From Pseudomonadota bacterium (GTDB taxonomy: Bacteria; Pseudomonadota; Alphaproteobacteria; Dongiales; Dongiaceae), in assembly GCA_021792365.1 (NCBI GenBank), contig JAJYUT010000009.1:62001-126000 (forward strand): a DNA stretch of 64,000 nt, in the 5' to 3' direction. Every line of letters begins with the position of its first letter. Positions within the stretch are counted from its first letter, which is position 1. The position numbers and the translations under genes are program-made. This document shows positions 1-64,000 of this stretch, piece after piece. The notes beneath the pieces are model-generated. The model made no database searches, was not told the DNA's origin, and saw only the letters and a list, made by a program, of their open reading frames with translations.

Positions 1-29
1 TCGAAGCCGCCCACGCACGCGCGGCGTGA
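1..29 (+). CDS. possible C-terminal tail of a gene cut by the left edge
   Basis: Reading from base 3 gives eight alanine-rich residues (EAAHARAA) and a TGA stop at 27-29. The composition fits the end of a GC-rich coding sequence, but eight codons cannot prove it and no function can be given. Confidence 0.25.
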
Positions 30-72
30 GTGATGTCTGACCGCACGAAAGAGATTCTAACCAAGCGAAATT

Positions 73-270
73 CCCCTTCCCCCCTTGTGGGGGAAGGATG
101 CGAAGCCTTAGCGAACGAAGTGAGCTTAGGCGAAGCTGGATGGGGGGTGACGCGGCACGAACGTTCGAAGCGAAGCACCGCAAGACGCGCCCAGGCGCAT
201 CATCACCTTTCGCCCAGCATCGTGCGGCGGCACCCCCCATCCCTACCTTCCCCCACAAGGGGGGAAGGGG
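73..270. repeat. family A palindromic intergenic repeat, copy 1
   Basis: The outer arms at 73-97 and 246-270 are exact 25-nt reverse complements built around CCCCTTGTGGGGGAAGG. Next to the left arm is a conserved block (GAAGCCTTAGCGAACGAAGT and what follows), and near the right arm is CGTGCGGCGGCACC, which complements the GTGACGCGGCACG at about 147-159. The centre (about 160-220) is variable. Three further copies lie near 6.25, 12.6 and 15.4 kb, all between genes. Apart from this element, bases 30-323 hold no gene I can support. Confidence 0.85.
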
Positions 271-323
271 CTCACTATGCGTGCTGACACGGCGGTGCAT
301 TCCATGCGTGAAAGCTAGCCGCC

Positions 324-986
324 ATGTTCCGCGAGATCGTCGCTTTCCGGCGTGCGCCGCAATTCAACGACCGCTTCCGCCACGATTTGCGCGAACTGCT
401 GCGCTGGCGGCGCGACGTGCGCCGCTTCCGCACCGACCCGATTCCCGATTCGCTCGTGGAGGAATTGCTGGACCTCGCCTGCCTCGCGCCCTCGGTCGGC
501 AATGCGCAGCCCTGGCGCTTCGTCATCGTGGACGACCTCGCCAATCGCACCGCAATCATCGCCAACTTCAACGCCGCGAACGAGCGCGCCCTCGCCGGCT
601 ATCAGGGCGAGCGTGCGCGGCTCTATGCCAGCCTGAAGCTTTCGGGCCTGCAGGACGCGCCACGTCATCTCGCGGTGTTCTGCGAGGAAGGCACAAGCCA
701 GGGCCAGGGCCTCGGCCGCCAGACCATGCCCGAGACCCTGCGCTATTCCGCTGTGCTCGCGGTCCATACGCTCTGGCTCGCCGCGCGCACCCGCGGCATC
801 GGCATCGGCTGGGTTTCCATCCTCGATCCGGCCGCGGCCACCCGCCAGTTGCGCGTGCCGGAGGGCTGGTCACTGATCGCCTATCTCTGTGTCGGTTGGC
901 CGGTGGAGGAGCACGACCAGCCCGAGCTACAACGCGCCGGCTGGCAAGCGCGTGAGGATGCTTGCCGCCAGGTGCTACAGCGTTAG
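324..986 (+). CDS. bluB: 5,6-dimethylbenzimidazole synthase BluB
   Basis: This 220-residue protein belongs to the BluB branch of the nitroreductase fold. BluB cleaves FMNH2 with oxygen to make 5,6-dimethylbenzimidazole, the lower ligand of vitamin B12. The FMN-site motif APSVGNAQPW is at residues 55-64, the BluB-type helix TMPETLRYSAVLAVHTLW at about 134-151 and GWVSILDP at 162-169. The length is normal for the family. No other cobalamin gene is in the window and I see no cobalamin riboswitch in the 50 bases between the repeat and the start. The ATG at 324 has only a weak ribosome site. The cytoplasmic assignment is firm on motif grounds. Confidence 0.92.
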   Translation: MFREIVAFRRAPQFNDRFRHDLRELLRWRRDVRRFRTDPIPDSLVEELLDLACLAPSVGNAQPWRFVIVDDLANRTAIIANFNAANERALAGYQGERARLYASLKLSGLQDAPRHLAVFCEEGTSQGQGLGRQTMPETLRYSAVLAVHTLWLAARTRGIGIGWVSILDPAAATRQLRVPEGWSLIAYLCVGWPVEEHDQPELQRAGWQAREDACRQVLQR

Positions 987-1015
987 AAAGGAAGCCAGCG
1001 GAAGCCGCCTGCCCG

Positions 1016-1699
1016 TCACTGCACGATCATGAGCTGATTGTCCCTGACCTGCCACTCGCTGAGACGGTCGAAAAACGCCATCCCGAGCACATTCGCGAGC
1101 GCGCCATCCACCGTAACCTTGGCGGGAACGTCGTCAATCACGATGGAACCGACCTGGAGCCGGTACAGGCGAACGCTGGCGGCCTTCTCCACACCTCGCC
1201 CCATCTGGACCTTCTGGTCGAAGGTCAACGAGGAGGGATCAAACCCGATGCGCCGCGCGTCCTCCAACGTCAGCACGATGTCCGCCACATCGGTATCCAC
1301 CACGAAATCCACGAAGGTATCGCCAATGTCGACGCGCGGATGAAAGCGGCCGTCATCGGCCCTGGCGAAACGCACGCCTTCGCCGCGATCGAAGCTGTCC
1401 ATCCTCGCGGCCGCCAGGAGCTGGAGGCTGCCCACGTAGATCTCCTTGTGGAACGATAGACCCATGGTCAGCAGCATGGCGGCGATCGGGCAGAATGACA
1501 TAAGCGCAGGTTCCCCCGACCGGATCTGAACGATCGCGTGCGCGACCATGAGCATGACGCCGATGAGCGCAAGCGCGGTGATCAAGGTAAAAAAGACGCC
1601 GTCCCCGATGAGCCCGGGCGCAAGCACTTGCACGGCAATGAGCGCCCCCGAGATGACGATGTACGGGACGGCAGCCCATAAGGTAAGCTTCCGTTGCAT
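1016..1699 (-). CDS. membrane-anchored retropepsin-like aspartic protease with altered DTG motif
   Basis: The 227-residue protein has two or three N-terminal membrane segments (about residues 5-75) followed by a clan AA, retropepsin-like domain (TIGR02281-type). The active-site region reads VDTDVADIVLT, so the usual Asp-Thr-Gly is Asp-Thr-Asp. The neighbouring paralogue at 1786-2481 keeps DTGATD at the same place. The C-terminal half (DARRIGFDP, then LGMAFFDRLSEW) is otherwise well conserved. The ATG at 1699 is chosen over one 13 codons upstream because GGGAGGGG lies just ahead of it. Loss of the glycine suggests reduced or changed activity; substrate unknown. Confidence 0.8.
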   Translation of the reverse strand: MQRKLTLWAAVPYIVISGALIAVQVLAPGLIGDGVFFTLITALALIGVMLMVAHAIVQIRSGEPALMSFCPIAAMLLTMGLSFHKEIYVGSLQLLAAARMDSFDRGEGVRFARADDGRFHPRVDIGDTFVDFVVDTDVADIVLTLEDARRIGFDPSSLTFDQKVQMGRGVEKAASVRLYRLQVGSIVIDDVPAKVTVDGALANVLGMAFFDRLSEWQVRDNQLMIVQ

Positions 1700-1785
1700 G
1701 CAGCGCCCCTCCCGGCTCCCGGTTGCGCGACACTGCAATTGCAGCCAGCAGGGGTTAAGGTTCGGTTATTCTGGCCTGCCGTCGT

Positions 1786-2481
1786 CTAAGGCACCAGCGT
1801 CAGCACCCCGTTCTCCACGCGCCAGCCGCTGAGGCGGCGCAGGAAAGCCATGCCGAGCAGGCTCTTCGACATCTCGGCTTCGTTGACGGCGGCCGGCAGG
1901 TCGCGCATGGCGATCGTGCCCACAGCAAAGCTGTCGAGCCGGACCGATGCGCCGCGCACCGTGCCGTTCGCGGTCTCGGCAAGCTGATCGAATTCGAGCC
2001 GCGCGGGATCGAGCCCGATGCGCCGCGCGTCGCTCGGCGCCAGCACGATGTCGGTCGCGCCGGTATCCACCATGAAGGTGACGCGCCCGCCATTGACGTT
2101 GGCCTGGACGTAGAAATGCCCGTCCGGCCCGGCCGGGAAGCTGACACTGCCGTCCTGGTGCGACATGCCCTGCATGGGCGAGAGGCCGCCGAGGAAGCGC
2201 TTGCCGATGAAGGCCGCGTCATCCTTGAACGAGAGGATGCCGGTCAGCACCACGAAAATCCCGACCCAGATCGCCGCGTTGCGGAGCGCGCTCTGCGGCC
2301 GGGCCCGCGCGAAGGCGAGCACCGACGCGCCGATCAGCGCGATCCACCCGACGCGATAGATGATGCTCATCCGCGTGTCGGGATCGTCGAGCGTCCCGGG
2401 AAACATCTGCTCCAGGATGAAGACCAGCGCGACGGTCCCGCCGAGCAGGATCAGGAGCCAGAATCCGACTGAGTGCCGCAC
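1786..2481 (-). CDS. membrane-anchored retropepsin-like aspartic protease
   Basis: This is a paralogue of the following gene, with the same plan: N-terminal membrane helices (about residues 5-30, 42-60 and 70-88) and a C-terminal retropepsin-like domain with an intact FMVDTGATDIVLAPSDA active-site motif. LLGMAFLRRLSGW near the end is typical of TIGR02281 proteins. The GTG at 2481 is preferred because GGGAGGGCGAAAC precedes it; an ATG further upstream lacks such a site. It is transcribed with its downstream copy about 85 bases away. The family is widespread in Alphaproteobacteria and its physiological substrates are unknown. Confidence 0.85.
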   Translation of the reverse strand: MRHSVGFWLLILLGGTVALVFILEQMFPGTLDDPDTRMSIIYRVGWIALIGASVLAFARARPQSALRNAAIWVGIFVVLTGILSFKDDAAFIGKRFLGGLSPMQGMSHQDGSVSFPAGPDGHFYVQANVNGGRVTFMVDTGATDIVLAPSDARRIGLDPARLEFDQLAETANGTVRGASVRLDSFAVGTIAMRDLPAAVNEAEMSKSLLGMAFLRRLSGWRVENGVLTLVP

Positions 2482-2595
2482 GTTTCGCCCTCCCTCGTCT
2501 TCTCTCAAGATAAGAGTGGGCGGCCGCGGTGCCAAGGTAACAACGGCAGGCAACAACGGCCGCCCGAGTGGGAGGGAGGAAGCCCCCAGAAGAGC

Positions 2596-4362
2596 TCAGG
2601 AGCCGCTGTCCAGCGCCTTGGCCATTTCCACCAGCTCGATGAACTCGGCGCGGTAGCCGTCGCCGTCGCTGCCGCGGGCGGCCCGCGCTGCCTCCGCGAT
2701 CTGGTCATAGCCCCAGGCGCCGACGTAATCGCCGCCGCGCAGCTTCTGCCCGAAGGCCGCCACCGCCGCCGCGAAGCGCGCGTCGGACGGCGCGTCGCCA
2801 GCCTCGGTCAGCGCAGAGACGAGCAGCGGCGTCTCGATCAGCTTCGACACATCGCCCTCCGGCGCCTTGTAGCGCAGGCGCAGGAACGCGAACTCGGCCG
2901 CCCGGGGATCGACCCGCTCATCGGCGTGCTCGCCATAGCGCAGCGGGTCGACCGCCAGCCCTTTCGAGCCCTTGAGCGCGATCTCGTAGACGGCCGTAAC
3001 GGTGTGGCCGGCGCCGATCTCGCCCGCATCCTTGCGGTCGTTGTTGAAATCCTCTCTGGCGAGCGCGCGGTTCTCGTAGCCGACCAGGCGGTACTCCGCG
3101 ACCACTTCCGGGTTGAACTCGATCTGGATCTTCACGTCCTTGGCGATGGTCTGGATGGTGCCGGAAAGCTGGTCGGCGAGCAGCCGCTTCGCCTCCTTGA
3201 GGGAATCGACGTAGCCGTAATTGCCGTTGCCGACATCGGCGATCTGCTCCATCAGCGCATCGTTGTAATTGCCTTCGCCGAAGCCGAGCGTGGTCAGCGA
3301 GACGCCGCTCTCGCGCGCATCCTCCACCATGCTCTTGAGCTGCCCGATATCGGTGACGCCCACATTGAAGTCGCCATCGGTCGCCAGGATGATGCGGTTG
3401 ATGCCGCCGTCGATCCTCGCTTCCTTGGCCTTCGTGTAGGCGAGCGCGAGGCCCTGGCCGCCCGCCGTCGATCCGCCGGCGCGCAGCCGGTCCAGCGCCG
3501 CCTTGATCTTCGCTTTCTCCTTGCCGGCGGTCGGCTCCAGCACCAGACCTGCCGCACCGGCATAGACCACGATCGTGACCTTGTCGTCGTCGCGCAACTG
3601 GTCGGTCAGGATCTTCATGCCGGCCTGCAGCAAGGGCAGCTTGTCCGGCTGGTTCATCGAGCCGGACACGTCGACCAGGAAGACGAGGTTGGCGGCCGGC
3701 CGCTCCGCCGGCGGCGGCGCGTAGCCCTTGATGCCGATATGCAGCAGATGCGTCTCCGGGTTCCACGGCGTCTTGGCGACCGAGGTCGTCACGCGGAAAG
3801 CCTCGCCGCCAGGCTCCGGCGCCGGATAATCGTAGGAGAAGTAGTTGATCATCTCCTCCACCCGCACCGCATCCTTGGGCGGCATCTGGCCGTTCATCAG
3901 GAAGCGCCGCACATTGGCATAGGCGCCGGTATCGACGTCGATGGAGAAGGTGGAGACCGGCGCCTGCGCAACCTGCTTGACCGTGCTCTCGTCCACGGCG
4001 AGATAGTTCTCGCCCTCGCCCGGGATCGGCTGGATCATCGGCTCGCCCGGCACCATGTAGCCGCCCATCAACGCGCCCGGCGGGGCTGGCATGACGATGG
4101 CGGAAGAGTCTTGCGGCGGGAAAGTCGCAGCGGCGCCCGTCGCGCGATCGGCTCCCGGCGCCGCCGCGCCCTGAACGATGCCGCCTGCGGCGACGGATTC
4201 GTCCTTCTTGCCCGCGCTGAGCTTCGCTTCTTCCTGCGTACTCGGCTGATTGCCGTTGGCGGCTTGTTCTTTGATGGGCTGCGCCTCGCAACCGAGCAGA
4301 ATGGCGACGGTGGAGACGCCCGCGATCCAAAGCCGTGGACCCGGCAGCTTTGACCTTTGCAT
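2596..4362 (-). CDS. YfbK-like von Willebrand factor A lipoprotein
   Basis: The 588-residue protein begins with a lipoprotein signal (VAILLGC, lipid-modified Cys25). A low-complexity linker to about residue 110 follows, then a VWF_N segment (about 120-205), a VWA domain with an intact MIDAS start (DVSGSM, Asp231/Ser233/Ser235) and the C-terminal DUF3520 region. E. coli YfbK has the same architecture. VWA domains bind partners through a divalent metal. No MoxR ATPase lies nearby, so the partner is unknown. The ATG at 4362 has GGGGAAGG just upstream. It is probably exposed at the periplasmic face of a membrane. Confidence 0.88.
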   Translation of the reverse strand: MQRSKLPGPRLWIAGVSTVAILLGCEAQPIKEQAANGNQPSTQEEAKLSAGKKDESVAAGGIVQGAAAPGADRATGAAATFPPQDSSAIVMPAPPGALMGGYMVPGEPMIQPIPGEGENYLAVDESTVKQVAQAPVSTFSIDVDTGAYANVRRFLMNGQMPPKDAVRVEEMINYFSYDYPAPEPGGEAFRVTTSVAKTPWNPETHLLHIGIKGYAPPPAERPAANLVFLVDVSGSMNQPDKLPLLQAGMKILTDQLRDDDKVTIVVYAGAAGLVLEPTAGKEKAKIKAALDRLRAGGSTAGGQGLALAYTKAKEARIDGGINRIILATDGDFNVGVTDIGQLKSMVEDARESGVSLTTLGFGEGNYNDALMEQIADVGNGNYGYVDSLKEAKRLLADQLSGTIQTIAKDVKIQIEFNPEVVAEYRLVGYENRALAREDFNNDRKDAGEIGAGHTVTAVYEIALKGSKGLAVDPLRYGEHADERVDPRAAEFAFLRLRYKAPEGDVSKLIETPLLVSALTEAGDAPSDARFAAAVAAFGQKLRGGDYVGAWGYDQIAEAARAARGSDGDGYRAEFIELVEMAKALDSGS

Positions 4363-4509
4363 TTGCCTTCCCCTTCTCTAGAACCGTGCCATGGTTCGGC
4401 GCGCGTGGCGCGGGCCTCCCTGGCAGGTCCTCCCTTATCGCGTGCATAAATGGCGGGCCGGGGGCGCAATTGCGGCAGGATGGTGGCAGATGGACCCGAT
4501 GAGGAATGC

Positions 4510-5391
4510 GTGAGCGCTGACTCCTCCAGCCTGCTGCGCCTGTTCCGCCGCTACCCGCGCGCCGATCTCGCGCCCTATCGCCATTTTATCGTCGCGGACC
4601 GCCATCTCGGCTGGGTGCAGCCGGATTTCGCCCGGTTGCTGGCCGAGTTCCCCGATGTCTTCTATCTCACCGACCGCGAAGTGCACCTGCACGAGCGCCT
4701 GGAGGCAGTGAAGGATCGCAGCGAAGCCGTGGCCGACGTGCTGGCGAAGCTGCATGAGCGTGGCGCCATTCCCGGATGGCGCGGCGAGCTTTATCCCGTC
4801 AATCGCCGCTTCGGCGAAGCGCCCTTGCTGTTGATGGAGCGCGCGGCGACGCCCTTGTTCGGCGTGCAGACCTACGGCGTCAACGTGAACGGTCTCGTGC
4901 GCCATGGCGATGCTTGGCAGGTGTGGATCGCGCGCCGCGCCATGACCAAGCATGTCGATCCCGGCAGGCTCGATCTCGTGGTCGGCGGCGGCCAGCCCTA
5001 CCACCTTTCCCTCGCCGACAACCTGCTCAAGGAATGCGCGGAGGAGGCCTGCATCGGCCCCACCTTGGCCGAGCGCGCACGGCCCGCAGGCCTCACCTCC
5101 ATGGTGGTCGAGGCTATGGAGGGCCTGCGCGTCGGCGTGCAGTTCAACTTCGATCTCGTTCTGCCGGCGGATTTCCAGCCGCGCAACGAGGATGGCGAGG
5201 TCTCCGAGTTCCAGCTCTGGTCCATGGAGCGCCTGGAAGAGAACCTGCGCAGCGCCGACGACTTCATGTTCGACGCCGCCCTCGCGAAGCTCGACCTGCT
5301 GGTGCGACTGGGCGCGATCGGGCCCGACGATCCGGATTATCTTGACCTCCTCGCGCAATTGCGCCGGCCGACTCCCTACGTGCGCGCATGA
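4510..5391 (+). CDS. DUF4743 Nudix hydrolase, copy 1
   Basis: The protein has a DUF4743 N-terminal half (about residues 1-120) and a Nudix half with LADNLLKECAEEA, the form of the Nudix box seen in this DUF4743-linked subfamily. FGVQTYGVNVNGLV marks the start of the Nudix fold. Some eukaryotic members act on oxidised thiamine diphosphate; the substrate here is not known. GTG at 4510 is chosen because GATGAGG is correctly placed upstream; an in-frame ATG at 4450 would add 20 unconserved residues. The stop codon overlaps the next start as ATGA, so the two paralogues are translationally coupled. Confidence 0.85.
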   Translation: MSADSSSLLRLFRRYPRADLAPYRHFIVADRHLGWVQPDFARLLAEFPDVFYLTDREVHLHERLEAVKDRSEAVADVLAKLHERGAIPGWRGELYPVNRRFGEAPLLLMERAATPLFGVQTYGVNVNGLVRHGDAWQVWIARRAMTKHVDPGRLDLVVGGGQPYHLSLADNLLKECAEEACIGPTLAERARPAGLTSMVVEAMEGLRVGVQFNFDLVLPADFQPRNEDGEVSEFQLWSMERLEENLRSADDFMFDAALAKLDLLVRLGAIGPDDPDYLDLLAQLRRPTPYVRA

Positions 5392-6239
5392 GCCTCCTCG
5401 ACCACATCCACCGCTGCCAGAACGCGGACATGCGCAAGTTCCTCCCCTGGCTGATTGGCGGCGAGCGTGCGGGCTGGGTGCGGCGCGACCTGGCCGCGCG
5501 CCTCGCCAACTACCCGACCGTGTTCGCGATGGATGACAACTCAGTGCGCCTGCGCGATCACCTCGCCGGCTTCGACCACCGCTCCGCCGCGGTGGGAGAT
5601 GTCGCGCGCGATCTCTACGAGGCGGGCGTCTTCACCGGTTGGCGCAACGAGTGGTTCCCGGTACTGACGCGCTTCGGCGCGCCGCCGCTGATGCGGCTGG
5701 AGCGCTCCGCGGTCCCCATGTTCGGCGTGCACGGCTATGGCGTGCACATGAACGGCTTCGTGCGCGAGCGCGGCCGCCTCAAGCTCTGGATCGGCAAGCG
5801 CGCCGACGACCGGCCGATCGAGCCGGGCAAGCTCGATCACCTCGTTGCCGGCGGGATCCCGCTCGGCATGGGCGTGGTGGAATGCCTGGTCAAGGAATGC
5901 GAGGAGGAAGCCTCGATCCCCGAGGCGCTCGCCCTGCGCGCAAGGCCTGCCGGCGCCATCCGCTACCGCATGGAGCACCAGGGCTGGCTGCGCAACGACA
6001 CGATGTTCGTCTACGACCTGGAGCTGCCCGGCGATTTCACGCCCGCCAACAGTGACGGCGAGATCGCGAGCTTCCGCCTGGTGGAGTTGGAGGAAGTGGA
6101 AGAGATCCTGGCCGCCGGCGAGGATTTCAAGTTCAACGTCGCGCTGGTGCTGATCGATTTCCTGATCCGCCACGGTCACCTCAAGCCGGAGCATCCCGAC
6201 TACAGCGACGTCGCCCTCGGCCTCTGGCGGCACGAGTAG
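5388..6239 (+). CDS. DUF4743 Nudix hydrolase, copy 2
   Basis: This 283-residue paralogue of the preceding gene has the same architecture. FGVHGYGVHMNGFV matches FGVQTYGVNVNGLV in copy 1, and the Nudix box reads VVECLVKECEEEASIP. The two proteins differ throughout, so the duplication is old and both copies look intact. Retention of two coupled copies suggests different substrates or a heteromer, which is inference. The gene ends just before family A repeat copy 2, which separates it from the convergent terC-like gene. Confidence 0.85.
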   Translation: MSLLDHIHRCQNADMRKFLPWLIGGERAGWVRRDLAARLANYPTVFAMDDNSVRLRDHLAGFDHRSAAVGDVARDLYEAGVFTGWRNEWFPVLTRFGAPPLMRLERSAVPMFGVHGYGVHMNGFVRERGRLKLWIGKRADDRPIEPGKLDHLVAGGIPLGMGVVECLVKECEEEASIPEALALRARPAGAIRYRMEHQGWLRNDTMFVYDLELPGDFTPANSDGEIASFRLVELEEVEEILAAGEDFKFNVALVLIDFLIRHGHLKPEHPDYSDVALGLWRHE

Positions 6240-6246
6240 CACGCTT

Positions 6247-6454
6247 CCTTCCCCTTGTGGGGAAAGGATGCGAGCCTTAGCGAACGAAGTGAGCTTAGGC
6301 GAAGCTGGGTGGGGGTGATGCCGCACGATTGCCGAAAACAACGCACTCACAGTCGTGCTGCTGACACACTCGGTGTTGCCCAGCGCGTCTTCATCATCTG
6401 CCGCCGTGCCGCGTCACCCCCCATCCCAACCTTCCCCCACAAGGGGGGAAGGGG
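6247..6454. repeat. family A palindromic intergenic repeat, copy 2
   Basis: The left arm CCTTCCCCTTGTGGGGAAAG is followed by GAGCCTTAGCGAACGAAGTG. The right arm near 6430-6454 (CCTTCCCCCACAAGGGGGGA and on) is identical to that of copy 1. The left arm has lost a few C/G positions, so the pairing is imperfect. It lies between convergent genes and could act as a two-way transcript end. Confidence 0.85.
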
Positions 6455-6505
6455 CGTCGCGCACTTCCGCTCGCCTTCCTCGCAGGAGAGACTTGCTCGC
6501 AACCC

Positions 6506-7201
6506 CTACTGCCACAACTGCAGCGCGCCGATGTCGACCTCCGTCATCACCTCCACCGAGCCGCGATAGATCATGTCGAGCGCCACCCACAGGATGATGG
6601 CGAGGCCGACATAGGCGACCCAGTGGTGGCGCTTGAGGACGTTGGCGATGATGGTGGCCGCCGCGCCCATCAGCGCGACCGACAGAACGAGGCCGATGAC
6701 CAGCACCCAGGTATGATGGCTGGCCGCCCCGGCCACCGCCAGCACGTTGTCGAGCGACATGGAGACGTCGGCGATCACGATCTGGATGATAGCCTGGCGC
6801 ATGGTCTTGGCGGGCGCCGCGCCGGGCAGCGCCTCCGGCTGTTCCGCCAGCTCCTCCTGCTCGTCCTTGGTCAGCGCCGCACGCGACATCGCGGCCTCGT
6901 GCAGGCGCTCGCGCCGTTGCGCGCTGAGCTCGCGCCAGAACTTCCAGCATACCCAGAGCAGCAGCAGGCCGCCGGCCAAGGTGAGGCCGATGATGAGGAG
7001 CAATTGGGTGGTGACGAGGGCGAACAGGATGCGCAGCACGGTGGCCGCCGCGATGCCGATGACGATGACTTTTTTGCGCTGCTCCTTCGGCAGGCCGGCC
7101 GCAGCCATGCCGACGACGATGGCGTTGTCGCCGGCGAGAACGAGGTCGATGATGATGACTTGGCCGAGCGCAAGCAGCGCCGAATAGAGTTCGGGATTCA
7201 T
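6506..7201 (-). CDS. TerC-family integral membrane protein
   Basis: The 231-residue protein has TerC-family hallmarks: VIIIDLVLAGDNAIVVGMAA near the N terminus and IADVSMSLDNVLAVAGAA in the second half, the two acidic membrane motifs shared with the Alx/TerC/YkoY group. About seven hydrophobic segments are visible, with a charged loop at about residues 85-130. Relatives include tellurite-resistance proteins and manganese exporters; export of Mn or another metal is the likeliest role but is not shown here. The ATG at 7201 begins MNPELYSALLALG. It follows gluQ on the same strand with 32 bases between them. Confidence 0.88.
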   Translation of the reverse strand: MNPELYSALLALGQVIIIDLVLAGDNAIVVGMAAAGLPKEQRKKVIVIGIAAATVLRILFALVTTQLLLIIGLTLAGGLLLLWVCWKFWRELSAQRRERLHEAAMSRAALTKDEQEELAEQPEALPGAAPAKTMRQAIIQIVIADVSMSLDNVLAVAGAASHHTWVLVIGLVLSVALMGAAATIIANVLKRHHWVAYVGLAIILWVALDMIYRGSVEVMTEVDIGALQLWQ

Positions 7202-7233
7202 GCCATGCGCGCGGGCCGGTCCACCCGCGTCCC

Positions 7234-8088
7234 CTAGGTGTCTGTTCTCGCCTCCGGGACCTGACCAGGAAACCCCGCCAGCGCCCGCACCTCCGCCGCC
7301 GATCGGCCTGCCTGCCGCAGCGCCCTGAGAGCCATCGCCCCGTCGCGCTTGGACAGCCGTTCCCCCGCAGCATTGGTCAGCAAGAGATGGTGTGCGTAGG
7401 TGGGCACATTCAAGTCCAGAATCGCCTGCAGCAGCCGGTGGATGTGCGTCGCATGGAACAGGTCGATCCCGCGCGTGACCAGGGTCACCCCCTGCAGGTG
7501 ATCGTCCAACGTGACGCAGAGGTGATAGCTGGCGGCCGCGTCCCGTCGCGCCAGTACGACATCGCCAAGGGTCTCGGGCCGGGCCTCCACCACGCCCTGG
7601 CGCTCGTCCGTGAAGGTCAGCGGGCCGGTCATCATCTGCGCCTTTGCGACATCGAGTCGCAGTGCGTAGGGCTCGCCCCGCTCCTGCCGCGTAACGGCGA
7701 TCTGTGCCGGCAGGCCGCGGCAGGTGCCGGGATAGACCGGTCCCTCCGGCCCGTGCGGCGCGTTGACCGCCGCGGCGATGTCCTTGCGGCTGCAGAAGCA
7801 GGGATAGAGCAGGCCAAGCCCACGCAGCCGGCCGAGGGCCGCCTCGTAGTCCGACAGGTGATCGGACTGGCGCCGGATCGGCCCGGCCCAATCGAGCCCG
7901 AGCCAGGCAAGGTCCTCCAGGATCGCGACATCGTATTCGGGCCGGCAGCGCGCCGGATCGATGTCCTCGATGCGGAGCAAGAACCGGCCGGAAACCGCGC
8001 GCGCCCTGTGCCATCCCACCAGCGCGGAATGCGCGTGGCCCAGGTGCAGGTGGCCGGTCGGACTGGGCGCGAAGCGCGTGACGATCAT
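7234..8088 (-). CDS. gluQ: glutamyl-Q tRNA(Asp) synthetase
   Basis: The 284-residue protein is a class I glutamyl-tRNA synthetase paralogue lacking the anticodon-binding domain. It attaches glutamate to queuosine in tRNA(Asp). The HIGH-type motif is HLHLGHA (residues 13-19), the KMSKS-type motif is RLSKRDG (244-250), and the zinc ligands CFC (97-99), Tyr119 and Cys123 are present as expected for GluQ. RIEDID at about 39-44 is the glutamate-site motif. Its start lies only 29 bases from that of the divergent alkA-like gene. Confidence 0.93.
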   Translation of the reverse strand: MIVTRFAPSPTGHLHLGHAHSALVGWHRARAVSGRFLLRIEDIDPARCRPEYDVAILEDLAWLGLDWAGPIRRQSDHLSDYEAALGRLRGLGLLYPCFCSRKDIAAAVNAPHGPEGPVYPGTCRGLPAQIAVTRQERGEPYALRLDVAKAQMMTGPLTFTDERQGVVEARPETLGDVVLARRDAAASYHLCVTLDDHLQGVTLVTRGIDLFHATHIHRLLQAILDLNVPTYAHHLLLTNAAGERLSKRDGAMALRALRQAGRSAAEVRALAGFPGQVPEARTDT

Positions 8089-8117
8089 GGAAACGCGGGG
8101 CTAGAGTGCGGGCGCAT

Positions 8118-8747
8118 ATGGCTAGACCTAGAGAAGATCGCGACCTGCTGCAACGCGCGCTCAGCTATCTCGGCAAGGCCGATGGCGATTTCGCCCGCGC
8201 CATCAAAGAGGTGGGGCCGCCGCCCGCGCGCAGCCGGCCCGCCGGCTTTCTGGGGCTGTTGCACGTGATCGTCGCCCAGCAGGTCTCGACCCACGCCGCC
8301 AGGGCGATCTCCGCGCGGCTCGATGCCGCCCTCGCGGAGAAGACGCCAGAGGCCTTCCTCAAGCTGACCGATGCCGATCTGCGCGCCATCGGCTTCAGCG
8401 GCCAGAAGATGGTCTATGGCCGCGACCTGGCTGCCGCGTTCCTTGATGGCCGATTGTCGATGCCGAAATTGCGGCGGCAGAGCGACGAGGACGCGATCGC
8501 CGCCATCACCAGTGTAAATGGACTGGGCGTGTGGTCAGCGGAGGTGTTCCTGCTGTTCGGCCTGCGTCGGACCGACGTGCTGCCGGCGCATGATCTCGGC
8601 CTCATCGTCGCGGCCCAGCGCATGAAGCGCCTCAAGGAGCGACCGAGCCCGCAAGAGCTGCGCGTGCTTGCCGAGCCCTGGCGTCCCTATCGCTCCTACG
8701 CCGCGCGCATGCTCTGGCACTATTATCACGCCGCGCCGCCGGTCTGA
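8118..8747 (+). CDS. AlkA-type DNA-3-methyladenine glycosylase II (HhH-GPD)
   Basis: The 209-residue protein has the helix-hairpin-helix plus Gly/Pro/Asp arrangement of base-excision glycosylases: VNGLGVWSAEVFLLF (about 133-147) and the catalytic Asp159 in LPAHDLGL. IVAQQVST (51-58) is the usual N-terminal helix of the fold. It would remove alkylated purines from DNA. It lacks an N-terminal AlkA extension and an iron-sulfur loop. The ATG at 8118 is used; an in-frame GTG at 8106 adds four residues and cannot be excluded. It is divergent from gluQ and converges on the fecR-like gene. Confidence 0.88.
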   Translation: MARPREDRDLLQRALSYLGKADGDFARAIKEVGPPPARSRPAGFLGLLHVIVAQQVSTHAARAISARLDAALAEKTPEAFLKLTDADLRAIGFSGQKMVYGRDLAAAFLDGRLSMPKLRRQSDEDAIAAITSVNGLGVWSAEVFLLFGLRRTDVLPAHDLGLIVAAQRMKRLKERPSPQELRVLAEPWRPYRSYAARMLWHYYHAAPPV

Positions 8748-8819
8748 GCGACGGGATCTTTGACGCTAACGGCCTGGCGGCAGACCGGGCCGCCGGGCGT
8801 GCGAAAGATGGTGGCTTGG

Positions 8820-9818
8820 CTAGTTGCCTTCGCCCCCCTCGCCCTTTTCGCCGCGCTCGCCTTTCTCCCCGCGCTCACCCTTTTCGCCGCGTTCACTGCC
8901 TTCGCCGCCCTCGCCTTCCCCGCCTTCGCCTTCCCCGCCTTCGCCCTCGCCGCCTTCGCCTTCGCCGCCTTCGCCCTCGCCGCCTTCGCCTTCGCCGCCT
9001 TCGCCTTCGCCGTGCTCACCGCCGTGTTCGCCATGCTCGCCGTGCTCGCCGTGGTCACCAGGTTTGTCGGGTTTGTCGGGTTTGTCGGGCTTATCGGGCT
9101 TATCCGGTTTGTCGGGCGGCGCGCTCGGGTCGGGTGAGGGTGATGGCGCCGCAGCGCTGCGGGTCTCGCGATTCTGACCGCCATGGCCGGGATCCGGATT
9201 GTCGTTCGGACTGCTGGCGGGACCGGCCGCGGTCGAGAAGGAGCCGATATCGCCGCACTGGGCGTCCTGGTCCGGGCCCGCGATCAGGATGCTCTGGCCC
9301 CCGCCACAGGTTGCCGCTTGGCCCCCGCCGAGCGGCGTCGCCTCGACAGCGCCATCCAGGATGTCGATGATCGTCACGTTGTCGCCGTCGACATGGACCA
9401 GGAACTCGGTGCCCCGGATTCCGATCGTGGCGACCGGCGTGCGCAGCTTGATACCCTGGTCCGGGTTGCCGTTGGACGTGAAATGAAACAGCCCCTGGTT
9501 GAGGTCGATGAGGCCGGACGCGGCCGAACCGTCGAACACGTAGTCCGACAGGACCATCTCGCTCAACTGCTCCACGCTGAGCGCCGAGCCGTCGACGAAC
9601 TCCACCTGGATGACAGACTCCCGCCGGGTGCGCAGCTTCTCGTTCTGCACCAGCTCGTCGGCGACCTTTGCCGTGGTCTCATCGGCGCCGGGCGGCTGCC
9701 GATATCCCTCGTTCACCACGTCTACGACGGTGGCGATGCCTGCGGCCTTGGCGGCGTGCGGCAATGCCAGCATCGCGGCCATGACGTAGCAGATCTCGTA
9801 CGCCAGCTTGCGTTTCAT
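8820..9818 (-). CDS. secreted FecR-domain protein with long repetitive acidic tail
   Basis: The 332-residue protein starts with a signal peptide (MKRKLAYEICYVMAAMLALP, then AKA). A FecR-type domain follows (about 30-190) with RTPVATIGIRGTEFLV, the sequence typical of FecR-like proteins. The tail from about residue 225 is low complexity: six DKP triplets, several HGE units, about eight EGEGG pentamers, three RGEKGE hexamers and GEGGEGN. The tail is strongly acidic and should be disordered. The DNA beneath (about 8825-9110) is a run of 9- and 15-bp repeats prone to slippage. The ATG at 9818 follows GGGGAAGG. No partner sensor lies beside it. Confidence 0.8.
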   Translation of the reverse strand: MKRKLAYEICYVMAAMLALPHAAKAAGIATVVDVVNEGYRQPPGADETTAKVADELVQNEKLRTRRESVIQVEFVDGSALSVEQLSEMVLSDYVFDGSAASGLIDLNQGLFHFTSNGNPDQGIKLRTPVATIGIRGTEFLVHVDGDNVTIIDILDGAVEATPLGGGQAATCGGGQSILIAGPDQDAQCGDIGSFSTAAGPASSPNDNPDPGHGGQNRETRSAAAPSPSPDPSAPPDKPDKPDKPDKPDKPDKPGDHGEHGEHGEHGGEHGEGEGGEGEGGEGEGGEGEGGEGEGGEGEGGEGEGGEGSERGEKGERGEKGERGEKGEGGEGN

Positions 9819-10528
9819 GAACCTTCCCCAATCACAACTACCCAATATTCGACACGCCAATCGGGCACCTCGCCAGCCTTGCCGGCCTGCGCCTTCTTCT
9901 GCTTGTCGTCCCCACTTGTGATTCAAAGCCACTGCCGCGCGAGCGGCCCCGCTCGCGCGCCATGGGAGGCTTGGTCTGTCCCAGAACCTGTTCCGCTTCT
10001 CCTGGCAGCCCTCCCACAGGCTGCGAGGCGCGGTACGGGCGACGATGTTCGAGAAGCCCGACAGTGCCGTTCGCCGCCGCAACGTGGCGGCCCCTCATCT
10101 TGGCAATGTCACACCGACACTCGCCGACAGCCATGTTTCCATGGTCGCCCCTGTCGGTCGGACGTCGGCTTTGGCGGGCGTGATTGTCTGCTTCACCGCG
10201 CGCGAGGGCAATGCAAATTTTCATCGAATACAGTTAAAACGCCGGGTATTGGGCGACAGAACCAGTCTCCCGGCCCGCGGCGATATCAAGGTTGGGCTGT
10301 ATTCGCGCGGCGGGCGCGGATTGTAGTCCTCAGGGAAGAACAGGCTGTCCATCGACGCGAACCCATCGAGCCGCCGCGCCTGGGCCGCGGCTTGGCGACC
10401 GGCCGGGCTGGCCATTGACCGATCTGCGTGATGTCGCAGTCGGCGAGGAGTCGCGCGTGAGACCGATCATGGTCCAGGCTCCGCAACCCATGGTCTAATG
10501 GTCGCGCCCGGCCGTGCAGGACAGCAAG
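9819..10528. other. 710-bp gap without a supportable gene
   Basis: Between the fecR-like gene and the next forward gene there are short open frames on both strands, but none has a recognisable protein, convincing start or codon pattern. The stretch should hold the fecR-like promoter (reverse) and that of the gene at 10529. I see no tRNA or strong hairpin. A decayed gene or small RNA is possible. Confidence 0.5.
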
Positions 10529-11194
10529 ATGACCGAGGTCACCTACGAGGCGTGGCTGCGCTACCTGTTCGATCGCGCGGCGACGGAGGAAGGCGAAGCC
10601 TGGTATTGGGACGACGAGCTTGCGTCACTGGCCGTTTCGCCTGCGCAGGCGGCGCTCTACACAGCGCGGCTGTTCGCGGAATCCGCCCGGGCGCTGTCCG
10701 GCTTTTCCGACGCGCAGGTCGCGCGCGGCCTCGAATACATGGTCAATCCGACCATCAGCGATCATTGCCATTTCCTGCATGACGGCCGCGTTCCGCAGAT
10801 GCATCGCATCGACGCGATCGAAGCGATGACGATCCTGTTCCGCGATGTCATCGCGGCGCGCTGCCGCACCGTTCTTTCGCACCTGGATGAGCCGGGCGCG
10901 AACCTGCTGAACGGCATCTGCTACATGTGGTGGGACATCATCCCGCTCTGGGGCGAACACGGCGGCCACCGGCCCAATCCGATGGACGATGCCTGCCTCG
11001 CGGTGATGCGCGACACGCTGCACCTGCCGAACCCCGCATGCCAGGAGAGCGCGCTGCACGGACTCGGCCATTGGGCGGGCGCCTATCCGGAGTTTACGGC
11101 GCGGACGATCGATGCTTATCTCGCCGCCGACCCGAGGCTGCGGCCGGAGCTCGTGCGCTACGCCGAGGCCGCGCGCACCGGCTGCATTCAATAG
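10529..11194 (+). CDS. uncharacterised protein, 221 residues
   Basis: I do not recognise a named family. The protein is soluble and rich in Trp, His and acidic residues. ISDHCHFLHDGRVP (about 74-87), ICYMWWDIIPLWGEHGG (about 130-146) and ALHGLGHWAGAYPEF (about 175-189) look like conserved or functional blocks. It has no signal peptide. The ATG at 10529 follows AGGACAGCAAG; an in-frame GTG at 10514 would add five residues. It ends 13 bases before the esterase gene, so the two are probably co-transcribed. Confidence 0.75.
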   Translation: MTEVTYEAWLRYLFDRAATEEGEAWYWDDELASLAVSPAQAALYTARLFAESARALSGFSDAQVARGLEYMVNPTISDHCHFLHDGRVPQMHRIDAIEAMTILFRDVIAARCRTVLSHLDEPGANLLNGICYMWWDIIPLWGEHGGHRPNPMDDACLAVMRDTLHLPNPACQESALHGLGHWAGAYPEFTARTIDAYLAADPRLRPELVRYAEAARTGCIQ

Positions 11195-11207
11195 GCGAAA
11201 GCGAGAC

Positions 11208-11876
11208 ATGATGGAACTCTCCGGCCCGTCCCATCCGCCGCGCGGCGGCGGCAAGGCGAAGCGGCTTGTGGTGCTGCTGCACGGCTATGGCTCGAATGGC
11301 GATGACCTCATCTCGCTCGCGCCGTTCTTTGCGCAGGCCTTGCCGGATGCGGAGTTCCTCTCGCCCAACGCGCCGTTCCCGTGCGAGATCGCGCCGATGG
11401 GCTTCCAATGGTTCGGCTTCGAGGATCGCACGCCGGAGATGCTGCTGGGTGGGACGCGCCTCGCCGCGGAGGTTCTCGACAAGTTCCTGGATGCCGAGCT
11501 GGCGAAGCGCGGCCTCGCGGATCGCGATCTGGCGCTCGTCGGCTTCAGCCAGGGCACCATGATGTCGCTGCATGTCGGGCCGCGCCGGGCGAACCCGATC
11601 GGCGGCATCCTGGGATTCTCCGGTTCGCTGATCGCCCCGCAGCTGCTGGGCTCCGAGCTCAAGTCCAGGCCGCCGGTGCTGCTGGTCCACGGCACGGCCG
11701 ACCAGGTCGTCCCCTATGGCGCGCTGGCACAGGCGGAGAAGGCGCTGAAGGACGCCGGCATCCCGGTGGAGACGGAGGCGCGGCCGGGCCTGCCCCACTC
11801 GATCGACCAGGCCGGCGCGCAGACGGGCGCGCTGTTCCTGCGCCGCTGTCTCGGCGGCGCGGCCGCGCCCGAATGA
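11208..11876 (+). CDS. phospholipase/carboxylesterase family alpha/beta hydrolase
   Basis: The 222-residue protein is an alpha/beta hydrolase of the carboxylesterase 2 group. The oxyanion-side motif is LLHGYGSNGDD (24-34), the nucleophile elbow GFSQG places Ser114, and Asp165 (HGTADQVVP) and His197 (GLPHSIDQ) complete the triad. Family members hydrolyse short-chain esters, lysophospholipids or acyl-protein thioesters; which applies here is unknown. Two ATG codons in tandem open the gene; the first follows GCGAGAC. It is in a likely two-gene unit with the preceding uncharacterised gene. Confidence 0.9.
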   Translation: MMELSGPSHPPRGGGKAKRLVVLLHGYGSNGDDLISLAPFFAQALPDAEFLSPNAPFPCEIAPMGFQWFGFEDRTPEMLLGGTRLAAEVLDKFLDAELAKRGLADRDLALVGFSQGTMMSLHVGPRRANPIGGILGFSGSLIAPQLLGSELKSRPPVLLVHGTADQVVPYGALAQAEKALKDAGIPVETEARPGLPHSIDQAGAQTGALFLRRCLGGAAAPE

Positions 11877-12002
11877 CAAGCGAATGAAATCAACGGAATA
11901 GCGGATTTGTACATCTTGTGTTTTGGGCTTTGGGCCACTATTGCTATGGTATCGAGTGTGGCGGGACCGTCACCCGTCACGGATTGATGACGGAGCGTGT
12001 GT

Positions 12003-12566
12003 GTGCAGGCATCGCCTGAAGCTTGTCCGGCCCTGGTCCTCAATGCCGACTTCCGGCCGCTGAGCTATTTTCCCCTGTCGCTGTGGCCGTGGCAGGAAGT
12101 GGTCAAGGCCGTCTTCCTGGACCGGGTCAACATCATTTCGGAATACGAGAACGAGGTGCACAGCCCGTCCTTCTCGATGCGGCTGCCCTCGGTCATCTCG
12201 CTCAAGGAGTTCGTGCAGCAATCGCGCCGGCCGGCCTTCACCCGGTTCAACGTGTTCCTGCGCGACCGTTTCCGCTGCCAGTATTGCGGCGAGACCTTCC
12301 CGACCCACGAGCTGACCTTTGATCACGTCGTGCCGCGCTCGCGCGGCGGGCGGACGAGCTGGAGCAACGTGGTGACGGCGTGCCAGACCTGCAACCTCCT
12401 CAAAGGCAGCCGCCTGCCGCACGAGGTGGGCATGCACCCAAGGCGACGGCCCCTGCAGCCGACAACCCACGAGCTGCAGGAGAACGGTCGAGCCTTCCCG
12501 CCAAACTACTTGCACCAGAGTTGGCGGGATTTTCTTTACTGGGATACGGTGCTCGAAACGAGCTGA
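12003..12566 (+). CDS. HNH endonuclease
   Basis: The 187-residue protein has an HNH domain at about residues 90-136: Cys92/Cys95 (CQYC), the catalytic DH at 107-108 (LTFDHVVPRSRGG), Asn122 and Cys127/Cys130 (CQTC) for the structural zinc. The N-terminal part (LVLNADFRPLSYFPLSLWPW) is characteristic of a solitary HNH family common in Proteobacteria. GTG at 12003 is preferred to GTG at 11997 because GGAG (11992-11995) is then seven bases away. No methylase or phage gene accompanies it, so a restriction or mobile role is not supported. Confidence 0.9.
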   Translation: MQASPEACPALVLNADFRPLSYFPLSLWPWQEVVKAVFLDRVNIISEYENEVHSPSFSMRLPSVISLKEFVQQSRRPAFTRFNVFLRDRFRCQYCGETFPTHELTFDHVVPRSRGGRTSWSNVVTACQTCNLLKGSRLPHEVGMHPRRRPLQPTTHELQENGRAFPPNYLHQSWRDFLYWDTVLETS

Positions 12567-12597
12567 ACGCCTTTCATTTTGCCCGCGAAGAATTCCC

Positions 12598-12797
12598 ATC
12601 CCCCCTTGCGGGGGAAGGATGCGGAGCCTTGGCGAACGCAGTGAGCCTAGGCGCAGCTGGATGGGGGGTGACGCCGCACGAGCGTCGAACGTGGAGCGCT
12701 TGCAAGACACCTCGTGTCCGCATTTTCATCATTCACCCCCTACCCTCGTGCGGCGGCACCCCCCATCCCAAACCTTCCCCCACAAGGGGGGAAGGGG
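12598..12797. repeat. family A palindromic intergenic repeat, copy 3
   Basis: The left arm CCCCCTTGCGGGGGAAGG is followed by GGAGCCTTGGCGAACGCAGT; the right arm (about 12773-12797) is CCTTCCCCCACAAGGGGGGA and on. GACGCCGCACGA and TCGTGCGGCGGCACC form the inner inverted pair. The rest of 12567-12889 holds no gene. Confidence 0.85.
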
Positions 12798-12889
12798 CGC
12801 ACCGCGTGCTCGCGTGCGTGGAGCCCTCCAACTTGTATCGTACCAATCCCGTCATTGACGCCGCCTGCATGCGCTCATAAGCCAGCGCC

Positions 12890-13534
12890 ATGCGTTCCAT
12901 CCTGTCGATCGCGCCGCAGCGCTGGGTCATGCTGTTCTCGGGCTTCCTGTTGTGGGGCCTGGGCCTTGCGCTGTTCGTGCGCGCGGATCTCGGCCTCGGG
13001 CCGTGGGATGCGTTCCATCAGGGTCTCGGCTTCCAGCTTGGCATCACCATCGGGACCGCCAGTATCATCGCCAGCGTGCTGGTGCTGTTGCTGTGGATCC
13101 CGATGCGGCAGCGACCGGGCATCGGCACCATCGGCAATGCGCTGACCATCGGGCCCTTCACCGATCTCGGCCTATGGCTGCTGCCGCAGGAGATCGAGAG
13201 CCTGTGGCTGCGCGCGGCGATGCTCGCCGCCGGCATGGCCTGTGTCGGGCTGGGCAGCGCGCTCTACCTGCCCGCCGGCCTCGGCGCCGGGCCGCGCGAC
13301 GGATTGATGATGGGCCTGCACGACAAGCTCGGCTGGAGCATCCGCGCCTCGCGCACCGCGGTCGAGGCCGTGGCCCTCGCGATCGGCTGGGCGATGGGCG
13401 GCACCGTCGGCGTGGGCACGCTGGTCTTCGCCTTCGGCATCGGCCCCGTGGTGCAGGCGAGCCTTAACCATGGCCGGCGCTGGTTGCCGGACTGGCGCCT
13501 GCCTGCCCCAGCCGCCACGTCCGCGCGGCAATAG
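12890..13534 (+). CDS. YczE/YyaS/YitT-family membrane protein
   Basis: The 214-residue protein has five or six hydrophobic segments and the family signature FVRADLGLGPWDAFHQGL (about 29-46), repeated in degenerate form as LPAGLGAGPRDGLMMGL (about 125-141). The internal repeat is typical of the YczE/YitT membrane family, whose function is not established. The ATG at 12890 begins MRSILSIAPQRW, and the twin-arm topology places the N terminus inside. It lies just after repeat copy 3 and is followed by the radical SAM gene on the same strand with about 155 bases between. Confidence 0.85.
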   Translation: MRSILSIAPQRWVMLFSGFLLWGLGLALFVRADLGLGPWDAFHQGLGFQLGITIGTASIIASVLVLLLWIPMRQRPGIGTIGNALTIGPFTDLGLWLLPQEIESLWLRAAMLAAGMACVGLGSALYLPAGLGAGPRDGLMMGLHDKLGWSIRASRTAVEAVALAIGWAMGGTVGVGTLVFAFGIGPVVQASLNHGRRWLPDWRLPAPAATSARQ

Positions 13535-13690
13535 CACCGCGGGGCACGGCGCGGCGCACGAAGATATTCCTTCATCGTTGCGAATGCCGATGGCACCCGG
13601 CCAGAAGACCTATACGCGTGGATTGGCAGACAATTGTCGCAAACTTGGTCTATGGTCAGGCACCGGCTCATCACGCTTCGGGGGACGGCA

Positions 13691-14872
13691 ATGGCTGGAA
13701 CCAAGACTGGCGACTTCATTGAACTCATCACGCCGTTCCTGCGCGGCAAGATGCGCGCGCTCGAGCTTGCGCACGGCATGAACAGCGCCGAATGGCGCGC
13801 CATCGCCCTGCAATACGTCAAGAACCCGCTGGAGGCAGCGATTTCGCCGCAGGAGCGGCGGCGACATTACGAATCCGAGGTCGGCCTCCAGTTCCAGGGC
13901 AAGCCGCTCGTGGGCGTCGAGCGGCTCTATCGCCGCACCGTCCTGCTCGAGCCGACCACCGTCTGCGCCGCCCATTGCCGCTGGTGCCTGCGTGGCCAGT
14001 ATCCCGTGAAGACCCTGCGCGAGGAGGAGATCGTCAACGCCGCGCGCTATTTCGGCGAGGCGGCGGAATGCGCCGAGGTGGACGAGGTGCTGATCACCGG
14101 CGGCGATCCGTTGATGGCGCCCAAGCTGCTGCGCATCGGGTTCCAGGCGTTGAAGGAGCACGCGCCCAACATCCGCACCATCCGCATCGGCAGCCGCGTG
14201 CCGTTCCAGGATCCGGACCGCATCAACGACGCGCTGCTCTCGGTGCTCGGCTCACTGCCGGATCACCGCATCGAGATCGGCGTCAACGTCAATCACCCGA
14301 TCGAGTTCTGGCCGGAATCCATCGCCGCCATCCGTCGCCTGAAGGCCGCCGGCGCCACGCTCTACAACCAGCACCCCCTGCTGAAGGGCGTGAACGACGA
14401 TCTCGCCACCCTGGCCGCGCTCTATGCGCTCCTGCGCGAGCACGGCATCGAGGCGCATTACCTGTTCCACGCCATCCCGATGCAGGGCATGCGCCACCAT
14501 CGTACCTCGGTGAAGAAGGGCGCGGAGCTCCTGATGCGCCTCAGCGCCTCCGGCGAGTTCTCCGGCCGCGCCAAGCCGCATTACGCCTTGATGACCGACA
14601 TCGGCAAGATCGTCCTCTATGAAGGTACGATCCTTGCCCGCCGCGCATCGGACAATGCGCTGCTGCTGCGCTCCGGCTACCGCCTGGAGGACCGCAAGCG
14701 ATGGAACCCGAGCTGGCGCGTCCCCGCCAGCGTGGACGTCGACGAGGACGGCTTCATGTGCGTCTGGTACCAGGACGGCGAGGATGAAGCCTGGAGCGAG
14801 CTTGGCCTCTGGGGCAACCTCCGCCTCGCCAGCAACGATTTGGGCCCACCCGCCAGCTCGATCGCGGGCTGA
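13691..14872 (+). CDS. KamA-family radical SAM protein (lysine 2,3-aminomutase-like)
   Basis: The 393-residue protein has the radical SAM cluster motif CAAHCRWC (Cys92, Cys96, Cys99) in the KamA spacing. EVLITGGDPLMAP (about 136-148) follows, a conserved block of lysine 2,3-aminomutases and of EpmB. It also has LYNQHPLLKGVNDD and AHYLFHAIPMQG, typical of the family. PLP lysine and substrate residues cannot be assigned safely by eye, so beta-lysine formation is only one possibility; no EpmA, EF-P or lysine fermentation gene is nearby. The ATG at 13691 follows GGGGGACGGCA. Confidence 0.85.
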   Translation: MAGTKTGDFIELITPFLRGKMRALELAHGMNSAEWRAIALQYVKNPLEAAISPQERRRHYESEVGLQFQGKPLVGVERLYRRTVLLEPTTVCAAHCRWCLRGQYPVKTLREEEIVNAARYFGEAAECAEVDEVLITGGDPLMAPKLLRIGFQALKEHAPNIRTIRIGSRVPFQDPDRINDALLSVLGSLPDHRIEIGVNVNHPIEFWPESIAAIRRLKAAGATLYNQHPLLKGVNDDLATLAALYALLREHGIEAHYLFHAIPMQGMRHHRTSVKKGAELLMRLSASGEFSGRAKPHYALMTDIGKIVLYEGTILARRASDNALLLRSGYRLEDRKRWNPSWRVPASVDVDEDGFMCVWYQDGEDEAWSELGLWGNLRLASNDLGPPASSIAG

Positions 14873-14923
14873 GACGAGGGCATTCCAGGATGTCACCCCC
14901 GGCCGCGCGGCGCGGACCGGGAC

Positions 14924-15382
14924 CTAACCGATCTTCAGCGCCTTGCGGAACCGGATCGCGCGCTCGACCTCCTCGAAGCCGAGCGCCTTGTGCGCCTGCT
15001 CGCTGACCGCGTTGTCGAGCAGCGCGTCTGACGCGATCTCCGTATGGCCGTGCGCGGCCGCCCATTCCTCCGCGGCCCTCACCAGCGCGCCGCCGATGCC
15101 CCGCCGCTGCAGGTCGGGCACGACGTACCAGCCTTCGATATACGGCACCGGCGAGGACACGCAGCCGTCGACATAGGGCCGCAGCGACAGCTCGAGCATC
15201 CCCACGAGCTTGCCATCCACCTCCGCGACGAACACCTGGTGCGGCATCACCGGCTCGCTGCGCGCGGCGAAGAACGCGGTGACATCGCCGCGCAGCGCGT
15301 CCGGCTCCGCGTCCGGCCACAGCGCCATGCGCATGGCGAGCCATGCCTCCGCATCGGCCTTGGTGGCGGGTCTGATGTTCAT
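14924..15382 (-). CDS. GNAT acetyltransferase resembling aminoglycoside 6'-N-acetyltransferase
   Basis: The 152-residue protein is a single GNAT domain. The acetyl-CoA loop is QRRGIG (92-97). YIEGWYVVPDLQRRG and TEIASDALLDN with ALGFEEVERAIRF follow the pattern of chromosomal AAC(6')-I enzymes (SPVAFLEG, EFASDA, HQALGFHETERVV in the Acinetobacter group, from memory). That suggests an aminoglycoside-type 6'-N-acetyltransferase, but many such chromosomal proteins have other amine substrates. No integron or transposon features surround it. It converges on the KamA gene. Confidence 0.8.
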   Translation of the reverse strand: MNIRPATKADAEAWLAMRMALWPDAEPDALRGDVTAFFAARSEPVMPHQVFVAEVDGKLVGMLELSLRPYVDGCVSSPVPYIEGWYVVPDLQRRGIGGALVRAAEEWAAAHGHTEIASDALLDNAVSEQAHKALGFEEVERAIRFRKALKIG

Positions 15383-15395
15383 GCCAAAAGACTAC

Positions 15396-15508
15396 CCCCG
15401 TCCCCCCTTGCGAGGGAAGGATGCGGAGCTTGGCGAACGAAGTGAGTCCAGCCGGAACTGGATGGGGTTGACGCCGCATCGGGCCTTCTCCCGCATGGGG
15501 AGAAGGGA
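15396..15508. repeat. family A palindromic repeat, copy 4 (short form)
   Basis: CCCGTCCCCCCTTGCGAGGG and GCGGAGCTTGGCGAACGAAG match the left half of the other copies. The right end is a local hairpin (CCTTCTCCCGCATGGGGAGA and on) rather than the usual arm, and the variable middle is missing. It lies between the acetyltransferase start and the coq7 end. Confidence 0.7.
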
Positions 15509-15515
15509 GGAGTTT

Positions 15516-16076
15516 TCAAACCCGCTCCGCCAGCCAGATCGCGAGGCGCGATCCCGCTTTGATCGCGCCGGTCAGCAGCGGATAGGCGGGCGCCTGCTCG
15601 GCGCCGTGCTCCAGGCCGGCATCGCGATGCGCCATCTCGTCGGCGCGGAACTTGTCGATCCTGGCCTTGAGCGGCGCCTCGTCGGCCCCGAGCTTCTCCG
15701 ATTGCACGCGGTAGTGCTCGTCGATCACTTCCTCGACCGCGACGGTGCAGGCCATCGCCGCTTTCGGCCCGAGCAGCGCCGTCGCCGCGCCCAGCGCGAA
15801 GCCGGCCGCGCTCCAGACGGGATTCAGCGCGCTCGGCCGCACGCGGCGCTCCACCATCAGCGCCTCGAATACCTTGAGGTGCTCCAGCTCCTGCGCGTAC
15901 ATGTGCTCGATCGTCGCGGCCTCCGGCTTGCCGCGCAGCACGGCGAGCTGGCCCTCATAGATGCGCTTGGCCCCGAACTCGCCGGCGTGGTCGACGCGGA
16001 TGATGCGCTGGATCAGCGCCTCCTTGGTGAGGTCGCCGGGCAGACGGTCTCCTGCGGTTTCGGTCGGCTCGCTCAC
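15516..16076 (-). CDS. coq7: demethoxyubiquinone hydroxylase Coq7
   Basis: The 186-residue protein is the di-iron hydroxylase of ubiquinone synthesis, converting demethoxyubiquinol to demethylubiquinol at the membrane face. Ligand motifs are visible: IRVDHAGEFGAKRIYEGQ with Glu33, AQELEHLKVF with Glu63 and His66, VAVEEVIDEHY, and ADEMAHRDAGLEH in the last helix. The four-helix pattern and length match bacterial Coq7. It is the last gene of a same-strand group with dsbB and the yqaA-like gene. The presence of Coq7 implies aerobic respiration with ubiquinone. Confidence 0.94.
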   Translation of the reverse strand: MSEPTETAGDRLPGDLTKEALIQRIIRVDHAGEFGAKRIYEGQLAVLRGKPEAATIEHMYAQELEHLKVFEALMVERRVRPSALNPVWSAAGFALGAATALLGPKAAMACTVAVEEVIDEHYRVQSEKLGADEAPLKARIDKFRADEMAHRDAGLEHGAEQAPAYPLLTGAIKAGSRLAIWLAERV

Positions 16077-16086
16077 GCCAGTTCGC

Positions 16087-16590
16087 TCACACTCGCCCGC
16101 TCCTGAGCGCGCCCCAGGCGGTGAAGGCCGCCAGGATCAGCGCGAAGAATATATTATACCCCGCCATGGAGATCCCGAACATGGTCCAGGCCGGCTCGTC
16201 GCAGCGCACGATCGGCGCGTTCTCGATCGCCGCCTGCAGTTCCTCCGCCGTCATGCCGGGCCTGATCTGGCCGACGCAGGCATCGGTCCCCTCCCACCAT
16301 TTCTGCTCAACCCCGACATGGAACAGCGCGATGCCCGCCGTCGCCAGGAAGGCGAGCGTCAGCAGCCAGAGCACGACCGTCCGGCGCGGCGTGCGCGCCG
16401 GCTGCAGGATGGCGACGATTCCGAGCGCGAGCGCCGCCCAGTAGCCGTAGCGCTGCCAGTAGCACAGCTCGCAGGGTGCGAGGCCGAAGCCGTATTGCGC
16501 GAGCCAGGCAATGCACAGCGCCGCCAGCGCCGCGCCGGTCGTGAGCCATGGCACGGAGGAGACGGGGAAGAGAGGCTGGTGTGCGGCCAT
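16087..16590 (-). CDS. DsbB-type disulfide bond formation protein
   Basis: The 167-residue membrane protein has four transmembrane helices and the two DsbB cysteine pairs: CELC at 40-43 in APCELCYWQRYGYW, and Cys105/Cys130 in the second periplasmic loop. It would reoxidise a DsbA-type oxidase using ubiquinone. No dsbA is in the window. ATG at 16590 is chosen over one 14 codons upstream because the longer form overlaps the preceding gene and adds no conserved sequence. It starts eight bases after the stop of the yqaA-like gene and ends ten bases before coq7. Confidence 0.9.
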   Translation of the reverse strand: MAAHQPLFPVSSVPWLTTGAALAALCIAWLAQYGFGLAPCELCYWQRYGYWAALALGIVAILQPARTPRRTVVLWLLTLAFLATAGIALFHVGVEQKWWEGTDACVGQIRPGMTAEELQAAIENAPIVRCDEPAWTMFGISMAGYNIFFALILAAFTAWGALRSGRV

Positions 16591-16597
16591 GATCAGC

Positions 16598-17179
16598 TCA
16601 CAGCACGTATTTGATGGCGGCGAAGCCGCCAACCAGGGCGATGACGAACACGGTCGTGACCAGCGTCAGCCGCTTCTCGATGAAAGCACGGATCGGCTCA
16701 CCGAACCAATAGAGCAGTCCGGCGACCAGGTAGAAGCGGATGCCGCGCGTGACCAGCGATGCGATGATGAAGACCGGCAGGCTGAAACTCGCCATGCCGC
16801 TGGCGATGGTCACGATCTTGTAGGGGATCGGCGTCGCACCCTTGATCAGGATCACCCACAGGCCCCATTCGGTGTACCAGTCGCGGAAGTTCTCCAGCCC
16901 CTCCCGCATGCCGTAGAGCGAGATGATCCACTGCCCGACCGTCTCGAGCAGCGCGAAGCCGATGTAATAGCCGAGCAGGCCGCCCAGTACCGAGGCGATC
17001 AGGCACACCCCGGCGATGCGCCAGGCGCGCTGCCGGTTCGCCAGCACCATCGGCACCAGCATGACGTCGGGGGGAATCGGAAAGAACGAGCTCTCCGCGA
17101 AACTTACCCCGGCCAGCCACCAGATCGCCTTCGGGTGGCGGGCCTTTTCCATGGTCCAGTCGTAGAGGGATTTGAGCAA
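16598..17179 (-). CDS. YqaA/DedA-family membrane protein
   Basis: The 193-residue protein has four to five hydrophobic segments and the DedA/SNARE-associated pattern: SFAESSFFPIPPDVMLVPMV (about 26-45) and ILIKGATPIPYKIVTIASGM (about 108-127), with the paired proline loops of re-entrant helices. DedA proteins are implicated in undecaprenyl-phosphate or phospholipid translocation; the YqaA branch has no settled function. It is first in the apparent unit yqaA-dsbB-coq7. Confidence 0.9.
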   Translation of the reverse strand: MLKSLYDWTMEKARHPKAIWWLAGVSFAESSFFPIPPDVMLVPMVLANRQRAWRIAGVCLIASVLGGLLGYYIGFALLETVGQWIISLYGMREGLENFRDWYTEWGLWVILIKGATPIPYKIVTIASGMASFSLPVFIIASLVTRGIRFYLVAGLLYWFGEPIRAFIEKRLTLVTTVFVIALVGGFAAIKYVL

Positions 17180-17316
17180 CGGGCGGGCACCACGAGAGAT
17201 TTGGTGCGCCTGTTTAGCAACGGGCGGCGTTCACCGCAAATCAGCGAATCGTTACGCCGAGACCCTTGCCAACCTGGGGGAGGGTCTGACCTCCCGTCAT
17301 GTCGGGGCTGCAAGCC

Positions 17317-17580
17317 TCAGTGCATCGTCAGCAGCTCGCTGGCATTGCGCCATTTCGGCGGGGTCAGCAGGCCGGTGCTGGCCACCTTCACCGAATGCAG
17401 CTTGCCGTCCAGGTTGTGCGCCCAGAAATCCAGGAACTTGCGCAGGGTCGGAAACTGCGGCGCCAGATCGTATTCCTGCCACAGGAAGGTTTGCAGGACC
17501 GACGGATGATCCGGCATGTGATACAGGATCTCCGCCGTCGTTAATCTGTATTGATTGAGTTGCAACTTCAAACCTGACAT
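17317..17580 (-). CDS. usg: Usg-family protein
   Basis: The 87-residue protein matches the alphaproteobacterial Usg family: YRLTTAEILYHMPDHPSVLQ (11-30), then TFLWQEYDLAPQFPTLRKFL and a helical tail ending in LHSVKVAS. The family was first noticed next to tryptophan genes and has no established biochemical function. ATG at 17580 follows AGAGGCGCCG, which decides it over a start 44 codons upstream. It is divergent from groESL. Confidence 0.9.
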   Translation of the reverse strand: MSGLKLQLNQYRLTTAEILYHMPDHPSVLQTFLWQEYDLAPQFPTLRKFLDFWAHNLDGKLHSVKVASTGLLTPPKWRNASELLTMH

Positions 17581-17721
17581 CGGCGCCTCTCTTCCCCGCC
17601 TTGAATGCCGGGTCCCGCCGGTGGCTTGCGCGTCCTGCCGGCGCGACTCGTTTTGATGACGATACGAGAAGGCTAACCCAAAATCCTTAATGAAGTTGCA
17701 AATTCTCGTCATTCCAATGCC

Positions 17722-17730
17722 TTAGCACTC
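17722..17730 (+). promoter_or_regulatory. isolated CIRCE left half-site
   Basis: TTAGCACTC is the exact consensus left arm of CIRCE, but no right arm follows at nine bases. It is the perfect reverse complement of the right arm of the full element 109 bases downstream. Confidence 0.45.
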
Positions 17731-17791
17731 AAGGACCGAATCTGCTGCCAGATTTGCCAGGCAAACGCGAAAGATTCACGCGCGCAACCCC

Positions 17792-17820
17792 TTGACTGCA
17801 AAGGGCTATGGCCTTACATC
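17792..17820 (+). promoter_or_regulatory. groESL promoter
   Basis: TTGACT (17792-17797) and TACATC (17815-17820) are spaced by 17 bp, directly upstream of CIRCE, so transcription would start inside or at the edge of the operator. This is the usual layout for HrcA-controlled groE. Confidence 0.7.
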
Positions 17821-17821
17821 G

Positions 17822-17848
17822 CTGGCACTCACCGAGCTCGAGTGCTAA
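17822..17848 (+). promoter_or_regulatory. CIRCE operator (HrcA site) of groESL
   Basis: CTGGCACTC, nine bases, GAGTGCTAA. The right arm is the exact consensus and the left arm differs at two positions (TTA to CTG). HrcA is expected to repress groESL here. The hrcA gene is not in the window. Confidence 0.88.
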
Positions 17849-17926
17849 CAGGCTCCAAGCCGAGGCGCTGTGCTCCGGTCGGGTCCAACAGGATAGCGAC
17901 CAACTCAAAACATTCGGAGGATTTCC

Positions 17927-18244
17927 ATGAAATTCCGCCCGCTCCATGACCGCGTTCTCGTGCGTCGGATCGAGCAGCAGGAGAAGACTGCTGGGGGCAT
18001 CATCATTCCGGACACGGCCAAGGAAAAGCCCCAGGAGGGCGAAGTGATCGCGGCCGGCGCCGGCACCAAGACCGAAGACGGCAAGCTCCTGCCGCTGGAC
18101 GTGAAGGCGGGCGACCGCATTCTGTTCGGCAAGTGGTCGGGCACCGAGGTGCGCGTCGACGGCGAGGACCTCCTCATCATGAAGGAGAGCGACATCCTCG
18201 GCATCATCGAGGGTTCCACCGTCGCCAAGAAGAAGGTCGCGTAA
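17927..18244 (+). CDS. groES: co-chaperonin GroES
   Basis: The 105-residue protein is a complete Gro[22 protein letters not shown] opens the fold, the mobile loop [20 protein letters not shown] (about 20-39) docks on GroEL, and the C-terminal strand is DILGIIEG. It forms the heptameric lid of the chaperonin in the cytoplasm. GGAGG at 17916-17920 is ideally placed before the ATG. It is the first gene of the groES-groEL operon, with 48 bases between the two. Confidence 0.98.
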
Positions 18245-18274
18245 GCCGCGGCCTTTTTTCGTAGTCACACATAA

Positions 18275-19939
<1,665 letters not shown>

Positions 19940-19973
19940 TCGGCCTCAACACCGATCGGAGCCAAGGCTCGAA

Positions 19974-20003
19974 GGGCTGCACCGCAAGGTGCAGCCCTTT
20001 TTG
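19974..20003 (+). terminator. intrinsic terminator of groESL
   Basis: GGGCTGCACC, loop GCAA, GGTGCAGCCC, then TTTTTTG. A perfect 10-bp stem with a GNRA-type loop and a T run ends the operon. Confidence 0.93.
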
Positions 20004-20132
20004 TTTGGGGCGTAACCCGCAGCTTCAGCCGCCCGTCACAAACCGACAATTTGCCTCAAATTGATATGAACCCAATTTTAAGTCTCTTTGGCTGAAATTC
20101 GGGGGCTTCGCGATCTTGGGGAAGTTCCGAAC

Positions 20133-20882
20133 ATGCCGATTATGGCCGGCATCGTCGTCCTGTTGCAGTTGACCGTGGTCTATCACGCCTTCAGGAACCG
20201 GCGGCCGTACTACTGGATCTTCGTGATCATGGCGTTCCCGGTTCTGGGCGCGCTCGTCTATTTCCTGGTCGAGGTGCTGCCGGGCAGCCGGTCCGAGCGC
20301 CACCTCAAGAAGATCGGCAACGACATAGTCAAGGCGGTCAATCCAGACCGCGAGATGAAGCGCAAGGCCGAGGAGCTGGCGATCTGCGGCAGCGTGGAGA
20401 ACAAGCTGAAGCTGGCCGAGGAGCTGGTCGAGCGCGGCATGTTCGACGAGGCGATCACCCTCTTCAGGAGCGCGCGCGAAGGCCAGTATTACTTCGCCCC
20501 GGACCTGCTCTACGGCCTCGCCCGCGCCCGCTTCTTCAACGGAGAGTACCTCGAGGCGCGCAAGCTGCTGGGCGAGCTGCAGGAGCACGCGCCGCGATAC
20601 TACGCGCAGGAAGTCGCGCTGATGAAGGCGCGCGCCGCCGCCAGGTTCGGCGATCGCTCCATCGCCCGGGCGGAGATGGAATCCCTCCTGGAGAGTTTCG
20701 TCGGGCTCGAGGCGCGCTACCGCTATGCCGAGCTGCTGTACGAGGACGGCAGGCTCGATCACGCCCGGGCGGAGCTGGAGCGCGTGATCGACCACGCCAA
20801 GCGCTTCAAGGTCGCCGCCGAGGAGCGCGTCTGGGCCAAGCTCGCCCGCCAGGCCCTCGCTGCCATGCGCGCCGCGGCGTAG
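20133..20882 (+). CDS. membrane-anchored tetratricopeptide-repeat protein
   Basis: The 249-residue protein has two N-terminal transmembrane helices (about 1-20 and 31-52). The segment around YHAFRNRRPYYWIFVIMAFP resembles the PLDc_N membrane domain of cardiolipin synthases. A cytoplasmic helical part (about 85-245) contains TPR-like repeats, including KLAEELVERGMFDEAITLFR and YGLARARFFNGEYLEARKLL. It is probably a scaffold at the inner membrane; partner unknown. ATG at 20133 follows GGGGAAG and is chosen over a TTG at 20088. Confidence 0.75.
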   Translation: MPIMAGIVVLLQLTVVYHAFRNRRPYYWIFVIMAFPVLGALVYFLVEVLPGSRSERHLKKIGNDIVKAVNPDREMKRKAEELAICGSVENKLKLAEELVERGMFDEAITLFRSAREGQYYFAPDLLYGLARARFFNGEYLEARKLLGELQEHAPRYYAQEVALMKARAAARFGDRSIARAEMESLLESFVGLEARYRYAELLYEDGRLDHARAELERVIDHAKRFKVAAEERVWAKLARQALAAMRAAA

Positions 20883-20912
20883 CGCCACCGCCAGGCGCTC
20901 CGGCGGGTGTCT

Positions 20913-20926
20913 CACCCGGCCGGGTG
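20913..20926. promoter_or_regulatory. palindrome 1 upstream of the RTX gene
   Basis: CACCCGGCCGGGTG is a perfect 14-bp palindrome. It shares the half-site CACCCG with palindrome 2, and the centres are 43 bp apart. Confidence 0.5.
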
Positions 20927-20954
20927 CATGATTTCACCTAAAGATTGTCACAAC

Positions 20955-20970
20955 TCACCCGATCGGGTGA
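20955..20970. promoter_or_regulatory. palindrome 2 upstream of the RTX gene
   Basis: TCACCCGATCGGGTGA is a perfect 16-bp palindrome located 164-179 bases before the RTX start. It shares CACCCG/CGGGTG half-sites with palindrome 1. A repressor or activator dimer site is the simplest reading. Confidence 0.55.
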
Positions 20971-21133
20971 TGCCGCCCGGATTGGCGCCGCCTAGCGTCG
21001 CACCTGGGCGCATCGGAGACGCGGCCGCCGGCAAGCGGCATGGCGACCGGCGGGGGAATCCAGTCCAGCCATGTTCCATCTGGCGTGGGTGTCCGTGCGC
21101 CCGGCGGGGACAGCCTATCCAAGGAGGGTGAAG

Positions 21134-22969
21134 ATGGCGACGCTCAAGGGGACCACTGGCAACAACACGCTGCGCGGCACCAGCGCGGCCGATCAGCTTT
21201 GGGGCCTGGCCGGCAACGACACGCTGTTTGGCGGGGGCGGCAACGACGTGGTGCGCGGCAACGGGGGCAATGACGTGCTGGACGGCGAGACCGGCAACGA
21301 CACCCTGATGGGCGGCTCCGGCAACGACACCTATGTCATCAATGCAACCGGCGACAAGATCGACGAGGAGGCCAACACCGATTCGGGCGACCTGGTGAAG
21401 TCGACCATCACGGTCAACCTGACCTCCCTCGGCGCCGGCCAGATCGAGCACGCCACCCTGCTCGGCTCCGGCAACATCAAGGCCACCGGCAATGCCGGCA
21501 ACAACAAGCTGACCGGCAACACCGGCAGGAACACGCTGAACGGCGGGAGCGGCAACGACACCCTGGACGGCGGCAGCGGAAATGACAGCCTGATCGGTGC
21601 CGGCGGCAACGACCGGATGCTGGGCGGGGCCGGCGACGACACGATCAAGGGCGGCGCGGGCAATGACCGGATCGACGCCGGGACCGGCAACAACACCATC
21701 TATCACAGCGGCACAGGCGCCGACGGCCACGACGTGCTCATCCCCTTCAGCGGCGGCACCAACACCATCATCTTCACCGGGCAGGATTTCTACGACTACA
21801 ACTGGTACCGCGACGGCAGCGACCTCATCGTGGCCACGGCGGCGGATCCCAGTTACGAGATCGACGGATCGATCCGCGTGGTCGGGTTCTTCTACAGCGA
21901 AAACGATATCGCCGTGAAAATTGATACCGAGTTCTACAACCTCGACTACGGTATCGACCCAGACATCGCGACCATCCATTTCACCGCCGACGTCACGCAG
22001 GGCATCAACAACGTCAACGACGCGGAAGTCCTGGTCGGCGGCTATGACTCCGACGATGTCATCAACGGCAACGGCGGATACTACGACTCGCTTTGGGGCC
22101 TGGAGGGCAACGACACCCTGAACGGCGGCGCAGGTTTCGATAACATCCGGGGCGGTGAAGGCGACGACACGCTGAACGGCGGAAGCGGCGACGACTACCT
22201 GCGCGGTGACCAGGGTGTCGACAGCTTCGATGGCGGCGACGGCTTCGATCGCCTGCGCTTCAACTTCGGCGATTCGTTGGACACCGGTGCGGTTGTCGAC
22301 CTGTCGCAGAACAAAGTGCTGAATGACGGGTTCGGCAACGAGGAAAGCGTTGTCAATGTCGAGGAGCTCCGCGGCTCCAGCCTCGATGACCATTTCACCG
22401 GCGACACCAACGACAATCGTTTCATCGGAGCCGAGGGCAACGACACGCTGAGCGGCGGCGACGGCGACGACGAGCTCGATGGCGGCGAGGGCAACGATGT
22501 CATCAATGCCGGATCCGGCGATGAGTTCGAGGTGCTCTGGGGCCACACCGGGGACGACGTGCTGATCGGCGGCAACGCCAGCGATTGGCTCGACGGATAC
22601 CTGGGCGCGGATACCATGACCGGCGGCGGCGGCGGCGACAACTTCATCATGGCGAACGAGCCGGGGACGGTCGACACCATCACGGATTACGTCATCGACA
22701 ACCAGGCGGGATCGGTATTCGACTACCTCTCCTTCCAGTCGGACTTCTTCGACGATGTGCCGGTCGCCGGCGATCTCGCGGATCTCATCCAGTTCGCCGT
22801 CAATGGCGGCGACCTCGAGGTGCTGTTCGACGCGGATGGCGAGGGCGGCGAGGCTGCCTTCACGGTCGCGGTCCTGGAGGGGATCACCGATGCCACCGGC
22901 GTGGTGGTCGATGTCCTCAGCAGCGCGGCGTTCCGGTTCAACGGCACGACATTCGAAGACATAACATAG
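21134..22969 (+). CDS. RTX-type calcium-binding repeat protein
   Basis: The 611-residue protein is built of RTX nonapeptide repeats (GGxGxDxLx) in at least four blocks: about residues 15-75, 135-205, 315-375 and 430-510. [19 protein letters not shown] is typical. It has no N-terminal signal peptide, as expected for type I secretion, and the C terminus has no enzyme domain I recognise. The last 90 residues ([11 protein letters not shown] and on) look like the usual RTX C-terminal secretion module. AGGAGGGTGAAG precedes the ATG at 21134. No type I secretion genes are nearby. Confidence 0.9.
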
Positions 22970-22990
22970 CACCGGTCCCGATCACGGATT

Positions 22991-23024
22991 GCCGCCCGGC
23001 GCCCCCACCGCCGGGCGGCTTTTC
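22991..23024 (+). terminator. intrinsic terminator of the RTX gene
   Basis: GCCGCCCGGC, nine-base loop, GCCGGGCGGC, then TTTTC. The 10-bp stem is perfect. It overlaps the end of the convergent sulfotransferase gene by two bases. Confidence 0.85.
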
Positions 23025-23829
23025 ATTCCGGGTAGCCGAATTCCCTGATCAGGCTTGCGAAGTGCCGGCGCGCGCGGTCCCGCTGGTCCGCCGTCAGGGT
23101 AAGCGGGCTGGTGCCGTCCGCGCTCCGGCCGACGAAGCGATGGCCGGCCTCGATGCTGGCCTGGTTCCGCTCCTGGTAGAACATGCCTTCCTTGCGCTCG
23201 GCGATCTCCCGCTCCTCGACGATGCGCATGTTCTCGCGGCTGGCGCGCGCCGCCGCCGCCTCGATCTCGGCCTCCGGCTTCTTGAGGTCCAGGAACTTCG
23301 CCATGCGCGCGAGGCCGGCGGCCGGATCGGCCTTCAGGTCCTCGTAGCGCAGAACCAGCTTCGGCAGGGCGAGGCCGCTCCAGGTCCAGCTCCGCACGTT
23401 CTCCTCCCAGGTGCCGATCCCGCTCTCCTGGAACTTCGGATAGCCGCCATGGGCGATGAAGTCGTCCACCCACTGGTCGGAGATCGCGCGCAACTCCTCC
23501 GCCGTCTTCGTCTGCCGCAGCCTGCCGGACCGCAGCATCCCGAAATTCTGGCACGATTCGAGCACGTCGACGGGGTGGCGGAGCACGTAGATGACGCCCA
23601 CCGTGTCCTCGCGCAGCGGCAAGCCGGTCCAGTATTTCCAGTGCGTCTTGACGATCAGCAGATGCCGGCCGAACAGGTGCTCGCCCCTGATGCGCTCGTG
23701 GATGTCCGGCACCTGGTTGCCGATCTCCCCCGAGGAAGCCGCGCGGCCGAACACCAGGTTGCCCAGCATGAAGCGCACCCAGGTGTTCCCCGATTTGGGA
23801 TAGGAGGCGAGCCAGACGACGCGTGCCAT
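23023..23829 (-). CDS. sulfotransferase domain protein
   Basis: The 268-residue protein has the PAPS-dependent sulfotransferase (Sulfotransfer_1) pattern. The 5'-phosphosulfate loop is YPKSGNTWVRF (10-20), a KTHWK block is at 61-65, and the 3'-phosphate motif is VIYVLRHPVDVLES (79-92). LRYEDLKADP lies in the second half. It would transfer sulfate from PAPS to a hydroxyl or amine; the acceptor is unknown. The ATG at 23829 begins MARVVWLASYP. It is followed upstream by the LuxR-type gene on the same strand with 26 bases between, so the two may be co-transcribed. Confidence 0.88.
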   Translation of the reverse strand: MARVVWLASYPKSGNTWVRFMLGNLVFGRAASSGEIGNQVPDIHERIRGEHLFGRHLLIVKTHWKYWTGLPLREDTVGVIYVLRHPVDVLESCQNFGMLRSGRLRQTKTAEELRAISDQWVDDFIAHGGYPKFQESGIGTWEENVRSWTWSGLALPKLVLRYEDLKADPAAGLARMAKFLDLKKPEAEIEAAAARASRENMRIVEEREIAERKEGMFYQERNQASIEAGHRFVGRSADGTSPLTLTADQRDRARRHFASLIREFGYPE

Positions 23830-23855
23830 GAGGATGCGAACTCCGCTGTTTCGGG

Positions 23856-25004
23856 CTAGCGCTCGTCCGCGATGATCCAGGCCGGATGCTGCGCGGCGAC
23901 CTGAACGATCTCGGCCTGCCGGGAGCACTGCATCTTCTCGAACAGGTGGCGCAGATGGGTCTTCGCGGTATGGGGCGAGATCCGCAGCAGCGTCGCGGCG
24001 TCCACCAATCCGCACCCTTCGAGCAGGACGCCGAGCAGCCTGGTTTCCGCGCGGGTGAGGTCGAAGGAGCGCGCGAGGGGCTCGAGCGCAGGACGCCGCC
24101 GTGCCTCCGGATCGAACACGAAGATCGCCGCCAGGCCTCCGGCGGCGACGAAGGGCCCCTCCGGAATCCGCAGCGGCAGGATGAGCAGCGAATAGGGCCG
24201 CCGCTCGGAACGTCGGCGGACCAGGGCCACATGCTCGGGGGCGACCTCGCCCGGCGCCGCATCGAGCGGCTGCGCCAGAGCGCGGATCTTGCGCGCAAGC
24301 TCCGCCCCATCGCCGGCTGCCGGCCGCAATACGCCGTCGCGTCCGAGGTCGAGCCCGTCCTTCTCGCGCAGAATGCGGTCCGCCGCGCGATTCGTGAACA
24401 GGATGCGCCCCTGGCCATCGACGATGAAGACGCCGTGCACAATCCCGTTCAGGGTCGCCTCCGCCGCCTGCCAGCGGACATGCGCCTGCTGGAGCTGGCG
24501 GTTGAGCTGCATCGCGCGCTGGAGATGGGGCGTAAGACGCTGCAGCACCGCCACGTTGCGGTCCTGCTCCCGACCCGTCGCTTCCGGATAGAGCACGGAG
24601 AAGCGGACGAAGCGCGCATGGTCCTGCGCCAGGGTCACGCCAAGCCCGTCGGGCAGGTCCAACGGCCGCAGGAAGTCGTTATAGAACTCGGTCTTGAGAA
24701 GCTCCGCATGATCGAACATGGATTCGGCGGTGGCGGCGACGCCGACCGGCCAACGCTCGAGACCTGCAAAGCGCGGGTTTCGCGCGCCGTAATATGCGTT
24801 ATAGGACCGGATGGCGGCCGTATCCCAGCCCGAGAACCGTGCGCAGGTCCCGCTTCCCGCGGCGGCGTCGTGATGCAGCAATGCCGTGCACCCGCCGGGA
24901 TAGAGCGCGTTGATGGCGTCAAGCGCCTGCTGCCAAGCGGCAGGATCCGCTGCCGCGCTGTAGATATGCTCGATCGCGCCGTCGATATCCTGCTGCTCTG
25001 CCAC
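23856..25004 (-). CDS. LuxR-family transcriptional regulator with N-terminal sensory region
   Basis: The 382-residue protein ends in a LuxR/GerE helix-turn-helix (about 310-372): LTRAETRLLGVLLEGCGLVD, then AATLLRISPHTAKTHLRHLF, then EKMQCSRQAEIV. A PAS-like segment (GIVHGVFIVDGQGRILFTNR, about 180-215) precedes it, and the N-terminal 150 residues are a helical region with no family I can name. It lacks the acyl-homoserine lactone signature. A perfect dyad (25027-25041) lies 22 bases upstream of its start and may be an autoregulatory site. Possible targets are the adjacent sulfotransferase and RTX genes, by proximity only. Confidence 0.85.
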   Translation of the reverse strand: MAEQQDIDGAIEHIYSAAADPAAWQQALDAINALYPGGCTALLHHDAAAGSGTCARFSGWDTAAIRSYNAYYGARNPRFAGLERWPVGVAATAESMFDHAELLKTEFYNDFLRPLDLPDGLGVTLAQDHARFVRFSVLYPEATGREQDRNVAVLQRLTPHLQRAMQLNRQLQQAHVRWQAAEATLNGIVHGVFIVDGQGRILFTNRAADRILREKDGLDLGRDGVLRPAAGDGAELARKIRALAQPLDAAPGEVAPEHVALVRRRSERRPYSLLILPLRIPEGPFVAAGGLAAIFVFDPEARRRPALEPLARSFDLTRAETRLLGVLLEGCGLVDAATLLRISPHTAKTHLRHLFEKMQCSRQAEIVQVAAQHPAWIIADER

Positions 25005-25536
25005 GCAAGGCCCCCAACTCCCGTTCCGCGTGTGACACGCGAATGGACGCCCTCTTGCCTCCCTATACTACGAAAACGTTTAATTCCGGTCAAAGCATGA
25101 CGTGGTGGCCCGGCATGCAAAAACCTGCTTTCCCTGGGCGGCCGGGATCGCGCGGCAGCGCGTTTTGAGCCGCAGGCGCCGTACGCGCTTCAGCCAGTCC
25201 GGGCTGCGCGTGACGACATAGGCGCGGTTGGGCTAGCCCGTCGCGTCGTCCTTCGACGTCACCGCCCATCATAATCCGGCAGCGCCCCGAACCAGATCGC
25301 CCCTTGGCAAACGCGGCGATCCCGGATACACACCCTCCGTCTCTGGGGAGTAGCCGCCCTCTTGAAGAGGGGAATGCGTCAACACACTTGGCAGCGGGCC
25401 TTCGGCACCGGCCATGGCGCATTCGGCCAGTCTTGCGACTGATTGGCGAGACCTTTGACTTGCTTGCGCTTCACCTGCGGGATCGGGCGGCGCGAGAAGT
25501 CAATGGGTCGTGCGCCCGGTCCCGCGGGATGGTTTC
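25005..25536. other. 532-bp gap between the LuxR-type and GDT1-type genes
   Basis: The gap holds the promoters of the two divergent genes and the dyad at 25027-25041. It has an AT-richer patch near 25068-25090 (CTATACTACGAAAACGTTTA). No open frame in it has a recognisable product, and I see no tRNA or paired repeat. Confidence 0.5.
25027..25041. promoter_or_regulatory. dyad operator candidate upstream of the LuxR-type gene
   Basis: CGCGTGTGACACGCG is a perfect 7-bp inverted repeat around one central base, 22 bases before the regulator start. Confidence 0.45.
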
Positions 25537-26130
25537 ATGGAACCCCTGCTCGTTTCGCCGCTGTTCGTTTCAACCGGCGTCGTGGCCGTCGCCGAGATCG
25601 GCGACAAGACCCAGTTGCTGGCCCTCATCCTCGCCGCGCGCTATCGCAAGCTCCTGCCCATCAGCCTCGGCATCCTGGTCGCCACCCTGGCCAATCACGG
25701 CCTCGCCGCCTGGCTCGGAGCGCTGGCGGCCGGCTGGCTCGGCCCGGACACGCTGCGCTGGCTGCTGGGCCTCGGCTTTATCGCCATGGCTGCCTGGTGC
25801 CTCGTCCCCGATAAGCCGGAAGCCGGGCCGGCCGTCACCGCCAAGGCCGGCGCCTTCGTCGCCACCCTGGTCGGCTTCTTTCTGGTGGAGATCGGCGACA
25901 AGACCCAGGTCGCGACCGTCGCCCTGGCGGCGCGGTTCGACGACCTCGTGCTGGTCACCATCGGCACCACGCTCGGCATGATGCTGGTCAACGTGCCGGC
26001 GGTGCTGTGCGGCCACGGCATCGCACGCTGCGCGCCGCTCAAGTTGATCCGCTTCCTGGCGGCCGCCCTGTTCGCCCTGCTCGGACTCATGACGCTGCTG
26101 CGGCTCGATTTCGGCTTGCTGGCCACTTGA
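25537..26130 (+). CDS. GDT1/TMEM165-family (UPF0016) cation exporter
   Basis: The 197-residue membrane protein has six helices in two inverted halves, each with the family motif E-x-G-D-K-T: EIGDKTQ at 20-26 and EIGDKTQ at 118-124. Family members export manganese or exchange calcium for protons. Here Mn2+ export is the likeliest bacterial role, as in the MneA-type proteins. ATG at 25537 gives an N terminus one helix before the first motif. It is single and not in a visible operon. Confidence 0.9.
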   Translation: MEPLLVSPLFVSTGVVAVAEIGDKTQLLALILAARYRKLLPISLGILVATLANHGLAAWLGALAAGWLGPDTLRWLLGLGFIAMAAWCLVPDKPEAGPAVTAKAGAFVATLVGFFLVEIGDKTQVATVALAARFDDLVLVTIGTTLGMMLVNVPAVLCGHGIARCAPLKLIRFLAAALFALLGLMTLLRLDFGLLAT

Positions 26131-26441
26131 CGGGGCGCGGCCGCCCGCGCCACAGTCCCGCCCTTCAACCACCTTCGGGGCCCGACTTTGCCGACGCGTT
26201 GACCGATCTCGGTTGAGTTCCGCAACCGGCGTGCCGATCCGTGATCGCGCGCATGTGTCGTTCTCTCACGTCGTCATGAGGGGCGCAGAGCGGCAGGCTG
26301 AGATCGGTACGGCATCGCTTCGCCGGCTCGGCCTCACCGCCTCCGCTCCGCCGACCGGCCATTCCGCCTCGACCGCAAGCCTGACCGGCCATCTCCTGAC
26401 CCCGCCGCTGTGCAGCCCTTCCGCAAGGGAAGGCTGTCACC
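26131..26441. other. 311-bp gap before the broken DUF1062 gene
   Basis: No gene is supported. At 26411-26434 there is a short hairpin (CAGCCCTTCC, GCAA, GGGAAGGCTG with one bulge) without a T run, just ahead of the DUF1062 start. Confidence 0.4.
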
Positions 26442-27108
26442 GTGCAACAAGTTCTCCGCGTCACCTGGCAGGTGGCGCCACTGCACTGCCCGCTGCTGTG
26501 GCGGCATTGCAGCCGCTGCAAGATTGCGATGCCGTTCGCCTGCAGCATGAAGTTCCGCACCAACGCGCAGAAGAAGCGCATCGACGTGTGGCTGATCTAT
26601 CGCTGCTGCGCGTGCGACGGGACCTGGAACCTGCCGATCCATGAGCGGTCGCCATCGACGATATCGCGCCCGACGAGTTCCAGGCGATCACCCACAAAGA
26701 TCCCGCCTTCGCAAGGCGCTGCGCCTTCGACCGCGAGCGCCTTGCGCGTCACGGGGTTCGGGTGGAGGAGGGCACTGAAATCGCCATTCGGAAGGTGCCG
26801 CTGAACGGCTGCCCCGGTGATGCGGATTCCATCGAGATCGCCCTCGCGCTGGCGTCGCCCTGCCGGGTCAGGCTGGACCGCCTGCTCTCAGGCGAGCTCG
26901 GCGTGACGCGCAGCCGGCTTGGTGCGCTGCATGACCGCGGCGCATTGCGTGCCTCTCATGCGGCGAAGGCGCTGCGCGCGCCGATCGCGGATGGTCAGCG
27001 CATATCGATCGATCTGCGTCACGTCGCGATCAGCGCGGGCATGGCAGCGATGATCCGACGCGGCGCCGTCGCATGCTCCCCTGTCCACGCGTCGGAGGAG
27101 GGCATCGT
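26442..27108 (+). pseudogene. DUF1062 family protein, frameshifted
   Basis: The first part (26442 to about 26645) reads VLRVTWQVAPLHC, CSRCKIAMPFACSMKFRTNA and IDVWLIYRCCACDGTWN, the N-terminal zinc-ribbon-like region of DUF1062. The expected continuation lies in another frame from about 26648 (VAIDDIAPDEFQAITHKDPA and on) and runs to about 27050. So a one-base loss or two-base gain near 26645 splits the gene. The second frame also has no stop before it enters the convergent dehydrogenase gene. Either the gene is broken or the sequence has an error here. Function of the family is unknown. Confidence 0.75.
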
Positions 27109-28239
27109 TCAGCCCGCCGGCTCGAGGCGCAGCAGGCGCCCGTCATCCTCGTCGGTCAGCAGGTAGAGATGGCCGTCGGGTCCCTGCCGCACGTCGCGGA
27201 TGCGCTCGCCCATGTCCTCGAGCAGGCGCTCTTCGCGCACGACGCGGTTGCCGTCGACCTCCAGCCGCGTCAGCAGGCGGGACTTGAGCGCGCCGACGAA
27301 CAAGTTGCCCTGCCATTCGGGGAACTTGTCGCCGCTGTAGAACGCCATGCCCGAGGGTGCAATCGACGGATCCCAGTAGTAGATCGGCTGCTCGAGGCCG
27401 GGCTTGGAGGTTCCTTCGCCAATCTTGCCGCCCCCGTATTCGCGGCCGTAGGAGATAACCGGCCAGCCGTAATTCTTGCCCGGTTCGGGCATGTTGATCT
27501 CGTCGCCGCCGCGCGCGCCGTGCTCCGCCGTCCACAATCGGCCGGTCGTCGGATGCAATGTCGCGCCCTGCACGTTGCGGTGGCCCAGCGAATAGATGTC
27601 GGGCGAATAGACCTCGTCGCCGGCGAAGGGATTGTCCTCCGGGATCGAGCCGTCGCGATCGATGCGCACCAGCTTGCCGACCTGTGCCTGTTTGTCGGCG
27701 ATATACTCGCGCGTGTTGCGGTCGCCGAGCGTCACGATCAGCGTCCCGTCGGGCAGGAACACCAGGCGCGAGCCGAAATGCTGCCCGGCGCCGAGCTTCG
27801 GCTGCTGGCGCCAGATGACCTGCACGCCGTCCAACCGGCCGCCGGAGAGCGTGCCGCGCGCCACCGCCGTGCCCGCGCCGCCCTCGCCGGGCTCCGAATA
27901 GGAGAGATAGACGAACTGGTTGGAACCGAAGTCGGGATCGGCCGCCACATCGAGCAACCCGCCCTGCCCGCCGTCATAGACCTCGGGCACGCCGCCCAGC
28001 GGCTCCGATACGCCGCCATCCACCGCGACAATGCGCAGCCGCCCTTCCTTCTCCGTCACCAGCATCCTTCCGTCGGGCAGGAAGGCAAGGCCCCAGGGCT
28101 GCTCCAGCCCGTCTGCGATCGTCACGACCGAGACCGGGCCCGCTTGCGATGGATAGGTTTCGGCGGCCAGGGCGGCCGGCGCCGCAGCGCCGGTCAGCGC
28201 CAGCGGCCCGATTGCGCCAAGGAGCCAGTGCATGCGCAT
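27109..28239 (-). CDS. PQQ-type soluble aldose/sorbosone dehydrogenase family protein (YliI-like)
   Basis: The 376-residue protein has a signal peptide (MRMHWLLGAIGPLALTGAAA, then PAALA) and the six-bladed beta-propeller of the GSDH/YliI family. GLEQPWGLAFLPDGRMLVTE, LLDVAADPDFGSNQFVYLSY, the active-site histidine blocks AGQHFGSRL and SLGHRNVQGA, and EHGARGGDEIN are all present. It would oxidise aldoses in the periplasm with PQQ; no pqq genes are in the window. ATG at 28239 gives the signal peptide directly; the 68 upstream codons are not conserved. It converges on the broken DUF1062 gene. Confidence 0.88.
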   Translation of the reverse strand: MRMHWLLGAIGPLALTGAAAPAALAAETYPSQAGPVSVVTIADGLEQPWGLAFLPDGRMLVTEKEGRLRIVAVDGGVSEPLGGVPEVYDGGQGGLLDVAADPDFGSNQFVYLSYSEPGEGGAGTAVARGTLSGGRLDGVQVIWRQQPKLGAGQHFGSRLVFLPDGTLIVTLGDRNTREYIADKQAQVGKLVRIDRDGSIPEDNPFAGDEVYSPDIYSLGHRNVQGATLHPTTGRLWTAEHGARGGDEINMPEPGKNYGWPVISYGREYGGGKIGEGTSKPGLEQPIYYWDPSIAPSGMAFYSGDKFPEWQGNLFVGALKSRLLTRLEVDGNRVVREERLLEDMGERIRDVRQGPDGHLYLLTDEDDGRLLRLEPAG

Positions 28240-28483
28240 CGCAGCCTCCAAACCGGTGAAATCCTGGAACACATTGGGGCGGCCGCCGCTCCCGGCAAGT
28301 CCTTGGCGAGCGCACATCCGCATGAAACGCAGCCGCCCGTTCCCCACAAGCAGCGGTGTAGCTCGCCGCAATGCGATTCTTTCCATCGCGGGCGGGCGAA
28401 TATTCATCTTCGATTCATACGTCGCTTGCTTGGATGGCAGCGTCACCGCCCATGTCGTGCTGTCTTTGGAGGGGAAGACCGCA

Positions 28484-28699
28484 ATGGCAGATTATCGATG
28501 CTATTTTGTGAATAATCTCGATCAGATTCAGGCCGCGCAGATCCTGGAATGCAGCGAGGATTCCGAGGCGCTGTCGCAAGCCAGCGAGCTTGCCGAGGCG
28601 CAATCCTTGACGGTGGAGATCTGGACCGGCGCGCGGCTGGTCGGCCGCGTGCCGCAGCCGGCAGCGATCCGAAGGCCGCGGCCTGAGAGGCTGGCCTAG
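28484..28699 (+). CDS. small conserved hypothetical protein, 71 residues
   Basis: ATG at 28484 is preceded by GGAGGGGAAGACCGCA, a strong ribosome site. The product starts MADYRCYFVNN, has an acidic middle (LECSEDSEALSQASELAEAQ) and ends basic. Similar MADYR-type small proteins are common in Alphaproteobacteria, with no known function. It overlaps the tail of the convergent PAS gene by four bases. Confidence 0.7.
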   Translation: MADYRCYFVNNLDQIQAAQILECSEDSEALSQASELAEAQSLTVEIWTGARLVGRVPQPAAIRRPRPERLA

Positions 28700-29394
28700 C
28701 TGCCGCTCTTCAGCAGCATCTGCAGCGTGTCCATGAGGGTGCGGATGCGGTCAGCCTCGCCGCGCGTGGTATCGGCGAGCGACTTCATCTCCTGCGCCAC
28801 CACGGCGAAGCCCGCGCCATGCTCGGCCGCGCGCGCCGCTTCGATGCGGGCGTTCAGCGCCAGCAGCTTCAGCGTCCGCAATTCGCCCAGGATGTGCTGC
28901 ACGGCCTCGACGATATCGTTGCTGGTGCCGGAGATGCGGCCCACCAGCTGCTCCAGCTTTTCCTCCTGCAGCTTCTGCGGCGAGATGTCGATGCAGACGC
29001 CCTCCAGGAACAGCAATTGGCCCTGGTCGTCGAAGATGCCGGCGCCGCTTTCGTGGATCCAGAGCGGGTTGCCGTCGCGCTTCACCAGGCGATAGTCGAT
29101 CTCCCAGTTGCAGCGGTTCTGGACGGCATCGGCCACCGACCCATCGACATGGGCGGTGTCGTCCGGCGCGACGATGGAGGTGAAGGTGCGGACGCGGTTG
29201 TTGATGAAGTCGGAGACGGGATAGCCCGTCATCCGCTCCACGCCGTCCGTCATGAACAGCATCGTGTAGCCCGCGTCGTTCTGGCAGCGATAGAAGAAGC
29301 CTTTGAGACGGCTTGCGACACTTTCGATGACGCTTGCCTGGACCGAATCGTACATGCCAGCCACCACCCCCTCGGAGATCAAGCCGTGCGCCAT
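28696..29394 (-). CDS. PAS-domain protein with short methyl-accepting-type signalling hairpin
   Basis: The 232-residue protein has a PAS fold (about 30-145) with MTDGVERMTGYPVSDFINN and a PAC-type end (LLFLEGVCIDISPQKLQEEK). A chemoreceptor-like coiled coil follows (about 148-230) with LLALNARIEAARAAEHGAGF and AVVAQEMKSLADTT, the tip signature that contacts CheA/CheW. There is no membrane segment, so it is a short cytoplasmic receptor. The hairpin is truncated relative to full MCPs, so signalling to a kinase is uncertain. The start at 29394 has no clear ribosome site. Confidence 0.82.
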   Translation of the reverse strand: MAHGLISEGVVAGMYDSVQASVIESVASRLKGFFYRCQNDAGYTMLFMTDGVERMTGYPVSDFINNRVRTFTSIVAPDDTAHVDGSVADAVQNRCNWEIDYRLVKRDGNPLWIHESGAGIFDDQGQLLFLEGVCIDISPQKLQEEKLEQLVGRISGTSNDIVEAVQHILGELRTLKLLALNARIEAARAAEHGAGFAVVAQEMKSLADTTRGEADRIRTLMDTLQMLLKSGS

Positions 29395-29483
29395 GATCAC
29401 GCGATGAAGGTTAACAACAGGCAAATATCGAGTCGCTTCAAGGCTCCGCGCGGATACGCCGGCAGCGTCAAGACTGACCGGTC

Positions 29484-30311
29484 TCACCCGGGCCCGGCGA
29501 AGTCCCGGTCGTGGTCGAGGGACGGGATGCGGGCGCGCGCCTCGGCCAACTTGGCTGGGTCGATCTCGGCCAGGATGACGCCCTCGCCGTCGCCGCCATC
29601 CGCCAGCAAGCCGCCCCAGGGATCGACGATCAGAGAATGCCCGAAGCAGGCCGCGCCGCCCGGCAAGGTGCCGTACTGGCAGGGCGCGGCGACATAGCAC
29701 CCGGTCTCGATCGCCCGCGCGCGGTTCAGCACGTGCCAATGCGCCTCGCCCGTCATCTTCGTGAAGGCGGCGGGGATTGCCAGCACCTCCGCCCCCGCCT
29801 GTGCCAGCCGCCGGTAGAGCTGCGGGAAGCGCAAGTCATAGCAGATCGAAAGCCCCATCCTGCACAGGCCGGTGTCGGCCAGCACGGCGTGATCGCCCGG
29901 CGCGATGGTCCCGGATTCGCGCAGTGGTGCGCCCCGGGTCAGCTCGACATCGAACAGGTGTATCTTGTCATAGCGCGCGGCGACGGCACCCGTTGTATCC
30001 ACCAGATAGCCGCGGTTGAAGATGCGTCCGTCGCCGGCATTGACGCCGAGCGAGCCCAGCAGCAGCCATGCCCGGGTCTCGCGCGCCAGGTCGCAGAAGG
30101 CCTGCAGCACCGGATGGCGCTCTTCGACAAAGGCGGCGGGATGCAGCAGCCCATCCTTCAGCGCGACGCCGGAGAAGTATTCCGGGAGGCACACGATGCG
30201 CGCGCCCTGCTCGATCGCCGCCCGCGTCAGGCGCGCGGCGATTGCGATGTTGCGATCGACCTCCGCCACCGCGGAGTTCTGCACGCAGGCGATCTTGAAG
30301 ACCTGGGCCAT
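29484..30311 (-). CDS. Nit-family carbon-nitrogen hydrolase
   Basis: The 275-residue protein belongs to the nitrilase superfamily. The catalytic triad is visible as Glu44 (CLPEYFSG), Lys116 (RYDKIHLFDVE) and Cys157 (LSICYDLRFP). KIHLFD and CYDLRFPQLYR put it in the Nit1/Nit2 branch, whose members hydrolyse deaminated glutathione or omega-amido dicarboxylates. It is cytoplasmic and full length. Confidence 0.9.
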   Translation of the reverse strand: MAQVFKIACVQNSAVAEVDRNIAIAARLTRAAIEQGARIVCLPEYFSGVALKDGLLHPAAFVEERHPVLQAFCDLARETRAWLLLGSLGVNAGDGRIFNRGYLVDTTGAVAARYDKIHLFDVELTRGAPLRESGTIAPGDHAVLADTGLCRMGLSICYDLRFPQLYRRLAQAGAEVLAIPAAFTKMTGEAHWHVLNRARAIETGCYVAAPCQYGTLPGGAACFGHSLIVDPWGGLLADGGDGEGVILAEIDPAKLAEARARIPSLDHDRDFAGPG

Positions 30312-30343
30312 GCCGCGATCCTACGGCAGTCGCGGGCGCGAGG

Positions 30344-32683
30344 CTACTGTCCGACCGCGCCCAACGTCAGGTCCGCGCCGAGGCTGTAGATCGCCGCCTC
30401 CTGGACGTCGTTGCCATAGGCCTGCTGGAAGGCGCGCGGGTTCTTCTGCCGCTGGTTCTGGAACACCTTCGGCAGCGTGTCATAGGCGTAGCGCGCCACC
30501 TCTTGCGAGGTCACCACCCCGTCCTTGGGGAACTGGTCGGCGCCGCCTTTCAGCCCCTGCAGCAGCACATAGGTGAGGAACCCGTATCCGAGCTCAACGC
30601 TCTCCGGGGCCAACTGGTCGCGGCGGGTCGCGGTAAGAACCTGCACGCCCGCGCCGCGCAATCCGTTCTCCAGGAAGCGCGCCTGGAAGCTGGCGACCGC
30701 ATTGAACTTGTCGACCGTCACACCGGAATAGCAGGAATCCACCACCACGAAGATGCGCTGCGCGCCGGCCTGCTCCAGCGCTGCGCGGATCTCCGTCGCC
30801 TTGAGCCAGGATTTCGGGTTCTCGAAGCTGGCGTCGCTCGGCATGAAATACCAGTCCTGCTCGTTGCCGAAGCCGTGGCCGGAGAGGAACAGCAGCACCG
30901 CATCCTCCGGTCTCGTGTCCTTGAGCGTTCCCAGCGCTTTGAGGATCGACGCGCGATCGGCGGCGCCGTCGAGCATCTTGTGCACCTCGATCTTGCCGAA
31001 CATCGACTTCGCCTGGCTCGCGACATTGTCGACGACGGCCGCCGCATCGCTGGCGGCCACGCGCAACTGGTCCTGCGGCCCCATGCGCGGATATTTCGAC
31101 ACGCCGGCGGCGACGACGTGCAGGGTGCCACGCCCCGGTTGGCCGCTGAAGCTCTCGCGCAGTTCGACCGGCTGGCCTTCGTTGTCATACACGCCCGTCG
31201 CGACCGCCTGGAACGTGTTGACGCCCGCGACCGGCCACACGTTGTAGCCGACCACGCGGATATGCCGCCCGTCCGCCTCCGCGTCCCGCTGCTCCAGGAC
31301 TGCGCCGACGCTGACGATCTTGCCGTTGTGATAGAGCCGCACGTCCTTGATGCCGCCGCCCTGGTCCTCGGCGATGACGATGAGCTGATGGGGCTTGCCT
31401 GCGGCCTTCTCGCCGGGCACCGCCTCGACCTCCACCTTGGGCGGAACCGGGAAGGCATCCTGCAGGTCCTTCGGCACCGCGCGCGGCGCGCGCGCCGATT
31501 TCTTCAGCGCCGCAGCCAGCAGGCCGGGGTCGAGGAACGCCTCGCGCATGCTGGAGACCGGGAAGTTCAGCTTCTTCACGTCCCAGCTCAGCCCCTTGAG
31601 CCCGTCCGCCGTCCCGTCGAAGCGGCCCTGCCGGTCCACCATCGCCCAGCCCGTGGGCGCGATGAAGATGGAAAGGATCTGCTTGCGGCTCGGCACGTCC
31701 CACACCAGCAGCTTGCCATCCGCCGTGGCGGCGATCACGCTGCCCGCGGCCTCGTCGACATGCAGGCCGATGACCGTTCCCTCCTCCACGTCCAGCTCGG
31801 CGAGCGTCTTTCCGCTCGCCAGGTCGACCACGTCGATCTCGTCCTTGCCGTCCATTGCCGCGGCCATGCGCAGCTTTTGCCCCAAGGCGAACAACCCGCC
31901 CTTGCCGAGCTCGACGTCCTTGGCTGTCCCGCCGCCCAGGGCGACAAAGGCCACGCGCCCCTTTTCCGTCAGGACAGCCGCCTGCTTGCCGTCGGCCGCG
32001 ATCTGGATCTCGCTCACCGGCGCATCGAGCTTTTCGATTGCATGTGCCCCGCCGTTCCCCAGCCGCAGGACGGCGACCGTGCCGTCCGCTGCGCCGATCA
32101 GCGCCTGCGCGCCGAACGCGATCGCGGTGACCGGCGCATTGCTGACCGTGCCGCGCGCCACCAGCTTGTGCGCGGAGATGTCCCAGATCTCGACCTGCCC
32201 GCTCCTGGTGCCCGCGACCAGCAGCGCCGAATCCGGGCTGGTGGCAAGCCGCGTGACGGCTCCGCTGCCGCCCTGAAGCGTCGAGACCGCCGCGCCGGTG
32301 CGCGCATCGCGCAGCTCGATCTTGCCCGCGCCGTCGCCGACCGCGAGCAGCGTGCCGTCGGCGCTTGGCGTGAACACCACGTCCTTGCCCGCCGGGATCG
32401 CCCGGCCCTGGCTGCCGCGCAGCAGGTTCCAGACGCGGATCGTGCCGTCCTCCGCCAGCAGCGCCAGGTGATCGCCGCCGGTCGCGACGCTCATGCGCTT
32501 CAGGCGCACCAGCTTGGTCGAAACCTTGAGTTTGGCCTGGGCGTAGATGACGTTCTCGAACAGTGCCGAGCTGATCGCATCGCCCACGCTCTGCGCCCAG
32601 GTGCTTGCCGGCAGCGTGGAGAGCGGCGGCGCAGCCACGGACGCGGCCAACAGGATGCGGGACAGGATGGCGCGCACGCTCAT
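30344..32683 (-). CDS. secreted beta-propeller/caspase-like peptidase (C14)
   Basis: The 779-residue protein has a signal peptide (about 1-30), a WD40-like propeller (about 45-350) and a C-terminal caspase-fold peptidase (about 520-760). The catalytic dyad is His603 in LFLSGHGFGNEQDWYF and Cys651 in VVVDSCYSGVTV. YGFLTYVLLQGL follows, typical of bacterial C14 proteins. GGAGGGCTGATC precedes ATG 32683. It lies 85 bases downstream of the barrel gene on the same strand, so both may share a transcript. The signal peptide predicts a periplasmic or surface protease; substrate unknown. Confidence 0.85.
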   Translation of the reverse strand: MSVRAILSRILLAASVAAPPLSTLPASTWAQSVGDAISSALFENVIYAQAKLKVSTKLVRLKRMSVATGGDHLALLAEDGTIRVWNLLRGSQGRAIPAGKDVVFTPSADGTLLAVGDGAGKIELRDARTGAAVSTLQGGSGAVTRLATSPDSALLVAGTRSGQVEIWDISAHKLVARGTVSNAPVTAIAFGAQALIGAADGTVAVLRLGNGGAHAIEKLDAPVSEIQIAADGKQAAVLTEKGRVAFVALGGGTAKDVELGKGGLFALGQKLRMAAAMDGKDEIDVVDLASGKTLAELDVEEGTVIGLHVDEAAGSVIAATADGKLLVWDVPSRKQILSIFIAPTGWAMVDRQGRFDGTADGLKGLSWDVKKLNFPVSSMREAFLDPGLLAAALKKSARAPRAVPKDLQDAFPVPPKVEVEAVPGEKAAGKPHQLIVIAEDQGGGIKDVRLYHNGKIVSVGAVLEQRDAEADGRHIRVVGYNVWPVAGVNTFQAVATGVYDNEGQPVELRESFSGQPGRGTLHVVAAGVSKYPRMGPQDQLRVAASDAAAVVDNVASQAKSMFGKIEVHKMLDGAADRASILKALGTLKDTRPEDAVLLFLSGHGFGNEQDWYFMPSDASFENPKSWLKATEIRAALEQAGAQRIFVVVDSCYSGVTVDKFNAVASFQARFLENGLRGAGVQVLTATRRDQLAPESVELGYGFLTYVLLQGLKGGADQFPKDGVVTSQEVARYAYDTLPKVFQNQRQKNPRAFQQAYGNDVQEAAIYSLGADLTLGAVGQ

Positions 32684-32768
32684 GATCAGCCCTCCATATG
32701 CGAGTCTATCACTCCGGACGGAAAAGGGGCGCAAGATCCCACCGGACCTCGCGCCCCTTCGCCGGCAC

Positions 32769-33743
32769 TCAGAAGCGGATGCGGAACTCGGCCGCGCCGC
32801 CGATCTGGTTGGTCTCGTCGTTGAGCAGTTCCGTGCGGACCGAGGCGCCGAGCTGCATCGCCTCGCCGACCCGGCCGCGTACGCCGAGGGTCAGGAACAC
32901 GTAGTCGGTGTCGCCCTGGTCGATCTCGTCGCCATCATCCTCGAAGAACTTCTCCGGCCAGACATGCTCGTACTGCACGCCGAGATAGGGCACGATCGGA
33001 TCGAAATCGTAGCCGACCTCGCCGTTGATCACGAGGGCATGGCTGTGCACATCGTCATCGCCGGTGCCCTCGAAGTCCAGCAGCTCGGTGTAGTTGAAGC
33101 GCCAGCCCGCCTTGCCCTTGAGCAGGAAGTCTTCCGCGATCGTCGCCACCGAGTTCATCGCCAGCTCGGTCGAGAAGGTCTGGCTGTCGCTGTCGGTTTC
33201 GCCGGTGAAGTCATCCTCGCTGCTGCTGTCCGAGTAGGTGTAGCTGAACAGGCCGCTGGCGAAGAAGTTCGGGTGGAAGACATAGGCGCCGTAGGGCGAG
33301 ACGGTAAAGGAATCGCTCTCCAGGTCGGTCTCCATATCGAAGCCCGTGAACTCGAAGGTCGTGTCGGCCGCGGCATAGGCGCCGGACAGGCCCACGAAAA
33401 CCGACTCGCCGAAGCGGTGGTCGAGCCCGAAGGTCACGTTGACCAGGTCGGTCTGGAACTTGCCGCCGAACTCCTCGACCAGCGAGCTGTCATCGCTCGT
33501 GATGCTGGAATAGCTGGTGGTGATCCAGGCGCTGTTGGCCAGCGGCGATTCGGTTGCCGGCGCATCGCCGGTCACCAGCTGCTCGCCGATGCGGTTCGAC
33601 ACCGCATCGCTCACGCGGCGGCTGACTTCCTCGCGGATTTTCTTTTCGACTTCATCGCTGCTCTGAGCGAAGGCGGTGCCGAATTGGCACACGGTAATGG
33701 CCATGGCCGCGACCACGGCCAAGCGAGACAACAACGAACGCAT
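32769..33743 (-). CDS. outer-membrane beta-barrel protein (autotransporter-barrel type)
   Basis: The 324-residue protein has a signal peptide (MRSLLSRLAVVAAMAITVCQ, then FGTAFA). A short helical segment (DEVEKKIREEVSRRVSDAVS, about 30-49) and a C-terminal barrel (about 75-324) of alternating hydrophobic strands follow. The chain ends in Phe (EFRIRF), the usual signal for outer-membrane insertion. No passenger domain is present. It precedes the caspase-like gene on the same strand. Confidence 0.8.
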   Translation of the reverse strand: MRSLLSRLAVVAAMAITVCQFGTAFAQSSDEVEKKIREEVSRRVSDAVSNRIGEQLVTGDAPATESPLANSAWITTSYSSITSDDSSLVEEFGGKFQTDLVNVTFGLDHRFGESVFVGLSGAYAAADTTFEFTGFDMETDLESDSFTVSPYGAYVFHPNFFASGLFSYTYSDSSSEDDFTGETDSDSQTFSTELAMNSVATIAEDFLLKGKAGWRFNYTELLDFEGTGDDDVHSHALVINGEVGYDFDPIVPYLGVQYEHVWPEKFFEDDGDEIDQGDTDYVFLTLGVRGRVGEAMQLGASVRTELLNDETNQIGGAAEFRIRF

Positions 33744-34055
33744 GCGCAGACCCCCTCAATAGACGCTATCTGGAAATTCCCGCGCCGCTCGTCCAGCCGG
33801 GCCAAACGAGTCGAGCCGCGGCAAACTAGCGAGCTTGGCCATTTGGTCAAGAGTCCGGGTGATGATTCTTCAGCCCTGTGTCAAATTTCCCCTTCAGACT
33901 CTTTTAACCATGGCCCTGAATGCGGCGCTGGTTGCTCTGGACTGATAGCAAAGCGTCCGCGTCGCGGCAGTGACAGGAGTCACATTGCGCCCCATTGCTT
34001 GCGGCGCGAAGCCCGCTAGAGTGTCGCCACCAAATTCACGGGGAATACGACCATC
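33744..34055. other. 312-bp divergent promoter region
   Basis: The gap separates the barrel gene (reverse) from the FecR-like/cyclase pair (forward). No open frame in it looks coding. AT-rich patches near 33880-33910 are the only obvious candidate promoter regions; I cannot fix -35/-10 boxes. Confidence 0.4.
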
Positions 34056-34718
34056 ATGGCGATGCCAAGATTCAGACTGGCTCCATGCGCCGTACTGATC
34101 TGTACCGGTGCGGCTCTTCTGCTTTCGCCCCAAGCGTCGGCTCAGGCGCCCGCCGTCGCGATCCTCGAAGAGATCGAAGGCGCTGCAGGAACACATGAGG
34201 CGTTCGACGAGCTGCGCGCGGGCGATCGTCTCGAACTGGGTGCCAAAGGCCGCGCCATCATCGGCTATCTCGGCAGTTGCGCGCGCGAGACCATCGACGG
34301 CGGTACGATCGTGATCGGCAATAACCAGTCGCAGGTCGAAGGCGGCAAGGTCGCGCGCGAGACCATCGCCTGTGAAGCCACGCAGCTCGTCATGACCGAG
34401 CAGGAAGCCGGCACCAGCGCGACTGTCGTGTTCCGCGGGCCGCCTTGGGAAAAGCATGTGCGCCAGGTTGTCCCCTCCCCCAGCCCGGTCGTGCTGGCAA
34501 GCGGCAAGTCGCTGCAGGTCAAGCGGCTCGACGAGGAGGAGAAGCCGGTCACGCTTCCGCTCAAGAACGGCCGCGTCGATCTGGACGCTGCGGAGATCGC
34601 GCTCACGCCCGGCGGTTACTACGAGCTGACCGCGGGCAAGAAGCAGATGGTCATCCAGATCGATCCCGCCGCCACGGTGGACCCGCTGCCGCCGACGAGC
34701 CGCATCGTGCGGCTCTGA
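34056..34718 (+). CDS. secreted FecR-like protein
   Basis: The 220-residue protein has a signal peptide (about 1-29, ending PQASAQA). A FecR-like beta domain opens with ILEEIEGAAGTHEAFDELRA and LELGAKGRAIIGYLGSCARE; these residues correspond to the repeated strand motif of FecR. It ends three to six bases before the cyclase gene, so the two are tightly linked. FecR-type proteins beside CHASE2 cyclases are a recurring pair in Alphaproteobacteria, and this one may be the periplasmic partner of the CHASE2 sensor. The domain call rests on pattern, not on strong identity. Confidence 0.65.
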   Translation: MAMPRFRLAPCAVLICTGAALLLSPQASAQAPAVAILEEIEGAAGTHEAFDELRAGDRLELGAKGRAIIGYLGSCARETIDGGTIVIGNNQSQVEGGKVARETIACEATQLVMTEQEAGTSATVVFRGPPWEKHVRQVVPSPSPVVLASGKSLQVKRLDEEEKPVTLPLKNGRVDLDAAEIALTPGGYYELTAGKKQMVIQIDPAATVDPLPPTSRIVRL

Positions 34719-34724
34719 GCCTTG

Positions 34725-36824
34725 GTGCGCCGTCCGTACCTGATCGCGGCGCTGATCGCCGCCGCGGTTGCGCTGGCTGGGCAGTTCCTGTGGCACGACC
34801 GGGCGGACGGGCTTTCCATCGACCTCCTCTATTGGCTCACCCAAGAAGCAGGTCTGGAACGCGCCGCGCCGCTCGAGGACCGCACCCTCATCATCGCGAT
34901 CGATGAGGAGACCTACCGCCGACCGCCCTTCCACGATCCCGCGACGGGGCGCAGCATGCCGCAGGCGCTGTGGACGCCGCAGGTCGCCATCGTGCTCGAT
35001 GCCGTGCTGGACGGCGGGGCCAAGGTCGTCGGGCTCGATACCATCTTCAGCACCTCCGCCTCCGCGGTCATCCCGAACTACGACAAGGCGCTGTATCAGG
35101 CCCTGCGCCGCGGCGGGCGCGAGGACCGCATCGTGCTGGCCAAGGCCCAGCACCAGGTCAAGCCGATCGAGCCCGACCGCGGCCTCGTCATCGCCGTCGG
35201 CGACGAGAGCGACGTGCGCGCCGCCAATGCCATCGAGGATGAAGACGGCGTGGTGCGGCGCATGCCTATCACCCTGCATGGCGAGAAGGGACTCGAGACC
35301 ACCTTCTCCGCCGAGATTTTCCGCCGCGCCACCGGCCGCGACCTCCATCTCGCCGAAGCTGGCGTCACCATCGACGGCCGGACGCCGCCCGGCGTCGCGG
35401 ATCGTGCGCTGCTGCTCGACTTCATGCCGGTGGCGGAAGTCCCGGCCCTCTACTCTTTCGCCGATCTCGTCGCCTGCGCCGAAGCTGGCCGAAGCGACTA
35501 CTTCGCAACACATTTCAAGGACCGGACCGTGCTGGTCGGTGCCGTCCTCGATGTCGAGGACCGCAAGCTGACGTCGCGTCGTTTCGTGAAAGGTGTTGAT
35601 GGCGGGAACTATGCCGAACGCTGCGTCCACGCCGTGATGCCGGAGATGGGCGGCGAACACGCGCGGCAATCGATCCCCGGCGTATTCCTCCACGCAACCG
35701 CCATCGATAATCTGAAGGCGCTCGCCGGCCTGGTGCAGATATCCGCGCCCTTGCGCTTCGTCTGCCTGCTCGCGCTGGCGCTCATTGCCGCGTTCTGCGT
35801 CCTGCGCATGAAACTACCGCACGCCGCCGCCGCGCTCATCGCTTTGCTCGGCGCCTGGATCGCGATCGCCACCGCCGCCTTCGCAAACCTGACAGTGCTG
35901 CCGCTCGTCGCGGGCACCGCCGTCATCCTGGCGAGCGCGCCGCTCACCGTTGCTTATCGCATCGGCCTTGTCGACCGCGGGCGCCGCCGCCTGCGCAAGG
36001 CTTTCGCGCTCTATCTGCCGGAGCCGGAGCTGGAGCGGCTGACCGCGCGCGACGAATTGCCGGCGCTCGGCGGCGAGCTGCGGGAGGTCACCATCCTGTT
36101 CTCCGATATCGCCGGTTATTCCGGCCTGTCGGAGAGCCTGGCGCCCGCCGCTTTGGTGGCCGACCTCAATCGCTACTTCGCGCGCATGACGGAGATCGTG
36201 CAGCGCCATGGCGGGTTCGTCGACAAGTTCATCGGCGATGGCATCCTCGCCGTGTTCGGCGCGCCACTGGCCAAAGGTCAGCACGCCGAGGCCGCCGTGC
36301 AGGCCGCGCTCGACATGGTCTCCGCGCTCGAGAGCGATTCCACGCTCACACTCAACGGCCAGCCGATCCGGATCCGCATCGGCCTGCACACCGACCGAGT
36401 CATCGTCGGCAATATCGGCGCGCCCAGCCGCTTCAACTACACGGTGGTCGGTGATGGCGTGAACCTCGCCGCGCGCCTCGAAGGCGTCGGCAAGATGTAC
36501 CACATTGCGATCATCGCCAGCGAGGAAACGCGCCGCGCTGCCGGCGAGGCGCATCGCTTCCGCGAGCTGGACCAGGTGCGCGTGGTCGGCCGCGACCAGC
36601 CGGTCACGCTGTTCGAGCCGTTGCCGCCGGACTCCACCCGCGATGAGACCTGCTTTGCCCAAGCCCTGACCCTGTGGCGGCGCGGCGCCTTCGCCGAAGC
36701 CGCCGTCCGCTTCCGCGAGCTGGCGCACGATCCCGCCGCCCAGGCTTTTGCCGCGCGGGCCGAAGCATGGGCCCGTCAGCCGCCCGCGCAGTGGGACGGA
36801 ATCCTCAACCTGCAGCAGAAATAG
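34725..36824 (+). CDS. CHASE2-domain class III adenylate/guanylate cyclase
   Basis: The 699-residue protein has an N-terminal membrane helix (about 5-25) and an extracytoplasmic CHASE2 domain (about 40-320). Three consecutive membrane helices (about 335-410) and a class III cyclase domain (about 450-620) follow. Catalytic landmarks are VTILFSDIAGYSGLSE, with the first metal Asp, KFIGDGILAVFG, with the second, and FNYTVVGDGVNLAARLE. It would make cAMP or cGMP in response to an extracytoplasmic signal. Start is GTG 34725; TTG 34722 is possible. It is paired with the FecR-like gene just upstream. Confidence 0.9.
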   Translation: MRRPYLIAALIAAAVALAGQFLWHDRADGLSIDLLYWLTQEAGLERAAPLEDRTLIIAIDEETYRRPPFHDPATGRSMPQALWTPQVAIVLDAVLDGGAKVVGLDTIFSTSASAVIPNYDKALYQALRRGGREDRIVLAKAQHQVKPIEPDRGLVIAVGDESDVRAANAIEDEDGVVRRMPITLHGEKGLETTFSAEIFRRATGRDLHLAEAGVTIDGRTPPGVADRALLLDFMPVAEVPALYSFADLVACAEAGRSDYFATHFKDRTVLVGAVLDVEDRKLTSRRFVKGVDGGNYAERCVHAVMPEMGGEHARQSIPGVFLHATAIDNLKALAGLVQISAPLRFVCLLALALIAAFCVLRMKLPHAAAALIALLGAWIAIATAAFANLTVLPLVAGTAVILASAPLTVAYRIGLVDRGRRRLRKAFALYLPEPELERLTARDELPALGGELREVTILFSDIAGYSGLSESLAPAALVADLNRYFARMTEIVQRHGGFVDKFIGDGILAVFGAPLAKGQHAEAAVQAALDMVSALESDSTLTLNGQPIRIRIGLHTDRVIVGNIGAPSRFNYTVVGDGVNLAARLEGVGKMYHIAIIASEETRRAAGEAHRFRELDQVRVVGRDQPVTLFEPLPPDSTRDETCFAQALTLWRRGAFAEAAVRFRELAHDPAAQAFAARAEAWARQPPAQWDGILNLQQK

Positions 36825-36919
36825 CGCCCTTATTGCAGAGGCGGCCTGACGCACCTTGCCCCTTGAGCGGCGCCCCCCGGCTGGCGCAGGATGTCCGCAA
36901 AAATCAGGGGAGGAAATAC

Positions 36920-38815
36920 ATGGCTGGGCGCTACGCGGAGGCTCACCGCCGCTCGATCGAGGACCCCGAAACGTTCTGGGGCGAGGCCGCCGCGGAGATC
37001 GACTGGACTCAGCGCTGGAGCCGCGTGCTCGACGACAGCCGCAAGCCGTTCTACCGCTGGTTTCCCGACGCCCAGCTCAACACCTGCCACAATGCCTTGG
37101 ACCGCCATGCGGATGGCGGGCGCGGCGACCAGCCGGCCCTGATCTACGACAGCCCGGTCACCAGGACCGTCCGCACCTACACCTATCGCCAATTGCGCGA
37201 CGAGGTGGCGCGCTTCGCCGGGGCGCTGGCGCGGCTTGGCGTGACGAAGGGCGATCGCGTCATCATCTACATGCCCATGGTCCCGGAAGCGCTGATCGCG
37301 ATGTTCGCCACCGCGCGGATCGGCGCCGTCCATTCCGTGGTGTTCGGCGGCTTCGCGGCCAGGGAGCTGGCGACCCGCATCGATGATGCAACGCCAAAGG
37401 TCATCGTCAGCGCCTCCTGCGGCGTGGAGCCGGCCCGCACCATCGCCTACAAGCCGCTGCTGGACGCCGCGATCGAGGCCGCCAAGCACAAGCCCGCGCA
37501 CTGCGTCATCTATCAGCGCACGCAATGCCCAGCAAAGCTCACGCGCCCGCGCGACCTCGATTGGTACGAGGCGCAGGCCGAGGTGCCGCCGCATCCCTGC
37601 GTACCGGTCGCCGCCACCGATCCGCTCTATATCCTCTACACCTCCGGCACGACCGGGCAGCCGAAGGGCGTGGTGCGGGACAATGGCGGCCATGCGGTCG
37701 CGCTCAAATGGAGCATGTCCAACATCTATGACGTGAAGCCCGGCGAGGTCTATTGGGCCGCCTCCGATGTCGGCTGGGTGGTCGGCCATTCCTACATCGT
37801 CTATGCGCCACTGCTGCACGGCTGCACGACCGTGCTCTACGAGGGCAAGCCGGTCGGCACCCCCGATGCCGGCGCCTTCTGGCGGGTGATCGCACAGCAC
37901 AAGGTCTCCGTGCTGTTCACCGCGCCGACCGCCTTTCGCGCCATCAAGCGCGACGACCCCGATGGCAAGCTGATCGGCAAATACGATCTCTCGCATTTCC
38001 GCGCCCTGTTCCTGGCCGGCGAGCGCTCCGATCCCGCGACGCTGGAATGGGCGGAGCGGCACCTCAAGGTTCCGGTGATCGATCATTGGTGGCAGACCGA
38101 GACCGGCTGGCCGATCGCCGCCAACTGCCTCGGCATCGACCCTCTGCCGGTGAAGCACGGCTCGCCAACCAAGGCTGTCCCGGGGTGGGACGTGCGGGTG
38201 CTGGACGCTGACGGCAAGGAGGCCGAGCCGGAGGAGATCGGCAATATCGTCTGCAAGCTGCCGATGCCGCCCGGCGCCTTCCCGACGCTGTGGCAGGCGG
38301 AGGACCGCTTCTTCAAGGCCTATCTGGAGCGCTATCCCGGCTTCTACCTGACGGCCGATGCCGGTTACCGCGACACGGACGGCTATGTCTATATCATGTC
38401 CCGCATCGACGACATCATCAACGTCGCGGGCCATCGCCTCTCGACCGGTGCCATAGAGGAGGTGCTGGCGAGCCATCCCGACGTCGCGGAATGCGCGGTG
38501 ATCGGCGTTGCCGACGACATCAAGGGCCAGGTCCCCGTCGGCTTCCTGGTGCTCAAGGCCGGCTGCAGCAACGAGCCGCCGGCAATCGTGTCGGAGGTCG
38601 TCGCGCTGGTGCGCGAGCGGATCGGCCCGGTCGCCGCCTTCAAGAGCGCTACCATCGTAGCCCGCCTGCCCAAGACCCGCTCCGGCAAGATCCTGCGCGG
38701 CACCATGCAGAAGATCGCCGACCGGCAGGACTGGAACATGCCCGCCACCATCGACGACCCGGCGATCCTCGACGAGATCGCGGAGGCCCTGCGCGCCATC
38801 GGCTACGCGCGCTAG
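36920..38815 (+). CDS. prpE: propionyl-CoA synthetase
   Basis: The 631-residue protein is an acyl-CoA synthetase of the PrpE branch. It shows YTSGTTGQPKGVVRDNGGHA (the ATP loop), ASDVGWVVGHSYIVYAPLL, WWQTETGWPIAANC, and KTRSGKILRGTM with the acetylatable lysine near the C terminus. The length matches PrpE (about 628) and PTKAVPGWDVRVLD agrees with the PrpE rather than the Acs pattern. It activates propionate to propionyl-CoA. GGGGAGGAAATAC precedes ATG 36920, which decides the start. No prpBCD or mutase genes are beside it. Confidence 0.9.
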   Translation: MAGRYAEAHRRSIEDPETFWGEAAAEIDWTQRWSRVLDDSRKPFYRWFPDAQLNTCHNALDRHADGGRGDQPALIYDSPVTRTVRTYTYRQLRDEVARFAGALARLGVTKGDRVIIYMPMVPEALIAMFATARIGAVHSVVFGGFAARELATRIDDATPKVIVSASCGVEPARTIAYKPLLDAAIEAAKHKPAHCVIYQRTQCPAKLTRPRDLDWYEAQAEVPPHPCVPVAATDPLYILYTSGTTGQPKGVVRDNGGHAVALKWSMSNIYDVKPGEVYWAASDVGWVVGHSYIVYAPLLHGCTTVLYEGKPVGTPDAGAFWRVIAQHKVSVLFTAPTAFRAIKRDDPDGKLIGKYDLSHFRALFLAGERSDPATLEWAERHLKVPVIDHWWQTETGWPIAANCLGIDPLPVKHGSPTKAVPGWDVRVLDADGKEAEPEEIGNIVCKLPMPPGAFPTLWQAEDRFFKAYLERYPGFYLTADAGYRDTDGYVYIMSRIDDIINVAGHRLSTGAIEEVLASHPDVAECAVIGVADDIKGQVPVGFLVLKAGCSNEPPAIVSEVVALVRERIGPVAAFKSATIVARLPKTRSGKILRGTMQKIADRQDWNMPATIDDPAILDEIAEALRAIGYAR

Positions 38816-38845
38816 GACACGGCCAAGCGCGCCAGGCGGGACAGC

Positions 38846-39163
38846 CTAGGTGCGCGACTGGTTCTTCGGAGAGCCGGTGGGTGCGCCGGCCGTGCTGCCC
38901 CCGCCCGTGCCCAGGCTGCCTGCACCGGCTCCCGGACCGCCGCCGGGGTTGGTGCCGCCCGGCTGCAGGCCGGACGCGACCCCGACGCTGCCAGCGATCT
39001 CGTCCGGACCCGAGCGCTCGCGCGCGCCCTGATCGCCTGCGTCGCGCGCGTTGATCTCGCGTTCCGCGCGTTCCCAATGCTCCCGCTCGCGTCCTTGGGG
39101 ACAGCCCTCCTCCTCCCAGATCTGATGTGCCCGCTTTCTGATCTGCTGTTCGCGCTCGTTCAT
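38846..39163 (-). CDS. DUF2934 family small protein
   Basis: The 105-residue protein begins MNEREQQIRKRAHQIWEEEG and continues GREREHWERAEREI, the DUF2934 signature. The second half is Gly/Pro/Thr rich and disordered. GGAGGCAGAG precedes ATG 39163. The family is common in soil and plant-associated Alphaproteobacteria and has no known function. It follows the mfd-like gene on the same strand. Confidence 0.8.
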   Translation of the reverse strand: MNEREQQIRKRAHQIWEEEGCPQGREREHWERAEREINARDAGDQGARERSGPDEIAGSVGVASGLQPGGTNPGGGPGAGAGSLGTGGGSTAGAPTGSPKNQSRT

Positions 39164-39258
39164 CTCTGCCTCCGCGGCTGCGCAGTCCCAGGTGAACGCC
39201 GCAGCGCAACGCCTGTTCCAACGGCCGTGATGAACAGCCCGATTGCCTGGAGAGGCGC

Positions 39259-42200
39259 TCATGCCTCCTCTCGATCCTGCTGCCGTCGCAAGCGCGCGAG
39301 AATCTTGCGCACAGTCTCGATCCGCGTCTCAGGACCGGTGGGCTCCGCGATCACGAGCCGTCCTTCGCTCCAGTGATGCTCGATGGTCCGCACGGTCTCC
39401 TCCCGATCAGCTTCGAAACCCGGTCTGAAACTGATTGCGATCGCCTTCGGACCGGCGTCGATCCGGCTGATTCCGGCGTGCTGACACTCGCTCCTCACCT
39501 TTGCCAAGGCAAGGAACGACGCCATCGCGTCCGGCATTGGCCCGAAGCGATCTTCGATTTCCTCCAGAAGGCGTTCCAACGCGTCCGCTCCCTCCGCCTT
39601 GGCGATGCGATCGTAGAGTTCCAGGCGCACGGCATCGTCCTGGATGTAGTCGGTCGGAATGTGTCCGGCGACCTCAAGCCGCAGCTCGGGGACGAAATCC
39701 TCCGTCAGCGTTTCGCCGCGGCCGTGCCTTAGCGCGCGCTCGAGCAGATGACGATAGAGCTCCGGTCCGACCAGCTTCATGTGGCCGGTCTGATCCTCGC
39801 CGAACAGGTCGCCGGCGCCCCTGAGGTCAAGGTCGCGCTGGCTGATCCTGAAGCCGGCGCCAAGTTCCGTCATCTGCTCGATGGCCTTGAGCCGCTTTTC
39901 GGAGGGTGCTGCGAGCGCCTTGTCCGGATCGGTCAGCAGATAGGCATAGCCGCGCTGCGCGCCGCGCCCCACCCTGCCGCGCAATTGGTGCAGTTGGGCG
40001 AGGCCGAACCGGTCCGGCCTCCAGACCAGCATCGTGTTGGCGCGCGGCAGGTCGAGGCCGCTTTCGATGATGTTGGTGGCGAGGAGCACGTCGCCGTCGC
40101 CCTGTGCGAAAAGCAGCATCGCCTCGTCGATCTCGCCGGCCGGCATCTTGGCATGCACGATGCGGCATTGCAGATCGGGGACCACCTGCCGCAGGCGCTC
40201 CTGCCACGGCGGGATGTCCTCTATGCGGGGGCATACGATGAAGCTCTGGCCGCCGCGGCGCCGTTCATGATGCAAGGCGGCCCGCACGGTCTCGCCGTCA
40301 TAGGGCGTCACGATCGTCCGCACCGGCAGCCTGCGCGCCGGCGGGCTGGCCAGCACGCTCACGCGCATCAGACCCGCGACGGCGCTCTGCATCGTGCGCG
40401 GGATCGGCGTGGCGGTGAGTGTCAGGATATGCGCATCCCGGGCCAGCCCCCGCAGCTTCGCCTTGTCGCGCGCCCCGAACCGTTGCTCCTCGTCCACGAT
40501 CACGAGGCCCAGCTCCTTGTAGCGCACGCCCTTGGCGGCGATTGCGTGGGTGCCGATGACCAGCCGGATCGATCCTTCCGCCAGCCCCTTCTTGGCCGCC
40601 TTCTGGTCAGCCGCGGATGCCAACCGGGAGAGATGCCCGATGGCGATGCCCAATCCGGCGAAGCGCTTCCTGAAGCTGTCCAGGTGCTGGCGTGCGAGCA
40701 CGGTGGTCGGAACCGCAAGCGCCACCTGCTTCCCGCCCAGGATCGCGGCCGCCGCCGCGCGCATCGCCACCTCGGTCTTTCCATAGCCGACATCGCCGCT
40801 CACCAGGCGATCCATCGGCCGGCCTGACGCGAGGTCAGACAACACATCGGTGGCGGCATTCACCTGGTCGGGGGTGGGGAAGAACCGAAAGCGCGCGACG
40901 AACCGCTCGTAATCGGCCGCCGGTGGAACGAGCTTGGGCGCGGACTTTTCGCGGCGGTCCCTGTCCAGCGCGATCAATTTCGAGGCGGTGGCGGCAAGCT
41001 CGGTCTCGAGTCCCGCCCGGCGCTTGGCCCATGAGCTCCCATCGGCGCGATCCAGCGGGATCGAATCCTCGGCGCTGTATTTCCAGATCAGCGCCAGCTC
41101 CTCGACGGGAAGCAGCATATCGGCGTCGTCGAATTCGAGCCGGATCATGTCGCCTTCCGAGACTCTCTCGATGCCGCTGAGAATGGCGGCGCCGCGCTCC
41201 AGATGGATCACCACGTCCCCGAACTGAAGCGCCTGCTGCGGCTCTGTCGCCTCCTGGGCCGATGCGAATGGCACCTCGTGGGCGATGCGGCTGCCCAGCA
41301 CGTCCGCCGCCGTGATCACCGCGATGCGACGGGACGGCAGCAGGAATCCCGATTCGAAATCCACCTTGAGCAGAACGGCGCCCGCCTTCTTGGCTCCCAG
41401 TGCCTCGTGCCACGTCTCGGCCCGGGCAACGGCTTCGACCCCGGCGCGCCGCGTGCGCTGCTCCAGCATCTTGAGGGCAGCGTCCTCGCCCGCGGTCAGG
41501 ATGATGCGATTGCCGGCGGCGCGCTGCGCCTCGATGAACGCCCGCAGCGCGCGGCCGGGGACCGGCTCGGCACAGAAACGGGGGACGATCGTGTCCGGGG
41601 CCGCAGACTGGCTCTGCAGGCGTATCGTCGCGCATCGCTCCAGACGGGAGCGCCACGCGCGCTCCGTCATATAGGAGGCTTCGACCGACGCCTCAATCCC
41701 GTTCGCGTTCGCGCTGCGCAACGCCGGAACGGCATTCCGGCTCTGAAGCGCTTCGGCAACCTGCTCCAGCCACGCCGCCGCGCGGGCCTCGACTCCGCCG
41801 TCGATCATGACATGCGCGTGCGGCAGGTAGTCGAATAGAGAGGCCGCCGGCGGAGCGCCGTCCTGGACGTTGCCCTCGCCGATCAGCAGCTCGTTCATGG
41901 GATCCAGCACGATCTCCGCGAGTTCGGCGCTGGTCCGCTGCGTCGCGGGGTCATAGCTGGAGAGCGCCGCGATCGCGCCGTCGCTGTACACGATCCGGAC
42001 CGGACTGAGCCCACCGGCCGGGAACACGTCGATCGCCTGGCCCTGGATCGCATACTCGCCCGGTTCGTCGACCCGCGCGTCAAGGTCGTAGCCCGCCCGC
42101 TCGAAGAACTGTTTGAGCGCGTCAGGCTCCAGTGCGATGCCGGGCTGGAGCGCCAGCGCCGTATCGGCCCAGGCTTCCGGCGAGGGGACCAGCTGCAGGG

Positions 42201-42537
42201 CCGCATCTGCCGTCGCGAGCACGAGCGGTCGCTCTGGCTTCCCGCCGAGGCGGCGCAGCACCGAGGCGCGCCGCCCCCTCACCTGCCGGCTGGGTGGGAT
42301 GCCATCGTTCGGCACCGTGCCCCAGGCCGGCAGGACCATCGGCATCGTTTCCGGGGCGAGCGCGTGAAGCATCACGCCCAATCGTTCGGCGCGCAGCTCG
42401 CTGCCCGCCAGGACCAGCAGGCCATGCGGCGCGGCTTTCCAGGCTTCGAGGCAGAGAACGGCCACGGCCCCGAGCGGGGAATCGTCCGAAACTTCTGGCG
42501 GCAAGGGGGAGCTCGTCGGCGGTGCTTGGCGGTTCAT
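39259..42537 (-). CDS. divergent Mfd-like transcription-repair coupling factor paralogue
   Basis: The 1092-residue protein has Mfd order: a UvrB-like N-terminal module (GEYAIQGQAIDVFPAGGLSP), a CarD-like RNA-polymerase-interacting region (FGDVVIHLERGAAILSGIER), then helicase motifs. These are Walker A GDVGYGKTEVAMRAA at about residue 580, DEEQRFG near 680, and TNIIESGLDLP with QLHQLRGRVGRG. A TRCF C-terminal domain ends the chain. It is shorter than usual Mfd (about 1150 or more) and several blocks are unusual. I read it as a second, divergent Mfd rather than the main one; the true mfd would lie elsewhere. Confidence 0.75.
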   Translation of the reverse strand: MNRQAPPTSSPLPPEVSDDSPLGAVAVLCLEAWKAAPHGLLVLAGSELRAERLGVMLHALAPETMPMVLPAWGTVPNDGIPPSRQVRGRRASVLRRLGGKPERPLVLATADAALQLVPSPEAWADTALALQPGIALEPDALKQFFERAGYDLDARVDEPGEYAIQGQAIDVFPAGGLSPVRIVYSDGAIAALSSYDPATQRTSAELAEIVLDPMNELLIGEGNVQDGAPPAASLFDYLPHAHVMIDGGVEARAAAWLEQVAEALQSRNAVPALRSANANGIEASVEASYMTERAWRSRLERCATIRLQSQSAAPDTIVPRFCAEPVPGRALRAFIEAQRAAGNRIILTAGEDAALKMLEQRTRRAGVEAVARAETWHEALGAKKAGAVLLKVDFESGFLLPSRRIAVITAADVLGSRIAHEVPFASAQEATEPQQALQFGDVVIHLERGAAILSGIERVSEGDMIRLEFDDADMLLPVEELALIWKYSAEDSIPLDRADGSSWAKRRAGLETELAATASKLIALDRDRREKSAPKLVPPAADYERFVARFRFFPTPDQVNAATDVLSDLASGRPMDRLVSGDVGYGKTEVAMRAAAAAILGGKQVALAVPTTVLARQHLDSFRKRFAGLGIAIGHLSRLASAADQKAAKKGLAEGSIRLVIGTHAIAAKGVRYKELGLVIVDEEQRFGARDKAKLRGLARDAHILTLTATPIPRTMQSAVAGLMRVSVLASPPARRLPVRTIVTPYDGETVRAALHHERRRGGQSFIVCPRIEDIPPWQERLRQVVPDLQCRIVHAKMPAGEIDEAMLLFAQGDGDVLLATNIIESGLDLPRANTMLVWRPDRFGLAQLHQLRGRVGRGAQRGYAYLLTDPDKALAAPSEKRLKAIEQMTELGAGFRISQRDLDLRGAGDLFGEDQTGHMKLVGPELYRHLLERALRHGRGETLTEDFVPELRLEVAGHIPTDYIQDDAVRLELYDRIAKAEGADALERLLEEIEDRFGPMPDAMASFLALAKVRSECQHAGISRIDAGPKAIAISFRPGFEADREETVRTIEHHWSEGRLVIAEPTGPETRIETVRKILARLRRQQDREEA

Positions 42538-42595
42538 CCATGAACAACACGCGCCCCCTCGCTTCGGGTCCCAACTTGCTTGTCTTCGGCGCTGA

Positions 42596-43615
42596 TCAGT
42601 GCCCGGTGGTGATGACCATGCGGAATCGGGCGTTACCGCTCATCATCTTTTCGTAGGCTTCGGCGGCGCGCTCCAGCGGCATGGTCTCGATCATGGGCCG
42701 GATTCCGGTCAACGCGCTGAACGTCATCGTATCCTCCGAATCGCTGGATGTTCCCGAAGGCCATCCTTGGATCGACCGGCGCCCGCCGATCAGCAGCAGC
42801 GGCGAGACCTCGATCGGCTCCGGCGAGGCGCCGACCACGATCATCTTGCCGTCGGTTCCGAGTCCGCCCGCGGCCGCGCTCATCGCCTTCGAGCTGGTGA
42901 CGGTGGAGAGGATCACCCGCGCGCCGCCCAGCTTCGTAAGCTCGGCCGCGACATCCTGCGCGACACTGTCGATATAGTGATGCGCGCCGAGCTGCCGCGC
43001 CAGCGGACCCTTGTCGGCGCCGCGCGCGATCGCGACCGTGCGGCAGCCCATCTTGGCGGCGAACTGCACCCCAAGATGGCCAAGGCCGCCGATGCCCAGC
43101 ACCGCCACCAGGTCGCCCGGCCGCGCGCCGCTGTTGCGCAGGGAATTGTAGGTCGTGATGCCGGCGCAGAGCAGCGGCGCCGCCTCCGCCGCGTTCAATT
43201 CCTCCGGCACTGCGGCCAGCGCCTCGAACGGCGCGATCATGTACTCGGCATAGCCGCCGTCATAGGAAATGCCCGGGATCTGCCCGTTCGCGCAGGTAAC
43301 GAAATCACCGCGGCGGCAGGATGGGCAATGGCCGCAATGCCCGCCGTGCCAGCCGACGCCGACACGCTGCCCCGCCCGCCACGCGGGCACGCCCTCGCCG
43401 ACCTTGTCCACGATGCCCACCACCTCGTGCCCCGGAACGCGCGGATACTGGATTCCGGGGAACGCACCCGTCTGCGTGAAGGCGTCGCTGTGGCACACAC
43501 CGCAGGCCTGGATCTTGATGCGGACCTGGCCGGCCCCGGGCTCGGGAATGTCGCGTTCGACCAGCTCGAACGAGCCGTTGGCGCTCGTCACCTGCACTGC
43601 ACGCATCTTTGCCAT
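42596..43615 (-). CDS. zinc-dependent alcohol dehydrogenase (AdhP-like)
   Basis: The 339-residue protein is a medium-chain dehydrogenase. Catalytic zinc ligands are Cys38 (ACGVCHSD) and His62-Glu63 (VPGHEVVG). The structural zinc is held by Cys94, Cys97, Cys100 and Cys108 (GHCGHCPSCRRGDFVTC). VLGIGGLGHLG (about 170-180) binds NAD(P). It would oxidise primary alcohols or reduce aldehydes in the cytoplasm. ATG 43615 has an ideal AAGGAGGTTCTC in front. Confidence 0.92.
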   Translation of the reverse strand: MAKMRAVQVTSANGSFELVERDIPEPGAGQVRIKIQACGVCHSDAFTQTGAFPGIQYPRVPGHEVVGIVDKVGEGVPAWRAGQRVGVGWHGGHCGHCPSCRRGDFVTCANGQIPGISYDGGYAEYMIAPFEALAAVPEELNAAEAAPLLCAGITTYNSLRNSGARPGDLVAVLGIGGLGHLGVQFAAKMGCRTVAIARGADKGPLARQLGAHHYIDSVAQDVAAELTKLGGARVILSTVTSSKAMSAAAGGLGTDGKMIVVGASPEPIEVSPLLLIGGRRSIQGWPSGTSSDSEDTMTFSALTGIRPMIETMPLERAAEAYEKMMSGNARFRMVITTGH

Positions 43616-43863
43616 GAGAACCTCCTTGAAGAGCATTCGCTTTGCCGGATGGGGTGCGCATCGGCCACGGCTGACGATATCGGGCCTCCGCAGGGCACTT
43701 GATCAGGCGAACATCTTGACGCGCCGGTCATCGCCGCGCCGGTGACGAGGGAAATCGGTGCCATCGCGCCGGGCCCATTGGAGGCGTCCGCCGGAACGCC
43801 GGTAGAGCACCACGCCGCAGCAATCCTTGGAATGAGCCAAGCCGCTGGGCTAGAATTCTACGC

Positions 43864-44229
43864 ATGGCGCAACACCGCTCGCAACCGCGCACGACAGCCC
43901 GGCGCAGGAAAATGGTGATGGAAGACGGCGAACCCGAGGAAGTGCGGGTGCACGGCCGATTGCCGCACATGGACATCGACATCACCTATCGCCGCGCACG
44001 CGAAGGCGATGCCGCATTCATCGGGATCAACGTCCAGGCGGCATCCGTGTCCCAGAGCTTCGAGCGCCTGGTCATGATGACCAATCCATTCAGCTTCTGG
44101 GCGCAGGTTGCCGAGGCCGCGTGGCGGCCGTGGCTGCAGGGCCTGCAGGCCATCTCATCGCAGACGGCACCCGCCCGCAGATTGCCGCCCCGGCGGATGA
44201 CTGAGCCAGAGCAAGGAGCGGAGCGATGA
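43864..44229 (+). CDS. uncharacterised 121-residue protein coupled to an acyl-CoA dehydrogenase
   Basis: I do not recognise the family. The N terminus is basic (MAQHRSQPRTTARRRKMVME). The middle has VHGRLPHMDIDITYRRAREG, and NPFSFWAQVAEAAWRPWLQG (about 75-94) is an amphipathic, tryptophan-rich helix. The last four bases are ATGA, shared with the start of the acyl-CoA dehydrogenase, so translation is coupled. The helix resembles those of granule- or membrane-associating proteins, but that is speculation. Confidence 0.65.
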   Translation: MAQHRSQPRTTARRRKMVMEDGEPEEVRVHGRLPHMDIDITYRRAREGDAAFIGINVQAASVSQSFERLVMMTNPFSFWAQVAEAAWRPWLQGLQAISSQTAPARRLPPRRMTEPEQGAER

Positions 44230-45629
44230 GCGAGATCAAGATGTGGGGCAAGGAGCCGTTCTGGGGCCTCGGCCACCAGTTCGATCCGCAATGGGTGCTG
44301 AGCGACGCGCAGAAGGGGCTGCAGAAGGACCTCATTGATCTCTGCCAATCCACCATGCGCGAGAACGCGGTGGAGAGCGACAAGAAGCTGCTCTATCCGC
44401 GCAAGAACTTTCAGGCGCTTGCAAAGGCCGGCTTCCTCGCCCTGATCGTGCCGAAGGAACTGGGGGGCATGGGCCAGAACCATGTCGCCGCGGCCATGGC
44501 GGTGGAGACCATCGCGCGCTACGGCTGCCCCTCGACCGCCATGTGCTACACCATGCATCTCGGCGCGGTCGCCGCCGCCCTGCTGCGCCACCACGACAAT
44601 CCTGCCCTGCAGGACATCCTCAAGCGCCTCGACCAGGACTGCCTGGTCGGCACCCTCTCCTATTCCGATCCGGAGACCGGCAGCCATTTCTGGTATCCCG
44701 TCTCGTCGAGCGCGAAGAAGGTGCCGGGCGGCTGGCAGGTCAGCAAGAAGGCCTCCTGGACCACCTCCGGCGGCTTCGCCGATTGGTACATCGTCCAGAC
44801 CACCTCGCCCGATTTCAACGGTGACTACTCGAATCTCTCCTGCTTCCTCATCCTCGGCAACGAGGTCGAGGCCGATCCCGCGAGCTGGGACGGGCTCGGG
44901 CTGCGCGGCAACCAGTCCGGCCCGCTGGTGGTCAACAACAGGATCGTGCCGGAGGATCGCCTGGTGGGCCCGGTAGGCGACGGCGCCAGCTCCAACGACG
45001 AATGCGTCGATCCCTTCTTCCTGCTCTGCTCCTCGGCCTGCTGGAACGGCATCGCCATGGCGATGATCGACATTGCCAAGTCGCACACCACGAAGAAGAA
45101 GCACGTCGATGTCGGCCTGCGCGTCTGCGACTACCCGACCATCCAGGACTACGTCGGGGAGGCGATCATCGACACCAATGCCTGCCGCCTGATGAACTTC
45201 TCCATGGCTCAGGCGATGGATGCGGCGACCAACGATTGCGACTGGTCGATCCACAAGGATCTGACGGTCCTCCCGCGCGCGCAATACCTGCCCTGGATGT
45301 GGCAGGTGAAGTTCGCCGCCGCCAAGAACGTCGCGCACGTCACCGACAAGATGCTGCATGCCTGCGGCGGGACCGGCTACAAGCCCGGCCTCGGCCTCGA
45401 GCGCTACCTGCGCGACGGCAAGGCCGGCTGGGTCATGGGCCCGACCAACGAGGTGCTGCGCCAGTTCGTCGGCAAATACGCCCTGCTCGGCATGGACTCC
45501 CTCGATTACTGGAACCAGGCGATCAACGAGCGCGCCATCCAGAACGAGGTGAAGAAGATGACGCCGGAGCAGAAGAAGGACTTGGCGGAGAAGCTGCTGA
45601 GCGAGGCCGCCGGCAAGGCGGCGCAGTAG
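44226..45629 (+). CDS. acyl-CoA dehydrogenase family protein
   Basis: The 467-residue flavoprotein has the acyl-CoA dehydrogenase fold. FLALIVPKELGGMGQNHVAA is the N-terminal helix/loop, SYSDPETGSHFWYPVSSSAK leads into the beta domain with WTTSGGFADWYIVQTT, and HACGGTGYKPGLGLERYLRD lies in the C-terminal helices with the usual Arg-Asp pair. Substrate and catalytic glutamate cannot be read off safely. It is longer than classical members (about 380-400) by its N- and C-terminal extensions. It is coupled to the small gene before it and converges on tmm across repeat family B. Confidence 0.87.
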   Translation: MSEIKMWGKEPFWGLGHQFDPQWVLSDAQKGLQKDLIDLCQSTMRENAVESDKKLLYPRKNFQALAKAGFLALIVPKELGGMGQNHVAAAMAVETIARYGCPSTAMCYTMHLGAVAAALLRHHDNPALQDILKRLDQDCLVGTLSYSDPETGSHFWYPVSSSAKKVPGGWQVSKKASWTTSGGFADWYIVQTTSPDFNGDYSNLSCFLILGNEVEADPASWDGLGLRGNQSGPLVVNNRIVPEDRLVGPVGDGASSNDECVDPFFLLCSSACWNGIAMAMIDIAKSHTTKKKHVDVGLRVCDYPTIQDYVGEAIIDTNACRLMNFSMAQAMDAATNDCDWSIHKDLTVLPRAQYLPWMWQVKFAAAKNVAHVTDKMLHACGGTGYKPGLGLERYLRDGKAGWVMGPTNEVLRQFVGKYALLGMDSLDYWNQAINERAIQNEVKKMTPEQKKDLAEKLLSEAAGKAAQ

Positions 45630-45644
45630 CGTTTATTATTTCCT

Positions 45645-45772
45645 GTCACCCCGGACAGCCGCACCGCGGCTGATCCGGGGCCCATAGGTCGTCTGACATT
45701 CCATCGCTGTCGCCTGTTTGGACTACCACCGCATGGGCCCCGGCTCTCGCTTTGCTCGGCCGGGGTGACATG
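45645..45772. repeat. family B palindromic intergenic repeat, copy 1
   Basis: TGTCACCCCGGACAGCCGCA at the left and GCTCGGCCGGGGTGACATG at the right form an imperfect inverted pair. Inside are GATCCGGGGCCCAT and ATGGGCCCCGGCTC. It lies between two convergent genes. Confidence 0.75.
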
Positions 45773-45808
45773 AGGAGTAGTACCGCTCTGACCGCGCGAA
45801 TGTCTCCC

Positions 45809-47149
45809 CTACTTCCGGAGATACGCTTCCATCGAATCGTCCATCGCCTTCAGCCACTGCGTGTGGTGCACGGGCGACATCTTGCCGGTCATGATCGAGC
45901 GGTAGGCGTTGTCGCGGAAGCCCATGATGTTCTCCGCCTTGTGGTGCTCCCATTCCATGAACGTCTTGTTGACCGCCTCGACGTCGAAGCTCGGATAGTC
46001 GGTGAGGTCGATCAGCTCCTTGGTGTAGTCGCCCTGGAACCAGATCATCTGCTCGGCATTCTCGAGCGTCTCCTCCCGCGCGCGCCAGGCGGCGCTGCTC
46101 GCGCGCATCTCGGACTGGCTCGGCAGCTTGACGCGGCCCAGGATCACATCGCGCGAGAACCACGCCTGCGCGTCGAACATGTTGAAGGTATAGAACTGGT
46201 CCTGCATCCCGATGTAATGCAGCTTCGGGTTATCCTCCCACACCACGCCGCGATAGAGGTTGAGCGGCCACAGCCTGTTCTCCGTCTTCAGCCGGAGCGA
46301 ATCCGGCAGGAACGGGAAGTGGTGCAGGTAGCCGGTGCAGAGGATGATCGCGTCCACCTCTTTCGACGTGCCGTCCTTGAAATAGGCGGTGCGGTTCTCC
46401 ACCCGCTGCAGCAGCGGCTTTTCCTCCCAGTTCGACGGCCATTTGAAGCCCATCGGGCGCGAGCGGTAGCTCGAGATGATCGACTTCGCGCCGTATTTGT
46501 AGCATTGCGAGCCGATATCCTCGGCCGAATAGGAGCGGCCGATGATGAGGATGTCCTTGCCCTTGAACTCCATCGCGTCGCGGAAGTCGTGCGAGTGGAG
46601 GATCCGGCCGTTGAAGCCCTTGAAGCCCGGGAATTCCGGCACGTTGGGCGTCGAGAAATGGCCGGTCGCCACGATCACATGGTCGAACTCCTCGGTCGTG
46701 AACCGGTTCTCCTTGAGATCGTGCGCCGCGACCGTGAAGGTTCCGCTCTTCTCGGAGTATGTGACGCTGCGCACCGGCGTGCGGAAGCGGACCCACGGCC
46801 GCACGCCTGCTTTCTCCACGCGGCCCTTGATGTAGTCCCACAGGACGGCGCGCGGCGGGTAGGAGGCGATCGGCCGGCCGAAATGCTCATCGAAGGTGTA
46901 ATCGGCGAATTCCAGGCATTCCTTCGGGCCGTTGGACCAGAGATAGCGGTACATGCTGCAATGGACCGGCTCGCCGTATTCGTCGGTTCCCGTCCGCCAG
47001 GTGTAGTTCCACAGTCCGCCCCAATCGTCCTGCTTCTCGAAGCAGACCACCCGGGGAATTTCCGCGCCCTTGGCCGCGGCCGACTGGAACGCCCGCAACA
47101 CCGCCGTCCCCGAAGGTCCGGCACCGATCACCGCAACTCTCTTCGTCAT
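45809..47149 (-). CDS. tmm: trimethylamine monooxygenase Tmm
   Basis: The 446-residue protein is a bacterial flavin-containing monooxygenase that oxidises trimethylamine to its N-oxide with NADPH and oxygen. The FAD motif is GAGPSG (9-14) and the NADP motif is [33 protein letters not shown] is the FMO fingerprint region. Long Tmm-specific stretches are present, such as [40 protein letters not shown] and the C-terminal [13 protein letters not shown]. It is transcribed away from the cyclase gene and tdm, on the same strand, and is the first step of the window's methylated-amine pathway. Confidence 0.94.
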
Positions 47150-47422
47150 GTCGCCTCCCCTTTCGTCGCTGGCATTCGACGGTCATTTTGCCGGTTGCGC
47201 CGCGAGCGCTCAGGGCGTCCGATGCGCCGGCGGGCTCTTGATCATGGCCGGCCTGACGGCCTCCCGACCATATCCCTGCTGGGCTGATACACTACGCGCG
47301 GCAGACCCGGGGTGCAACCATTACAGCGCCTATCAGGCCCAATCCGGCGAAGTGGTGTAGAAGTGGTCTAACTTAGTTCCGCTTGGTCCCCGTCGCTTGG
47401 CGTATCTCCGGCCGATCGGCGC

Positions 47423-49291
47423 CTATTCAAGCAGCTTGAGGACATTTTGGTATCGCGGATGGCTGCGGACCCGATCGAAGTCGGAATCGTTCCGGACCCA
47501 TGCTCTAGTTTCGTGATTGGCTTGCGGAAGCAGACGCTCCAGCAGGTCGAGGGCAGCGTCTGCCTCCCCCACCAGCGCGTGGAAGCACCCGACGTTGTAT
47601 TGCGTCAGCACATCATCCGGATCAATGGCCAGCGCGTGCTGGGTCAACTCCCGCGCTCGCGCGATATCGCCCAGAGCGAGGTGGCCGAGAGCGCCCAGAT
47701 ACGCTGGCCGCGGATCTTCAGGGTGGCGCGCCATTTCCTGGGCCGCGCGCTTCACGCCTTCGCGCGCGGCCTCCGTCACCCGGTACTCACTGCCAAGACT
47801 TCGATAAACCCCCGTCAAAAGCAATGGAGATTGATAGTCGTCCGGCTTGAGGGCCGCAGCCTGCTCGAACAGGGTTGCGGCCTGCTCGAAGTCCCCCTTT
47901 GAGAAGCACGCCCGGGCGTAGAAATACCAGCCTTCGAACAACGTCCGATCGAGCGCGATCGCCTTCTCGAACTCAGTGACTGCTTCCTCGTAGCGATTGT
48001 CGAGCGACAAGGCCAGGCCGCGTGAGGCATGCGCCTCGGCAAGGTTGCCGTCCAGGTCCAGCGCCTTTGCGCTCGTCGCCAGGATGCGCTCGACCGGGAC
48101 CTCCATGTTGTAATGCAGGAACAGGAACGAATCGCAGTCGGCGATCCCGGCATAGGCGCGGGCATAGAGCTGGTCCAGCTCGATGGCCTTGGTGAACATG
48201 CGCTTCGCCAACAGATAGTATGATCGAGAGTGCCGGTGCAGGAACTGCCGGCCTTTCAAGTAGTATGTGTAGGCTTCGACATTCTCCGTCGGCGCCTGGC
48301 CGACGAGCTTCTTCTCCTGCGGCAGCAGCTTCACCTTGAGCTGCTCGACGATGGTGCGCGTGATCTCGTCCTGGATGGCGAAGATGTCGGTCAAGTCGCG
48401 GTCGTAGCGATCGGCCCAGATGTGCCCGCCATCCTGTCCGTTGATGAGCTGCGCCGTGATGCGCACGCGCGACCCGGCTTTGCGGACGCTTCCTTCCAGG
48501 ACGTATTTGACGCCGAGCTCGTTGCTGACCTGCTGTACCTTCGCGGGGCGGCCCTTGAAGGTGAAGACGGAGTTGCGCGCCACCACGAACAACCCGGAGA
48601 TCTTCGACAGATCCGTGATGATATCCTCTGTCATTCCGTCGCTGAAATACTCCTGCTCCGGATCGCCGCTCATGTTGTTGAACGGCAGGACAGCGATGGA
48701 CGGCTTATCGGTGCGACCGTCCGAACCCTGCGCCTCCGTTCGCTTGGCCGTGTTCGAGCGCAGGGGTCCGGGCCTAACCGTGAACACCCGAACCGGCCGT
48801 TCTATGTTCTTCACCGAATGTTCGCCGAGATCCTCGAAATCGATCGCCAGCTTGCCGTCGACGTGTTCGCGTACGGTCGCCGATACGGCGATCCCACCGG
48901 GGCTGGCCAGCGACTGCAGCCGGGCGGCTACGTTGACGCCATCCCCGTAGATGTCGTCTCCGTCGATCATGATGTCGCCGAGGTTGATCCCGATCCGGAA
49001 CCGCACACGACGGTCTACCGCCAGTTCAGGCTCCGCACTGGCCATGGCGCGCTGGATCTCGACGGCGCATCGAACCGCATCGACCACGCTGCCGAACTCC
49101 ACCAGGGCGCCGTCGCCCATCAGTTTGACGATCCGGCCTCCATGCTCGGTAATGCGCGGGTCGATATGCTCGCGACGCAGCGTCTTAAGGCGGCTCAACG
49201 TGCCGGCCTCGTCCATCTCCATCAGCCGGCTATAGCCAACGACATCAGCTGAGAGGATTGCGCTCAACCGACGCTGGACCGAGTCCCCCAT
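47423..49291 (-). CDS. class III adenylate/guanylate cyclase with TolB-like and TPR regions
   Basis: The 622-residue protein has a class III cyclase domain (about 8-165) with LSAILSADVVGYSRLMEMDE, KLMGDGALVEFG and GDGVNVAARLQ. A TolB/FlgO-like segment follows (about 210-330; SIAVLPFNNMSGDPEQEYFS and DLSKISGLFVVARNSVF), then TPRs to the C terminus. There is no membrane helix. It sits between tdm and tmm on the same strand. Architectures of this kind are common in rhizobia and relatives, and the signal is unknown. ATG 49291 is chosen because the longer frame adds unconserved residues. Confidence 0.9.
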   Translation of the reverse strand: MGDSVQRRLSAILSADVVGYSRLMEMDEAGTLSRLKTLRREHIDPRITEHGGRIVKLMGDGALVEFGSVVDAVRCAVEIQRAMASAEPELAVDRRVRFRIGINLGDIMIDGDDIYGDGVNVAARLQSLASPGGIAVSATVREHVDGKLAIDFEDLGEHSVKNIERPVRVFTVRPGPLRSNTAKRTEAQGSDGRTDKPSIAVLPFNNMSGDPEQEYFSDGMTEDIITDLSKISGLFVVARNSVFTFKGRPAKVQQVSNELGVKYVLEGSVRKAGSRVRITAQLINGQDGGHIWADRYDRDLTDIFAIQDEITRTIVEQLKVKLLPQEKKLVGQAPTENVEAYTYYLKGRQFLHRHSRSYYLLAKRMFTKAIELDQLYARAYAGIADCDSFLFLHYNMEVPVERILATSAKALDLDGNLAEAHASRGLALSLDNRYEEAVTEFEKAIALDRTLFEGWYFYARACFSKGDFEQAATLFEQAAALKPDDYQSPLLLTGVYRSLGSEYRVTEAAREGVKRAAQEMARHPEDPRPAYLGALGHLALGDIARARELTQHALAIDPDDVLTQYNVGCFHALVGEADAALDLLERLLPQANHETRAWVRNDSDFDRVRSHPRYQNVLKLLE

Positions 49292-49474
49292 GCCTTTGCC
49301 CTGAACCTGTCTAGTCGTGGTGACCACGAGCATAAGAATATTGATAGAGCCGGGCTACCCAAAAGCGCCCCGCCACCGATTTCGACGATGGCGTCATGGC
49401 CAGCCAGCGATATCCAGGACTCCCCCGGCTCGCCGGCTGATTGAAGGCGACCAGGGGGTGCATCTGCGGTGCCG

Positions 49475-51793
49475 CTACGCCCTCACCCGCGTCTTCTCCG
49501 GATCGTAATGCGGGAAACGCACGACCTTGGCGGGGATGCGCTTCATCTTGCCGTCGAGCTTGCCGATCTCCACCTCGGTGCCGAGCGCGGCATGGGTCAC
49601 GTCGACGCGCGCCAGGGCGATGGTCTTCCTGAGGATCGGCGAGCGGGTGCCGCTGGTGACCACGCCGACCTGGTTGCGGCCGATGAACACGCCGTCGCCA
49701 TGCACCGCCATCTCGCTATCGGCGATGTCGAGGCCCACCAGGGTGCGCTGCGGATGCTCCTTGCGGCGGAGGAGCGCCTCGCGCCCGACGAAGTCCTCGG
49801 CCTTGGTCTTGAGCGGGACCGTGAAGCCGATGCCGGCCTCGAACGGGTCGGTCTGGTCGCAGAACTCGTAGCCGTAGAAAATGAGCCCGGCCTCGATGCG
49901 GAGCATGTCGAGCGCCTCCAGGCCACAGGGCGCGATGTCATAGGGCCTGCCCGCTTCCGTGATCGCGTCGAACACCGCCGGCGCATCCTTCGGATGGCAG
50001 AACACCTCGTAGCCAAGCTCACCGGTATAGCCGGTGCGCGAGACCACCACCGGCGCGCCATTGAAGTCGCCGATACGCCCGATGGTGAAGCGGAACCATT
50101 GCAGTTCCTCGATCGAGGTCTGCGCCGGCGGCGTCCACACCACCTGCTTCAGGATCTCGCGGCTCTTCGGGCCCTGGACGGAGAGGTTGTGCAGCTGGTC
50201 GGTCGAGGAGCGCACCCACGCGCGCAAGCCCAGCTTCTGCCCCAGCTCGCGCAACGCGAGGCCGCTCGCTTCGTCGCCGCCGATGAAGCGAAAATTGTCC
50301 TTGCCCAGGCGGAAGATCGTGCAATCGTCGATCATGCCGCCGGTCTCGTGGCACATCGCCGAATAGACCACCTGCCCTTCCGAGAGCTTGCGCACGTCGC
50401 GCGTCACCGCGCGCTGCAGCAGCGTCTCGGCATCCGGCCCGGTCACCTCGAACTTGCGCAGCGGCGAGAGGTCGATCATCGCCGCGCGCTCGCGGCAGGC
50501 CCAGTATTCCCCGATCGGCCCCTCGTTGTTGAACCGGCTCGGCAGCCAGTAGCCGCGATATTCCGTGAAGTTGCGCGTGAGCTGCGAGAGGCGCGGATGG
50601 AACGCGGTCTCCTGGGTCATCTGGGCCTCTGAGTCAGGGGTCTTGCGGAAGGCCACCGCGCGCGAGAAGCGCTCCTTGGCCGGATAGGTGCGGATGTGGA
50701 TCGGCGTCGGATCCCAGCCATTGGCGGCATCGATGTCGTCCGGGCAGGCGGAGGACACGCAGACCAGGTCGGTCAGCGCGCGGAACAGCACGAAATCGCC
50801 GGGGCGCGACCACGGCTCGTCCAGGTACAGCACGTTATTATGGTCGATCGCCGTGTTGTAGAAGAGGTTGAGCGCCGCCCAGCCGCGCCGCCTTTGCACG
50901 CCATAGGGCGCGAGCGCGTCGCTGAAGTTGTCCGAGCAGTTCGGGTGCCCCGGATAACCCATGTCCTCGTAGTATTTCGCCGTGCAGGCGAGCGCGAAAT
51001 TGTCGTGCCGCCCGCAGGTGTCCTGCACCAGCTCGACCAGCGGCTGGAAATCCTGGTCGAACACCTTCGCGAACAGGCCCGGCCCCGGATAGCCGCGCCC
51101 CAGCAGCGTGCGCGTCACCGTGTTGTCGAGGTCGCGCTCTTGTCCCTTCTGCAGCGCGCGCGCGTTGAAGCAATGGAAGTCGGAGCATTGCCGCCCGAAG
51201 CTGTCGATGATCTGGATGTAATCGCCTTCCTTCACCTCGTAGGCGCGGGCGGAGGAGCGCGGAACCTCGATATCTAGCCGCGCATCGGCCAGCGGATCGG
51301 GCAGCAGCGCGAAAGCCTCCGAGCGTGGGCTCGCGCGCGCGATCCGCACCTCGATCTCGGTCGCGGTGTCCTGCGCCTCCGGCGCCATCGCCGCGGCCGG
51401 GGCCGCGACGATCAGCACACCGCTGGCTTGCGCCGTGAACTCCGCCTCCGCGCCCGCCGCGCTGTCGCCGCCGAACAGGCGCAGCGCCTTGGCCTCGGCC
51501 AGGTCGATGCCGCGGCGCCGGAGGCCGGCGAGCACCTTGCGCGCGCTCTCCGACTTGCTCGCAAGGATCGTGCGCAACCCGTCCGCGACGCCACAGACCT
51601 TGCCCCCGATCAAGCCCGGATCGACCCGGCCCTCGGCATCGGCGGCCAGCACCTCGCAGGGCTGCCGCCCCTCGACATCGATGAGCGTGATCCGGTCGCC
51701 GGGCGCGACCGCGAGGATTGCGGCGCCACCGCCTGATACCCGGTAGCGCTCGACCCCGCTGGGCAGATTGGGCACGCGGCGATCGATCAGCAT
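49475..51793 (-). CDS. tdm: trimethylamine-N-oxide demethylase Tdm
   Basis: The 772-residue protein has the two-part Tdm architecture. An N-terminal DUF1989-type region (about 1-370) carries cysteine-rich metal-site blocks (RQCSDFHCF, CGRHDNFALAC, GHPNCSDNF). A C-terminal GcvT-like tetrahydrofolate-binding half (about 390-770) has SRTGYTGELGYEVF and FVGREALLRRKEHPQRTLVG. Known Tdm enzymes split TMAO into dimethylamine and formaldehyde, the latter captured by the folate half. It is divergent from the flavin reductase gene, and the shared gap carries an ATTGGT-type repeat. Confidence 0.9.
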   Translation of the reverse strand: MLIDRRVPNLPSGVERYRVSGGGAAILAVAPGDRITLIDVEGRQPCEVLAADAEGRVDPGLIGGKVCGVADGLRTILASKSESARKVLAGLRRRGIDLAEAKALRLFGGDSAAGAEAEFTAQASGVLIVAAPAAAMAPEAQDTATEIEVRIARASPRSEAFALLPDPLADARLDIEVPRSSARAYEVKEGDYIQIIDSFGRQCSDFHCFNARALQKGQERDLDNTVTRTLLGRGYPGPGLFAKVFDQDFQPLVELVQDTCGRHDNFALACTAKYYEDMGYPGHPNCSDNFSDALAPYGVQRRRGWAALNLFYNTAIDHNNVLYLDEPWSRPGDFVLFRALTDLVCVSSACPDDIDAANGWDPTPIHIRTYPAKERFSRAVAFRKTPDSEAQMTQETAFHPRLSQLTRNFTEYRGYWLPSRFNNEGPIGEYWACRERAAMIDLSPLRKFEVTGPDAETLLQRAVTRDVRKLSEGQVVYSAMCHETGGMIDDCTIFRLGKDNFRFIGGDEASGLALRELGQKLGLRAWVRSSTDQLHNLSVQGPKSREILKQVVWTPPAQTSIEELQWFRFTIGRIGDFNGAPVVVSRTGYTGELGYEVFCHPKDAPAVFDAITEAGRPYDIAPCGLEALDMLRIEAGLIFYGYEFCDQTDPFEAGIGFTVPLKTKAEDFVGREALLRRKEHPQRTLVGLDIADSEMAVHGDGVFIGRNQVGVVTSGTRSPILRKTIALARVDVTHAALGTEVEIGKLDGKMKRIPAKVVRFPHYDPEKTRVRA

Positions 51794-51886
51794 GTTGTTA
51801 TCCTCTTGGACAGGCGCCTCCGGTCCAGCTTCCGCACTACTGTGGCGCCGCGGGAAATGCTAAAAGATGCGTTCACGGCGATCAAC

Positions 51887-51898
51887 GACCAAAAGGTC
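51887..51898. promoter_or_regulatory. GACC-N4-GGTC dyad next to the ATTGGT repeat
   Basis: GACCAAAAGGTC lies 12 bases before the ATTGGT repeat, in the divergent gap between tdm and the flavin reductase gene. Confidence 0.3.
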
Positions 51899-51910
51899 TG
51901 CCGGTCGGAA

Positions 51911-51926
51911 ATTGGTCTGGATTGGT
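51911..51926 (+). promoter_or_regulatory. ATTGGT-N4-ATTGGT operator candidate, tdm/flavin-reductase gap
   Basis: ATTGGTCTGGATTGGT is a perfect direct repeat with 10-bp period. The same core occurs in two other intergenic regions of the methylamine cluster. Confidence 0.6.
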
Positions 51927-51943
51927 TGCGAACACACGGTTCG

Positions 51944-52465
51944 ATGCAGCAGGACACGGGGCTACAGACTTCGGGAATCAACCCGCGCGAATTCCGCAAT
52001 GCGCTCGGCTGCTTCCCGACCGGCGTCACCATCATCACGACGCTCGACCCGCGCGGCCAGACCGTGGGCATCACCGCCAATTCCTTCAACTCGGTCTCCA
52101 TGGATCCGCCCTTGATCCTGTTCAGCCTGAGCCGCGGCGCCTATTCCATGCGCGCCTTCCTCTCGACCGACCATTTCGCGGTCAATGTGCTGAGCCTCGG
52201 CCAGGCCGAACTCTCGCGGCGCTTCGCCACCGCCTCAGCCGATAAATGGGCGGAGCTCCACTTCGAGATCTGGGATTCCGGCTGCCCCATCCTGCCGGGC
52301 TGCGCGGCCAATTTCGAATGCCGCACCGAGCATACCTATGACGGCGGCGACCACGTGATCTTCGTCGGGCGTGTCATCCGCATGCGCCACGACCCGGCGA
52401 TCAAGCCGCTCCTGTTTCACCAGGGCGAGTACCGCTCGGTCGAAGCCCTGGGCAGCGTGTCGTGA
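51944..52465 (+). CDS. flavin reductase-type FMN-binding split-barrel protein
   Basis: The 173-residue protein matches the flavin reductase-like family: REFRNALGCFPTGVTIITTL (about 15-34), TANSFNSVSMDPPLILFSLS (the FMN-binding loop) and FECRTEHTYDGGDHVIFVGR with the conserved Asp-His. Such proteins supply reduced flavin to monooxygenases or act as oxidoreductases themselves. The ATG at 51944 leaves the ATTGGT repeat in the promoter; an in-frame ATG at 51858 would put it inside the gene. It is divergent from tdm and followed after 10 bases by an uncharacterised gene. Its partner is not identified. Confidence 0.85.
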   Translation: MQQDTGLQTSGINPREFRNALGCFPTGVTIITTLDPRGQTVGITANSFNSVSMDPPLILFSLSRGAYSMRAFLSTDHFAVNVLSLGQAELSRRFATASADKWAELHFEIWDSGCPILPGCAANFECRTEHTYDGGDHVIFVGRVIRMRHDPAIKPLLFHQGEYRSVEALGSVS

Positions 52466-52475
52466 GAGGCGCGCC

Positions 52476-53105
52476 GTGACCCGCCCAGGCAGCAAAAATG
52501 GCAGCAAAAATGGCAACAACAATGGCAACAACGTGGTGCTGACCGAAGCCGCCGCCCAGCAGATGCGCGACGATTTCATCGGCTGGCAATGCCGTCTGCG
52601 CCAGCTTTCCGCGCGCCAGGCCGGCGGCCGCCCTCTGCAGGGCATGCGCCCCAGGGTGCTCTCGCCCGCGGGCGACGAGCTCTCGCCCGGCATCATCGTG
52701 CTGATCGTCGAGCGCGACCCGGCCGACACCACGCAGATGCTGCGCTTCCAGTACCAGAAGACGCACGATCCCATCGAGCGCTACGACAAGGTGCTCGAGC
52801 TGCTGCAAGCAGCCTATTTCCAGTATCCGAAGAGCTTCAGCGACGAGATCACGGCCCTGTTCGGCCCCGCCTCGGAGCTGCCCGCGACCCTGCTGCATCT
52901 CGGCCGCTGTATCCTGGAGTTCGAGCAATTCACCGAATGCTACAGCATTCCATGCACGGTGACCGAATTGCCTGAGTCGCACGACTTCTACCAGGCCACC
53001 TACTGGCACAACCACATGTTCAACCCGAACACGCCCCCCGGCATCCGCGTGCTCAGCTTCAAGCCCGACTGGCCCCACGCCGCCACCTGGCGCACGGAAG
53101 CTTGA
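52476..53105 (+). CDS. uncharacterised protein with Asn/Lys/Gly-repeat N terminus
   Basis: The 209-residue protein has no family I recognise. Residues 5-19 are GSKNGSKNGNNNGNN, encoded by near-perfect 12-bp repeats (GGCAGCAAAAAT and variants). The rest is a soluble domain with EITALFGPASELPATLLHLG and FYQATYWHNHMFNPNTPPGI (about 165-184). GAGAGGCGCC precedes GTG 52476. It follows the flavin reductase gene after 10 bases, so both are probably co-transcribed in the methylamine locus. The His- and Trp-rich block could be a metal site, which is inference. Confidence 0.65.
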   Translation: MTRPGSKNGSKNGNNNGNNVVLTEAAAQQMRDDFIGWQCRLRQLSARQAGGRPLQGMRPRVLSPAGDELSPGIIVLIVERDPADTTQMLRFQYQKTHDPIERYDKVLELLQAAYFQYPKSFSDEITALFGPASELPATLLHLGRCILEFEQFTECYSIPCTVTELPESHDFYQATYWHNHMFNPNTPPGIRVLSFKPDWPHAATWRTEA

Positions 53106-53115
53106 CGCTCCCAAA

Positions 53116-53165
53116 ATGTCATCCCGGGCACGCGTAGCGCGACCCGGGACCCATGCGGCGCATCA
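53116..53165. repeat. family B repeat, copy 2 (half)
   Basis: TGTCATCCCGGGCACGCGTA then GCGACCCGGGACCCATGCGG. This is the left half of the family B element, at the end of the uncharacterised gene and just before the GIY-YIG gene. Confidence 0.7.
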
Positions 53166-53177
53166 ACAGGCGCGCTC

Positions 53178-53462
53178 TCAAGTGATCCCGTCAAACAAGT
53201 CCCGCCACTCCGGATTCTTCTCCCGGATCAGCGCGATCTTCCAGTCCCGTGCCCAGCGCTTCACTCGCTTCTCGCGCTGGATCGCTTCCAGAACGCTCTC
53301 ATGCTCCTCGAAATACACGAGCATCTTCACGTTGTACGTCTTGGTGAAGCCGGGTACCGCACCGTCACGATGCTCAGCCACACGACGAATCAGATCATTC
53401 GTGACGCCTACATAGAGCGTCCCGCGCGGCTTGCTCGCAAGGATGTACACCCAGTACGACAC
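53178..53462 (-). CDS. GIY-YIG nuclease-domain protein
   Basis: The 94-residue protein is a single GIY-YIG domain: YWVYILASKPRGTLYVGVTN (3-22), RRVAEHRDGAVPGFTKTYNV (26-45) with the catalytic Arg region, and a C-terminal helix with REKRVKRWARDWK. Stand-alone UPF0213/YhbQ-like GIY-YIG proteins of this size are common, and their targets are unknown. It is flanked on both sides by family B repeats, which may not be accidental. It is on the opposite strand to the uncharacterised gene before it. Confidence 0.88.
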   Translation of the reverse strand: MSYWVYILASKPRGTLYVGVTNDLIRRVAEHRDGAVPGFTKTYNVKMLVYFEEHESVLEAIQREKRVKRWARDWKIALIREKNPEWRDLFDGIT

Positions 53463-53486
53463 CGCCCTTCCCGCTCTCTCACAAAT

Positions 53487-53625
53487 GTCACCCCGGGCGC
53501 ACAGCGCGACCCGGGACCATACGGTGCCCCGGTGTAGCGCAACTGAAAAGCGAAAATTTGCGGGCGTTCCATGGGTCCCGGATCAGCCGCTGGCGCGGCT
53601 GTCCGGGATGACATCGTGGAAGAGT
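53487..53625. repeat. family B repeat, copy 3
   Basis: TGTCACCCCGGGCGCACAGC and GACCCGGGACC at the left; CATGGGTCCCGGATCAGCCG and GTCCGGGATGACATCG at the right. This is a full-length imperfect inverted repeat, between the GIY-YIG gene and the end of the 132-residue gene. Confidence 0.75.
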
Positions 53626-53643
53626 GTCGAGAACGGAAGCTAG

Positions 53644-54042
53644 CTAGAACTTCTTATACGCCCGCTTCAGATCCCACAGCGGGTGCTTCTTCGACATCTG
53701 GAACTTGATCAGCAGTTCGCGCGCGAGCATGTCGCGGCCCTGCTGGTCCTCGGGCAGCTTCATCTCCGGCGGGATGGTGACCCAGCCGTTGCAGTTGCGG
53801 TCGAAGATCGCGGGGCGGCCTTCCTCGTAGCCCATGTGGACGTCCTCCAGCCAGTTGAGGTCGTCCCAGCCCATCATCTCGATGTATTTCTCGAGGAAGG
53901 GCGTGAGGCGCGCATAATCCGGCACCATGTTCACATCGTAGCGATAGCCGATGTGCTGGCCGATCTCCTTCTCGCGCTTGGTGTCGAGGCCGGCGGCGTC
54001 CTTGATGAACTTGTCGACGTCCTGAGTCTTGGTCGTTGCCAT
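53644..54042 (-). CDS. uncharacterised 132-residue protein next to mgsC
   Basis: I do not recognise the family. The protein is acidic-basic mixed and soluble, without cysteine clusters or a signal peptide: MATTKTQDVDKFIKDAAGLD, then YRYDVNMVPDYARLTPFLEK, LNWLEDVHMGYEEGRPAIFD and the end WDLKRAYKKF. It starts 14 bases after the mgsC stop, so it is very likely the last gene of the gmaS-mgsABC operon. A role in N-methylglutamate synthase assembly or in one of the amine steps is possible. GGGAGACTTGAGCC precedes the ATG. Confidence 0.75.
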   Translation of the reverse strand: MATTKTQDVDKFIKDAAGLDTKREKEIGQHIGYRYDVNMVPDYARLTPFLEKYIEMMGWDDLNWLEDVHMGYEEGRPAIFDRNCNGWVTIPPEMKLPEDQQGRDMLARELLIKFQMSKKHPLWDLKRAYKKF

Positions 54043-54056
54043 GGCTCAAGTCTCCC

Positions 54057-55433
54057 TTAGTAGCGCGTCATGTCGGGCCGGCCGACGGTGTGCTGCGTGC
54101 CGGCGAGCGGCACCATCGCCATCGCCGAGGCTTCCATGGTGAGGGCCGCGAGATCCTCCGGCTCCAGCGAATGCACGTCGGTCTTGCCGCAGGCGCGCGC
54201 CATCATCTGCGCTTCGATGGTGAGCGTGTGCAGGAAGTTGTAGACGCGCTCCGCCGCCGCATCGGGATCGAGCCGCTTGCGCAGCACGGGATCCTGGGTC
54301 GCGACGCCGACCGGGCAGCGGCCGGTGTGGCAATGATAACAATAGCCCGCTTCGACGCCCATCTCCTTCTCGTAATCGGCCTCGGGGATTTCCTTGTTGC
54401 AGTTCAAGGCCATCAGCGACGAGTGGCCGATCGCGATGGCATCGGCGCCGAGCGCCAGCGCCTTCGCCACGTCCGAGCCGTTGCGGATGCCGCCGGCATA
54501 GACCAGCGAGATCTCGCCCGACTTGCCGAGATCGTCCAGCGCCTTGCGCGCCTGGCGGATCGCCGCGATGCCGGGCACACCGGTATCCTCGGTCGCGAGA
54601 TGCGGGCCCGCGCCGGTGGAGCCTTCCATGCCGTCGATATAGATCGAATCCGGCCCGCACTTGATCGCCATGCGCACGTCGTCATAGACGCGCGCGGCGC
54701 CGAGCTTGAGCTGGATCGGGATCTCGTGGTTGGTCGCCTCGCGGATCTCCTGGATCTTGAGCGCGAGGTCGTCGGGGCCGAGCCAGTCCGGATGGCGCGC
54801 GGGCGAGCGCTGGTCGATGCCGGCCGGCAGCGAGCGCATCTCCGCCACCTGGTCCGTCACCTTCTGGCCCATGAGGTGGCCGCCGAGGCCGACCTTGCAG
54901 CCCTGTCCGATGAAGAACTCGCAGGCATCCGCCAGCTGCAGATGGTGCGGGTTGAAGCCGTAGCGCGACTGGATGCACTGGTAGAACCACTTGGACGAAT
55001 AGCGCCGCTCGTCCGGGATCATGCCGCCCTCGCCGGAGCAGGTCGCCGTGCCCGCCATGGTGGCGCCGCGCGCCAGCGCGATCTTCGCCTCGAAGGAGAG
55101 CGCGCCGAAGCTCATGCCGGTGATGTAGACCGGGATGTCGAGTTCCAGCGGCCGCTTGGCCTTGGGCCCGATGACGGTCTTGGTCAGGCATTTCTCGCGA
55201 TAGCCTTCGATCACGAAGCGCGTCAGCGTGCCGGGCAGGAAGGTCAGGTCGTCCCAATGCGGGATCTTCTTGAACAAAGAAAATCCGCGCATGCGGTAGC
55301 GGCCGAGCTCCGACTTGATGTGGATGTCGTCGATGACCTCCGGGGTGAAAATGCGGCTCTGGCCGAGGCGGCTGGTATCGCGCTTCGGCTTCATCACAGG
55401 CTGAACCTGCGGCGCGACTTTCTCTTGCGACAT
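54057..55433 (-). CDS. mgsC: N-methylglutamate synthase subunit C (FMN/glutamate synthase-like)
   Basis: The 458-residue protein is the FMN-binding, central part of a glutamate synthase as a separate subunit. It shows ITGMSFGALSFEAKIALARG, SGEGGMIPDE, IQLKLGAARVYDDV and GADAIAIGHSSLMALNC. The iron-sulfur cysteine block CYHCHTGRCPVGVATQ is typical of GltB. With MgsA (glutaminase-type) and MgsB (GXGXG) it would form N-methylglutamate synthase, making N-methylglutamate from gamma-glutamylmethylamide and 2-oxoglutarate. The gene-order match with gmaS and mgsAB makes this better supported than ordinary GltB. Confidence 0.88.
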   Translation of the reverse strand: MSQEKVAPQVQPVMKPKRDTSRLGQSRIFTPEVIDDIHIKSELGRYRMRGFSLFKKIPHWDDLTFLPGTLTRFVIEGYREKCLTKTVIGPKAKRPLELDIPVYITGMSFGALSFEAKIALARGATMAGTATCSGEGGMIPDERRYSSKWFYQCIQSRYGFNPHHLQLADACEFFIGQGCKVGLGGHLMGQKVTDQVAEMRSLPAGIDQRSPARHPDWLGPDDLALKIQEIREATNHEIPIQLKLGAARVYDDVRMAIKCGPDSIYIDGMEGSTGAGPHLATEDTGVPGIAAIRQARKALDDLGKSGEISLVYAGGIRNGSDVAKALALGADAIAIGHSSLMALNCNKEIPEADYEKEMGVEAGYCYHCHTGRCPVGVATQDPVLRKRLDPDAAAERVYNFLHTLTIEAQMMARACGKTDVHSLEPEDLAALTMEASAMAMVPLAGTQHTVGRPDMTRY

Positions 55434-55458
55434 ATTGCGGGTCCTTTCCTATGAAGCC

Positions 55459-56289
55459 TTACAGGACGATCTTCTTTTCGGACGGCTCGAGATTGTCGTA
55501 GTTCCAGAGCTGCTTGCCGGCCACGATCTTGGTGAGGTTCTTCGCCCCGTTCGGCGCCTCGAGCCCGTACATCTTCAGCTTGCGCTCCAGCCACTGCACC
55601 TCGAGGTCCGTCATCTCGCCCTCGACCGCGTCCACGCCGAGCCCGGCGATCTTGCCGCCGACATAGATCGTGCCGTCATACATGGAATCGCCGAGATTCA
55701 TGCCGGCATCGCCCAGGATGATCATGCGCCCGCGCTGCATCATGAAGCCGCAGAAGGCGCCGGCCCGCCCGCCGATCAGGATGGTGCCGCCCTTCTGGTC
55801 GATGCCGACGCGCGCCCCGACATCGCCCTTGCACACCAGGTCGCCGCCGCGGATCGCCGCGCCGAAGGTCGAGCCGGCGTTCTTCTCGATCACCACGCGG
55901 CCGGACAGCATGTTCTCCGCGCAGGACCAGCCGACGCGGCCGGAGATGGTGATGTTCGGCCCATCGATCAGGCCGCAGCCGAAATAGCCGAGACTGCCCT
56001 TGATGTGCAGGTTGAGCCGCTGCAGCAGGCCGACCGCGACGCTGTGCTTGGCGCCGGGGTTGTGCATCACGATGGTGCCGTTGCCCTGGCTCATCAGCTC
56101 GCGGAGCTTGAGGTTGATCTCCTGCGGTGACAGCGGCCCGGCATCGAACTCCGCGCGCTTGTTGAAATCGACGTCATAGCCGTCGGGATAGAGGAAGTTC
56201 TCCTCCTCCGTCGGCGAGAAGAAGCGCTGCTGGGTCTTGCCCGACAGCTTTTCGGTGTGCATGCCCATCTGCATTGAACGCTGAGCCAT
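55459..56289 (-). CDS. mgsB: N-methylglutamate synthase subunit B (GXGXG domain)
   Basis: The 276-residue protein is the GXGXG beta-helix domain of glutamate synthase alone. Repeats such as GRVGWSCAENMLSGRVVIEK, GGDLVCKGDVGARVGIDQKG, GTILIGGRAGAFCGFMMQRG and GTIYVGGKIAGLGVDAVEGE follow each other. It has no catalytic residue of its own and bridges the glutaminase and FMN subunits. ATG 56289 is preferred to a start 53 codons upstream, which is not conserved. It is spaced 25 bases from mgsC and 52 from mgsA. Confidence 0.88.
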   Translation of the reverse strand: MAQRSMQMGMHTEKLSGKTQQRFFSPTEEENFLYPDGYDVDFNKRAEFDAGPLSPQEINLKLRELMSQGNGTIVMHNPGAKHSVAVGLLQRLNLHIKGSLGYFGCGLIDGPNITISGRVGWSCAENMLSGRVVIEKNAGSTFGAAIRGGDLVCKGDVGARVGIDQKGGTILIGGRAGAFCGFMMQRGRMIILGDAGMNLGDSMYDGTIYVGGKIAGLGVDAVEGEMTDLEVQWLERKLKMYGLEAPNGAKNLTKIVAGKQLWNYDNLEPSEKKIVL

Positions 56290-56341
56290 GGGTCGTCTGT
56301 CTCCCGGAACTTGGGTATGCCTGAATCTCGCGTGGGTCCGC

Positions 56342-57289
56342 TTAGGCCCGCGCTTCCGCCTTCCACACCCGCACCTCGCCTTCGTACGGGTCCCAGGTGT
56401 CGATCTCGTGCGGGAACACGCTGCGGATCGCCACCTCCTCGGAGGCAAGCGCGATGAAGTCGTCGCTCTCGTACAGCACCATCGGCTTGGCGGCCATCAC
56501 GTCCTTCGCCATGCCGAGCGAATCGGCGGTCGCGACGATATAGGTGAAGACGCCGTCGAGCTCGGAGATCGAATCCCGCATCGCGTCATCGAGCTTGGCG
56601 CCCTGCTGCATCTTGTCGGCGAGATAGACCGCGATCAGCTCGGAATCGCAGTTCGACATGAAGCGATGCCCGCGATGCTCCAGCGCGCGCCGCCCCTTCC
56701 AGTAATTCGTGAGCTGCCCGTTATGCACCACCGAGACGTCGGCGAACGGATACGCCCAGTAGGGGTGCGCCGAGCGGATGTCGACGTCCGATTCCGTCGC
56801 CATGCGGGTGTGCCCGATGGCGTGGGTGCCGACGAAGCCGTTCAGCTTGTACTGGCCGGAGACCCGCGCCGCATCGCCGAGGTCCTTGATCAGCTCGAGC
56901 CCGAGGCCGAGCGAGAGGATCTCCGCCCCTTCCACGTCCTCGATGTAATCGGCCAGCTTGCGCCGGTCGCCGCCAAAGTCGATGCGGTAGCGGAAGGCGT
57001 ATTCCGTCGCCTCCTCCACCTTGATGAGCTTGGCCCCGAGCTCCTTCAGGCGCTTGTCGACTTCGGCGCGGCGATCCTTCACCTGCTGGTGGATGTCGAA
57101 GCCCTTCGACATCTCTTCCTGCTCGGCGACCTTGAACCGCAGGACCAGCTCATTGCCCTTGGGCTGGCCGTAGAGCGCGAAGCCGGTGGAATCCGGCCCG
57201 CGATGCTTCAGCGACTTCAGCATGTTGGTCATCTCGGTGCCGACGTCGCCGGTCTTGCGCCGGTGAATCAATCCAGCAATTCCGCACAT
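56342..57289 (-). CDS. mgsA: N-methylglutamate synthase subunit A (class II amidotransferase)
   Basis: The 315-residue protein is a class II glutamine amidotransferase. The N-terminal nucleophile is Cys2 (MCGIAGLIHRR) and the fold shows SLKHRGPDSTGFALY, GHTRMATESDVDIRSAHPYW, VVHNGQLTNYW and NCDSELIAVYLAD. In the split enzyme it would hydrolyse gamma-glutamylmethylamide and channel methylamine rather than ammonia. GGAGGGATCGAGA precedes the ATG. It starts 16 bases after the gmaS stop. Confidence 0.88.
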   Translation of the reverse strand: MCGIAGLIHRRKTGDVGTEMTNMLKSLKHRGPDSTGFALYGQPKGNELVLRFKVAEQEEMSKGFDIHQQVKDRRAEVDKRLKELGAKLIKVEEATEYAFRYRIDFGGDRRKLADYIEDVEGAEILSLGLGLELIKDLGDAARVSGQYKLNGFVGTHAIGHTRMATESDVDIRSAHPYWAYPFADVSVVHNGQLTNYWKGRRALEHRGHRFMSNCDSELIAVYLADKMQQGAKLDDAMRDSISELDGVFTYIVATADSLGMAKDVMAAKPMVLYESDDFIALASEEVAIRSVFPHEIDTWDPYEGEVRVWKAEARA

Positions 57290-57305
57290 TCTCGATCCCT
57301 CCGTA

Positions 57306-58775
57306 TCAGGGCAGATAGTCCCAGTACTGTTGCAGGTCCCAATTGGTGACGGTGGAGTTGAACTTCTCCCACTCGTCGCGCTTGTAGTGCATGAATACCC
57401 GGAGCATCTCGTCGGGCATCGCGCGCTTCACCACCTCGTTCTTCTCGAGGGCGTCCAGCGCCTCGCCGAGCGACATCGGCAGCTTCTGCACCTTCTTGCC
57501 GGCCTTCATCGCCTCGTAGATGTTGCGCTCCTCCGGCTCGCCCGGATCGATGTTGTTGGTGATGCCGTCGTCGAAGGCCTGCAGCAGCGCCGCCGCCATC
57601 AGATACGGGTTCACCGCCGAATCCACCGAGCGGTACTCGAACCGGCCTGGTGCGGAGATGCGCAGCGCGCAGGTGCGGTTCTGATAGCCCCAGTCGGCAT
57701 AGACCGGCGCCCAGAAGCCGGTGTCCCACAGCCGGCGATAGGAATTGACGGTGGAGGAGCCGATCGCGGTCAGCGCGCGCACGTTCTTCACCACGCCGCC
57801 GATGCAGTTGAGGCCGATCGGGCCCGGCTTGGCCTCGCCCGGCCGCGGCAGGAAGGTGTTCTCGCCGCCCTTGCGGTAGGTGAAGACGTCCGGCATGCCC
57901 GGTAGCGACTCGCCGTTGCCGAGGGTGTTGAGCTTGTCCTCGCCGCCCTTCCAGAGCGACAGGTTGTGGTGGCAGCCGCTGGCCGACACGCCCATGAAGG
58001 GCTTCGGCATGAAGCAGGCGATGATGTCGAACTCGCGCGCCACCTGGGCGCAGATCTGGCGGTAGGTCGTCAGGCGGTCGGCCGTGCGCAGCGCATCGTC
58101 GAACATGAAGTTGAGCTCGAGCTGGCCCGGCGCGTCCTCGTGGTCGCCCTGGATCATGTCGAGGCCCATGGCGCGGCCGTATTCGATCACCCGCATGAAG
58201 ACCGGGCGCAGCGATTCGAACTGGTCGATGTGATAGCAGTTCGGCTTGGTATAGCCGCCATGCGGCAAGCCATCCTCGCCCTTCTTCAGCCACATCATCT
58301 CCGGCTCGCAGCCGTGGCGCAGGTGCATGCCGTTATGCTTCTTCTTGAACGCCTCGTGCGCGATGCGGAGGTTGCCGCGGCAATCAGAGGTCAAGTGCCC
58401 GCCCGGGTTCACCTTCTCCTCGCGATTGCGGAAGCAGGTGCAGAAGACCCGCGCCACGCGCTTGTCCCACGGCAATTGCACGAAGGTCTCGGGATCGGGG
58501 ATGCCGACCAGCTCGGAAGCTTCCGGGCCGTAGCCGATATAGTTCTTGTGGCGGTCGACGAAGAGGTTGGCGGTGGAGCCGTAGACCAGCTGGAACCCGC
58601 GTTCCGCGGTCGCTTCCCAATGATCGGCCGGGATGCCTTTGCCGACGATGCGCCCCGTCACGGAGACGAACTGGTAATAGATGTAGGTGATGCCCAGCTC
58701 GTTGATCTTCTCCCGAACCTTCTTCACCAGCTCGGCGCGGCCAGGCTGTTGGATATGGGCTTCCAAATCGGTCAT
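57306..58775 (-). CDS. gmaS: gamma-glutamylmethylamide synthetase (type III glutamine synthetase family)
   Basis: The 489-residue protein is a glutamine synthetase-fold ligase. IQGDHEDAPGQLELNFMFDD carries the first metal glutamates, KPFMGVSASGCHHNLSLWKG the glutamate/metal loop, and RFEYRSVDSAVNPYLMAAAL the Arg and C-terminal signature. It ligates methylamine to glutamate with ATP. The assignment to GmaS rather than glutamine synthetase rests on the adjoining mgsABC genes and the wider cluster. GGAGGAGTGCG precedes ATG 58775, which decides it over starts up to 44 codons upstream. Confidence 0.87.
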   Translation of the reverse strand: MTDLEAHIQQPGRAELVKKVREKINELGITYIYYQFVSVTGRIVGKGIPADHWEATAERGFQLVYGSTANLFVDRHKNYIGYGPEASELVGIPDPETFVQLPWDKRVARVFCTCFRNREEKVNPGGHLTSDCRGNLRIAHEAFKKKHNGMHLRHGCEPEMMWLKKGEDGLPHGGYTKPNCYHIDQFESLRPVFMRVIEYGRAMGLDMIQGDHEDAPGQLELNFMFDDALRTADRLTTYRQICAQVAREFDIIACFMPKPFMGVSASGCHHNLSLWKGGEDKLNTLGNGESLPGMPDVFTYRKGGENTFLPRPGEAKPGPIGLNCIGGVVKNVRALTAIGSSTVNSYRRLWDTGFWAPVYADWGYQNRTCALRISAPGRFEYRSVDSAVNPYLMAAALLQAFDDGITNNIDPGEPEERNIYEAMKAGKKVQKLPMSLGEALDALEKNEVVKRAMPDEMLRVFMHYKRDEWEKFNSTVTNWDLQQYWDYLP

Positions 58776-58967
58776 CGCACTCCTCCTCTCCCTATCTGCA
58801 TTCATTACGCGCCGCGCCCTGCGCGACGCGTGCTCCCTGCCAGCTTTCGATGCATCCTTGGTCGACAGGCCTTCTTGCGAGCCCTTGGTGATATATCGGT
58901 TGTTCACCCCTTCGACTTGCCCCTCTCGTTTCGAGGGAGGGGATATTCAGCTCATAGCTCTGCCCGC

Positions 58968-60308
58968 TCAACTCCACGGGAACGGCGAGCGCGAGGTCGG
59001 GTGCAGCTTGCCCTCGGCGAAGCGCGAGAAACGGAACGGGCGCAGCAGGTCGCTCTCGTTGCCGCAGAGGTCGTCCGCCACCAGCTTGCCGACCCCGATC
59101 ATCTTGTAGCCGTGGTTGCTGTCGGCGATCACGTAGACGTTCTCACAGAACCGGTCGAACACCGGGAAGGAATCCGCGGTGAAGCTGCCGATGCCGCCGG
59201 ACGGCTCCTTCTTGTATTGCGGCATGGTGCCTTCGAAGCGCTTCTGGCAGAAGGCCAGCGCCGAGACCCACATATGCGCGAAATCGTCGCCGACGATGAA
59301 ATCCGGGCTTTCCGGCCCGTAGGGATCGATCTTCACCGATTCCGGCGCGGTCTTCACCTTGAACGGCATGGCGCCGCCCTGCACGCCGCCGAAATGGAAG
59401 TCCGGCTTGTAGTAGATGCCCCAAAGCTGGTCGGTGATGAGCGTGCCATCGACGTCGGAGTGGAGCGGCGCGTCGGTATCGACATGGATGACCGGCGGCA
59501 TCTGGCCGTCATTGGTGCGCTGCAGCTTGGGATCGACGCCGAGCGTGCCCTCCTGCAGCGACCAGAAGGTCCACATCGGCACGCCCTCGTGCGTCTTGCC
59601 GTCGCGGCCCTTGATCGAGATCTCCTTGGGCAGTTCCAGCATGTCCCAGATCTGCTTGACCCATGGACCGGTGCCGATGACGACCTGGTCACAGCCGATC
59701 TTGCCCTTGTCGGTGACCACCGCCTTGACCGCGCCGCTCGCATCCTTCTCGAAGCCGGTGACCTTGACGCCGGTCAGGATGCGCACATCCTCGCTCTCCG
59801 CCTTGCGGGCGAGGCCATACATGGAGCGCGTGTTGTTGGCGTAGCCGCCCTTTTTCTCGTGCAGGACGGATGTGATGCCCTTGGCCTGCCAGTCGGAGAA
59901 GATGCCCCGCATGTAGGTCATGCAGTCCTTCTCGCCCTCGATGAAGACCGACGGATAGCCGATCTCCTTCTGCTGCTGGTAGATGCTCGCCACGTCCGCG
60001 TGCATCACCTCGGGGCTGATCTGCATGTAGCCGACCGGGTGATAGGAGAAGGCCTCGGGATCGCTTTCCCAGACCGAGACGCTGTGCGCCATCAGGCGGC
60101 GCATGGCGGGCTGGAAGTAGTTGTTGCGCACCACGCCGCAGGCGATGCCGGAAGCACCGGCCGCGATCGCGGTCTTGTCGATGACCAGGATGTCCTTGCC
60201 GCTGCCCTTCCCGCTCTTGCGGAGGTTCTCGCCAAGGTGCCAGGCGGTCGAAAGACCGTGGATACCGGCGCCGACAATGACGTATTTGACGTGACTTGGA
60301 AGGGCCAT
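58968..60308 (-). CDS. FAD-dependent DAO-family oxidoreductase, candidate N-methylglutamate or methylamine-step dehydrogenase
   Basis: The 446-residue protein has the FAD Rossmann motif GAGIHGLSTAWHLGENL (about 12-28) and the sarcosine oxidase beta-type pattern AAGASGIACGVVRNNYFQPA. The C-terminal FAD loop is GGIGSFTADSFPVFDRF and DSNHGYKMIGVGKLVADDLC. It is one of the D-amino acid/sarcosine oxidase-like enzymes that demethylate secondary amines. It lies directly upstream of gmaS on the same strand (192 bases between). It lacks the small and folate subunits of heteromeric MgdABCD or sarcosine oxidase. ATG 60308 is chosen by the FAD motif spacing. Confidence 0.82.
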   Translation of the reverse strand: MALPSHVKYVIVGAGIHGLSTAWHLGENLRKSGKGSGKDILVIDKTAIAAGASGIACGVVRNNYFQPAMRRLMAHSVSVWESDPEAFSYHPVGYMQISPEVMHADVASIYQQQKEIGYPSVFIEGEKDCMTYMRGIFSDWQAKGITSVLHEKKGGYANNTRSMYGLARKAESEDVRILTGVKVTGFEKDASGAVKAVVTDKGKIGCDQVVIGTGPWVKQIWDMLELPKEISIKGRDGKTHEGVPMWTFWSLQEGTLGVDPKLQRTNDGQMPPVIHVDTDAPLHSDVDGTLITDQLWGIYYKPDFHFGGVQGGAMPFKVKTAPESVKIDPYGPESPDFIVGDDFAHMWVSALAFCQKRFEGTMPQYKKEPSGGIGSFTADSFPVFDRFCENVYVIADSNHGYKMIGVGKLVADDLCGNESDLLRPFRFSRFAEGKLHPTSRSPFPWS

Positions 60309-60408
60309 GGAGTCCGTTTCCCAGCAGCGGATGACAGGCACTGCGCCACTATAGCTGCCTCCAGGCCGGTTACAAACCAATTTTTCAAGAGGCACAGAAA
60401 TGGGTCCG

Positions 60409-60424
60409 ATTGGTCGCGATTGGA
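60409..60424 (+). promoter_or_regulatory. ATTGGT-N4-ATTGGA operator candidate, DAO/GntR gap
   Basis: ATTGGTCGCGATTGGA, direct repeat with 10-bp period, in the divergent gap between the DAO gene and the GntR regulator. An inverted half-site ACCAAT lies at 60376-60381. Confidence 0.6.
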
Positions 60425-60512
60425 CTAGCGCATCCGCGACCTTTCGGCGTAAAATCGACTACAACCCGGCGCCCGCGCCACCAGAGTGGCCGGCAACGAA
60501 TGAGGGAATCCG

Positions 60513-61211
60513 ATGGTGAAGCTCGTGAACGATCCGGTGCGCGGCTCATCCTGGATCACGGCGCAGTTGCGGCAGGCGATCCAGGCCGGCCAATACGGCC
60601 ACGGCGAGAAGCTTCCGGCCGAGCGCCAATTAGCGGAGGCCTTCGGCACCTCGCGCACCACCGTGCGCGCCGCCCTCGACCAGCTCGAGGCAGAGCGCCT
60701 GGTGAGCCGTCGGATCGGCAGCGGCACCTTCGTCAACTCGCCCACCCGCCTCGCTTCCGAGGACGTGGCCGACCAGACCAGCCCGCTGGAGCTGATCGAG
60801 GCGCGCATCGCGCTGGAACCGTATATGACGCGCCTAGCCTGTCTCAATGCCGCCGCGCGCGACGTCGACCGGATGCACGAGCTGATGGAACGCCAGGAGC
60901 GCGAGTGCAATCCCGGCGACCGCGAGAGCTTCTCGCGCTGGGACGAAGCCTTCCACCTCTCGATCGCCGAGGCCACGCGCAACCCGCTGCTGATCTCGCT
61001 CTACCGCCAGATCAACGAGGTGCGCGCCCACCACCAGTGGAGCGCGATGAAGGACAAGGTGCTGACGCCCGAGCGCATCGCCGATTACAACCGCGACCAC
61101 GCGGCCCTGTTCGAGGCCATCCGCGCCCGCGATGTCGACAGCGCGGTCGCCCTCATCACCAACCACCTGCATTACGCCCGCCGCCAATTGGTCGGCGCCG
61201 TGATGGACTGA
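60513..61211 (+). CDS. FadR-type GntR transcriptional regulator
   Basis: The 232-residue protein has an N-terminal winged helix (about 10-75): LRQAIQAGQYGHGEKLPAER, FGTSRTTVRAALDQLEAERL and RRIGSGTFV. A C-terminal FCD effector domain (about 85-225) has metal/ligand helix landmarks such as FHLSIAEATRNPLLIS and DYNRDHAALFEAIRARDVDS. FCD domains sense small carboxylates or amino acids; N-methylglutamate or gamma-glutamylmethylamide would be natural ligands here, by inference. It is divergent from the DAO gene and its own gap carries the ATTGGT repeat. Confidence 0.9.
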   Translation: MVKLVNDPVRGSSWITAQLRQAIQAGQYGHGEKLPAERQLAEAFGTSRTTVRAALDQLEAERLVSRRIGSGTFVNSPTRLASEDVADQTSPLELIEARIALEPYMTRLACLNAAARDVDRMHELMERQERECNPGDRESFSRWDEAFHLSIAEATRNPLLISLYRQINEVRAHHQWSAMKDKVLTPERIADYNRDHAALFEAIRARDVDSAVALITNHLHYARRQLVGAVMD

Positions 61212-61247
61212 CTCGTCTGTAACAGCTCGATTTTTAGGAACATTGTA

Positions 61248-61264
61248 ACCAATTCCAGACCAAT
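61248..61264 (-). promoter_or_regulatory. ATTGGT-N5-ATTGGT operator candidate, permease gap, site 1
   Basis: On the forward strand it reads ACCAATTCCAGACCAAT; the reverse strand reads ATTGGTCTGGAATTGGT, with 11-bp period and the same CTGG core as the tdm site. Confidence 0.6.
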
Positions 61265-61272
61265 CGATTAAA

Positions 61273-61288
61273 ATTGATCTGGATTGGC
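61273..61288 (+). promoter_or_regulatory. ATTGAT-N4-ATTGGC operator candidate, permease gap, site 2
   Basis: ATTGATCTGGATTGGC is a degenerate copy with 10-bp period and the CTGG core, nine bases after site 1. Confidence 0.45.
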
Positions 61289-61501
61289 GCGGCAAATCGG
61301 CGCATGATTCGCCCGTCCGGTCCCGGGAGCGCGAGTCGGACTGGACTGCGGCGCATTTGATTTGGACCCGGCGACTCGCGCCCGGGTCAGGGGACCAGCG
61401 GGGATACACACCAACTGCGATGCGCAGCGGCGGGCGGCCGGGAAGCCGGCGGCCCGAGACGCGATTTCCACTGAATGACGACCTGAATCTGGGGAGGAAA
61501 C

Positions 61502-63208
61502 ATGTCGGTCAGTAGCACAACGAACACCACCACCGCGAACGGCGAAAACACCCTGAAACGCGCCATCGATTGGCGTGGTGCCTTCTGGGTCGCGAGCGGC
61601 GTGCCCGCTCTGGTGGTGTTCTCGATGGGCGGCATCGCAGGGACCGTCGGCATCCCGGCCTTCGCGGTCTGGACGGTATCCATGATGATGGGCTTCGTCC
61701 AATCCTTCACCTACGCCGAGATCGCGGGCCTTTTTCCGAATAAATCCGGCGGCGCCTCGGTCTATGGCGCGGCCGCCTGGCTGCGTTACGGCAAGTTCAT
61801 TGCCCCCCTGTCCGTGTGGTGCAACTGGTTCGCCTGGACTCCTGTTCTGTCCCTCGGATCCGCGATCGCCGCGGGCTACATCCTGAACGCGATGGAGCCG
61901 GTGCCCGCCGCGGACGCGATTGCCGCTTACATCGCGCAGCAGGCCGCGGCCGGAGTGACGATCGATGAAGCTGCGGCAACGGCAGCTTTGATGCCGATCC
62001 ACACCTGGACCTTGTTCACCATTCCCTTCGGAGACGTCGTCTCACTGTCGTTCAACTGGACGTTTGTGATCGGCACGATCCTGATGCTGTTGGCCTTCGC
62101 CATCCAGCATCGCGGGATCCTCGCGACTGCGGGCGTGCAGACGGTGGTCGGGTTGATAATCGTGATCACCCTGTTCGTCGTCGGCGTCGTGCCGTTCTTC
62201 AACGGCAACTTCCATGCCGAGAACTTCACGCCCTTCGTGCCGCTCGCCGCGCCTTATGCGGCCGAGCCCGGTGCGTGGAACATCGCCGGCTGGACCTTGG
62301 TGCTGGGCGGCATGTTCATCGCGGCCTGGTCCACCTACGGCTTCGAGACCGCGATCTGCTATACGCGCGAGTTCAAGAATCCGGAGCGGGATACCTTCAA
62401 GGCGATCTTCTATTCGGGCCTGTTGTGCCTCGCCTTGTTCATCCTGGTGCCGATCACCTTCCAGGGCTATCTCGGCCTCGACGGCATGCTCGCCACCAAC
62501 ATCGTGGATGGCACCGGCATCGCGCACGCCATGGGCGCGATGGTGGCGGGCGGCAGCCAGATCATCACGATGCTGTTCGTGATCCTGATGATCGCCGCGT
62601 TGATCCTCATCATCGTCACGGCGATGGCCGGCTCGTCTCGCACGCTCTATCAAGGCTCGATCGACGGATGGCTGCCGCGCTATCTCTCGCGCGTCAACCA
62701 CAACGGTGCGCCCACCGCGGCGATGTGGACCGACCTTGTCTTCAACCTGGTCCTGCTCTCCATCGCCTCGACCGATGCGACCGCCTACTACTTCATCCTG
62801 GCGGTCAGCAATTGCGGCTACATCATCTTCAACTTCCTCAACCTGAATGCCGGCTGGATTCACCGCATCGATAGCGGCCACATCAAGCGTCCCTTCAAGG
62901 CGCCGACCATCATCCTGGCGGCCGGCACGCTGCTGGCGTTCGTGAACGCGGTCTTCATGGGCGCGGGCGCGAAGGTGTGGAACCCCGACGCCCTGTGGTA
63001 CGGATTGGGCTTCGCGGCCGTCATCCTCCCGGTGTTCTGGTTCCGGCACTACATCCAGGACAAGGGCCAGTTCCCGCCGCAGATGATGGCGGACCTTGGT
63101 CTCAAGGGCGGCGATCTCGGCGAGCGCAAGGCCGGCGTCCTGCCCTATCTGGTGCTCGCCGCCGGTGTCGCGGTGGTGTTGATCTCAAACTGGTTCTTCA
63201 CCTTCTAA
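61502..63208 (+). CDS. APC-superfamily amino acid/amine permease
   Basis: The 568-residue membrane protein has 12 or so hydrophobic segments and the APC pattern. GMGFVQSFTYAEIAG-type helix 2 and PNKSGGASVYGAAAWLRYGK are followed by an ordered core to YTREFKNPERD and GSSRTLYQGSIDGWLPRYLS. A loop with acidic and alanine-rich residues is at about 125-160. The gene lies downstream of the regulator with an ATTGGT-type pair in its 5' gap, so uptake of a methylated amine, glutamate or an N-methyl amino acid fits. Substrate is not shown by the sequence. Confidence 0.88.
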   Translation: MSVSSTTNTTTANGENTLKRAIDWRGAFWVASGVPALVVFSMGGIAGTVGIPAFAVWTVSMMMGFVQSFTYAEIAGLFPNKSGGASVYGAAAWLRYGKFIAPLSVWCNWFAWTPVLSLGSAIAAGYILNAMEPVPAADAIAAYIAQQAAAGVTIDEAAATAALMPIHTWTLFTIPFGDVVSLSFNWTFVIGTILMLLAFAIQHRGILATAGVQTVVGLIIVITLFVVGVVPFFNGNFHAENFTPFVPLAAPYAAEPGAWNIAGWTLVLGGMFIAAWSTYGFETAICYTREFKNPERDTFKAIFYSGLLCLALFILVPITFQGYLGLDGMLATNIVDGTGIAHAMGAMVAGGSQIITMLFVILMIAALILIIVTAMAGSSRTLYQGSIDGWLPRYLSRVNHNGAPTAAMWTDLVFNLVLLSIASTDATAYYFILAVSNCGYIIFNFLNLNAGWIHRIDSGHIKRPFKAPTIILAAGTLLAFVNAVFMGAGAKVWNPDALWYGLGFAAVILPVFWFRHYIQDKGQFPPQMMADLGLKGGDLGERKAGVLPYLVLAAGVAVVLISNWFFTF

Positions 63209-63234
63209 CTCCGCACCTCTGCTTAATGAGAAAG

Positions 63235-63266
63235 CGGGCGGGGCTTCGGCTCCGCCCGTTTCTTTT
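63235..63266 (+). terminator. intrinsic terminator of the permease gene
   Basis: CGGGCGGGGC, UUCG-type loop TTCG, GCTCCGCCCG, then TTTCTTTT. A 10-bp stem with one G-T pair and a stable C(UUCG)G tetraloop. Confidence 0.9.
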
Positions 63267-63377
63267 GTGCACTGCAGATCTTGAATCGGGACCTCGGATG
63301 CGAGCACCGCCCAGATCAGGCCTCGCAAGAGGCCTATAGCTGCGATAGTCTCCCCGGCGTGTCTTGGGGGCCGCATC

Positions 63378-64000
63378 GTGCTCACTCGTATCTGGATGGC
63401 TGTGACCGCAGCGATCGCCATCGTCATCGCGACGATGGCCGCGCTGTGCACGCTCCAGTATGAACAGGTTCTGTCGCAACTGGTCCGCCAGCGGCTCGGC
63501 GTCACAGTCGAAGCAGCGGCCGGCCCGTTCCGTTCGGTTGTCGAACTCGGCCTGCCGGCGTCTATGGTGCGCAATAGCGTGGACTTGCTGTCCAGAGCGC
63601 GTGAAAGCGATCCGGCGATCAGCGAGGTTCGATTGTTCAACCCCTCGGGAATCGTCGTCGCATCGACGCGAGAGGGCGAAGCCAAACCGATGCGGCCGGA
63701 CGTGCTGCGCGCCCAAGGGGAGACGCCTGCCGAGCGCTGGAGCCTGGAACTCGACGACGTGCTGATCAGCGGCATATCGATCCGGAACGACGCCCATGCG
63801 AATGTCGCAGGCATCGCCGCCTATTACCCGATCAGCGAACTGACAAAGCCGGCCCGACAGGTAGCCATCGAGATCTCGCTCGTTGGAGCCGGCCTTTTCG
63901 TTCTGTTCTCGACCCTGGCGGTGCCGGCATTGCGATTGCGGCTCAGAGGCGTCCGTGCCGCGCTGGCCCAGCTCGATGGCGTCGCGGCGCGCCTGCGCGA
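63378..64000 (+). CDS. membrane sensor protein, N-terminal part, cut by the right edge
   Basis: GTG 63378 follows TGGGGG at a correct distance and opens a frame that stays open to the window end (207 complete codons). The product has an N-terminal membrane helix (about 8-26), an extracytoplasmic domain (about 27-160) with SEVRLFNPSGIVVASTREGE, and a second helix (about 167-190, ISLVGAGLFVLFSTLAVPAL). A linker like a HAMP segment follows. This is the layout of histidine kinases, cyclases or chemoreceptors; the output domain is outside the window. Confidence 0.7.
   Translation, partial: MLTRIWMAVTAAIAIVIATMAALCTLQYEQVLSQLVRQRLGVTVEAAAGPFRSVVELGLPASMVRNSVDLLSRARESDPAISEVRLFNPSGIVVASTREGEAKPMRPDVLRAQGETPAERWSLELDDVLISGISIRNDAHANVAGIAAYYPISELTKPARQVAIEISLVGAGLFVLFSTLAVPALRLRLRGVRAALAQLDGVAARLR

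Follow-up and report, generated by a model that had tools for sequence, protein, structure and literature searches.

The ATTGGT repeats located between the trimethylamine genes of a Dongiaceae genome probably serve as operators for the GntR/FCD regulator whose gene lies at 60513-61211; this protein would coordinate the trimethylamine pathway. Comparison of genomes lends good support to a predicted regulon that is centred on this protein and comprises gntR, DAO-gmaS-mgs, tdm/flavin reductase, tmm and the TMAO permease. All positions refer to the window, i.e. the whole stretch of 64,000 nucleotides analysed, and are compiled in Table 1.

Composite elements of the window

The four repeats described in the initial annotation were all present as written. 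The bare repeat turned out to be part of a larger element, ACCAAT-N17..20-ATTGGT-N4..5-ATTGGT. Its earlier description as a direct repeat held for the tandem copies and missed an inverted ACCAAT partner, which resides 17-20 bp from the inner copy in the window and in the family. The repeat at 60409 extends leftward to AATGGG at 60399 and ACCAAT at 60376, while the two repeats at 61248-61288 are the arms of a single dyad. This dyad layout was found again in L042 and L043 and, weaker, in L050, L052, L054, L055 and G005; in the latter it precedes the permease gene (L080), which there lies on a different contig from gntR. The element of the tdm/flavin-reductase gap, the best composite site of the window when scored with a matrix from other genera, also occurs in L043 and in D. 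deserti (L091). A fourth composite site of the window, absent from the initial annotation, was identified 5′ of tmm. With a score of 20.5 it is marginal on its own, 20.4 being reached in 5 out of 100 simulations. Some relatives harbor the element before gmaS as well; a possible extra pair before gmaS of the window (58884-58900), in which both half-sites have one mismatch, was estimated by hand to be no more than expected by chance and is not claimed.

Table 1. Repeats, predicted operators and genes of the trimethylamine cluster
Feature	Position	Strand	Sequence layout or basis
Repeat copy	51911-51926	+	position confirmed
Repeat copy	60409-60424	+	position confirmed
Repeat copy	61248-61264	-	position confirmed
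Repeat copy	61273-61288	+	position confirmed
Probable operator 5′ of tmm	47328..47367	.	GCCTAT-N4-CCCAAT-N7-AGTGGT-N5-AGTGGT
Predicted operator, tdm/flavin-reductase gap	51888..51926	+	ACCAAA-N17-ATTGGT-N4-ATTGGT
Predicted operator, DAO/gntR gap	60376..60424	+	ACCAAT-N17-AATGGG-N4-ATTGGT-N4-ATTGGA
Predicted operator 5′ of TMAO permease	61248..61288	.	dyad ACCAAT-N5-ACCAAT-N8-ATTGAT-N4-ATTGGC
tmm, trimethylamine monooxygenase	45809..47149	-	NF058570, 850 bits vs cut-off 675
tdm, TMAO demethylase	49475..51793	-	NF053776, 1228 bits vs cut-off 1100
Flavin reductase-domain gene, divergent from tdm	51944..52465 (start inferred; ORF as searched 51848-52465)	+	PF01613
mgsA, mgsB, mgsC, N-methylglutamate synthase-like subunits	54057..57289	-	GATase, GXGXG, Glu_synthase domains; synteny
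gmaS-like gamma-glutamylmethylamide synthetase (glutamine-synthetase III type)	57306..58907	-	TIGR03105 below cut-off; synteny with mgsABC
DAO-type oxidoreductase, divergent from gntR	58968..60395	-	domain and NCBIfam profiles, relatives
gntR, GntR wHTH + FCD (FadR-subfamily) regulator, proposed binder	60513..61211	+	
TMAO permease	61502..63208	+	NF053774, 837 bits vs cut-off 690

Many relatives of the DAO-type oxidoreductase align only from about residue 29, so that its start is probably located near 60311. The start of the gmaS-like gene probably lies near 58775; we take this gene to be gmaS from TIGR03105, the synteny with mgsABC and the general course of the pathway. The GntR protein matched PF00392 (6.3e-23) and PF07729 (1.2e-29), both over the cut-off, and thus has the domains of the FadR subfamily. 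Its closest NCBIfam models were LldR, UxuR and PdhR, every one of them under its cut-off.

Specificity of the element

The genome-wide motif scan suggested in the initial annotation had a divided outcome. The bare motif ATTGGTNNNNATTGG was unspecific: with one mismatch allowed it gave 20 matches, compared to 7 for a reversed control, and while the cluster holds three of the 20, including two of the three exact ones, the other 17 reside outside; in a second scan, 16 of 20 did so. In the window, the pattern of the initial annotation gave an unexceptional 9 matches with two mismatches; shuffles averaged 5.9, and 15 out of 100 reached 9. The wider element, which is far more specific, was therefore used instead. 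A half-site matrix from other genera placed 51911(+), 61264(-) and 60399(+) on the top three ranks of the 64 kb with scores of 33.9, 33.2 and 30.4, the highest score in 100 simulated windows being 23.5; these values stem from a rerun that excluded one Thalassospira site present in the first training set. Real control DNA (176,993 bases) contained one composite site of at least 16 (16.1); scoring of the tandem pair by itself likewise yielded a single site of at least 16 (18.1). With the wider element and the other genomes taken into account, a chance origin is rejected. Single matches can be chance at the scores which the Dongia matrix reached inside a Thalassospira transporter gene (26.2; L026:5887-5926) and inside the DAO gene of L046 (17.3).

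A model built without Dongia sites gave, among the matches listed for the 5.4-Mb genome at E<=10, only gntR (2.6e-5) and flavin reductase (0.58), i.e. two of the four window sites. Model R1 revealed five matches in its own genome among those listed, all inside the cluster; it had been trained with the window sites, and of the 13 gntR leaders that it found in relatives, ten were training sequences as well. The leaders of G004, G008 and G014 as well as sites L080 and L091 had been held out. Among the matches listed, the permease site of G005 (L080) gave an E value of 0.011 and the tdm/flavin-reductase site of D. deserti (L091) one of 0.04, both being located on other contigs. In these searches no more than 150 first-look candidates were scored per genome, and the R1 search of relatives left out G007 and G011; both the gap of 17-20 bp and the words used for training had been picked by eye after the sites had been seen.

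Arrays in relatives and at gntR itself

Comparison of the gaps in related genomes disclosed that the element is kept, and matrices cross-predicted between genera in both directions: a Dongia-genus matrix ranked the gntR leader first in all 12 family loci of other genera. Upstream of 25 gntR orthologues from other families (46-60% identity), the half-sites are lined up as tandem arrays with helical phasing. Pairs spaced by 9, 10 and 11 bp were counted 12, 20 and 18 times, those spaced by 19 and 20 bp 9 and 13 times and those spaced by 30 bp 8 times, while mononucleotide shuffles gave a mean of 0.2 pairs at 10, 11 and 21 bp and a maximum of 2. Five of the 25 were without a pair at 9-11 bp when at most one mismatch per half-site was accepted; one of these, L092, contains the full family element (score 29.4). 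Tandem pairs precede tmm in all 12 genomes with a gntR orthologue, the window's included, and in none of ten genomes without one, G358 (L139) being counted among the latter. Together with the element located 5′ of gntR in the window as well as in the 14 family loci inspected, this co-occurrence supports the initial prediction of one regulon across separate transcripts. The GntR protein, proposed at the same time as the likely binder, gains comparative support, as the element marks gntR and the pairs track its orthologue at tmm.

Phased repeats could also bind another activator, e.g. one of the AraC type or an OmpR/PhoB-type response regulator, with GntR as a mere neighbour. Many response regulators of the OmpR/PhoB type use direct repeats, those of the PhoB type with about 11 bp. 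Ruegeria possesses the AraC-type protein TmaR as the master activator of its trimethylamine pathway (PMC13390433). Such an activator is nevertheless improbable here: in 15/15 family loci the element marks gntR itself, the pairs at tmm follow its orthologue, and PdhR, a GntR-family regulator, has the same half-site. Moreover, six of 27 distant GntR homologues exhibited a similar half-site in palindromic form in front of their own genes, and no AraC or response-regulator domain was detected among the 13 window proteins searched with Pfam. Nine of the 27 distant homologues also have a tandem pair; pairs are not exclusive to orthologues.

At gntR, ATTGGT stands at the same place upstream in all 15 loci. 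It coincides with gntR codons 4-5 (ATT GGT) in 12 of them, ATT making up 9% of the Ile codons and GGT 10% of the Gly codons, and is out of frame yet kept in the three Dongia loci. Since the element lies downstream of a likely promoter (read by eye) and overlaps the gntR start in 12/15 loci, autorepression by the GntR protein is likely. The ACCAAT...ATTGGT arms are complementary, and in 12 out of 15 loci a likely ribosome-binding site lies between them together with the start codon, as would be expected of an RNA hairpin that is no protein site. We reject this very improbable reading, because ACCACT or ACCTAT breaks a pair in 5/15 leaders (read by eye), many orthologues of other families have same-strand tandem copies unable to pair mutually, and the element also occurs about 95-215 bp from the start codons of permease, tdm and tmm. 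Least probable of all is a similarity by chance or by coding constraint from the MARIG-like GntR start: the bare motif shows hardly any enrichment in the window and 12/15 loci have the leader copy inside the coding sequence, but all 12 retain rare codons, the Dongia copy is retained out of frame and non-coding copies at other promoters are predicted across genera, so that leader codons, array phasing and tmm co-occurrence refute it in the main.

Proposed binding mode and known GntR systems

From the sites, their conservation, phasing and co-occurrence we infer the following mode of action of the GntR protein. Each operator would offer two to four ATTGGT half-site copies, and because the tandem copies are spaced by 9-11 bp, i.e. 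one helical turn, they would all point to the same face of the DNA. Several GntR dimers most likely align cooperatively on this face, approximately one per half-site, in analogy to NanR on its GGTATA repeats, which are spaced closer than the Dongia ones. At the catabolic promoters, GntR may act as repressor, activator or both. A carboxylated product of the pathway, e.g. gamma-glutamylmethylamide or N-methylglutamate, is the probable inducer.

According to PMC8012715 and PMC4494728, three dimers of E. coli NanR, likewise a member of the FadR subfamily acting on direct repeats, bind cooperatively to the (GGTATA)3 operator, and the Dongia GntR matched NanR by sequence (E 1.3e-12). NanR uses another half-site and its cooperativity requires a 32-residue N-terminal extension, whereas the Dongia GntR has 14 residues before the GntR domain. 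A longer extension was predicted in the 12 non-Dongia loci of the 15 family loci; the three Dongia loci are without it, yet have kept the repeats. For E. coli PdhR (GntR, FadR subfamily), PMC7660256 gives the consensus (A)ATTGGTnnnACCAAT(T), which shares the half-site ATTGGT, and a PdhR chain (9jpj) matched the Dongia GntR by sequence (E 1.5e-15). In the PdhR consensus, 3 bp separate two inverted half-sites, whereas those of Dongia are arranged head-to-tail 9-11 bp apart, with a far inverted partner in the family. The initial suggestion of a novel mode of binding was thus overstated, as direct-repeat binding and the half-site word were both known from these sources. What appears to be new is the use of PdhR-type half-sites as head-to-tail arrays. 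ATTGGT includes TGGT and would, if read by the GntR protein, agree with the TKGT/ACMA boxes of the FadR-subfamily half-site rule in PMC4494728. There, additional boxes are reported for 13 FadR-subfamily groups; they stand 7-12 nt away from the centre of a palindromic GntR site, a distance comparable to that of the additional half-sites here. Those boxes supplement the palindrome and are weaker, whereas in Dongia the tandem copies constitute the main element.

TmoR of Ruegeria pomeroyi is a GntR repressor that binds the tmm promoter (PMC13390433) and, like the Dongia protein, belongs to a trimethylamine cluster. TmoR affects tmm, not tdm or downstream genes (PMC13390433), whereas the Dongia element is not confined to tmm within the pathway, further predicted sites residing at tdm/flavin reductase, the permease and gntR/DAO-gmaS. 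A TmoR-like layout, likened by arrangement and not by TmoR sequence, was met in G174 (40% identity), where the palindrome TTTGGT-CCAG-ACCAAA precedes gntR and tmm has no pair. Among the matches listed from openly licensed PubMed Central papers, there was no earlier description of such a GntR regulator of gmaS/tmm or of the ATTGGT repeats.

Canonical TGGT-N3-ACCA sites were dismissed as operators: out of 11 in the window and the family loci, ten lie inside mgsC and one in another reading frame (L049:1687). Nor did a palindrome in which 2-3 bp separate GT from AC emerge as operator; in 39 orthologue upstream regions outside the window, the N4 spacing occurred in none and N3 in three (L096, L112, L113). 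This does not exclude membership in the FadR subfamily, as the palindrome is called typical in the source and NanR is an exception. On balance we favour a pathway-wide FadR-subfamily methylamine regulator that is wired unlike TmoR/TmaR and reads PdhR-type half-sites as phased head-to-tail arrays with stacking dimers; since some distant homologues in other alphaproteobacteria keep a similar half-site as a palindrome, the geometry would have been rewired and the word kept. Trimethylamine breakdown would then have a pathway-wide regulator beyond the TmaR/TmoR system of Ruegeria, and sites for it are predicted in several families of alphaproteobacteria. The GntR proteins would also form a natural series, some reading a given half-site word as a palindrome and others as a tandem array, which would allow a direct test of what in the protein sets operator geometry.

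In a tree with operator labels, one branch with full support separates 45 rows (35 DR, 9 other, 1 IR4) from 22 (17 other, 5 IR4). The labels were assigned by hand, so that the tree is not independent evidence: all family loci are labelled DR, including six (L044-L048, L053) which failed the one-mismatch pair test of their own leader, while 'other' includes those distant homologues that have a pair. L140 (IR4) is located on a very long branch within the larger group of the tree.

Cluster and ATTGGT element in the gntR leader

The genome of the window is Dongia-like, with Dongia deserti as the nearest named relative by the GntR protein (94%). The cluster contains tmm (trimethylamine monooxygenase), tdm (TMAO demethylase) and genes for a TMAO permease, a flavin reductase-domain protein, a gmaS-like synthetase, mgsABC-like subunits, a DAO-type oxidoreductase and the GntR protein (wHTH and FCD domains). 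Fifteen of 17 genomes of the order, including the window's own, harbored a match to this protein at E<=1e-40. Its gene was divergent from gmaS or DAO in all 14 relatives read, and from gmaS, DAO or mgs genes at all 25 loci from other families. Adjoining the mgs genes at 12 of 14 family loci are two genes that lack a Pfam match (orf132, 73-93% identity; orf244, 43-77%). At L044-L049 and L053, the stretch read was without a close tdm and contained a remoter GcvT-type gene (~30% to tdm); most of these loci also had an mgsABC-like set (34-54%).

Features of the window and of two further loci, with matches of the non-Dongia matrix
Feature	Coordinates	Rank; position (strand); score
Site before tmm	47328-47367	4; 47333(-); 20.5
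Fifth-ranked match		5; 47426(-); 17.1
Cyclase-TPR gene between tmm and tdm	47423-49333	
Site in tdm/flavin reductase gap	51888-51926	1; 51911(+); 33.9
Gene without Pfam match (orf244)	52371-53105	
Gene without Pfam match (orf132)	53644-54042	
Site in DAO/gntR gap	60376-60424	3; 60399(+); 30.4
Upstream frame	60400-60519	
gntR (+)	60513-61211	
Site before permease	61248-61288	2; 61264(-); 33.2
Composite in Thalassospira	L026:8974-9012	
GntR homologue, one gene away from tmm	L140:4450-6740	

All four ATTGGT-type repeats described in the initial annotation were found in the sequence as given. The pattern it had proposed for a genome-wide scan was weak evidence on its own: with up to two mismatches it gave 9 matches in the window against a shuffle mean of 5.9 (at least 9 in 15 of 100 shuffles), and with one mismatch it gave 20 genome-wide versus 7 for the reversed control, three of the 20 lying in the cluster. 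A longer pattern with three mismatches gave 20 versus 8, four of the 20 in the cluster.

The common form of the element is ACCAAT-N17..20-ATTGGT-N4..5-ATTGGT (the composite); at the permease site both arms are doubled, creating a dyad. ATTGGT was present at the same place upstream of gntR at all 15 family loci (window and 14 relatives). By gaps counted by eye, a weaker half-site copy precedes it by 9-11 bp at all 15, and 27-30 bp further upstream there is ACCAAT (ten loci) or a one-base variant (five). At 12 of the 15 loci this ATTGGT constitutes gntR codons 4-5 (ATT GGT), although in matched genes of these loci ATT accounts for 9% of the codons for isoleucine, and GGT for 10% of those for glycine. 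At the three Dongia loci the frame at ATTGGT is not joined to gntR any more, yet the word was retained. The rare codons and the retention out of frame thus point to selection on the DNA.

The 39-codon upstream frame of the window opens with ATG 60400, the ancestral start of gntR, and its TGA stop overlaps the gntR start codon (ATGGTGA). A similar overlap, with a 30-codon frame, exists in D. deserti (L042), the frame of L043 ends elsewhere, and at the other 12 family loci the ancestral start runs in frame into gntR.

Genome-wide and cross-genus searches

Searching the 5.4-Mb genome for the composite as an exact pattern gave a single match, at tdm/flavin reductase (control: 0). Two site models were used: R1, trained on 22 sites including those of the window, and R2, trained without any Dongia site. 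On its own genome R1 gave five matches at E<=10, all within the cluster (gntR, permease on both strands, tdm/flavin reductase and tmm). The R2 search revealed gntR (2.6e-5) and flavin reductase (0.58) and did not find the other two sites. On the 14 relatives, the gntR leader was the best R1 match in 13 of the 13 having gntR, ten of these leaders belonging to the training set, while G003, a genome without a gntR match, gave nothing better than 0.46. Two stray matches occurred elsewhere (0.70 and 0.77). R1 also matched two sites that lay on other contigs and had not been used for training, namely the permease promoter in genome G005 (0.011) and, in D. deserti, the tdm/flavin reductase gap (0.04).

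The non-Dongia half-site matrix was built from hand-picked family words, and its gap lengths were set after some sites had been seen. Maximum scores of 100 simulated windows had a median of 14.4 and a largest value of 23.5; since five of them reached at least 20.4, the tmm site taken alone is marginal. Across 176,993 bases of real DNA used as a control, the composite exceeded 16 once (16.1), as did the tandem pair alone (18.1). Conversely, a Dongia-only matrix placed its best site in the gntR leader at 12 of 12 other-genus family loci, and a site before the permease at all four with a linked permease (L050, L052, L054, L055). It also gave 17.3 within the DAO gene at L046, and for Thalassospira L026 it gave 26.2 within a transporter gene besides 36.2 at an intergenic site, so single matches at such scores can be chance.

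tmm was detected at E<=1e-100 in 22 of 385 class genomes. ATTGGT pairs were present in the 300 bp before tmm in all 12 genomes with a gntR orthologue (52-100% identity; spacing 9-11 bp in ten, only 21 bp in two) versus none of the ten without, of which three have a distant homologue (37-40%) and three are AT-rich. Counted by hand per genus, the figures were 5/5 versus 0/9.

Half-site phasing and the predicted regulator

A GntR match at E<=1e-30 was found in 44 of the 385 genomes, and upstream regions of 25 non-family loci from this search (46-60% identity) were read. Several of these loci are closely related and the pair counts are not independent: half-site pairs numbered 12, 20 and 18 at 9, 10 and 11 bp, 9 and 13 at 19 and 20 bp, 5 at 22 bp, and 8 and 6 at 30 and 32 bp, with 0-3 at all remaining spacings within 6-44 bp. 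Mononucleotide shuffles at 10, 11 and 21 bp gave a mean of 0.2 (maximum 2), and gntR coding DNA a mean of 0.2. A tandem pair at 9-11 bp was located upstream of gntR at 20 of the 25 loci, some of which contain four-copy arrays.

In the FadR subfamily, the typical site is a palindrome with TKGT/ACMA boxes, commonly accompanied by additional boxes at 7-12 nt from its centre; NanR binds direct repeats (PMC4494728). The PdhR consensus is (A)ATTGGTnnnACCAAT(T) (PMC7660256). Small palindromes are found in the sites of HypR, another member, and two of these sites have direct repeats (PMC6608401). Ruegeria represses tmm through TmoR (GntR), which does not repress the genes downstream; tdm and the remaining genes are activated by TmaR (AraC). 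Both proteins were shown to bind DNA, in a main text without the word 'motif' (PMC13390433). Among the matches listed in open-licence PubMed Central, nothing closer on a GntR regulator of gmaS/tmm or on ATTGGT repeats was found.

As the initial annotation had supposed, the GntR protein is the likely binder of the elements. The half-site phasing, together with the example of NanR, suggests that several dimers may be stacked on one DNA face, and the position of an element in its own leader suggests that gntR would be autorepressed. FCD domains generally prefer carboxylates; an inducer named from this preference and the pathway would be a guess.

Half-site layout in distant homologues

Upstream of their own gntR, an ATTGGT-N4-ACCAAT-like palindrome occurred in six of 27 distant homologues and in none of 39 non-window orthologues, three of which have an N3 palindrome; tandem pairs at 9-11 bp occurred in 9/27 and 29/39, respectively. 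Thus, the half-site word is more widespread than its arrangement. In Thalassospira (L026), a GntR homologue (36%) adjoins a transporter gene, judged TauE-like by eye and preceded by ACCAAT-N17-ATTGGTTTGGATTGGT, hinting that the same layout may be used for another pathway. At L140, the regulator gene of a GntR homologue (40%) is preceded by the near-perfect palindrome CATTTTGGTCCAGACCAAAATG, and the gene arrangement is like the TmoR layout reported for Ruegeria.
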